Source: a virus. Taken from it: a DNA stretch of 27,656 nucleotides. The translations under genes were made by a program, and so were the position numbers. This document shows positions 1 through 27,656 of the stretch, piece by piece. The stretch spans positions 1 through 27,656 of the IMG/VR virus record IMGVR_UViG_3300008113_000820; one strand, 5' to 3'. The notes below the pieces were generated by a model that saw only the letters and a list, made by a program, of their open reading frames with translations, had not been told where the DNA came from and did not search any database. Every line of letters starts with the position of its first letter. Position 1 is the first letter of the stretch.

Positions 1-8
1 GGCGCTTC

Positions 9-332
9 TCAGCCATCGGACACCTCGTTCTTGGTGCGGACACCGAGGCGGGCGCCTTCGGCCAGGTCCACGAGGTGCGCGACCCACTCCGAGGGCGTGG
101 TCGGCTCGCCGGGCAGCCCAGAGGGCGTCGTGGCGAACGCCGTGCCGAAGCCGCGGACGTGGCGCAGGGTCGGCATGCGGATGCCGTGGATCACGCGCGA
201 GACCTCGGGCTGCGTGAGCCCACCGCGGCGCGCGAGCTCGGCAAAGGACCAGTGGCGTGCCTTGCGATGGCGCTCGACGAGTAGGATGAAGGGGTCACTC
301 TCGGGTGAGATGACTGACTTGATTTCGGACAC
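9..332 (-). CDS. XRE/Cro-CI family HTH DNA-binding protein (repressor-like)
   Basis: A 107-aa protein with a helix-turn-helix at about residues 20-55; WSFAELARRGGLTQPEVSRV is a good XRE-type HTH (scaffold helix, turn, recognition helix), followed by GIRMPTLRHV. The start is GTG at 332-330, chosen because an excellent Shine-Dalgarno AAGGAGG lies 5 nt upstream (338-344). No obvious dimerisation or peptidase domain follows, so it is shorter than lambda CI. It is transcribed leftward, divergently from the replication operon, from a promoter at 354-382 whose -35 box sits beside that of the rightward promoter. Inference: it autoregulates and controls the helicase-led operon. A Cro-like or antitoxin-type regulator is also possible. 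Confidence 0.85.
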   Translation of the reverse strand: MSEIKSVISPESDPFILLVERHRKARHWSFAELARRGGLTQPEVSRVIHGIRMPTLRHVRGFGTAFATTPSGLPGEPTTPSEWVAHLVDLAEGARLGVRTKNEVSDG

Positions 333-353
333 GGGAGCCTCCTTGGCTGTTGG

Positions 354-382
354 AGCCTACCCTACCCGAACCGGAGCGTCAA
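354..382 (-). promoter_or_regulatory. Leftward sigma70-like promoter for the HTH gene
   Basis: Read on the minus strand: -35 TTGACG (382-377), 17-nt spacer, -10 TAGGCT (359-354). The expected start near 347 gives a leader of about 15 nt holding the AAGGAGG site. The sequence TTGACGCTCCGGT recurs at the 6479 and 9773 promoters. Confidence 0.65.
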
Positions 383-393
383 CTTTCCTTGAC
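378..393. promoter_or_regulatory. Candidate operator between divergent promoters
   Basis: GTCAACTTTCCTTGAC is an inverted repeat, GTCAA-N6-TTGAC. It is formed by the two back-to-back -35 boxes, whose edges are 6 nt apart. A single protein bound here would block both promoters. The neighbouring HTH protein is the natural candidate, but this is inference. Confidence 0.45.
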
Positions 394-417
394 AGGGCGG
401 TTGAGGGCCGATACCTC
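389..417 (+). promoter_or_regulatory. Rightward sigma70-like promoter for the helicase operon
   Basis: -35 TTGACA (389-394), exactly 17 nt, -10 TACCTC (412-417). The predicted start near 424 leaves about 15 nt before the ATG at 439. The spacer begins GGGCGGT, as in the promoter at 12195 (TTGACG, 17 nt, TACCTT), so the two look related. Confidence 0.65.
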
Positions 418-438
418 TGGAGCACCACCGAGAGGACC

Positions 439-2370
439 ATGAGCATCAGCAGCATGTGGGACCAGCCCCACTACACCTACAGAGTCGCCCCCGACTACGC
501 CCAGCACGCCGCTGCCGTAGAGACGCACTGTCCCGGCACACTCGCATGGGCGGTGCGCGGTCGTCGTCGCTATCGCCTCACTCGTAACGAGTGGCCCGAC
601 GATGGGCTACCCTCGCACGTCGAGATCTACGCGCCCGTGCACGCGGCGTTCGTCGTCGAGCACTTCCTCAACGGCTGGGGCGTCTCGTTCGCCGCAGAGG
701 AGCGGATGGGCGCGGCGGCGGTTCTGCCGTGGCCCACGACCCCGGAAGCACTGGACCGCTGCGCTCGCCAAGGGGCGGACCTCATCGCGCAAGAAGTGAA
801 GCTGGGAGAGCTCAAGCCTCACGTCGCCGACATGGCGACGCCGTACCAGAAGCGCAGCGCAGCCTGGGCCGCGAGCCGTCCGTGGGTCATGAACGTGTGG
901 CCGTGCGGCAGCGGCAAGACCGTGGGCGCGCTCATCGACGCGCTGACGCGCGAGGGCACCGTCCTCGTCATCTGCCCAGCCAAGGCCCGCCACGTCTGGT
1001 GGACGCAGGTCCAGCAGTACACGAACATCCTGCCGTGGCGCCTCATCCCCGAGAGCGAGCGGCGCAAGAAGGACATGACGTGGCAACAGTACGAGGCGCA
1101 CTGCGCCGCGACGGGCCAGCGCCGGTTCATCATCGTCGGGGCCGAGAGCCTCAACGACAACGCCGAGTTCGTGATGAACCTCAGCCCCGAGGTCCTCATC
1201 CTCGACGAGCTGCACATCCACGGGCAGAGCAAGCGCTGGAAGGCCGTGCAGGAGAAGGACGGCAAGGTCGGCTTCACCCGACGCCAGACCGCCTCGGGCG
1301 ACAAGGACGCGTGGTCGGTCGCCATCATGGACATCAGCCGGCTGCCGAGCCTGAGCCTGCGTGTGGGCCTCACCGCCACGCCGCTCGACGACGGACGCCC
1401 CAAGCGCCTCTGGGCGCAGCTCGACCTGCTCACCCCGGGCGGCTTCGCGCACAGCTACCGACGCTTCGCGGAGCGGTACTGCGACGCGGTACCGAACCCC
1501 TACGGCGGCATCGACGACAAGGGCAGCAGCAACATCGAGGAGCTCCGCGCCCGCTGCTCGTTCTTCACGCACGAGGTCCCCTACACCGAGAGCCACTCGA
1601 GCCTGCCCCCGACGCGCATCCAGGTCGTCTACCTGCCGGTCTCCGCGCAGGACAAGCCGGAGCGCTACGATGACGCACAGACCTTCGATCAAGCCATCAA
1701 ACAGCTTGCACGACAGGCCCGAGGTGAGTATGAAGATGTGCCGGCGCGGGAACGTCTCATCGAGGCGCGTCTCGCGGAGGCGAGCAGTCGAAAGCGCAGC
1801 TACGTCGTCGCCGAGGTCCTTGAAGGGCTGAAGGGCGGGGGCAAGGTCATCGTGTTCACTGCACGCCGCCGGGAAGCCGAGCGCTGGGGCGACGCGATCC
1901 GCAAGGTCGTGAGCGCCAGCGACGAGGTGAAGAACGCGACGGTCTGGGTTGGGCACGGCGGCGTAAGCGAGCCGGAGCGCAACGACATGATCGACGGGTT
2001 CCGAAGCAGCGCCGGTCCCTGCTGTTTGGTGGGGACCGGCCAAGCCTTCGGGATCGCAGTGGACGGGATGCAGACCGCCGACCTCGCGATCTTCGCCATG
2101 CTTCCGTGGAAGCCCGGTGACTTCCTTCAGTGGCGTGGCCGGTTCGACCGGCATGGCGGACGGGCCACGCTGCTGAAGGTTGTCGTCGCGTCTGCGACCT
2201 ACGACGAGCGCGTCGTCGAGATCCTCACCGACAAGTTCGGTCCCATCGAGCAGTTCCTCGAGGCGGACGAGCTCGACGGCATGGGCGAGAAGCTGCTCGG
2301 CATGGAAGACCGCGAGTCCCTCGTGGACGACGTGGTCGGCAAGCTGTTCGTCGTGGACGAGGAGGACTAG
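439..2370 (+). CDS. SNF2-like superfamily 2 DNA helicase/translocase
   Basis: A 643-aa protein starting at ATG 439, with AGAGG 4-8 nt upstream and the promoter just before; the open frame extends further left but there it lies over the divergent HTH gene. ATPase motifs are in order: Walker A CGSGKT (156-161), DEAH-like box DELH (256-259) and motif III LTATP (311-315). An SNF2-type stretch follows (LWAQLDLLTPGGF, then FAERYC), and in the second RecA lobe an arginine motif QWRGRFDR (564-571). The N-terminal ~140 residues are unassigned. Expected role: ATP-driven DNA remodelling or unwinding in phage replication or recombination. It heads an operon with a nuclease and a RecA-fold ATPase, which supports a recombination role. 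Confidence 0.9.
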   Translation: MSISSMWDQPHYTYRVAPDYAQHAAAVETHCPGTLAWAVRGRRRYRLTRNEWPDDGLPSHVEIYAPVHAAFVVEHFLNGWGVSFAAEERMGAAAVLPWPTTPEALDRCARQGADLIAQEVKLGELKPHVADMATPYQKRSAAWAASRPWVMNVWPCGSGKTVGALIDALTREGTVLVICPAKARHVWWTQVQQYTNILPWRLIPESERRKKDMTWQQYEAHCAATGQRRFIIVGAESLNDNAEFVMNLSPEVLILDELHIHGQSKRWKAVQEKDGKVGFTRRQTASGDKDAWSVAIMDISRLPSLSLRVGLTATPLDDGRPKRLWAQLDLLTPGGFAHSYRRFAERYCDAVPNPYGGIDDKGSSNIEELRARCSFFTHEVPYTESHSSLPPTRIQVVYLPVSAQDKPERYDDAQTFDQAIKQLARQARGEYEDVPARERLIEARLAEASSRKRSYVVAEVLEGLKGGGKVIVFTARRREAERWGDAIRKVVSASDEVKNATVWVGHGGVSEPERNDMIDGFRSSAGPCCLVGTGQAFGIAVDGMQTADLAIFAMLPWKPGDFLQWRGRFDRHGGRATLLKVVVASATYDERVVEILTDKFGPIEQFLEADELDGMGEKLLGMEDRESLVDDVVGKLFVVDEED

Positions 2371-2373
2371 GCC

Positions 2374-2565
2374 ATGCTGACATTGTGTGCTGACCCTCGC
2401 TGCACGGCGGCCGGCAAGTGCTGGCGCGCGCAGTACGAGCGATACGGCAACGCGCCCGGCCTGAACTACGGGCCGCGCTGCACCCCCGCTGTCGCCGACG
2501 CCTATCGTGCCGTCATCCGCAACTTGCATGAGGGCCTGGGCCTCACCAAGAAGGAGAAGCCATGA
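2374..2565 (+). CDS. Small cysteine-containing protein, unknown function
   Basis: A 63-aa protein whose ATG follows the helicase stop by 3 nt; its ribosome site GAGGAGG lies inside the end of the helicase gene. The N-terminal half has four Cys (LCADPRC, GKCW, PRC), which could bind a metal, though spacing does not match a standard zinc finger. The C-terminus is basic (LTKKEKP) and its stop overlaps the next start by 4 nt (ATGA), indicating translational coupling to the nuclease. I do not recognise the family. Confidence 0.7.
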   Translation: MLTLCADPRCTAAGKCWRAQYERYGNAPGLNYGPRCTPAVADAYRAVIRNLHEGLGLTKKEKP

Positions 2566-3521
2566 AGATGCTCATCGACGCCGGCAAGTCGAGCCGCGGC
2601 TGGAGCCGCATCGGCAACTTCGCGAAGTGCCCCCAGCTCTTCGCCTACCTCTACCGCATCGACGGCACGAACCTCGCGCCGCCCATCGAGGCGCTCGCCA
2701 AGGGATCCATCGGGCACACGCTCCAGGCGCATCTGCACGCCATCTGGGGCGCAGGGCAGCCCCAGGGCGTGATGGTCGACGAGACCATGTACCACGACCC
2801 CAGCGTGTTCATGGACCCCGAGGACGCGGCGCAGGCGTGGTGCGACAAGTACGGCAGCCACGAGCTGCTGCCGCAGATGTTCAAGGTGTTCCGCGCCTAC
2901 CTCGCGAAGTTCCCCGAGAGCCCCGGTGACGTCATCGCTGTCGAGGCCCCGGTCACCGCGGTGCTGGGCACCCTGCGCGGGCAGTGGGGTCTGTGGGTCG
3001 GGGAAGAGAGGGGCGGCGAGTGGCGGAGCCTTGATGGTGCCTGCATCGAGGTGACGCCGCTGCACATGCCCGACCACCGAGAACATGGGCGTCCGATCAC
3101 GCTCACTCGCCGCATCGACCTCGTAACACGCGACAAGTCCGGTCGCTACTACATCTGGGACCATAAGCACCAGGCCAGCGTGAACGGCAAGAGCAGCGCC
3201 GAAGCCTACGCCATCGACGGCGGCTTCGCGGCGTTCCGCATCATGGGCAAGCAGCTCTACGGCGAGGCGTTCGGCGGCGTCTCGCTCAACCTCATCAGCT
3301 CGACCCAGCCCGGCAAGGTCGTGCGCGAGCAGGTCCCCTCGACGCCCCACCGCGACGCCGGCTTCGCGAAGTGGCTGTGGTGGGCCGAGCACCAGATCGC
3401 GCAGCTCGACCTCACGACCGATCCGTGGGAGTGGCCGAAGGCCCAGAACGAGCTCTCGTGTTATGGACGGTACGGAGCCTGTGCCGGGCTCAACCTCTGC
3501 TCCCTCGGCCCTCGGGCTTGA
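2562..3521 (+). CDS. Cas4/RecB-like PD-(D/E)XK nuclease, probable Fe-S protein
   Basis: A 319-aa protein. The catalytic core matches the RecB/Cas4 layout: GxxxH (G48, H52), an Asp in RRIDLV (D186), then the D-x-K of WDHKH (D200, K202). One Cys near the N-terminus (C23, AKCP) and three at the C-terminus (C300, C307, C313) match the four-Cys cluster that holds a [4Fe-4S] centre in Cas4 and AddB. There is no CRISPR array or other cas gene nearby, so a phage recombination or end-processing exonuclease is likelier than CRISPR adaptation. It lies between the SNF2-like helicase and a RecA-fold ATPase. Activity is inferred from motifs. Confidence 0.85.
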   Translation: MKMLIDAGKSSRGWSRIGNFAKCPQLFAYLYRIDGTNLAPPIEALAKGSIGHTLQAHLHAIWGAGQPQGVMVDETMYHDPSVFMDPEDAAQAWCDKYGSHELLPQMFKVFRAYLAKFPESPGDVIAVEAPVTAVLGTLRGQWGLWVGEERGGEWRSLDGACIEVTPLHMPDHREHGRPITLTRRIDLVTRDKSGRYYIWDHKHQASVNGKSSAEAYAIDGGFAAFRIMGKQLYGEAFGGVSLNLISSTQPGKVVREQVPSTPHRDAGFAKWLWWAEHQIAQLDLTTDPWEWPKAQNELSCYGRYGACAGLNLCSLGPRA

Positions 3522-3582
3522 GGGTGCGCCTCGTCGTCTGTGGCCCTACGACGGGGTGGATCAACGGGCCGGAGACCACCAC

Positions 3583-4575
3583 ATGAGCGAAACGCAGCAA
3601 CCGTCGGTGATGATCACCGTCTACGGGAAACCCAAGAAGAAGAAGACCAGCGACGTGCTGGCCGCGTTCCCGACCGCGCTCTGCATCGGTGTGCCGAGCG
3701 CCATCGCGCTCGTCGCCGAGAACGAGCTGGGGTTCACCCCCGCCATCCACCCCGAGCCGCCGCAGACCCTGCCGGAGCTCGTGGGGCTCCTCGACTACCT
3801 GTCGCGCAGCGGGATGGCGAAGCAGTACGGCGCCGTGTTCATCGACGACGCGAGCCACATCTGCGACCGCAGCCTCGCCGTCTGGCACGAGGAAGCGCCG
3901 CTCGGCAAGAGCGGGAAGAAGGACAAGTTCTACGCCTACCAGCAGCTCAACAAGTACCTGCTGGCGATGTCGGGCCTCGCCCGCCACATGGGCGTGCACC
4001 TCGTCTTCACGTTCCACGAGCGCCCCCCGGGCACGGACAGCGACGGCTTCTTCCAGCCGGGCGGCCCGAGCCTGGGCTCGAGGAAGCAGACCGAGATCCT
4101 TCCGTCGTGGTGCGACATCAACGTGCGCGCGATGGTCGACTCGACCTACCCCGACCCGTGGTTCCCGGGCACCTACTTCTGCGACCCCACGAACCCCGAG
4201 TGGGTGACGGGCGACCGGACGGGCGTGTGCTGGGCGAAGACCCCGGGCAACCTGCGCGAGATCCTGCGTGCGTCGGCGGGCGGCTACGTCCCGGCTCGCG
4301 TGCCTGGGCTCGAGTGGCAGGACGACGTGGCCGAGGAGCTGGCTCAGAAGATTTTTGAGACCGGCGATGTGCGCGGTAGCATCGAGAAGATCGCGGCCAC
4401 GCACCCCCGCTTCAGCGACGGGACTTCGCAGATTCATCTCCGTTGGGCTTGCCAAGACGGTATTGCCCGGGCTACCTTCATGAAGCGCAAGGCGAGGAAC
4501 CTCTTCGACCTCGCGCCCAAGGAAGAGGCCAAGAAGGGTGGAGGCGTGCCAGTGCCGCCCCCTTCCGCAACCTGA
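3583..4575 (+). CDS. RecA-fold ATPase, Sak4-like, with degenerate Walker A
   Basis: A 330-aa protein. The start is ATG 3583 because of GGAGACCACCAC directly upstream, the same 15-nt unit that precedes the gene at 12310; an earlier in-frame ATG at 3463 would overlap the nuclease. After a beta strand (VMITVYG) comes GKPKKKKT (G15-T22), where a P-loop is expected; the second Gly of GxxxxGK[ST] is replaced by Lys. Walker B is AVFIDDASH (D88, D89). Next come a long helical segment and LVFTFHERPPG, as in phage AAA/RecA-like recombination ATPases (Sak4 type). The tail is basic then proline-rich. Expected role: strand annealing or exchange with the neighbouring ssDNA-binding-like protein. ATP binding may be altered. 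Confidence 0.65.
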   Translation: MSETQQPSVMITVYGKPKKKKTSDVLAAFPTALCIGVPSAIALVAENELGFTPAIHPEPPQTLPELVGLLDYLSRSGMAKQYGAVFIDDASHICDRSLAVWHEEAPLGKSGKKDKFYAYQQLNKYLLAMSGLARHMGVHLVFTFHERPPGTDSDGFFQPGGPSLGSRKQTEILPSWCDINVRAMVDSTYPDPWFPGTYFCDPTNPEWVTGDRTGVCWAKTPGNLREILRASAGGYVPARVPGLEWQDDVAEELAQKIFETGDVRGSIEKIAATHPRFSDGTSQIHLRWACQDGIARATFMKRKARNLFDLAPKEEAKKGGGVPVPPPSAT

Positions 4576-4621
4576 TCCTCTGGCATCATCAACGTCAAGA
4601 CCACCGTCAGTGAGGTACAGC

Positions 4622-5224
4622 ATGTCCTTCAGCATCAACGGCGCCAGCTTCAAGGGCGTCTCCACCCTCGGTTCTTCCCAGCCCGAGGCCGGCTACTACG
4701 AGGTCTCCGGCCTCCAGATCGAGCAGAAGGCCGGCGACAAGGCGGATGCCCGTCGCTTCCACGTCGAGTTCCCGAACGGCTTCAAGATGTTCGAGTTCCT
4801 CCACCTCCCGGTCGAGGGCCTCGAGAAGAAGAGCTTCAACGGCCGCCTCGCCGCCATGAAGACCATCCTCTCCAGCTTCGGCTTCAGCGCCGAGGACATC
4901 GAGAGCAACGAGATCTCCGACGCGTGGTTCGTGTCCGAGAGCAACGGCGGCCGCAAGGCGTTCGTCGAGTTCGTGCCCGGCCAGCAGGGCGTGCAGGGCT
5001 CCTACGCCCGCATCAACAAGTTCCTCACGAAGGAGCAGTACGAGAAGGCGGTCGCCTCGGGCTCCAAGCCCGTGTCCCGCGACGCCGGCACCCGTCCGTC
5101 CGTCCCGGGCGCCATCCCCGCGGCGCCTTCCGCCGCGGCCGGCACGCCGGTCAGCACCGTGGCCCCGGCTCCCGCCGGCGGTCTGCGCCTGCCCCCGCCC
5201 CCCGCGGTCGGCGTCGCTCGCTGA
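4622..5224 (+). CDS. Probable phage single-stranded-DNA-binding-like protein
   Basis: A 200-aa protein; GAGG (4612-4615) sets the start at ATG 4622. The first ~150 residues look beta-rich and compact, with a GxY-type strand, an AMKTILSSFGF helix and a strand GGRKAFVEFVPGQ ending in YARINKF. This resembles phage DUF669/SSB-type proteins. The last ~45 residues are low-complexity Ala/Pro/Gly, a flexible tail, but without the acidic tip of classical SSBs. Its position directly after the RecA-fold ATPase supports a partner role. I recognise the pattern, not a specific family, so the function is an inference. Confidence 0.45.
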   Translation: MSFSINGASFKGVSTLGSSQPEAGYYEVSGLQIEQKAGDKADARRFHVEFPNGFKMFEFLHLPVEGLEKKSFNGRLAAMKTILSSFGFSAEDIESNEISDAWFVSESNGGRKAFVEFVPGQQGVQGSYARINKFLTKEQYEKAVASGSKPVSRDAGTRPSVPGAIPAAPSAAAGTPVSTVAPAPAGGLRLPPPPAVGVAR

Positions 5225-5251
5225 TCCGCCCCTGACGAGGGGATCGTAGAC

Positions 5252-5316
5252 CTGGGCCTGCAACGGGTGCCTACTGCGGCTTCGTCGAGTAGGTACTCCT
5301 TGCAGCTCTGTCCCAG
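5252..5316 (+). other. Long intergenic hairpin (structured RNA candidate)
   Basis: Arms 5259-5275 and 5288-5304 are each 17 nt. 14 positions pair by Watson-Crick, two more as G-U, and one is a mismatch, around a 12-nt loop. A further helix CTGGG (5252-5256) with CCCAG (5312-5316) extends the stem below an asymmetric internal loop. It lies downstream of the SSB-like gene and just ahead of a separate terminator, so it could be a processing site, a small RNA 3' end or an attenuator. Confidence 0.5.
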
Positions 5317-5332
5317 CGAGAACGTAAGCTCG

Positions 5333-5363
5333 GCCCCGCCCTCGTGGCGGGGCGTCTTCGTTT
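5333..5363 (+). terminator. Rho-independent terminator
   Basis: A perfect 8-bp GC stem, GCCCCGCC (5333-5340) and GGCGGGGC (5346-5353), with loop CTCGT, then the fairly T-rich GTCTTCGTTT. It closes the helicase-to-SSB operon. The next gene starts at 5395 with its own ribosome site. Confidence 0.65.
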
Positions 5364-5394
5364 GTGATAGCATCGTCGTGACTGGAGGCCGCGC

Positions 5395-6027
5395 ATGGCT
5401 GAGTACTACGACATGAAGGACAAGATGCGGCGCGCGGCTCAGGACGAGCAAGCTGCTCGGTTCAAGGCGACCACCGGCAACGATCCTTACGCGACTGAGA
5501 TCATCGCCGGCGAGAGCCGTGTCGCCGCGCCCCCGCGCGTTGCGGCACCCGACGCCGGCCCACAGGGAACCGTCCGCGGTGTCCCCGAGGGGATGACTGC
5601 CGAGTACTACGCTCCTCAACCCCCGGCTCCCGCTCCGGCCGCGTCGCCCGCTGACGAGCTCGTGGCTCGCGTTCGTCGTGCCTATGACAGGGCCAGGAGC
5701 GCTGAAGCGGCGACTAAGAGCACCAAGCAGTTCTACAGGACCGCTGGGACGGCTTTAGGGGCGGCCGTCGGCGGCGGCCTTGCCGGGCCCCCAGGAGCGA
5801 TAGCCGGGGCGCCTTTGGGCATGGCGGCGGGAGGGTTCGCCGAAGACCTCGCGTCCGAGGACTCCGAGTCCGAGTACGAGGCGGCTCGCGCCGCGAAGCG
5901 TGAGGCGGAACGGGCCTTGATCGACGGCTTCCGCGCAGGGACGATCAGCCAAGAAGACCTCGACGCAGCGATGAAGCGGTATGACTTGGTCTGGACCAAC
6001 CCCCTCACCCGTACAGGCCAGAAGTAG
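5395..6027 (+). CDS. Unknown protein with glycine-zipper segment
   Basis: A 210-aa protein; ATG 5395 has GGAGG 6 nt upstream. Charged N-terminus, a Pro/Ala-rich linker (about residues 70-85), and a coiled or helical stretch (ELVARVRRAYDRARSAEAA). Then comes a Gly/Ala-rich hydrophobic segment ALGAAVGGGLAGPPGAIAG of glycine-zipper type, able to insert into or pack in a membrane. The C-terminus is helical and charged. AEYY occurs twice, at the N-terminus and before the linker. There is no signal peptide. A virion-associated or membrane-active role is possible, but I do not recognise the family. Confidence 0.75.
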   Translation: MAEYYDMKDKMRRAAQDEQAARFKATTGNDPYATEIIAGESRVAAPPRVAAPDAGPQGTVRGVPEGMTAEYYAPQPPAPAPAASPADELVARVRRAYDRARSAEAATKSTKQFYRTAGTALGAAVGGGLAGPPGAIAGAPLGMAAGGFAEDLASEDSESEYEAARAAKREAERALIDGFRAGTISQEDLDAAMKRYDLVWTNPLTRTGQK

Positions 6028-6036
6028 GAGTCTCGC

Positions 6037-6468
6037 ATGCTGCTCTCCGCCCTGCTGAACCTGTGGGCCGACCTTCGGGCCGCGCACCACCTCTACTGGA
6101 CCCTGCACTGGCAGGCCCGTGGCCCGTCGTTCTACGGCGACCACAACCTGTTCGCGGGTCTGTACCAGGAGAAGGCGGGGCAGATCGACGCTCTGGCGGA
6201 GATCATCGCGGCGCACTACGGCAGCGACAAGCTCGACCCCATCAAGGCGTGGGCCGCTGCGATGCCGAAGGTCGAGCAGCTCACCGCGGGCCAGAGCGCG
6301 GTGAAGATCGCCGAGTACGTCATCCAGTGCTGCGAGAGCACCAACGAGCTCATCCTCGAGAGCGGCGAGTGCCCCTACCCGGCGGGCCTCAGCAACTTCG
6401 TGAGCGACCTGTCCACGAAGAACATCAAGGACCTGTACATGCTGAAGCAGCGCTTCGGCTCGAAGTAG
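6037..6468 (+). CDS. Dps/ferritin-like protein
   Basis: A 143-aa protein; AGGAG (6026-6030) overlaps the upstream stop. Residues ~17-55 follow the Dps signature: HHLYWTLHWQARG, SFYGDHNLF, then LYQEKAGQIDALAEII. These correspond to the HW..G.F..H..F..YxE....D.xAE metal-site helices of Dps-family miniferritins. At 143 aa it is a little short for a Dps (about 150-180) and lacks a long basic N-terminal tail, so DNA binding is less certain than the four-helix fold. Established role of the family: ferrous iron oxidation and storage in a 12-mer and protection of DNA from peroxide. Carriage on a phage-like segment is unusual. Confidence 0.75.
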   Translation: MLLSALLNLWADLRAAHHLYWTLHWQARGPSFYGDHNLFAGLYQEKAGQIDALAEIIAAHYGSDKLDPIKAWAAAMPKVEQLTAGQSAVKIAEYVIQCCESTNELILESGECPYPAGLSNFVSDLSTKNIKDLYMLKQRFGSK

Positions 6469-6472
6469 CCGC

Positions 6473-6501
6473 TTGCCATGACGCTCCGGTAAGGATACCG
6501 G
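6473..6501 (+). promoter_or_regulatory. Promoter for the methyltransferase-polymerase unit; possibly leaderless
   Basis: TTGCCA (6473-6478), 17 nt, TACCGG (6496-6501). The spacer contains TGACGCTCCGGTAAGG, shared with the 9773 promoter, and an inverted repeat CCGGTA-AGGA-TACCGG (6486-6501) that may be an operator. The start expected 7 nt after the -10 box is the A of the ATG at 6508, and there is no Shine-Dalgarno, so the transcript may be leaderless. Confidence 0.55.
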
Positions 6502-6507
6502 GGCTCC

Positions 6508-6945
6508 ATGAACACCGACCTCATGTTCTCCTCGGCCACGGACCAGTGGGCGACGCCTCGGGCGTTCTTCGACCAGTGGAACGAGATCTTCCGGTTCACG
6601 CTTGACGTGTGCGCGGACGCCGCCAACGCGAAGTGCGCTCGGTACTTCACGCGCGAAGACAACGGGCTGGCGCAAGACTGGGGCCAGGACGTGTGCTGGA
6701 TGAACCCACCCTACGGCCGAGAGATCGGGCGCTGGGTGGCGAAGGCGTATCGGGAGAGCCGGGCCGGCGCGACCGTCGTCTGCCTGCTTCCTGCGCGCAC
6801 GGACACGGCGTGGTGGCACGACTACATCATCCCGATGGCGAAGGTGACGTTCATCCGCGGTCGGCTGAAGTTCGGGGACGCCACGAGCGGTGCGCCGTTC
6901 CCGTCTGCGGTCGCCGTCTTCTACCCACCGAAGGTGGTCCCGTGA
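6508..6945 (+). CDS. Phage Dam-type DNA N6-adenine methyltransferase
   Basis: A 145-aa protein. It carries the catalytic motif IV NPPY (66-69, WMNPPYG), and upstream TLDVCADAANAKC, the conserved Asp/Cys motif of the phage Dam (PF05869-type) family. The opening DQWATPRAFFDQWN is also typical of that family. It should transfer a methyl group from S-adenosylmethionine to adenine, probably shielding phage DNA from host restriction. The specificity is not readable from sequence. The GTG of the polymerase overlaps its stop by 4 nt (GTGA), so the two are translationally coupled. No restriction partner is adjacent, so it is an orphan enzyme. Confidence 0.9.
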   Translation: MNTDLMFSSATDQWATPRAFFDQWNEIFRFTLDVCADAANAKCARYFTREDNGLAQDWGQDVCWMNPPYGREIGRWVAKAYRESRAGATVVCLLPARTDTAWWHDYIIPMAKVTFIRGRLKFGDATSGAPFPSAVAVFYPPKVVP

Positions 6946-9776
6946 GCTACGACCCACGAACCTGCGGCGCTCGTTGCGACGAGTGCCCGCTGGGGCCGAA
7001 CGGCACGTTCCGTTCAGGCCACTGGCAGCCTGTTGCACCTGAGTTGCATGACGGAGCGACGGTCATCGCCGTCGCCGAGATGCCGAGCCACGACGAGGTC
7101 GGCTTCGGCCGCCCGCTGTCCGGGCGCAGCGGGGGCGAGTGGAACCTCGCGCTGCTCGCCGCCGGTAAGAAGCGCTCCGACGTCGACCTGACGCACGTCG
7201 TCGCGTGCTCGGCCGGCACGGACAAGAACGCGTGGGAGAAGCTGACCAAGGCTCTCGACAAGGAGAACAGGCGGCGTCTCGCACAAGCGCAACCCCTCAT
7301 CCCCGATCCTATCTCGTGCTGCCGGCCCAGGCTCCTCGAAGAGACAAGTCGTTACGAGAACATCATCACGCTGGGGCGCGCCGCGGCCAACGCCCTGACG
7401 GCGAAAGCGCAGTCGGTGTTCGCGCTGCGCGGTGGTCCGGTGTGGGTGGACGAGCACTATCAGGCCCTCATGCAGACGCCGCTGGCGGGCGAGCAGAAGC
7501 CCGACGGAGCGGTGCGCAAGGTGTTCCCCACCCTGCATCCCGGCTTCGTCCAGAAGAGCCCGGGCTGGCGCGCCACGATGGTGGCGGACCTCTCGAAGGC
7601 GCTGCGCTGGTTCGCGGGTCAGCTCCGGTGGACCGAGCCGGTGCGCTACTTCAACCCGACGCCCGACGAGCTGCGGCGCTTCCTCTCGAACATCAGCGCT
7701 CCGTTCTGGGCCTACGACCTCGAGACCGACGGCATCGAGGCGCTGACGTGTCAGGTGCGGTCCATCGCCATCGCGCACCCCGACCTCAACTACGAGGGGC
7801 GGGCGCTGCGCGAGGGCCAGATCGAGGCGCTGCGCTGCGGGGTGGTGGGGCTCAACATCCTGTCGGGCGACGGGTTCACGCGCTTCTACTCGGCCGAGGA
7901 CGAGGCCGAGATCCACGACATCCTGCGCGAGTTCTTCCTCGACCCGACGAAGGTCAAGGTGGGGCACAACGCCGGCTACTACGACCGGCAGGTCGTCGAG
8001 CAGTGGCTCGGCGTGACGCCGAAGCCCATCATCGACACGCTGTTCGCGGCGCGCTTCCGGGCGCCCGACCTGCCCAAGGGACTGAAGACGGTGGGCTCGG
8101 TGCTCACCGACGTGGACCGCTGGGAGACCACGGAGAAGGGCGAAAGCCTCGCGCACGGCAAGGTCGACGACTGGGACCGCCTCGCCTACAACTGCACCGA
8201 CAGCAGCGTGAACGCGCGCATCGTCGTGCCGCTGCTCGACGCCGCGGAAGAGGCCGGCGCGTTCCGCGACCTGAACGAGGAGCTCCGGCCGCCGGGCTGG
8301 GAGAGCCGCCGCTGGGACCTGCACGAGGTCGACCACGCCACGCAGGAGATGTGCGTGAACCTCCACAAGATCGGCGTCTACGTCGACCAGGAGGCGCGCT
8401 TCAAGATGGAGATCGAGACGCGGGCCAGCGTCGAGAAGCGTGAGAAGAACCTCACGACGCTCGCGCAGGCGGTCGGCGTCGCACGGCTCGACATGAAGAG
8501 CGCCGGCGCCAGCGACGACGCGGACGTCGAGGGCATCCGGCCGGGCAGCGCCGACCAGATCCGCGACCTGCTCTACGAGAACTGGAAGCTGGGCATCCCA
8601 CCGAACATGGAGGCGCGCGACTTCTACACCGAGTCCGGCATGCCGGGCACCGGCGACAAGGTGCTGCGCGGCCACCTCGCGGGCGGCCGGCTGACGAAGC
8701 CGCAGGAAGACTTCATCCGCGAGCTGCGCCTGTACCGGCGCGAGAAGAACAAGATCCTCGGCACCGTGCTCCTGCCGCTGAACCTCACGGCGCACGACCC
8801 GAAGAAGGGGATCATCTGGCACCACGACGGGCGCGTTCGCTCGACGTGGAACGCCCACGTCACGGCGCCTGGGCGGCTCTCGAGCAGCGGGCCGAACCTC
8901 CAGAACATCGGCAGCCGGAAGGGGCAGGGCAAGCTCAAGACGCTGTTCGCGGCGCAGCCCGGCCACCTTCTCGTCGGCGCGGACCTCGATCAGGCGCACC
9001 TCCGCATCACGGCCAGCTACTGGAAGATCCCGCTGCTGCTCGAGTGCTTCAGCGAGGGGAAGGACCCGCACAACACCCTCGCGCTCCAGGTCTTCGGCGA
9101 CAAGTTCAAGGCGGCAGACGGCTGGGGACCCGAGGGCTACAGCCTCTACCGCAAGCCGCCGGGCGGCATGGCGAAGGCGATGCGCGACGTCATGAAGACG
9201 TTCCGCTACGCCTCGATCTACTGGGCCGACCCGATGACGGTCTGGCAGGTGCTGACCTCGACAGAGGCCGACAACGGCGAGATGCCGTACCTGCACATGA
9301 CCTCGAAGGAGGTCCGCCACTTCCACGAGACGTGGCTCAAGACCGAGCCCGAGTGGATGCAGGCGTGGGAGGCCATGCTCTCCATCTACCGCCACCAGGG
9401 CTACATGGAGGAGCCGGTCTTCGGTCGGCGCTCCGGCAACCTCACGGACGGGAAGAAGAACGAGGTGGTCAACTTCCCCATCCTCGCCGCGGAGACGAGC
9501 ATCATGCGCGTCGCCGAGCAGCACATCATCCACGCCTTCCCGTGGGATCTCGACCGCCGGCTGGGGCTGATCCACCAGTGCCACGACTCCGTCGCCATCG
9601 AGGTCGAGGCGCCGCCGGGCCTCGAGAAGTGGAAGCCGACGAAGGGCGAGCCGCTGCCGCCGGAGCTCGAGCGGATGCGCAAGACCCTCGAGGAGTGCAT
9701 GACCGTGAGGGTTCCCGGCTGGGAAGTGCCCTGCACCGCCGAGGCATCCGTCGGCAGAAACCTCAAAGAGGCTTGA
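6942..9776 (+). CDS. Uracil-DNA glycosylase (family 4-like)/family A DNA polymerase fusion
   Basis: A 944-aa protein from the GTG overlapping the methyltransferase stop. Residues ~1-230 resemble a family 4/5 UDG: Cys cluster (C8, C12, C15, later VACSAG and SCC), AEMPSHDEVGFGRPLSGRSG in place of GEAPGxxE, and a TLHPGF motif. Next is a 3'-5' exonuclease: YDLETDG (D259, E261), HNAGYYD (N343, D348), YNCTD (D420). The polymerase domain has motif A DLDQAHLR (D681), O-helix R748, K752, Y756, Y760, and motif C HDS (H881, D882). Departures: the motif A Glu is His and the motif C Glu is Ser. Tyr at the Phe762 position matches T7 polymerase. SPO1-type polymerases are the closest precedent I recall for this domain order. 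It is the likely replicative polymerase. Confidence 0.9.
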   Translation: MSYDPRTCGARCDECPLGPNGTFRSGHWQPVAPELHDGATVIAVAEMPSHDEVGFGRPLSGRSGGEWNLALLAAGKKRSDVDLTHVVACSAGTDKNAWEKLTKALDKENRRRLAQAQPLIPDPISCCRPRLLEETSRYENIITLGRAAANALTAKAQSVFALRGGPVWVDEHYQALMQTPLAGEQKPDGAVRKVFPTLHPGFVQKSPGWRATMVADLSKALRWFAGQLRWTEPVRYFNPTPDELRRFLSNISAPFWAYDLETDGIEALTCQVRSIAIAHPDLNYEGRALREGQIEALRCGVVGLNILSGDGFTRFYSAEDEAEIHDILREFFLDPTKVKVGHNAGYYDRQVVEQWLGVTPKPIIDTLFAARFRAPDLPKGLKTVGSVLTDVDRWETTEKGESLAHGKVDDWDRLAYNCTDSSVNARIVVPLLDAAEEAGAFRDLNEELRPPGWESRRWDLHEVDHATQEMCVNLHKIGVYVDQEARFKMEIETRASVEKREKNLTTLAQAVGVARLDMKSAGASDDADVEGIRPGSADQIRDLLYENWKLGIPPNMEARDFYTESGMPGTGDKVLRGHLAGGRLTKPQEDFIRELRLYRREKNKILGTVLLPLNLTAHDPKKGIIWHHDGRVRSTWNAHVTAPGRLSSSGPNLQNIGSRKGQGKLKTLFAAQPGHLLVGADLDQAHLRITASYWKIPLLLECFSEGKDPHNTLALQVFGDKFKAADGWGPEGYSLYRKPPGGMAKAMRDVMKTFRYASIYWADPMTVWQVLTSTEADNGEMPYLHMTSKEVRHFHETWLKTEPEWMQAWEAMLSIYRHQGYMEEPVFGRRSGNLTDGKKNEVVNFPILAAETSIMRVAEQHIIHAFPWDLDRRLGLIHQCHDSVAIEVEAPPGLEKWKPTKGEPLPPELERMRKTLEECMTVRVPGWEVPCTAEASVGRNLKEA

Positions 9777-9801
9777 CGCTCCGGTAAGGTATTGATAGAG
9801 T
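9773..9801 (+). promoter_or_regulatory. Promoter for the small-gene cluster
   Basis: TTGACG (9773-9778) overlaps the polymerase stop codon; 17-nt spacer; TAGAGT (9796-9801). The spacer starts CTCCGGTAAGGTAT, near identical to the methyltransferase promoter. Predicted start about 9808, followed by AAGGAG and the ATG at 9825. Confidence 0.65.
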
Positions 9802-9824
9802 GGGTTCACCATCAAGGAGAACCC

Positions 9825-9905
9825 ATGACCGAAGTGCTGGACATCACGATGTGGCTACTCGACCGGCTCGCGGACCTCGCGCGCTGGTTCGGGAGGTGGC
9901 CGTGA
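9825..9905 (+). CDS. 26-aa leader ORF
   Basis: ATG 9825 follows a strong AAGGAGAACCC site and a promoter. The peptide (MTEVLDITMWLLDRL, then ADLARWFGRWP) is short, Trp- and Leu-rich and would form an amphipathic helix. Its stop overlaps the next GTG start by 4 nt (GTGA), as in proven coupled genes of this region. It may be a true micropeptide or only a translational leader for the following gene. No family is recognised. Confidence 0.5.
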   Translation: MTEVLDITMWLLDRLADLARWFGRWP

Positions 9906-10129
9906 CGCTAGAAGAGCGCAACGAGGCGCTGGTCGAACAGGTCGCCGAGATGGCCCTGACGATCAAGGACTTGAAGAAGTCGCTGAAGTTCAAGGAGCTC
10001 ATCATTGAGTCGCTCAAGTTCGACCTCGTGACGGAGCAGACAGGGGCCGTGGCGTTCCTCCGTGGCGCACGGATGGACGAGCTGGCCGACGCCCTCACCC
10101 GCGGCGAGCATCTGAAGGAGAACCCATGA
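9902..10129 (+). CDS. Small coiled-coil protein, GEH-tail family
   Basis: A 75-aa protein; GTG 9902, preceded by GGGAGG in the leader ORF. Nearly all helical with heptad-like Leu/Val/Ile (LEERNEALVEQVAEMALTIK onward), so probably a coiled coil. The C-terminal segment GAVAFLRGARMDELADALTRG, then EHLKENP, is a diverged version of the tails of the genes at 10126 and 10658. Its final codons supply GGAG for the next ATG, with an ATGA overlap. Function unknown. Confidence 0.75.
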   Translation: MTLEERNEALVEQVAEMALTIKDLKKSLKFKELIIESLKFDLVTEQTGAVAFLRGARMDELADALTRGEHLKENP

Positions 10130-10449
10130 TCGACCTCGACGCCCTCGAGGCCGCCGTCGCCGAGGGCGAGAAGAAGAACTTCTTCGTAGCGCCCGTCGTG
10201 AAGGAGCTGATCGCGGAGCTGCGCGAGCGGCGAGCACAGGTGGACGGCTACCGGATGATGATCGACGGCCTGGAGAACGCAGCCCACGAGGAGCGCGCCG
10301 CCGTGGTGGCGTGGCTCCGCGCACACGCGAACGCGCCACATCCCATCGAGCGTGGCGTACCGTCGCTCTCGCCAGCGGGGCGCGGCTTGCTCCTGCTCCA
10401 CGCCGACCGTATCGAACGCGGCGAGCACCGCCGCGAGGAGGAGCCATGA
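10126..10449 (+). CDS. Small protein, GEH-tail family, unknown function
   Basis: A 107-aa, mainly helical acidic/basic protein. Residues ~56-63 read ERAAVVAW, and the gene ends IERGEHRREEEP. Both segments recur in the product of 10658-10993, with the DNA almost unchanged: 22 identical nt at 10291-10312 and 39 nt with one difference at 10411-10449. The first ~50 residues are unrelated between the two. The start is coupled by ATGA to the preceding gene. I do not recognise a function. Confidence 0.75.
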   Translation: MIDLDALEAAVAEGEKKNFFVAPVVKELIAELRERRAQVDGYRMMIDGLENAAHEERAAVVAWLRAHANAPHPIERGVPSLSPAGRGLLLLHADRIERGEHRREEEP

Positions 10450-10661
10450 AGGAAGTCGGAGAACGCCCTCCGGGTGTGCTGCACACCTCGTACAACGACG
10501 CACGAGCCGAAACGCGCGTGTACCTCAATGGAGAACTCATCGGCACCATCCCAGACCGGGTGCTGGTGCGTATGAGCCGCGACGGACTTGTGTTCGACTG
10601 GGATGCGTGGCGGGCCGCGAAACTGACGGACGGCGAGCACCGCCGCGAGGAGAAGCCATGA
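10446..10661 (+). CDS. Small protein with GEHRREEKP tail, unknown function
   Basis: A 71-aa protein; ATG 10446 overlaps the previous stop (ATGA) and uses the GAGGAGGAG encoded by the preceding tail as its ribosome site. The body looks like a small beta sheet (TRVYLNGELIGTIPDRVLVR) plus FDWDAWRAAK, unlike its neighbours. Only the last ten residues, DGEHRREEKP, match the cluster. A start further upstream would overlap the previous gene entirely and is not supported. Confidence 0.7.
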   Translation: MKEVGERPPGVLHTSYNDARAETRVYLNGELIGTIPDRVLVRMSRDGLVFDWDAWRAAKLTDGEHRREEKP

Positions 10662-10993
10662 CCGACGCAGAACTCGCAGCGGAACGGCTGGCTGCGCTGC
10701 TCGACGCCGAACGCGAGAACACCGCCCTGCGGGCCGAGGTGGAGCGACTGCGTGCCGAGGTGTCCTACCTCCGCGCGTGCGTGCCGCCGACGCGACCCAC
10801 CGACTACGGGCACGAGGTCTGGACCGCTGCGCTCCGCGCCGAGGTCGCCGCCGAGCGCGCCGCCGTGGTGGCGTACCTAGACGAAAACATGGGTCTCGAG
10901 TTCTGCGACTGTTGCGGGCAGCGATCAAACGAAATCAGCGTGATCGCCAACGCCATCGAACGCGGTGAGCACCGCCGCGAGGAGGAGCCATGA
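10658..10993 (+). CDS. Coiled-coil protein with CxxC and GEH tail
   Basis: A 111-aa protein. An N-terminal coiled coil (ENTALRAEVERLRAEVSYLR) is followed by a second helix containing ERAAVVAYL, then EFCDCCGQR, whose three Cys could bind a metal, and the tail IERGEHRREEEP. ERAAVVA and the tail are shared with the 10126 product; the regions in between are not. Coupled by ATGA at both ends. Function unknown; assembly or nucleic-acid scaffolding would be speculation. Confidence 0.75.
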   Translation: MTDAELAAERLAALLDAERENTALRAEVERLRAEVSYLRACVPPTRPTDYGHEVWTAALRAEVAAERAAVVAYLDENMGLEFCDCCGQRSNEISVIANAIERGEHRREEEP

Positions 10994-11187
10994 TCCGGCG
11001 ACTGTTCAAGCGAGGCGACCGCGTGTCGCTCGGCGACGACCGCACGGGCACCGTGCTCGACGAGGTCACGCACGACTGGCTCGGCGATCCGTTCCAGATC
11101 CTCGACATCCAGCTCGACGGCGTCGAGGGCATGTCGATCCGCATCTCTGACACCCGCGTCGCGTTCCTCGAGGAGACACCCGAATGA
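10990..11187 (+). CDS. Small basic beta-rich protein, unknown function
   Basis: A 65-aa protein whose ATG overlaps the previous stop. It begins MIRRLFKRGDRVSL, then alternating strands (GTVLDEV, FQILDIQLDGVEGMSIRI), suggesting a small SH3-like or KOW-like barrel (RGDRVSLGDDRTGTV resembles a KOW-type loop). That is a fold guess from the pattern only. It does not carry the GEH tail. Coupled by ATGA to the next gene. Confidence 0.7.
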   Translation: MIRRLFKRGDRVSLGDDRTGTVLDEVTHDWLGDPFQILDIQLDGVEGMSIRISDTRVAFLEETPE

Positions 11188-11612
11188 GCAGCATCTTTCT
11201 GGCCCACAGCAAGCAGACCCCCGACGAGACCATCAACGACTGGGTCGCGCAGACCTCCGCTGCTTGGGGACACGGCGTCACCGCGGGCCGCGACGACTAC
11301 ATGGCCCGCAGCCGCGCCATCGGCGGCTGGAACGCCTGGGTCAAGGACGTGCCCATCGCCGAGGACTGGGGCGGTGAGCCGCTCTTCATCGGCATCGTCG
11401 TGCCGCTCGAGGACCTCAAGAGGCCCATCGTCGGGAGGGCCACGCAGGTCCTCGTCGAGGGGTTCCTCGCCGCGGGCAAGCCCGTGTGGGCGTTCTGCCC
11501 CGAGACCGGCGAGACGCGCACCGTGCAGACCATCATGAACACCGAGCTGGACAGTTGGACCGACGCTGGCTGGCTCGTCTACCACAAGGTCGGCGAACAG
11601 GAGACACCATGA
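11184..11612 (+). CDS. Rossmann-like protein, possible deoxyribosyltransferase/SLOG type
   Basis: A 142-aa protein. It opens with a strand SSIFLAHSK followed by a helix, and later IGIVVPLEDLKRPIVGRATQ, then VLVEGFLAAGKPVWAF. That order (strand, 'marking or range' helix, GKPV strand) resembles nucleoside 2-deoxyribosyltransferase-like and SLOG-type nucleotide-processing proteins found in phages. I cannot identify catalytic residues with confidence. ATGA overlaps on both sides place it in the same operon as a DUF3310 protein, which in T7-like phages is tied to nucleotide metabolism. Confidence 0.6.
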   Translation: MSSIFLAHSKQTPDETINDWVAQTSAAWGHGVTAGRDDYMARSRAIGGWNAWVKDVPIAEDWGGEPLFIGIVVPLEDLKRPIVGRATQVLVEGFLAAGKPVWAFCPETGETRTVQTIMNTELDSWTDAGWLVYHKVGEQETP

Positions 11613-12181
11613 CCGTCCGAAAGAAGCCCGCCCCGCACTGCTCCCGCTGCGCGCACAACGGCGTGACGTGGCGCGAGCTCAACGGCAAGCGCACCTGGTT
11701 CTGCGACCTGCACCTCAAGGAGGCGGAGAACGAGGCACGGGAAGCCGCGGCGAAGCGCTACGAGGCGACGCGCCTCGAGGACCTCAAGGCCGTCACGCCG
11801 CCCACGCGCGTCGTCGTGCCTCGGAGCCGTGAGGTGAAGCCCTACCGTCCGCGCAACCCGGAGCTGATGTGCGGCCACGCCAACCGCAAGGGCGGGACCT
11901 GCCAGAACTACTACCCGTGCAGCTACCACGGCCCGTGGCGCAAGACCGAAGAAGCCGCAGCCCCCGCACACCCAGTCAGTAACACGACGGTCGACCATCC
12001 GCCGCACTACAACGTCGGAAAGTTCGAGGTGATCGACGTTATCGAGGACTGGCGCCTCGGCTTCAACCTCGGCAACGTGGTGAAGTACGTCGCCCGTGCG
12101 GAGCACAAGGGCAACGAGCTCGAGGACCTCGAGAAGGCGGCGTGGTACATCCAGCGCGAGATCGCACGGCGGAAGGGATGA
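11609..12181 (+). CDS. DUF3310 protein with N-terminal Cys motifs
   Basis: A 190-aa protein. ATG 11609 overlaps the preceding stop. The N-terminal half contains HCSRC, FCDLH, then MCGHAN, GGTCQNYYPCSYH, two likely zinc-binding clusters. Residues ~128-187 are a clear DUF3310 domain: VDHPPHYN, FEVIDVIEDW, LGNVVKYVARAEHKG, LEDLEKAAWYIQREI. The domain is common in phages and present in T7 gp1.7, reported as a nucleotide kinase. The added Cys-rich front part is less usual. It ends the operon; the next gene has its own promoter. Confidence 0.85.
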   Translation: MTVRKKPAPHCSRCAHNGVTWRELNGKRTWFCDLHLKEAENEAREAAAKRYEATRLEDLKAVTPPTRVVVPRSREVKPYRPRNPELMCGHANRKGGTCQNYYPCSYHGPWRKTEEAAAPAHPVSNTTVDHPPHYNVGKFEVIDVIEDWRLGFNLGNVVKYVARAEHKGNELEDLEKAAWYIQREIARRKG

Positions 12182-12194
12182 GCAAGAAAGATAC

Positions 12195-12223
12195 TTGACG
12201 GGGCGGTCATAGTACACTACCTT
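12195..12223 (+). promoter_or_regulatory. Promoter for the SbcC-like gene operon
   Basis: TTGACG (12195-12200), 17 nt, TACCTT (12218-12223). Predicted start about 12230, at the foot of the large hairpin. Closely related to the 389 promoter, including GGGCGGT after the -35 box. Confidence 0.65.
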
Positions 12224-12224
12224 G

Positions 12225-12288
12225 GGGGCATGGTCAGATCGGGTTGGGACTTCTTCTTGTTCACCCACCCCGGTCTGCACCATGCCCC
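12225..12288 (+). other. Very stable 5'-leader hairpin
   Basis: GGGGCATGGT (12225-12234) pairs perfectly with ACCATGCCCC (12279-12288). The stem continues with 12235-12248 against 12264-12277: 12 Watson-Crick pairs, one G-U and one mismatch. One bulged C is at 12278, and a pyrimidine-rich 15-nt loop (12249-12263) closes it. It sits between the promoter and the gene at 12310, so it would be the 5' end of the mRNA or an operator in DNA. Confidence 0.7.
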
Positions 12289-12298
12289 TCTCGCGTAG
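12230..12298 (+). CDS. Possible 22-aa leaderless leader peptide
   Basis: ATG 12230 falls at the predicted transcription start. The frame runs 22 codons (MVRSGWDFFLFTHPGLHHAP, then LA) to a TAG that overlaps the ribosome site (TAGGAG) of the next gene. It lies entirely across the hairpin. It may be chance, since there is no Shine-Dalgarno, but the coincidence of start, hairpin and stop is worth recording. Confidence 0.25.
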   Translation: MVRSGWDFFLFTHPGLHHAPLA

Positions 12299-12309
12299 GA
12301 GACCACCAC

Positions 12310-14127
12310 ATGGCAAAGAAGACCACCACCCAGCGCCCGTTCGTCGAGCGCCTCACCTCCAACCTCAAGACCGCCGACGGCCGGCCCCGCAACGTGACGC
12401 TGGGGCCGAAGACCCTCATCGTCGGGCCCAACGGTAGCGGCAAGTCGAGCATCCAGCAGAGCCTCCAGCTCGCCCTGCTCGGCAGCGCAGACGACCTCGT
12501 CGGACGTGACGAGGTCCGCGACAACGGCCTGCTGATGAGCATGGTGAGCGCCGAGCGCCTCGCCATCCACGCCAAGCTCTCGAGCGGCGAGGACTACACC
12601 TTCATCGCGAAGGACAGCGGCAAGCCCACGCACGACGCGGGCATCGAGGCGAAGCTCCCGCTCCACGAGATCCGCGAGGCCCTCGCGGCGTCCCCTGCGA
12701 CGGCGCGCAAGGCGTTCCTCGGCTGGGCCGCCAAGAGCGTCACGGCAGCGGACGTCGCCGAGGCGGTGCCTGCCGTCTACAAGGCGAAGTACGCGGACAT
12801 CAGCGCCAGCGTGGGCCGCGGCAAGAGCCCCGTCGACGCGCTGCTCGCCACGCTGGAGTACGTCGGCAAGCGCCAGCGTGACGCCGCCAAGGAGGCCAGC
12901 GGGGCCGAGGCTCTGCTCACGGGCATGGCGCACGACCTCGACACGGCACCCACCCAGGAAGATCTCGTCGACGCGCAGGACGCACAGGCGGACGCGCAGC
13001 GCAGGGTGCTCGCGGTGAAGGGCGCGCACGCGCACCAGAGCCGGGTGCTGGGCCAGATCCAGGGCATCCGCGGCCAGCTCGCGAAGGTCGACCCGCCCGA
13101 GGCGCCCAAGGTCGAAGAGACTGACCGCCGGTTCTACGAGAGCATGGCGACGGCGTCTGGCATCGCCGTGGACAAGGGGCTCGCCTCGTGCCCGCTCTGC
13201 TCAAGCGCCGTGGGTCACGCGCACCTGAAGGCGTGCGCCACGTTCTACGAGACCGAGGCGAAGGCCATGACGGTCCCCGACTTCGGGCCGCGGGTCAACC
13301 GTCCGTTCCTCCAGAGCCAGCTCGAGCTGCTCACCAGCGAGCTGGCCGGCATCGACGCCGACCTGCTGGCGCTCGACCCGGCCGCCATCGAGGCGGAGAG
13401 CCGCGCGGCGCAGGAGGCGTACCTCAACCTACGGAACACGGTCGACCGCTGGTCGAACCTCACCAAGGCGCGCGACACCATCGCCGAGATGACGATGGAG
13501 AGCGAGACCTACAAGGGCATGAAGAAGGAGCTCGAGGGCGTGGTCGCCGACCTGCTCAAGCGGGTGGCCGACGGCTTCACGGCGAAGGTGCAGTCGTACC
13601 TGCCGACCGGCTGGAAGTTCGGCATGCTGCTCGAGGACAACGGCAAGGAGACCTTCCGTCTCGGCCTCGTGCAGGGCAAGAAGCTGCGCTCCGCGCTCTC
13701 CGGTGCGGAGTGGGCGACGGTGACGTGCGCCCTCGCGATGGCGGTCTCGAGCGACGTGCCGTCCGACCGGCCCGTGCTGGTCATGCCGGAGGACCGCGGT
13801 TGGGACGCGGCCACGCTCGGCAAGGTCCTCAACTCGTGGTTCGGCTTCGACGGACAGGTCGTCATCGGCACGCCCACGAAGCCGAAGAAGGTGCCCGCCG
13901 GCTGGACGGTCATCGACCTGGGGCAGGCGGAAGGCGAGGAGTCGGTCGTCGAGGAGCCGGCGCCGAGCATCGTCGAGGCGGCGACCTTCAAGGTCTACGT
14001 CCCGTCCGCGGCGATGAGCGCCATGCTGAAGGCCCTTGGCTACACCGACGCCGTGATCGCCACGCTCAACGCCGAGAAGGCCGCCCACATCGTGGCGAAC
14101 GGGATCTCGATGGGGGGTGCGCAGTGA
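12310..14127 (+). CDS. SbcC/Rad50-like AAA ATPase
   Basis: A 605-aa protein; ATG 12310 follows GGAGACCACCAC, identical to the leader at 3571. Walker A is GPNGSGKSS (39-47). A mid-protein CPLC (C294, C297) with a nearby downstream Cys resembles a zinc hook between short helical arms. The ABC signature is LSGAEW (463-468). The Walker B region VLVMPEDRGWD (from 489) lacks the usual adjacent Asp-Glu after the hydrophobic strand. The order fits SMC/Rad50-type recombination ATPases (T4 gp46 is a phage precedent) but with much shorter coiled coils. No SbcD/Mre11-type nuclease lies beside it; the Cas4-like nuclease is the only nuclease seen in the rightward block. Confidence 0.8.
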   Translation: MAKKTTTQRPFVERLTSNLKTADGRPRNVTLGPKTLIVGPNGSGKSSIQQSLQLALLGSADDLVGRDEVRDNGLLMSMVSAERLAIHAKLSSGEDYTFIAKDSGKPTHDAGIEAKLPLHEIREALAASPATARKAFLGWAAKSVTAADVAEAVPAVYKAKYADISASVGRGKSPVDALLATLEYVGKRQRDAAKEASGAEALLTGMAHDLDTAPTQEDLVDAQDAQADAQRRVLAVKGAHAHQSRVLGQIQGIRGQLAKVDPPEAPKVEETDRRFYESMATASGIAVDKGLASCPLCSSAVGHAHLKACATFYETEAKAMTVPDFGPRVNRPFLQSQLELLTSELAGIDADLLALDPAAIEAESRAAQEAYLNLRNTVDRWSNLTKARDTIAEMTMESETYKGMKKELEGVVADLLKRVADGFTAKVQSYLPTGWKFGMLLEDNGKETFRLGLVQGKKLRSALSGAEWATVTCALAMAVSSDVPSDRPVLVMPEDRGWDAATLGKVLNSWFGFDGQVVIGTPTKPKKVPAGWTVIDLGQAEGEESVVEEPAPSIVEAATFKVYVPSAAMSAMLKALGYTDAVIATLNAEKAAHIVANGISMGGAQ

Positions 14128-14621
14128 GCCGCTGGACCAGCGAAGACTACCTCCGCAACGAGACCGAGAGCGAGAACTACGAGAAGTCCATCGAGGCGTT
14201 CCTCTCGACCACCGAGTACACGACGTGGTTCGAGGAGAAGCAGGCCGAGCTCTACGCTCCGGTGCTCGCCGCGGGCATCCAGCAGACGTTGATGGCGAGC
14301 CACGAGGACCGTCGAGAGGCGGCGCGGTTCGCGCTGCGCCAGCTCGCGGCACTCGCCGAGGAGGCGCGCGAAGAGGCGGCCAAGGGCTTCGACCCCACCG
14401 AAGAGACGGTCAAGCCACCGGGCCACACCTGTCCCGCCATCGACGGCGTGCAGCACGTCCTTCGTCAGATCATCTGGCGCATGGACAACCCGGACAAGCA
14501 GACCCGCCAGGACGCACGGGACCTGCTCGTCGAGGGGCTCGCACTCCTCGAGCAGGTCCGCACCGAGAACCGCCAGATGCGTGCAGCGCACGCCGCCATG
14601 CAGAAGAAGGTCACACCATGA
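14124..14621 (+). CDS. Helical protein, unknown function
   Basis: A 165-aa protein from GTG 14124, overlapping the ATPase stop (GTGA). It is acidic at the N-terminus (TSEDYLRNETESENYEKSIE), helical throughout, with an Ala/Glu-rich helix (LRQLAALAEEAREEAAKGFD) and a C-terminal coiled-coil-like helix (LLEQVRTENRQMRAAHAAMQ). A single H/C-containing loop, GHTCPAIDGVQH, separates the halves. Coupling suggests it works with the SbcC-like ATPase. I do not recognise the family. Confidence 0.7.
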   Translation: MSRWTSEDYLRNETESENYEKSIEAFLSTTEYTTWFEEKQAELYAPVLAAGIQQTLMASHEDRREAARFALRQLAALAEEAREEAAKGFDPTEETVKPPGHTCPAIDGVQHVLRQIIWRMDNPDKQTRQDARDLLVEGLALLEQVRTENRQMRAAHAAMQKKVTP

Positions 14622-14920
14622 CCGGGAAAGCCTGGACGACCAAGAAGGTCGAGCGTGTATGGAACCGGATGCGCGCAGGCGCGAGCGCGCAGACCATCGC
14701 AGCCGAGATGGGCTGCACCGTGACGAACATCCACAAGCGGCTGCGCGGCGCCGGGTACGACCCGGAGACGGGCCGGCGCGAGGACTTCAACGACAGCGCC
14801 TGCGCCGGCTCTACATGCGGCTCGCGCGCTACTGCGAGCGGGCCGAGGTGGAGTACCCGCGGATGCCGAAGAAGCGCCGCAAGGGCAAGCGGTACAGCCC
14901 GGCTACCATCGAGTCGTTGA
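14618..14920 (+). CDS. HTH protein, probably 5' part of a frameshifted gene
   Basis: A 100-aa ORF; ATG overlaps the previous stop (ATGA). Residues ~9-48 are a good helix-turn-helix: VERVWNRMRAGASAQTIAAE, then MGCTVTNIHKRLRGAGY. After about residue 60 the translation turns into Arg/Ser/Gly/Ala-rich sequence without structure, typical of GC-rich DNA read in the wrong frame, while the -1 frame becomes codon-like (high third-position GC) and continues as the next ORF. The real product is therefore probably a fusion with 14815-15300, by indel or by programmed frameshifting near 14795-14814. Confidence 0.55.
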   Translation: MTGKAWTTKKVERVWNRMRAGASAQTIAAEMGCTVTNIHKRLRGAGYDPETGRREDFNDSACAGSTCGSRATASGPRWSTRGCRRSAARASGTARLPSSR

Positions 14921-15300
14921 TGGTGGCGGACGCCGTGGTCGCCATCAACAAGCGGATGAAGCGCGGCGAACAGACCGACGCCATCGACCTGGCTGACGCC
15001 ATAGGCTACCCGGAGCGGACAACGAAGAGCATCATCGCCGAGATGCGCCGCCGCAAGATGCTCGCAGACGGTATCGTGCCGACCGTGGGCAACCCCGAGC
15101 CAGATGATCTGATCGGGTGCGAGCGCGCGATCCTCGAGGCGGTGCGAGCGGCGTGGGCCGACAAGACGCGATCCTGCGAAACACTGACCACCCTCTGTGA
15201 GTCGACGGGCTACGCTCGCTCGACCATCAACCTCGCCATCGGGAAGCTCCGGTACCTCGGGCTCCTCGAACCACGCGGCTTCCTCTACCTGCGAGCATGA
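14815..15300 (+). CDS. Winged-helix-like protein, probably 3' part of the same gene
   Basis: A 161-aa ORF if started at ATG 14815. That start has no Shine-Dalgarno and lies 106 nt inside the previous ORF, unlike other genes here; the frame is coding-like already upstream (RLRRLYMRLARYCERAEVEY). It has a basic stretch PKKRRKGKRYS, an HTH-like IDLADAIGYPERTTKSIIAE, and a second DNA-binding-type segment LTTLCESTGYARSTINLAIG, ending in KLRYLGLLEPRGF, a winged-helix end. It could be a replication initiator or regulator, as it directly precedes the DUF927-like helicase with an ATGA overlap. No family is named with confidence. Confidence 0.6.
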   Translation: MRLARYCERAEVEYPRMPKKRRKGKRYSPATIESLMVADAVVAINKRMKRGEQTDAIDLADAIGYPERTTKSIIAEMRRRKMLADGIVPTVGNPEPDDLIGCERAILEAVRAAWADKTRSCETLTTLCESTGYARSTINLAIGKLRYLGLLEPRGFLYLRA

Positions 15301-17456
15301 CCATGAACACCGAACCAGAGTACGACGAGACCGAGAAGCGAGACGCCGTCAACGACGGACTCGACCTGCTGCGCGTCTTGCAGAACCAGCTCTCGTCCAC
15401 CGAGAAGACCAACCACCTCGCAGCGTGGGCGGCCATCCAGCGGCCGGAGGCGCTCAACGACATCGCGGCTGCGTGGGTGGCGGACGAGGCCCAGGTCACC
15501 GGCATGCTCGCCGTGATCGAGATGCTGCCGGGTCAGGTCACGCGGACCCGTGCGCTCCGCAACGCACTGAAGCGGATCGTCATCGAGAAGCGGCGTGCCG
15601 CGCTCGACCGCGTTATCGGGGTCGTGCAGGACAACACGCTCATCTCCCTCGGCATCGCCTTGGGGGCTGGCGCCCCGCCCGCATCGCTGGTCGAACCCCA
15701 GCTGCTGGACTCACTCAAGGTTCCTCGCGGCTACGCGGTGGACCCGACCGGTGTCTTCAAGCTGTCTGTCATGGCTGACGGAACGGCGGCGTCGACGCGC
15801 GTGGCGACTGCTCCTGTGTTCATCGTGGGTCGCTCCCACGACGTGCTGACCGGTGGCGCGAAGCGCGTGCTGATGTGGCGCACGCCGGCCGGGTGGACGA
15901 TGCGCCCCGTGGACCGCGGCGTCCTGATGAACAGCCAGAAGCTCATCGGCTTGGCAGACCTCGAGGTGCCCGTCACCTCGAACACCTCGGCTGCGGTGGT
16001 CGAGTGGCTCGCCGAGTTCGAGGCGGAGAACATGCACCGCTTCGGCAGCAACCAAGCGGCGAGCCGCATGGGCTGGCTGAAGCAGGGCGGGATCCACGGG
16101 TTCCTGCTGCCCGAGACGTTCTTCACGACGGCGACCAGTGAAGAGGAGAGCTGCGTGGAGCTCGTGCCGCAGGCCGGGCTCGAGGCGCTGCTCGATGGGT
16201 GGAAGCCGAGCGGGACGTGGGAAGGCTGGCTCGACGCGATGGACACCATGCGTCCGTTCACCCCGATGTGGCTCGCGCTCTACGCCTCGTGCGCGGCGCC
16301 CATGCTCGAGATCATCGGCAGCCCGTCATTCGTGGTGGACTTCAACGGTGAGACCTCGACCGGCAAGACGACGGCGATGCGCGTGGCGGCCAGCGTGTGG
16401 GGCCGCCCGTCCGACAGCATGCCGACGGCGATGTACTCGTGGGACAGCACGAAGGTGTTCATCGAGCGCATCTGCGGGTTCCTCTGCAACCTGCCGGTGA
16501 TCCTCGACGAGACGAAGCGGGCGAAGGACAAGCAGATCGTGCGCGACGTGGTGTACGACTTCGCGAACGGGCAGGGCCGCGGTCGCGGGTCGCCGGACGG
16601 CACGCGCCAAACGGCGAGCTGGCGCAGCATCATGCTCACCTCGGGCGAGGCGGCGGCCACCAGCTTCAGCCAGGACGGCGGCACCCGTGCGCGCGTGCTC
16701 TCCATCACGGGCCGGCCGATGGGCACGAACATGAAGGCGGGCGGACCGGCCGCCGAGCTTCTTGCGGCGCAGTTGCAGGAACACTACGGTCACCTCGGCC
16801 GTCGGCTCATGCACTACCTCGTGAGCGTGGCGGACCAGCACGAGGCGCTGCGTGAGGTCTGGCGCGACACGCGCGACCAGTACGCGGCGGTCGCCAAGAC
16901 CGCGGTGAGCCGGCGCCACGCCGGCAACCTCGCCACCCTGCACCTCGCCTCGACCATCGTGCACGAGAGCCTCGGCGTGCCGTACCCCGAGGAGGACCCG
17001 ATGGCGTTCGCCCTCGAGGCCGTCATGCAGATCGAGACCGAGAAGGACCGCCCGCACGCTGCGTTCATCGAGGTCATCGGCTGGTGCTCGGCGAACCAGA
17101 ACCGGTTCTGGGGTCGGCACGAGGTGGACCGCGAAGGCGCGCCGCGCGTGCCGGGCCGCGGCTGGGCGGGCTCGTGGTCGGGCGAGGACGAGTGGAAGGT
17201 CATCAGCCTCATGCCGCACGTCCTGCGTGAGGTCCTCGAGCCGATGGGCTACCACGTCGACGAGATCCTCGACCGCTGGGCGGAGCGCGGGTGGATCGTG
17301 CTGTCGGAGCGCACCTCGGCAAGCAAGTCGGCGAAGAGCCGCACGACGGTCACGCGCATCAACGGGGCGCCCATGCGCGTCTACCAGTTCAGCCGGACGT
17401 CGGTCGACAACCACGTCGCAGACGATGAGGTGATGCGTGGCAACGCCGACGTCTGA
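15297..17456 (+). CDS. DUF927-like AAA+ ATPase, probable replicative helicase
   Basis: A 719-aa protein from ATG 15297, overlapping the previous stop. The first ~200 residues are unassigned. From about residue 230 it follows the DUF927 pattern: WLAEFEAENM, then GFLLPETFF, and WLALYASCAAPMLEIIG. Walker A is GETSTGKTT (351-359) and Walker B VILDETK (D404, E405). GGTRARVLSI carries the likely arginine finger, and the C-terminus has helical extensions. DUF927 proteins in phages often occupy the place of primase-helicase. No primase catalytic motif is seen, so priming would need another protein or the host. Expected to work with the polymerase. Confidence 0.75.
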   Translation: MTMNTEPEYDETEKRDAVNDGLDLLRVLQNQLSSTEKTNHLAAWAAIQRPEALNDIAAAWVADEAQVTGMLAVIEMLPGQVTRTRALRNALKRIVIEKRRAALDRVIGVVQDNTLISLGIALGAGAPPASLVEPQLLDSLKVPRGYAVDPTGVFKLSVMADGTAASTRVATAPVFIVGRSHDVLTGGAKRVLMWRTPAGWTMRPVDRGVLMNSQKLIGLADLEVPVTSNTSAAVVEWLAEFEAENMHRFGSNQAASRMGWLKQGGIHGFLLPETFFTTATSEEESCVELVPQAGLEALLDGWKPSGTWEGWLDAMDTMRPFTPMWLALYASCAAPMLEIIGSPSFVVDFNGETSTGKTTAMRVAASVWGRPSDSMPTAMYSWDSTKVFIERICGFLCNLPVILDETKRAKDKQIVRDVVYDFANGQGRGRGSPDGTRQTASWRSIMLTSGEAAATSFSQDGGTRARVLSITGRPMGTNMKAGGPAAELLAAQLQEHYGHLGRRLMHYLVSVADQHEALREVWRDTRDQYAAVAKTAVSRRHAGNLATLHLASTIVHESLGVPYPEEDPMAFALEAVMQIETEKDRPHAAFIEVIGWCSANQNRFWGRHEVDREGAPRVPGRGWAGSWSGEDEWKVISLMPHVLREVLEPMGYHVDEILDRWAERGWIVLSERTSASKSAKSRTTVTRINGAPMRVYQFSRTSVDNHVADDEVMRGNADV

Positions 17457-18012
17457 GCGGGGCTGGTGGCCGACGCGCCGCAGCCGGCGCGAGCCCCCGG
17501 CCGAGAAGGTCCGCCTGCCCGACAGCTTCGAGCTCGAGGTCACGGTCGACGTGAAGAACCTCTGCCTGTTCTGGCGCCGGCGCGACGACGACGCGCTCGG
17601 TATCTTCGGCAGCCGGGCAGAGGTCGGGCGCCCCGTCACCGTGGCGCATGCCTGGGCGGCGGCGGCGCTGCTGAAGGAGATCGGCGAGGCGGGGGCGCTG
17701 CGCCTCGCCAAGCGCATCGAGGTGCAGTGCTTCGAGGAACCGATGAACGTGACGTGGCACCACGACGAGCTGCCCGCCGGCGTGCGGCAGCGTGACGTGG
17801 CGAAGCCTCGGTGCAGCTACTTCATCGAGCCGCTCACCAAGCTGAAGTGCAGCTATCGGGGCGACTACTCGGTCGATGGTGCGCGCGGTTCGTTCTGCGA
17901 GCTGCACGCGCGCAGGACCGCCGTGCGCGTGGCGCAGCGACCGAACCCCGGCGTCGTCCGGCGCAGGGAACGAAAGAAGAAGAACGCAGGAACCCCGACG
18001 TCTTCGACGTAA
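17437..18012 (+). CDS. Basic Cys-containing protein, unknown function
   Basis: A 191-aa protein; GTG 17437 with GAGG at 17427-17430, overlapping the helicase by 20 nt. Rich in Arg at both ends (WWPTRRSRREPP; RRRERKKKN), so nucleic-acid binding is plausible. A C-terminal cluster PRCSYF, LKCSY, FCELH has three Cys and a His spaced as in a treble-clef or zinc-ribbon site. The middle has an Ala-rich helix (AHAWAAAALLKEIGEAG). Last gene before a short promoter region. Not recognised. Confidence 0.7.
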   Translation: MATPTSERGWWPTRRSRREPPAEKVRLPDSFELEVTVDVKNLCLFWRRRDDDALGIFGSRAEVGRPVTVAHAWAAAALLKEIGEAGALRLAKRIEVQCFEEPMNVTWHHDELPAGVRQRDVAKPRCSYFIEPLTKLKCSYRGDYSVDGARGSFCELHARRTAVRVAQRPNPGVVRRRERKKKNAGTPTSST

Positions 18013-18027
18013 CACGGGGCGCAAGGG

Positions 18028-18056
18028 CTGCAACGTCTTGACGCTACGGTTATGAT
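18028..18056 (+). promoter_or_regulatory. Weak candidate promoter for the terminase-like gene
   Basis: TATGAT (18051-18056) is a good -10 box, but the sequence 17 nt upstream (CTGCAA) is a poor -35. TTGACGCTACGGT at 18039 matches the core of other promoters here but is only 6 nt from the -10, so it may instead be an operator copy. Confidence 0.3.
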
Positions 18057-18071
18057 GGGCGCGAGGTGCCC

Positions 18072-18671
18072 ATGCCGAGAGGAGACAAGCCGGTGCAGCC
18101 CGGCCCCAGCATCAACGCTTCCAAGCTGCCATCGTCCGCGCGGACGGATCAGGACGTGGCTCCGTCGTTCGGTCCCGCGGCGTCGTCGAAGGCGCGCTCC
18201 GTGTCGGTGGCGCCGGCGGCTGAGGCCGAGGTCGTCGCGATGCTCACGGAGCAGACGAAGTTCGCGAGCGAGCCGGAGACCCGGGCGATGGCGATCCAGC
18301 TCCTGGGCGCCGGCTACACGGTGCGTGACGTGAGCCGGCGCCTCGCCGTCCGCTCGCACACGGTGTGGGGCTGGGCCGAGGAGCCAGCCGTGAAGACGGC
18401 CATCGAGAAGGGCCGGATGCTTCGGAAGCAGAGCCTCGGGCAGGAGCTCGAGGACGCAGCCGAGGCGGCGCTGGGCACGCTGATCGACCTGATGCAGGAC
18501 GAGGGCACGACCCCGAAGGACCGGCTGAAGGCGGCCGAGATCATCCTCGACCGCTGCGGGCTGGTCGAGTTGCCGACGAAGCAGGTCGCCCAGGTTGAGA
18601 CCGCGGTGCGGGTCGACGTGGACTTCGACGAGCGCCTCGCGCGCATCGTGGCGGCGAGCCGACCGGCCTGA
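18072..18671 (+). CDS. Terminase small subunit-like HTH protein
   Basis: A 199-aa protein from ATG 18072 (GAGG at 18063-18066; a GTG 6 nt earlier is less well placed). The first ~55 residues are low complexity. Residues ~65-105 hold an HTH: AIQLLGAGYTVRDVSRRLAV, then RSHTVWGWAEEPAVKTAIEK. Next is a helical part ending in PKDRLKAAEIILDRCGLVEL, an element often seen in phage terminase small subunits and related packaging proteins. No large terminase follows; instead there is a terminator and convergent genes. If the call is right, the packaging pair is split. A general HTH regulator remains possible. Confidence 0.5.
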   Translation: MPRGDKPVQPGPSINASKLPSSARTDQDVAPSFGPAASSKARSVSVAPAAEAEVVAMLTEQTKFASEPETRAMAIQLLGAGYTVRDVSRRLAVRSHTVWGWAEEPAVKTAIEKGRMLRKQSLGQELEDAAEAALGTLIDLMQDEGTTPKDRLKAAEIILDRCGLVELPTKQVAQVETAVRVDVDFDERLARIVAASRPA

Positions 18672-18680
18672 AACGACGAA

Positions 18681-18701
18681 ACCCCGGCGCGTGGCCGGGG
18701 T
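18681..18701. terminator. Bidirectional terminator between convergent operons
   Basis: A perfect 8-bp stem, ACCCCGGC (18681-18688) and GCCGGGGT (18694-18701), loop GCGTG. It lies 10 nt after the rightward stop and 19 nt after the leftward stop at 18721. On the minus strand it is followed by TTCGTCGTTT, on the plus strand by CCGTTCGTT. Confidence 0.7.
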
Positions 18702-18720
18702 CCGTTCGTTGGGGTGTGGG

Positions 18721-19236
18721 TCAGTCGTTGTCGCAGACGTCGGTGCCGGGAGCGAAGACGTGGAAGCCGAGTAGTTCCAGCGCGTCCGCTGTGCGGTCGA
18801 TGCAGTCGCGGTGCCGCTCCAGCCGCTCTTCGAGGTCTCGGTTCTTCGCCTCGAGCATGTGCTGCTTCTGCGTCAGCGCCTCGTTCAGAGCACGCGCCCC
18901 GATGAGCGATCCCGCGTCGCGAGCGAGGTCGTCGTTGTGCTGCTTCAGCTTGTCGACCTGCGCCTGCGCCTCCCACGCTAACTGGGTGAGCCGCTGGTTC
19001 TCCTTCGTGAGCCGCGCCACCTCGGCGTCGAGGTCACGCTCCGTCTGCTTCGCGTCCGCGAGCAGGTTGCGCAGCCCTTCGTTCGACTCGTGCAGCGACC
19101 GGATGGTGGCATCGAGGTCGGGCTGCGGCTCGGGCTGTAGTTCCGGCCTGTGCTCCAGCGTCTTCAGTCTCAGCTCCAGCGTGTTGACCCGCATGTCCAG
19201 GCGCGTCACGATGTCCTCCATGCTTCCGATGATCAT
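18721..19236 (-). CDS. Coiled-coil protein, unknown function
   Basis: A 171-aa protein starting at ATG 19236 with GGAGG upstream and an ATGA overlap with the preceding gene. After MEDIVTRLDMRVNTLELRLK it is almost entirely heptad-patterned (DLDAEVARLTKENQRLTQLA; LEAKNRDLEERLERHRDCID), a long coiled coil, ending in a short globular tail (LELLGFHVFAPG). Last gene of the operon, just before the terminator. It may be a scaffold or oligomeric adaptor; there is no specific match. Confidence 0.75.
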   Translation of the reverse strand: MIIGSMEDIVTRLDMRVNTLELRLKTLEHRPELQPEPQPDLDATIRSLHESNEGLRNLLADAKQTERDLDAEVARLTKENQRLTQLAWEAQAQVDKLKQHNDDLARDAGSLIGARALNEALTQKQHMLEAKNRDLEERLERHRDCIDRTADALELLGFHVFAPGTDVCDND

Positions 19237-19436
19237 GAGGTCCTCCAAGAGTGGACGCCCGACAGGGCGAACGTGCGGGTGCGGTCGTCTTCCTTCGCGC
19301 GGTCGAGGTCGACCGCATCCATGAGCCACTGCGGGCCGGGATGCCACGACACCTCGCCGAAGTAGAACCGGACAGGCCGGATGCGCCGCTGCCGGCGCTC
19401 GCCTCGCCAGTTCGTGTAGTCGATGGTCACGTTCAT
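19233..19436 (-). CDS. Small WYL-like domain protein
   Basis: A 67-aa protein. Start ATG 19436 with GGAGAACCATCCC upstream, and a stop overlapping the next start. It opens VTIDYTNWRGERRQRRIRPV, then FYFG, SWHPGPQWLMDAVDLDRAK and RTFALSGVHSW. This order matches the stand-alone small proteins, widespread in phages and plasmids, that resemble the WYL ligand-sensing domain (strand, NWRGE, IxPxxxxFG, W-P--QW, A-D, FAL--I-SW). No DNA-binding domain is attached. It may bind a nucleic acid or nucleotide ligand; the role is unproven. Confidence 0.7.
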   Translation of the reverse strand: MNVTIDYTNWRGERRQRRIRPVRFYFGEVSWHPGPQWLMDAVDLDRAKEDDRTRTFALSGVHSWRTS

Positions 19437-19699
19437 GGGATGGTTCTCCGGGGCGGGATGATGTCCTCGACGAAGACCGCCGGGGCCGATGGTCCGTGCG
19501 GTGCGCGGGTCGGGACGTAGGTGCAGGAGATGGCGCTCGCCCGGTGGTAGCAGGACACGCCGTCCTCGTAGTCGACCCGGATGGTCTCGTTGGCGAGCAG
19601 CACACGCGGGTCGACCTTCTCGCCGCACGACATGGGAAGGCTGGCGAGGACCAGCAGCAGACCGACGATCAGCGCGACGCTATGCCAGGTTGAAGTCAT
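19433..19699 (-). CDS. Small exported or membrane-anchored protein
   Basis: An 88-aa protein from ATG 19699, overlapping the upstream gene by 20 nt. The N-terminus MTSTWHSVALIVGLLLVLAS followed by LPMSCGEK is a signal peptide or single membrane helix; the Cys resembles a lipoprotein site, but the preceding residues (P-M-S) do not fit the normal lipobox. The exported part has two more Cys (GVSCYHR, AISCTYV) that could form a disulfide. Function unknown; an envelope role such as superinfection exclusion is only a guess. Confidence 0.65.
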   Translation of the reverse strand: MTSTWHSVALIVGLLLVLASLPMSCGEKVDPRVLLANETIRVDYEDGVSCYHRASAISCTYVPTRAPHGPSAPAVFVEDIIPPRRTIP

Positions 19700-20114
19700 C
19701 GCACTCCTCCGTCCGGCTCCACGAGAACGACTGCCAGTCGCGTGCCTCGGGGTCGTGCAGCGCAGCACCGAGCCACGCCAGCGAGATGTCCATCAGCTCG
19801 GACGCGGCCGCCCCGTCGCCCGTCATGCTGCGCTCCTCGAGCGCCTCGGCACGCAGGGCCTCGGTCTCGGGCACCTTGACGTCGACGTCCACGGAGATGC
19901 GGACCCACGTCGTGTCGCCCTCGCGCCGGGCGGCGCGCTGCCGGCTGTCGATGAGGTCGGCGAGGGCGCGCAGCGTGGACGCCAGCGCCTCGCGGTCGTC
20001 CCGGCCGGAGCGGGTCACGGTTGCTCCGCTGTCGATGCCGGGCAGCGTCAACGTCGCCACGGCGCGGTTGTCGTTCGAGGTCAACGAGATGGTCACGGGC
20101 TCGCGGGTCTTCAT
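19680..20114 (-). CDS. Unknown small protein
   Basis: A 144-aa protein; start ATG 20114, GGAGACCATTC upstream, ATGA overlap with the micro-ORF before it. The N-terminal half is beta-rich (VTISLTSNDNRAVATLTLPG) followed by a helix (REALASTLRALADLIDSRQR) and another strand (TWVRISVDVDVKVP). The C-terminal half is acidic and helical. A 'VTLTI strand then long helix' layout also appears in the products at 22319 and 22770, perhaps a shared fold. Not recognised. Confidence 0.7.
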   Translation of the reverse strand: MKTREPVTISLTSNDNRAVATLTLPGIDSGATVTRSGRDDREALASTLRALADLIDSRQRAARREGDTTWVRISVDVDVKVPETEALRAEALEERSMTGDGAAASELMDISLAWLGAALHDPEARDWQSFSWSRTEECDDFNLA

Positions 20115-20236
20115 GAATGGTCTCCGTTGCAGCCAGCGCGGCAGCAGTACTTGCAGGGTGGGTTGAGGTAAGCCATCGCGCAGGGGATGACCCAGATGAA
20201 CACGTAACGGCAGAGGAACAGGAACAGGAAGGTCAT
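20111..20236 (-). CDS. 41-aa Cys-rich micro membrane protein
   Basis: ATG 20236 has GGGAGG 5 nt upstream (20242-20247). ATGA overlaps join it to the genes on both sides, strong support for a real gene. The peptide is one hydrophobic helix (TFLFLFLCRYVFIWVIPCAM) followed by a tail with five Cys in 12 residues, PPCKYCCRAGCNGD. A membrane anchor with a metal-binding or palmitoylation-like Cys tail is suggested by appearance only. No family is known to me. Confidence 0.65.
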   Translation of the reverse strand: MTFLFLFLCRYVFIWVIPCAMAYLNPPCKYCCRAGCNGDHS

Positions 20237-20394
20237 GCTCGACCTCCCACGAGGATGAAGGCGACGCCGCCGCACGACAGGCAGAAGGCGCTGGCGGCGG
20301 GCTCGGGCATGGCGACGTACACGACGAAGATGGCGGTGGCAGCCACCGTGAGGAAGGCAGCGATAGCTCCCTGGGCGAGGCGGTCGTCGTTCAT
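20233..20394 (-). CDS. Small two-helix membrane protein
   Basis: A 53-aa protein from ATG 20394, chosen over an ATG seven codons upstream because GGAGACCACA sits just before it. Two hydrophobic segments, AIAAFLTVAATAIFVVYVAM and FCLSCGGVAFILVGG, are joined by a short Pro/Glu loop, a likely hairpin in the membrane. ATGA overlap with the next gene. A holin-like role is conceivable from topology but nothing lysis-related is adjacent. Confidence 0.65.
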   Translation of the reverse strand: MNDDRLAQGAIAAFLTVAATAIFVVYVAMPEPAASAFCLSCGGVAFILVGGRA

Positions 20395-20430
20395 TGTGGT
20401 CTCCTGCTGTGGCATGTGTTGCGCGGCGTG

Positions 20431-20658
20431 TTACGGCAGAGCCGTCGGGGGGACTGCGTGTTCTTCATTCTTCGGCACCAACGTGTCGAAGATGCCGACG
20501 TAGAGGAGCGCCGTCTCGATGCCGCTGATGTGGCCAGCGGCGTGAAGGTTGCCCGCCTCGGCGAGCGGCTTCATGAGCTCGATGCGCTCGCGCAGGGTCG
20601 TGCGGACGAAGTCGAGGTGATGAGTGATCTTGTGGATGATGGTCTCGGACTCGGTCAT
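20431..20658 (-). CDS. Small helical protein, first gene of the operon
   Basis: A 75-aa protein; ATG 20658 preceded by GGAGACCACGCC, the identical unit used at 25881. It is mainly helical (ETIIHKITHHLDFVRTTLRE, RIELMKPLAEAGNLHAAGHI) with several His. First gene after the 20678-20706 promoter. No recognised family. The gap to the next gene (20395-20430) holds only its ribosome site. Confidence 0.7.
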   Translation of the reverse strand: MTESETIIHKITHHLDFVRTTLRERIELMKPLAEAGNLHAAGHISGIETALLYVGIFDTLVPKNEEHAVPPTALP

Positions 20659-20677
20659 GGCGTGGTCTCCGGGTGTA

Positions 20678-20706
20678 CTGTTAGCAGCGCGGTAAGGTAT
20701 CGTCAA
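20678..20706 (-). promoter_or_regulatory. Leftward promoter of the 20658-18721 operon
   Basis: Minus strand: TTGACG (20706-20701), 17 nt, TAACAG (20683-20678); start expected near 20671. The plus strand of the spacer reads CGGTAAGGTAT, also found in the 9773 promoter spacer. Confidence 0.65.
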
Positions 20707-20786
20707 GCGGGCGGGAAACATCCGCTGCCGGTCTGCTGACGGGCAGCCGATGGCTCTCGTCCACCAGCGACGATGGAGAGGGGAGA

Positions 20787-20856
20787 GTGACCCGGCTCGA
20801 CCTGTGCGCACCCCGAGAAGCAATGGAAGAGGGGCAGGCACAGGGAGCCGGGTCAC
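20787..20856 (-). other. Large hairpin downstream of the DUF932-like gene (terminator candidate)
   Basis: GTGACCCGGCTC (20787-20798) pairs fully with GAGCCGGGTCAC (20845-20856). CCTGTGC (20801-20807) pairs with GCACAGG (20838-20844), and CCCC (20811-20814) with GGGG (20831-20834), around a 16-nt loop. It begins 8 nt past the stop of the leftward gene. There is no T-run, so it may be a terminator of unusual type, a 3' stabiliser or a small RNA. The rest of 20707-20863 shows nothing else. Confidence 0.55.
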
Positions 20857-20863
20857 CGAGGGG

Positions 20864-22288
20864 TCACGCCTCGGCGGCGCGGTTGGCGAGGACGGGGAGC
20901 AGCGAGCCGGCGGCGCGCTCGACGCGCCAGCGCTGCGCCTCGTCGAGCATGCCGTCGTGGGCGGCACGGGTCACGGCGTTGAAGATGTCGGCGAGGGTCT
21001 CGCCGGGCTCGACGTCGAAGCCGCGGAGGAGCGCCTCGACCATCACGTCGCGGCCCACGTCGGCGTCGAGGTCGCCGCTGCTCACGAGGTTGCGGAGGAA
21101 CACCTTGGGGTCGGCGATCCGGCCCACCTTGGTGATGGGGGTCTCACGCAGGGTGCCCCACGCGTCGATGAAGAACCGGGCGGCGTCGCCGGTGCGGCTC
21201 ACGAGGTCGCCGACGTCCTGCTGGACCTTGGCGAGGCCCTGCGCGGTCAGGTCCGACACCCGGCTGCCCTTGTGGACCCGGCGCAGGCTCTCGTTGCCGA
21301 AGTCGCCGGTCGTGCAGTTGATGCAGATGATGCGGGTGAAGGTGTTGCCGCCACGGTGGGCGCCGTTGCCGGCGTCGTTCGTGCGGCCGGTGATGCCGCT
21401 CTCGAACACGTCGCCGACGCTGGGCCGGAACGACACCGGCGCGTGCCACGTCGCCCGGATGGTGACGTCGGTGGTCTCACCGTTGTAGGCGATGGCCCCG
21501 CGCGGGTCGGGCAGACCCAGGGCGTCGAGGGTCTCGACGTAGGCACCGAGGACGCGGTCGGCGTCCATCGGCATGTACGTCGGGCTCACCGCGGCGAAGG
21601 CGCGCCAGCCGCCCACGTTGCGCAGGCGCAGCCGGAGGTTGCGCTCGTCGTCGGAGTACCACTCCGAGAGCCGGGAGAGTTGCGCGTTGACGGCCTCGGC
21701 GCGGGCGGCCGGGTCGAGCAGGGCGAGGAACGACCACGCGTTCGGGAACGCCTTGGGGAAGCGCCCGATGATGCCCTTCAGCGCGTTCGGCTCGAGGGCG
21801 ATGTCACCCTTGCCGCGGGTGAGCGTGCCCTCGGGGGTGAGGCGCAGGGCGCGGGCGTCACCGAGGACCATGTCGCGCCGGTCCTCGGCGCGGATCACGT
21901 CGATGACCTCGGCCGCCGCGTCGCGGAAGACGGGCAGGTCCTCGTGCCGCTTGGCGAGGGAGCCGAACTTGGCGCGCCCCTCGGGGAGCATCTCCGTGCC
22001 GGCGGCGAACCACGTCGGCGGCGGCGCGAAGCCGCGCGCCTTGAGGAACGCCTCGGCCGCGGCGATGCGCTTCGCGGCCTCGGGGTCGACGTCCACGCCG
22101 GGGCGGAGCGTGACCGGCTGCGGCGCGGGGACCTCGGCCACGTCGACGGGCACGAGGGTGCCGACGAAGCCGGCCTGGGCGTAGGCCCGCATGACCTCCT
22201 CGCGCGGGCCCTCGACGGGCTCGACGTCGGGGCGGCGCCAGCGGAGGCGGGCGGGGAGATCGGTGGTGTTGTTGGTGTCGGTGTTCAT
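20864..22288 (-). CDS. DUF932-like phage/plasmid protein
   Basis: A 474-aa protein; ATG 22288 with AGGAGAACACGACC upstream. The C-terminal two thirds look like the DUF932 family common in phages and plasmids: VGGWRAFAAVSPTYMPMDAD, RPSVGDVFESGITGRTND, FTRIICINCTTG and RRVHKGS follow its order of a substrate-like beta core and a C[TN]N[GC] strand. The N-terminal ~130 residues are Pro/Ala-rich and variable. The family function is not established; it is often found beside replication or anti-defence genes. By far the largest gene of the leftward block and last in its operon. Confidence 0.6.
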   Translation of the reverse strand: MNTDTNNTTDLPARLRWRRPDVEPVEGPREEVMRAYAQAGFVGTLVPVDVAEVPAPQPVTLRPGVDVDPEAAKRIAAAEAFLKARGFAPPPTWFAAGTEMLPEGRAKFGSLAKRHEDLPVFRDAAAEVIDVIRAEDRRDMVLGDARALRLTPEGTLTRGKGDIALEPNALKGIIGRFPKAFPNAWSFLALLDPAARAEAVNAQLSRLSEWYSDDERNLRLRLRNVGGWRAFAAVSPTYMPMDADRVLGAYVETLDALGLPDPRGAIAYNGETTDVTIRATWHAPVSFRPSVGDVFESGITGRTNDAGNGAHRGGNTFTRIICINCTTGDFGNESLRRVHKGSRVSDLTAQGLAKVQQDVGDLVSRTGDAARFFIDAWGTLRETPITKVGRIADPKVFLRNLVSSGDLDADVGRDVMVEALLRGFDVEPGETLADIFNAVTRAAHDGMLDEAQRWRVERAAGSLLPVLANRAAEA

Positions 22289-22757
22289 GGTCGTGTTCTC
22301 CTGGGTGGTGTGGGTGGACTAGACGGGGTCGATGCGGGTGAGGGTTGCACCCACGGGCGCGGTCTTCTCGGCTGTGCGGATCGCTTCGCTGGCGTCGAGC
22401 GCGAGTACGGTGCCGGGTGTGCTGTAGACCACCTTGAAGGTCCGGTACGCGCCGACGACGAAGGAACCCGACAGGTCGCCTTCGTCATAGAGGTGGCGCT
22501 GGAGCAGGTCGACGAGCGCCGTGGTGTCGAGGGCAGGCCCATCAATGGTCAGCGTGACGTTGGTACGCTGATCCTCGACGAAGACGCGGGCGAAGCGGTA
22601 GCCGACGAGGTGCGGTACCTCGCGAGCGGCAAGCGCGAACTCCGCGGCGAACTGCGCGAAGGCGCGGTGCCCACCGAGGATCTCGCCTTCGGCGTCGGTG
22701 ATCTCGGTGTAGTCGAGTGCGATCTCGTAGCTGTTCATGGTCGTGTTCTCCTGGGTG
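22281..22757. repeat. Duplicated gene-start unit (22284-22308 and 22734-22758)
   Basis: On the minus strand, about 25 identical bases (CACCCAGGAGAACACGACC then ATGAAC) precede and include the starts of the genes at 22288 and 22738. The genes are unrelated beyond their first two codons, so the ribosome-binding region was copied on its own. Confidence 0.7.
22319..22738 (-). CDS. Unknown protein
   Basis: A 139-aa protein; ATG 22738 with AGGAGAACACGACC upstream. Alternating strands and helices: MNSYEIALDYTEI, a helix HRAFAQFAAEFALAARE, a strand pair RFARVFVEDQRTNVTLTIDG, a helix TTALVDLLQRHLY, and strands FKVVYSTPG. An alpha/beta sandwich is likely. No motif identifies it. Middle gene of the 23555-20864 operon. 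Confidence 0.7.
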   Translation of the reverse strand: MNSYEIALDYTEITDAEGEILGGHRAFAQFAAEFALAAREVPHLVGYRFARVFVEDQRTNVTLTIDGPALDTTALVDLLQRHLYDEGDLSGSFVVGAYRTFKVVYSTPGTVLALDASEAIRTAEKTAPVGATLTRIDPV

Positions 22758-22769
22758 TGGTCGGTCGGG

Positions 22770-23048
22770 TCAGACGGCGCGCAGCCAGACCGGGCGGTTG
22801 GCGGCGATGTAGTCGAGGGTGAACTTGTCGAGGGTCAGCGCGTAGTCGAGGTCGGTCTCCCGCCAGTCGATCTCGGCGTACTTGGCGGAGAACGCGAGCA
22901 CGATGCTCTTTACGAGGTCGAGGACGTCGTCCCGGTTCTCGACGGCGTCCCACGCGATGTGGGGCGCGATGGTGAGGGTGACCTCGGCCGTGGTCTCGAA
23001 GTCTACGGCGATGCTGGTGTTCCAGCGGGGCAGGTAGCGGGTGTCCAT
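22770..23048 (-). CDS. Unknown protein
   Basis: A 92-aa protein from ATG 23048, AGGAGCCCGACCAC upstream. Strands SIAVDFETTAEVTLTIAPHI, a helix DDVLDLVKSIVLAFSAKYAE, a strand LDYALTLDKFTLDYI. The strand-helix-strand plan resembles the neighbouring 22319 product and the 19680 product, though sequence similarity is weak. Not recognised. Confidence 0.7.
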   Translation of the reverse strand: MDTRYLPRWNTSIAVDFETTAEVTLTIAPHIAWDAVENRDDVLDLVKSIVLAFSAKYAEIDWRETDLDYALTLDKFTLDYIAANRPVWLRAV

Positions 23049-23060
23049 GTGGTCGGGCTC

Positions 23061-23555
23061 CTAGTAGACGGTGATGCGGGCGCCGGCGAGGGGGATGCGG
23101 ACCGGCTCGCCGCGGAAGTCGTTGTCACGCTCGGGCTGCGTTTCGTCGTAGCGGTTGCCGACGAGGAACACGGGGAAGTCGAGGTCGTGGTCGCCCTGCT
23201 CGAAGTGGTCGACGACGACGTCGTCGATGAGCCGGTCGAGCCCGTCCTCGGATGCGTACTCGACCCGGACGACCCAGCCGGGGCGCAGCCCGAGGACGGC
23301 GTTCACGGTGTCGAGGTCCGGCCCCTCGCACGAGAAGCCCAGGCTGAAGTCGAACCAGCGGCCCGGCTCGCGGTCGCCGGAGAGCATGGAGCCCGGCGGG
23401 TGGTTCGTCGCCTCGCGGTCGAGGTCACGGGCCGCCTGAAGGAGGCGGGCGAGGTTACCGTCCATGCCGGCCTCCTCGCGGAGGTCCTCGTCGACGGTGT
23501 TGTAGGTGCGGAACGCGTCGCGGGCCACGATGGCGCGCAGGGTGTCGAGGTGCAT
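23061..23555 (-). CDS. Unknown acidic protein, first gene of the operon
   Basis: A 164-aa protein; start ATG 23555 after CGGAGAAGCACACC. Helical N-terminus (LDTLRAIVARDAFRTYNTVD, NLARLLQAARDLDREATN), then a strongly acidic, beta-rich C-terminal part (WVVRVEYASEDGLDRLIDDV, DHDLDFPVFLVGN). High Asp/Glu raises the possibility of a DNA-mimic or anti-defence protein, but there is no direct evidence. Confidence 0.7.
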   Translation of the reverse strand: MHLDTLRAIVARDAFRTYNTVDEDLREEAGMDGNLARLLQAARDLDREATNHPPGSMLSGDREPGRWFDFSLGFSCEGPDLDTVNAVLGLRPGWVVRVEYASEDGLDRLIDDVVVDHFEQGDHDLDFPVFLVGNRYDETQPERDNDFRGEPVRIPLAGARITVY

Positions 23556-23581
23556 GGTGTGCTTCTCCGGGGTGGTGCAGT

Positions 23582-23610
23582 CTACTATGCCGGGGTGGTA
23601 TGGGTGTCAA
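23582..23610 (-). promoter_or_regulatory. Leftward promoter of the 23555-20864 operon
   Basis: Minus strand: TTGACA (23610-23605), 17 nt, TAGTAG (23587-23582). The predicted start near 23575 gives a 20-nt leader. Best -35 match in the leftward block. Confidence 0.7.
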
Positions 23611-23651
23611 GGCGAGCCGGGTATATTCCCGGCGGCCGGTCAGAAGGGGTC
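23606..23651. repeat. 46-bp duplicated boundary element, copy 1
   Basis: Matches 24584-24629 at 39 of 46 positions, in the same orientation. It spans the -35 box of the promoter, an inverted repeat GCCGGG-TATATT-CCCGGC (23616-23633), and the last codons (ADPF, stop) of a gene end. Confidence 0.75.
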
Positions 23652-23723
23652 AGCCCCCGCCGTGTCGGCGGTCCACAGGGCGGCCGCCGCGGCGCACGCC
23701 GCCGCGACGCCGGACTTGGCGCA
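23640..23723 (-). pseudogene. Remnant C-terminus of a paralogue of the 24618 gene
   Basis: The frame directly after the TAG of the 23724 gene encodes 27 residues (CAKSGVAAACAAAAALWTAD, then TAGADPF) ending in TGA at 23640. They align without gaps to the last 27 residues of the 24618-24926 product (16 identical, including LWTA and ADPF). It has no start codon of its own. It is either a leftover of a replaced gene or a readthrough extension of 23724-23960. Confidence 0.6.
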
Positions 23724-23960
23724 CTAGGGCAGGGGGTTCTCGGCCTCGTTCACGTCGTCGTTGTCGTTCTCCATTGTTGGTTCGTCTCCTTCGAGCAGTT
23801 GCTTCAGGTTGTCCCCTTCCATGCCGGGGCTCATGGTGATCTTGCTGGCGATGGGTGCCAGACACATCAGACACAGGTCCATGCCGGTCCACGAGTCACG
23901 GAAGGTCCGTTCCTCGTAGCCGTGACAGTTGCTGCACTCGTCTGCGAGCGTGAGCATCAT
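23724..23960 (-). CDS. Zinc-ribbon small protein
   Basis: A 78-aa protein from ATG 23960 (overlapping the previous stop; GGAGTACATCCC upstream; a second ATG follows immediately). Two CxxC pairs, CSNCHG and LCLMC, about 20 residues apart, form a classical zinc ribbon at residues ~9-33. The remainder is acidic (LLEGDEPTMENDNDDVNEAE). It could be a transcription-related or nucleic-acid-binding regulator. It ends in TAG, with an in-frame extension beyond (see remnant at 23640). Confidence 0.75.
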   Translation of the reverse strand: MMLTLADECSNCHGYEERTFRDSWTGMDLCLMCLAPIASKITMSPGMEGDNLKQLLEGDEPTMENDNDDVNEAENPLP

Positions 23961-24517
23961 GGGATGTACTCCGGGTCAATGAGGACGCCGATGCGGTCGA
24001 CCTCGACGTAGCAGGCGCGGACGAGGTCGTGGTCGAAGCCGTGGTCGCTGTTCGCCGCGGCTTCCTCGAAGAGGCGGGCGGCGATGCGCCACGCTTCGAG
24101 GGCGCGTGCCCGCCACAGGTTGACGGTGACGATGGGCGCGCCGTCGTCGGTCGCGCGCTCGGCCATGCGCTCGCAGTCGCGGCCGTGGTACATGGCGACG
24201 TCGGCCGCCGCGCGCAGGTTGGCGGCCTTCATGGCTGCGACGATGGCCGCCGCGATGCTGTCGGTGTCGTCCGGGCTGAGCCGGTCGGCGACCTCGCCGA
24301 CGTCGACAATGTCGCCCTCGTCGTCACGCCACACGATGGACACGGCCACCCTGATCACGCCGTCGTCCTCGTCGAGGTAGACGTTGGCCACGACGTCGCC
24401 GTAGGCGACCTCGGCGCTGGGGTTGTCGGCGGACGTGTCGCCGCACTCGATATGCCCCTCGCCGACGTGGCGGGCTCCAATGGCGACCGCGATGCGGTCG
24501 GCTACGGTCTCGATCAT
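23957..24517 (-). CDS. Unknown protein, first gene of the operon
   Basis: A 186-aa protein; ATG 24517 with CGGAGAGAAGC upstream. The N-terminal half is beta-rich and acidic (YGDVVANVYLDEDDGVIRVA, VSIVWRDDEGDIVDVGEVAD); the C-terminal half is helical (AAAIVAAMKAANLRAAADVA; RARALEAWRIAARLFEEAAA). The helices resemble the Ala-rich helical segments of the 24618 and 24951 products. Not recognised. Confidence 0.7.
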   Translation of the reverse strand: MIETVADRIAVAIGARHVGEGHIECGDTSADNPSAEVAYGDVVANVYLDEDDGVIRVAVSIVWRDDEGDIVDVGEVADRLSPDDTDSIAAAIVAAMKAANLRAAADVAMYHGRDCERMAERATDDGAPIVTVNLWRARALEAWRIAARLFEEAAANSDHGFDHDLVRACYVEVDRIGVLIDPEYIP

Positions 24518-24556
24518 GCTTCTCTCCGGTTGAATGGCGGCTGTCCGCCGGGTGAT

Positions 24557-24574
24557 GCCCCGGTATACCGGGGC
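24557..24574. promoter_or_regulatory. 18-bp perfect palindrome, operator candidate
   Basis: GCCCCGGTATACCGGGGC is perfectly symmetrical and covers the -10 box of the leftward promoter. The half-site CCGGTA/TACCGG also forms the inverted repeat in the 6473 promoter (6486-6501), suggesting one regulator acts on both. Confidence 0.5.
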
Positions 24575-24588
24575 GGTTCGGTCGTCAA
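24560..24588 (-). promoter_or_regulatory. Leftward promoter of the 24517-23724 operon
   Basis: Minus strand: TTGACG (24588-24583), 17 nt, TACCGG (24565-24560). Predicted start near 24553. Confidence 0.65.
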
Positions 24589-24629
24589 GGGTGGCCGGCG
24601 ATATTCCCGGCCGCCGGTCAGAACGGGTC
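24584..24629. repeat. 46-bp duplicated boundary element, copy 2
   Basis: Counterpart of 23606-23651. It contains the -35 box, an inverted repeat GGCCGG (24593-24598) and CCGGCC (24607-24612), and the last codons and stop of the 24618 gene. The inverted repeat may act as a boundary hairpin between leftward operons. Confidence 0.75.
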
Positions 24630-24926
24630 CGCGCTCGAAGCGGTGGCGGTCCACAGCGTAGCCGCGGCGGAGCGCGCAGCGGACGCACCGGCCGACGCGC
24701 AGCGGCGCGCCTCGGCGAGGTTGTCGAGGGCGGCCCAGCGCTCGGCCGCCTCGGCCCACAGGGTGGCGCTCTCGATGTAGGCGGCTCCGGCGAGGCGCAG
24801 GCGCCCGTCCTGGGTGTCGCGGTCGCCCGCCTCGGCGGCGTCGACGGCGCGAGCTTCGAGCCACGTCGCCTCGGCCTCGCGGACGTCGGCGTGGTCGGCG
24901 GGGGTGTGATGCAGGGTGATCGGCAT
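24618..24926 (-). CDS. Ala-rich helical protein, unknown function
   Basis: A 102-aa protein from ATG 24926; the ribosome site is weak (AGGA about 18 nt upstream). Almost all helical, with repeated A/E-rich helices (EAEATWLEARAVDAAEAGDR; AYIESATLWAEAAERWAALD), like a TPR-type or four-helix bundle. Its last 27 residues are echoed by the remnant at 23640. The 24951 and 25238 products share the helix style (AATLRRAAET, YLRAADAMRNAVQQYINAA), perhaps a local family. Last gene of its operon. Confidence 0.65.
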   Translation of the reverse strand: MPITLHHTPADHADVREAEATWLEARAVDAAEAGDRDTQDGRLRLAGAAYIESATLWAEAAERWAALDNLAEARRCASAGASAARSAAATLWTATASSADPF

Positions 24927-24950
24927 GGTGGGTCTGGCGTCGAGGTCCTG

Positions 24951-25238
24951 CTAGGTGGTGAGCCCGGTGGCCCAGCGGTCGCGGTGGTCGGCGGCCCGGG
25001 TGAACAGGTCGGCGTGGTCGAGGTCGGCCTGTCCGCCGCCCTCGGTCTCCGCGGCGCGCCGCAGGGTGGCGGCGGCCTCGCGGAGCAGGGTGGCGGAGCG
25101 CCTGTACTGGATGCACGCGTGCATGTAGTTGCCGGCGCGCTCGTAGTCCTCGGCGGCCCAGTCGGCGCGGATGCTCTGGTTCTCCAGACCCTGCGCGTCG
25201 GCGCGCAGTCGGTCGGCGGGGGTGAGGTAGGGGTCCAT
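24951..25238 (-). CDS. Helical protein, unknown function
   Basis: A 95-aa protein starting at ATG 25238, which overlaps the previous stop by one base (TGATG). Helices RADWAAEDYERAGNYMHACI, QYRRSATLLREAAATLRRAA and HADLFTRAADHRDRW resemble MIT/TPR-like bundles, and 'YRRSATLLREAA' parallels the neighbours. Function unknown. Confidence 0.65.
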   Translation of the reverse strand: MDPYLTPADRLRADAQGLENQSIRADWAAEDYERAGNYMHACIQYRRSATLLREAAATLRRAAETEGGGQADLDHADLFTRAADHRDRWATGLTT

Positions 25239-25555
25239 CACGCACCCCCGAAGGTGGGCGCCACTGCCAACAGGTCGAGGTCGTACGCCTCGCGGCAGCA
25301 CTGGAGCGCGGCCGCGGTGTCCTCTGGCGTGCCGCCGCGGACGCCCGCCGCGTTGATGTACTGCTGCACTGCGTTGCGCATGGCGTCCGCGGCTCGCAGG
25401 TAGGCGGTCCGCGCCGCGATGGTGGAGCCGGCGCTCACGGCGTCGGCGGCGCGGCGCGCCTCTTTACGGCTCTCCCGTCGGGCGGTGGCGGCGTGCCACC
25501 GATGCTCGGCGGCGGGGGTGCCGTCGGTCAGCCGCAGGGTCTGGTCGGTCGTCAT
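25238..25555 (-). CDS. Helical protein, unknown function
   Basis: A 105-aa protein from ATG 25555, overlapping the previous stop (ATGA). A basic helix (HRWHAATARRESRKEARRAA) is followed by an Ala-rich bundle (TAYLRAADAMRNAVQQYINA) and a Cys-containing helix (AALQCCREAYDLDLLAVAP). Similar in style to the two genes after it; together they may be diverged duplicates. Not recognised. Confidence 0.65.
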   Translation of the reverse strand: MTTDQTLRLTDGTPAAEHRWHAATARRESRKEARRAADAVSAGSTIAARTAYLRAADAMRNAVQQYINAAGVRGGTPEDTAAALQCCREAYDLDLLAVAPTFGGA

Positions 25556-25881
25556 GCCGCACCCCCGACGTCGGCGACGCAGCGGTCGAACATGCCGCGG
25601 GCGAGGTCGCGCACCGCGGGGTCCTCGGCGAGCGCTTCGAGGCGCTTGCGGCTGTAGCGGGCGGCCGCTTCGAGGCGCATGCGGTAGCCGCGGTGCGGGC
25701 TGTAGCACTCGACGGTGTAGCCGTCGCCCCGCTCGAACGTGAGGGGCTGGACGTGGAGCGTGTAGGCGCGCTCCCCGCGCTCCAGCCCGAGGGTCGGGTA
25801 GCGCACGGTGACCCGCACGGTCTCCCCGTTGGGCAGGTCCCACAGGGCGACGTGGATGTAGCGTGGCTCGGCGGTCTTCAT
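25552..25881 (-). CDS. Unknown protein
   Basis: A 109-aa protein; ATG 25881 with AAGGAGACCACGCC upstream, the same 15-nt start unit as at 20658. The first half is beta-rich (RYIHVALWDLPNGETVRVTV, AYTLHVQPLTFERGDGYTVE), and the second is a basic helix region (YRMRLEAAARYSRKRLEALA). ATGA overlap with the next gene. No family recognised. Confidence 0.7.
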   Translation of the reverse strand: MKTAEPRYIHVALWDLPNGETVRVTVRYPTLGLERGERAYTLHVQPLTFERGDGYTVECYSPHRGYRMRLEAAARYSRKRLEALAEDPAVRDLARGMFDRCVADVGGAA

Positions 25882-26117
25882 GGCGTGGTCTCCTTCGTCG
25901 TGGTGAAGCGGTAGCCGCCGTGCGGCACGATGATAGCGCTGGCGTCGTGGAAGTCGGCGAGCCCCAGCCGGGCGGCGAGGGCGCGGGCGACGCGCTCGTG
26001 GGCGAGGTACCCGCCCGCGGCGCCGCGCTCGGTGTGGCGGACGCCGTCGACGGTGACGGTCGCGGTGACCGTCGCCTCGCCGCGCCGGGGGTAACGGGCA
26101 CGGGTGCGGATGATCAC
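25878..26117 (-). CDS. Small protein, double-stranded-RNA-binding-like layout, unknown
   Basis: A 79-aa protein from GTG 26117, overlapping the previous stop (GTGA). Strands TVTATVTVDGVRHTERGAAG, a helix AHERVARALAARLGLADFHD, then a strand IIVPHGGYRFTTTK. The start strands, turn and Ala-rich helix give a small alpha/beta fold; any nucleic-acid-binding link is a guess from layout. Second gene of its operon. Confidence 0.65.
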   Translation of the reverse strand: MIIRTRARYPRRGEATVTATVTVDGVRHTERGAAGGYLAHERVARALAARLGLADFHDASAIIVPHGGYRFTTTKETTP

Positions 26118-26332
26118 AGCATCCCCCCGTTCTCGATCCGCTCGGCGATCCGCTCGGCGAGCCGCTCGGTGGTCTCGTGGTCGAGGTCTACCTCGACGTC
26201 TTCACCCGTCACCGGGTCGCCCATCACCACGCGCTCGATGGTGACCCACAGGCTCCCATCCTCGCGCTCGGTCGTGAACCACACACCGTAGTCGGTGCCG
26301 GTCACGGTGTCGCATACGTCAGTCTCGCGCAT
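26114..26332 (-). CDS. Small acidic protein, first gene of the operon
   Basis: A 72-aa protein; ATG 26332 with GGGAGAGCGAGCG upstream. Strands YGVWFTTEREDGSLWVTIER and EDVEVDLDHETTE, then a helix RLAERIAERIENGG made of the near-repeat RLAERIAERI. No promoter with the usual 17-nt spacing was found upstream; the palindrome TTGACGCGTCAA (26385-26396) is 53 nt away. Not recognised. Confidence 0.7.
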   Translation of the reverse strand: MRETDVCDTVTGTDYGVWFTTEREDGSLWVTIERVVMGDPVTGEDVEVDLDHETTERLAERIAERIENGGML

Positions 26333-26609
26333 CGCTCGCTCTCCCGGGCCGTGGGGTGTAGCGTCGACGGGCGGCCCTCTCCCGTTGACGCGTCAATGCT
26401 TGCCGTGGCGGTTGCCGTCGAGGGGCTGGGCGCTAAAGGCCCGCCGCGCCTCGGTTATCGGCTAACCCCTTGAAGTTTAACGGGTAACGGGCGCGCCCAC
26501 CGGGGATGCGCGCCCCGCCTATGTTGTCGGGGCGTTACGCGTTACGCGGCCGTCACGTAGAGTTACATGCGAGGGCCCGTATGTGTATCGGATATTGCGT
26601 AAACGGGTG

Positions 26610-26656
26610 AACATAGAGCGTATGTATAGTGTGTGTAACGTGTAACGCTCTATGTT
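26610..26656. repeat. 12-bp perfect inverted repeat
   Basis: AACATAGAGCGT (26610-26621) and ACGCTCTATGTT (26645-26656) with a 23-nt AT-rich spacer that contains one of the GTGTAAC tandem repeats. It is the strongest inverted repeat of the non-coding region; protein binding or cruciform formation is possible. Confidence 0.7.
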
Positions 26657-26803
26657 GTACGTTTGCATGTTGCCGTAAGCACAGGGGAAAGGCGTTACCG
26701 CAGCCACGGTCAACCGTTTGGTTAAGACACCGTGGTATAGGCGCGCCCGTTCGTGGGCCTAGCCCCGCATCCATGCAGCGGGGTACGTCGGCGTTGCCGA
26801 TGC

Positions 26804-26825
26804 GGCGGCCTAGGCGGGGGCCGCC
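26804..26825 (-). terminator. Possible terminator after the right-edge gene
   Basis: GGCGGCC (26804-26810) and GGCCGCC (26819-26825) form a 7-bp stem 10 nt past the leftward stop. A second stem CCCCGC/GCGGGG follows at 26763-26783. Neither has a T-run. Confidence 0.3.
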
Positions 26826-26834
26826 TTCCCGTGG

Positions 26835-27656
26835 CTAGCGAGCAGCCTCGCGAGCCGCTCGCATACGGTCGACCATCGCCGTGGCCGCGGGACACGCGGC
26901 GTCCGCACGCTTGCGGGCAGCGGAGCCTAGCGCGCCGTGCATGGCGAGGTAGTAGCCGCGGCGCTTCGCGCCCTTCGCGGTGCCGTTGCAGCCACCACAA
27001 TGCTCGCAGGATACGTCGGCCGCCTCTGACAGGCAGAGCCGAAGGCCGGCCGCCGCGTAGGCTGCGTCGTCGGCCTTGCTTCGGGACGCCACGAAGGGAC
27101 GCCAGCCGCGCGCCTCTGCCTCTGCCACGTCGGCGGGGCTGCCGCACGACGCCATGAACAGGGCCGCCCACTCCGCGGGCAGGTTGCGCCACTCCGCGGT
27201 GTAGCCGGTGTGAGACTTCGTGCCGATCAGCACGGTCTGCCAGACATGGAACGGGACCGCGGATGGGTCGCCTTCCATGCCGATACGGACCTTCGCTCCC
27301 GTGAACAGCCCTGCCGGGATGCCAACGATACCGTCGGCCGCCCGTCGTGCAGCCGAAGCGTGCGCTTCACCGAGGCGCGCCTTATTGACGTAGCAGGTCC
27401 CGGCGCCGCCACGAATGACGGACCGGTGCGGGCACGCTTCGGGGCACACGGCGCCATCGGCGCCGGCCTTCCACGCGTCCATCGGCGACATATCGGCGCG
27501 CATGATGCTCACTTGCACCATATCGCCCGTCTTCCGGTTGTCGCTTGGGTCCGCGACGCAGTGCGCCGTGACCATGATCGGCGTCCCGTCAAGCCGGCTA
27601 GCGCCGGTCCAGAGGACGACCGTGGACGGGAGCGGTCCCCGTCCTAGGATGCTGCG
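26835..27656 (-). CDS. Cys-rich phage/plasmid protein of unknown function, 5' end beyond the window
   Basis: The frame stays open from the TAG at 26835 to the right edge (273 codons plus stop). ATG 27575 would give 246 aa, but the upstream in-frame sequence (STVVLWTGASRLDGTPIMVT) reads as real protein with no ribosome site before the ATG, so the start is probably outside. It contains NRKTGDMVQVSIMRADMSPM, DAWKAGADGAVCPEACPHRS, VRIGMEGDPSAVPFHVW and SCEHCGGC, the pattern of a conserved family on phages and plasmids with a Cys-x-x-Cys-type N-terminal cluster. No enzymatic function is established that I know of. It faces the candidate origin region. Confidence 0.75.
   Translation of the reverse strand, partial: RSILGRGPLPSTVVLWTGASRLDGTPIMVTAHCVADPSDNRKTGDMVQVSIMRADMSPMDAWKAGADGAVCPEACPHRSVIRGGAGTCYVNKARLGEAHASAARRAADGIVGIPAGLFTGAKVRIGMEGDPSAVPFHVWQTVLIGTKSHTGYTAEWRNLPAEWAALFMASCGSPADVAEAEARGWRPFVASRSKADDAAYAAAGLRLCLSEAADVSCEHCGGCNGTAKGAKRRGYYLAMHGALGSAARKRADAACPAATAMVDRMRAAREAAR

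Follow-up and report, generated by a model that had tools for sequence, protein, structure and literature searches.

A probable replication origin with iterons arranged around an AT-rich core in an uncultured tailed phage encoding a DUF927 helicase

The stretch of DNA analysed here (27,656 nt; hereafter, the window) comprises bases 1-27656 of an uncultured virus record of 28,527 nt and ends at a run of Ns (27657-27670). The last 114 nt of the window (27543-27656) recur exactly after this run, at 27671-27784, which is probably a scaffold-gap artefact. A near-identical relative of 67 kb, IMGVR_UViG_3300044612_002737 (hereafter, G001), starts at window position 26315 and meets the window with its far end at 22087, so that the two records together form a ring or a permuted genome of about 71.4 kb. 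Given that G001 encodes the terminase large subunit, a portal/adaptor protein and the major head protein, the element represented by the window is a tailed phage.

The + strand of the window carries a replication module that consists of a helicase, an exonuclease, a Sak4-like annealing protein, a family A DNA polymerase and a DUF927 helicase (Table 1). The polymerase ORF (6609-9776) shows an N-terminal match to the uracil-DNA-glycosylase superfamily (PF03167, 1.4e-6), and near-identical direct repeats of 22-39 nt span consecutive small overlapping ORFs at 10291-10993, a stretch that differs markedly between relatives and changes fast. The HTH gene that precedes the DUF927 helicase gene is split over two frames in the window (14057-15300), owing to a frameshift or an assembly error, and is a single 255-aa gene in G001. 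Genes in the window were called with our own codon-usage script. On the - strand, a 7.6-kb operon runs leftward; searches with reading frames from this region yielded few or spurious relatives, one of the queries being a + strand ORF opposite - strand genes. The non-coding gap that is the subject of this analysis lies directly upstream of the operon.

Table 1 Coordinates of the features discussed in the text (window numbering)
Feature	Coordinates	Strand	Basis or remarks
DUF927 helicase, relative of SaPI Rep/Cch, presumed initiator	15297..17456	+	PF06048 1.1e-42; PF18662 (Cch HTH) 7.7e-6
C-terminal winged-helix domain, presumed iteron reader	17046..17453	+	AlphaFold2 model and PDB match
Leftward operon, mostly small genes	18721..26332	-	Gene calls; first gene abuts the gap
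Non-coding region with probable origin (the gap)	26333..26834		502 nt; ~96% identical in G001
TTGACGCGTCAA, -35-like, perhaps part of a leftward promoter	26384..26395 (approx.)		Lacks a good -10 at the usual distance
Iteron pair TTAACGG-GTAAC, first copy degenerate	26477..26488	+	Left outer site: GTAAC at 26484
Iteron pair, GTTAC at 26534 and 26541	26533..26545	-	Left inner site: 26534
AT-rich core, presumed melting site	26546..26641		50% GC vs 68.6% in the window
Single iteron GTTAC	26562..26566	-	Identical 21-nt spacing in G004
Perfect 12-bp inverted repeat, 23-nt loop	26610..26656		Window and G001 only
Iteron pair, GTAAC at 26635 and 26642	26635..26646	+	Right inner site: 26642
Iteron GTTAC, right outer site	26694..26698	-	

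The gap is the largest between called genes in the window, all others spanning at most 205 nt. Its GC content is 63.5%, compared to 68.6% for the whole window, and drops to 50% in the core (26541-26642), inside which the most AT-rich 100 nt of the window begin, at 26579. The search of the gap against Rfam yielded no matches. The window contains just three TAACNNNTAAC pairs, at 26478-26488 (+), 26534-26544 (-) and 26636-26646 (+), against an expectation of 0.02, and none of 100 dinucleotide shuffles reached three; they are also the sole occurrences in the 67-kb G001. Seven copies of GTAAC/GTTAC are found in the gap, as against 1.9 in its dinucleotide shuffles, only 2 of 3000 of which reached seven. 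The arms of the inverted repeat, AACATAGAGCGT (26610-26621) and ACGCTCTATGTT (26645-26656), pair perfectly; among 3000 shuffles of the gap, 12 contain a perfect 12-bp pair of this kind within 60 nt. A second perfect 12-bp pair is formed by AACGGGCGCGCC (26486-26497) and GGCGCGCCCGTT (26740-26751), and GGTTATCGGCTAACC is located at 26453-26467. The first-pass annotation had described the gap accurately in these respects: the AT-richer, gene-free stretch of about 500 bp in an otherwise packed genome, the three heptamer pairs with a TAAC core, the 12-bp inverted repeat and the -35 palindrome are all there.

Among the close relatives, it is the iterons that are conserved. In the syntenic gap of three genomes (G004, G005 and G006) with DUF927 proteins 85, 81 and 73% identical to that of the window, respectively, identity at the sites amounts to 90, 82 and 61%, compared to 41, 45 and 38% for the DNA between the sites. 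The site spacing of the window, 50-7-21-73-7, recurs as 49-7-21-73-7 in G004. The best conserved element is the left inner pair, of which GCGTTACGCGTTACG is retained in G005 and G006. When words were ranked without preselection, GTAAC/GTTAC or CGTTA/TAACG, which overlaps it, came first or nearly first by enrichment in most of the gaps of these relatives, and the consensus of 54 sites is YGTAACG, which is not palindromic. We also considered the 12-bp inverted repeat as the key element, but it is absent beyond G001, being lost from G004-G006, whereas the TAAC sites are kept.

The search with the DUF927 alignment identified 37 further loci (44-51% identity), and we examined 29 phage records with a relative of the DUF927 helicase, each read whole, using p<0.01 as the significance threshold. 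A significant GTAAC cluster was detected in 24 of these 29 records (in 21 of 26 lineages at 90% identity), and GTAAC had the highest combined score among all pentamers. There is a single cluster per genome, the next best 500 nt being weaker; in the genome of the window, the sites are likewise confined to one cluster, and the next best 500 nt hold 2. Typically, 3-12 kb separate the cluster from the helicase gene upstream of it (measured around the ring in some genomes); in the window, the distance is 9.0 kb. The context of the cluster varies: upstream of the leftward operon in the clade of the window, just upstream of a TerS-like gene in about 10 genomes and elsewhere in the others. Among the clusters with at least 5 sites, 18 of 26 fall within the top 5% most AT-rich places of the respective genome. 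G007 has no recognisable GTAAC cluster, and G011, G021 and G030 have few or variant sites despite their similar DUF927 proteins (GATAAC-like in G011 and, by eye, GYAACGAC in G021). The five loci that were fetched without a DUF927 gene in view contain no strong cluster, although Rey L011 has 5 sites (p 0.03), and the search of genome_contigs for DUF927 relatives gave one remote match, which lacks a cluster.

To the right of the window, a different repeat is found, namely, 12-13 copies of GCTAG/CTAGC (many of them GCTAGC) within 500 nt (G000 27725-28225, equivalent to 1284-1784 of the G001 locus L006). This pentamer cluster is stronger than that of GTAAC and extends into a gap of 934 nt that precedes the phrog_2554 gene; a long imperfect palindrome (76% over ~100 nt) that resembles a terminator lies at the opposite end of this gap (L006 2179-2275).

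The maps of the GTAAC sites reveal a symmetric layout: an outer site, about 50 nt, an inner site, an AT-rich core of 106-123 nt, the second inner site, about 50 nt and the second outer site, with alternating orientation. The version of the window reads 26484 > 50 < 108 > 52 < 26694 (inner sites at 26534 and 26642), and its further sites are mostly 7 nt away from these four. The strict four-site set is present in 9 of the 29 records, compared to 0.41 expected from shuffles, a figure that flatters the layout because its limits were set after the maps had been seen; it is missing from 15 of the 24 records in which the cluster is significant and, in the closest clade, occurs only in the window and G012. 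G004 misses the fourth site, with a degenerate GTTAT roughly where it is expected. G028 is a cleaner test of the layout than this count: here, the same arrangement is made of GAAAC, which ranked first in an unprompted scan of all pentamers. In G028, the sites have thus switched as a group, which is what reading by a single protein would lead one to expect.

In cultured phages with helicases just 23-29% identical to that of the window, we also checked the DNA directly behind the DUF927 gene. Thermoanaerobacterium phage THSA-485A carries 12 GTAAC copies directly behind the helicase gene (p 1.8e-13), and phiRg507T2_3, AC844P1 and Roseburia phage Jekyll carry 7, 6 and 6, respectively; FP_Epona has 11 copies of GAAAC in this position, mostly inside GGTGAAAC, and Pseudomonas phage Rollin has no array behind its DUF927 gene. 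The arrays in THSA-485A (L171 10771-11135, GGTAACCGA), FP_Epona (L172 13253-13579, GGTGAAAC) and phiRg507T2_3 (L173 7770-7980, GTAACAA) are unannotated and are candidate origins. With the exception of FP_Epona, the arrays of the cultured Firmicutes phages share the GTAAC core pentamer with the window, and they similarly surround an AT-rich stretch, but they adjoin the gene of a helicase that is only remotely similar. The link between GTAAC-type iterons and this helicase thus extends far beyond the relatives of the window.

In a sequence comparison with the PDB, the DUF927 helicase matches SaPI Rep (8tch, 4.2e-29) and SCCmec Cch (5dgk, 6.1e-14). The full-length AlphaFold2 model is poor (pLDDT 51.8), and we modelled the C-terminal domain instead: the last 136 residues, aligned over 38 relatives, are predicted to form a winged helix (pLDDT 88.6, pTM 0.80), and structural comparison with the PDB gave SaPIbov1 Rep as the best match (8tch; E 4e-4, prob 1.00, TM 0.61). 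The C-terminal domain of SaPI Rep reads iterons (PMC7581432). A change in the wing from an RVVR-type motif to RTLR in G028, examined after the fact, is a hint at most. Two binders had been proposed at the outset, the HTH protein encoded at 14815-15300 and the DUF927 helicase; we favour the helicase and set the HTH protein aside given that no homologue of it could be detected in the 20 more distant genomes, the majority of which contain the cluster. A small HTH protein (9-332, -) is common to most genomes and may be a candidate second binder; the DNA immediately upstream of its gene contains no GTAAC.

The gap had also been put forward as the best candidate for a replication origin, and this proposal is supported by the recurrence of the cluster in 24 of 29 records, its mostly AT-rich surroundings, its partial symmetry and the arrays behind the helicase genes of cultured phages. 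The gap is probably a replication origin, with iterons around an AT-rich core, that is read and loaded by the DUF927 helicase. We infer the following course of events. The C-terminal winged helix of the helicase, the gene of which is 9 kb away, would read the YGTAACG iterons that are symmetric about the core (outer 26484, inner 26534, inner 26642, outer 26694); two helicase rings would assemble, one on each half of the site set; the AT-rich core would melt; and the rings would load face to face, leading to theta-type replication, as proposed for SaPI/PICI Rep.

Several other roles of the gap have to be weighed against this one. The repeats could bind a phage regulator that switches the leftward operon, making the gap an operator/promoter control region. 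This would fit the location of the gap directly upstream of the operon and the leftward, -35-like promoter sites that most close relatives have 50-90 nt ahead of the operon; the sigma-70 promoter scan of the whole window called none. We nevertheless consider such a role unlikely: in the wider family, the cluster sits upstream of the TerS-like gene or elsewhere, and the first genes of the operon are absent from most relatives; in the window, a distance of ~90-300 nt separates the sites from the -35-like element, which is downstream of them and does not overlap them; the sites are not clustered anywhere else in the genome; and the arrays of the cultured phages are found right behind the helicase gene. 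The gap may still act as the master control region suggested in the first-pass annotation, in view of the promoter-like sites that recur next to the operon.

It is still less probable, in our estimate, that the gap is a pac/cos packaging site read by the TerS-like protein (18093-18671). The gene of this protein, which contains an HTH, is common to nearly all relatives and in about 10 of them has the cluster just upstream, but in the remaining family, including the window, the cluster is kilobases away from it. Moreover, the recognition-helix region of the TerS-like protein is nearly identical in the GAAAC and GTAAC phages, for which reason we also rejected this protein as the binder of the iterons, and to our knowledge, no pac site is known in which short iterons flank an AT-rich core. 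Plasmid iteron arrays also serve partition and copy-control roles, so that the gap might be a centromere or incompatibility site of a plasmid-like prophage; among the subset of proteins screened against Pfam and PHROGs, there is no ParA/ParB-type protein, and the AT-rich core and the link to the helicase suit an origin better, which makes this the most improbable of the readings considered here.

GC skew, one of the checks proposed in the first-pass annotation, which named a skew minimum elsewhere among the refuting outcomes, speaks against the origin reading: the cumulative minimum is elsewhere (window ~5 kb), and the gap is near the maximum. The skew is weak (amplitude ~800 across 71 kb), and gene order could account for it.

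We lean slightly towards a broader conclusion, namely, that this family of uncultured ~70-kb phages shares a SaPI/PICI-type origin that is detached from the initiator gene and found in varied contexts, with the four-site geometry kept in many members and an iteron word that can be swapped wholesale (GTAAC to GAAAC). If this is the case, the swap exposes natural changes of initiator specificity. The GTAAC and GAAAC phages that share the layout lend themselves, as a natural pair, to tests of how a self-loading helicase recognises its origin. Origins are seldom identified in uncultured phages.

Comparison with known systems places the gap closest to the origins of satellite elements. In the lambda-type origin, the iterons are inside the initiator gene, whereas the single GTAAC cluster of the window is intergenic; the stoperators of Cluster A mycobacteriophages are repressor sites spread genome-wide, whereas the sites of the window are confined to one cluster; and iteron plasmid origins (RepA/Rep_3 type) combine a Rep_3-type initiator with iterons of ~20 bp, compared to 5-7 nt in the window, where no Rep_3 match was found among the subset of proteins screened. 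SCCmec Cch (PDB 5dgk) belongs to the same DUF927 helicase family. The putative origin of SCCmec Cch2, with its three AAGTG iterons, resembles that of the window in having 5-nt iterons and a C-terminal-domain reader (predicted in the window), but Cch2 is a helicase of another family, its site is directly downstream of its gene, and the window differs in iteron sequence, the greater number of sites and the symmetric layout. In PICI origins, two iteron sets flank an AT-rich region (PMC6092414), and in both SaPIs and PICIs, the origin is directly behind the rep/helicase gene (PMC7581432, PMC6092414). The window encodes a DUF927/SaPI-Rep-type AAA+ helicase with a C-terminal winged helix, the predicted DNA-binding domain, as does SaPIbov1 (Rep, 8tch). 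Unlike the SaPI/PICI origin, immediately 3' of rep, the gap follows the helicase gene at a distance of 9.0 kb (in the relatives, 3-12 kb for the most part), and it is set apart from the members of that class on account of this position; in the cultured Firmicutes phages, the array does lie next to the helicase gene. Furthermore, PICIs are satellites that rely on a helper phage, whereas the element studied here is a phage of ~71 kb that itself provides the genes for terminase, portal and capsid. The gap is thus very probably the replication origin; its parts and layout follow the SaPI/PICI type, but it is detached from the initiator gene and resides in a full phage.
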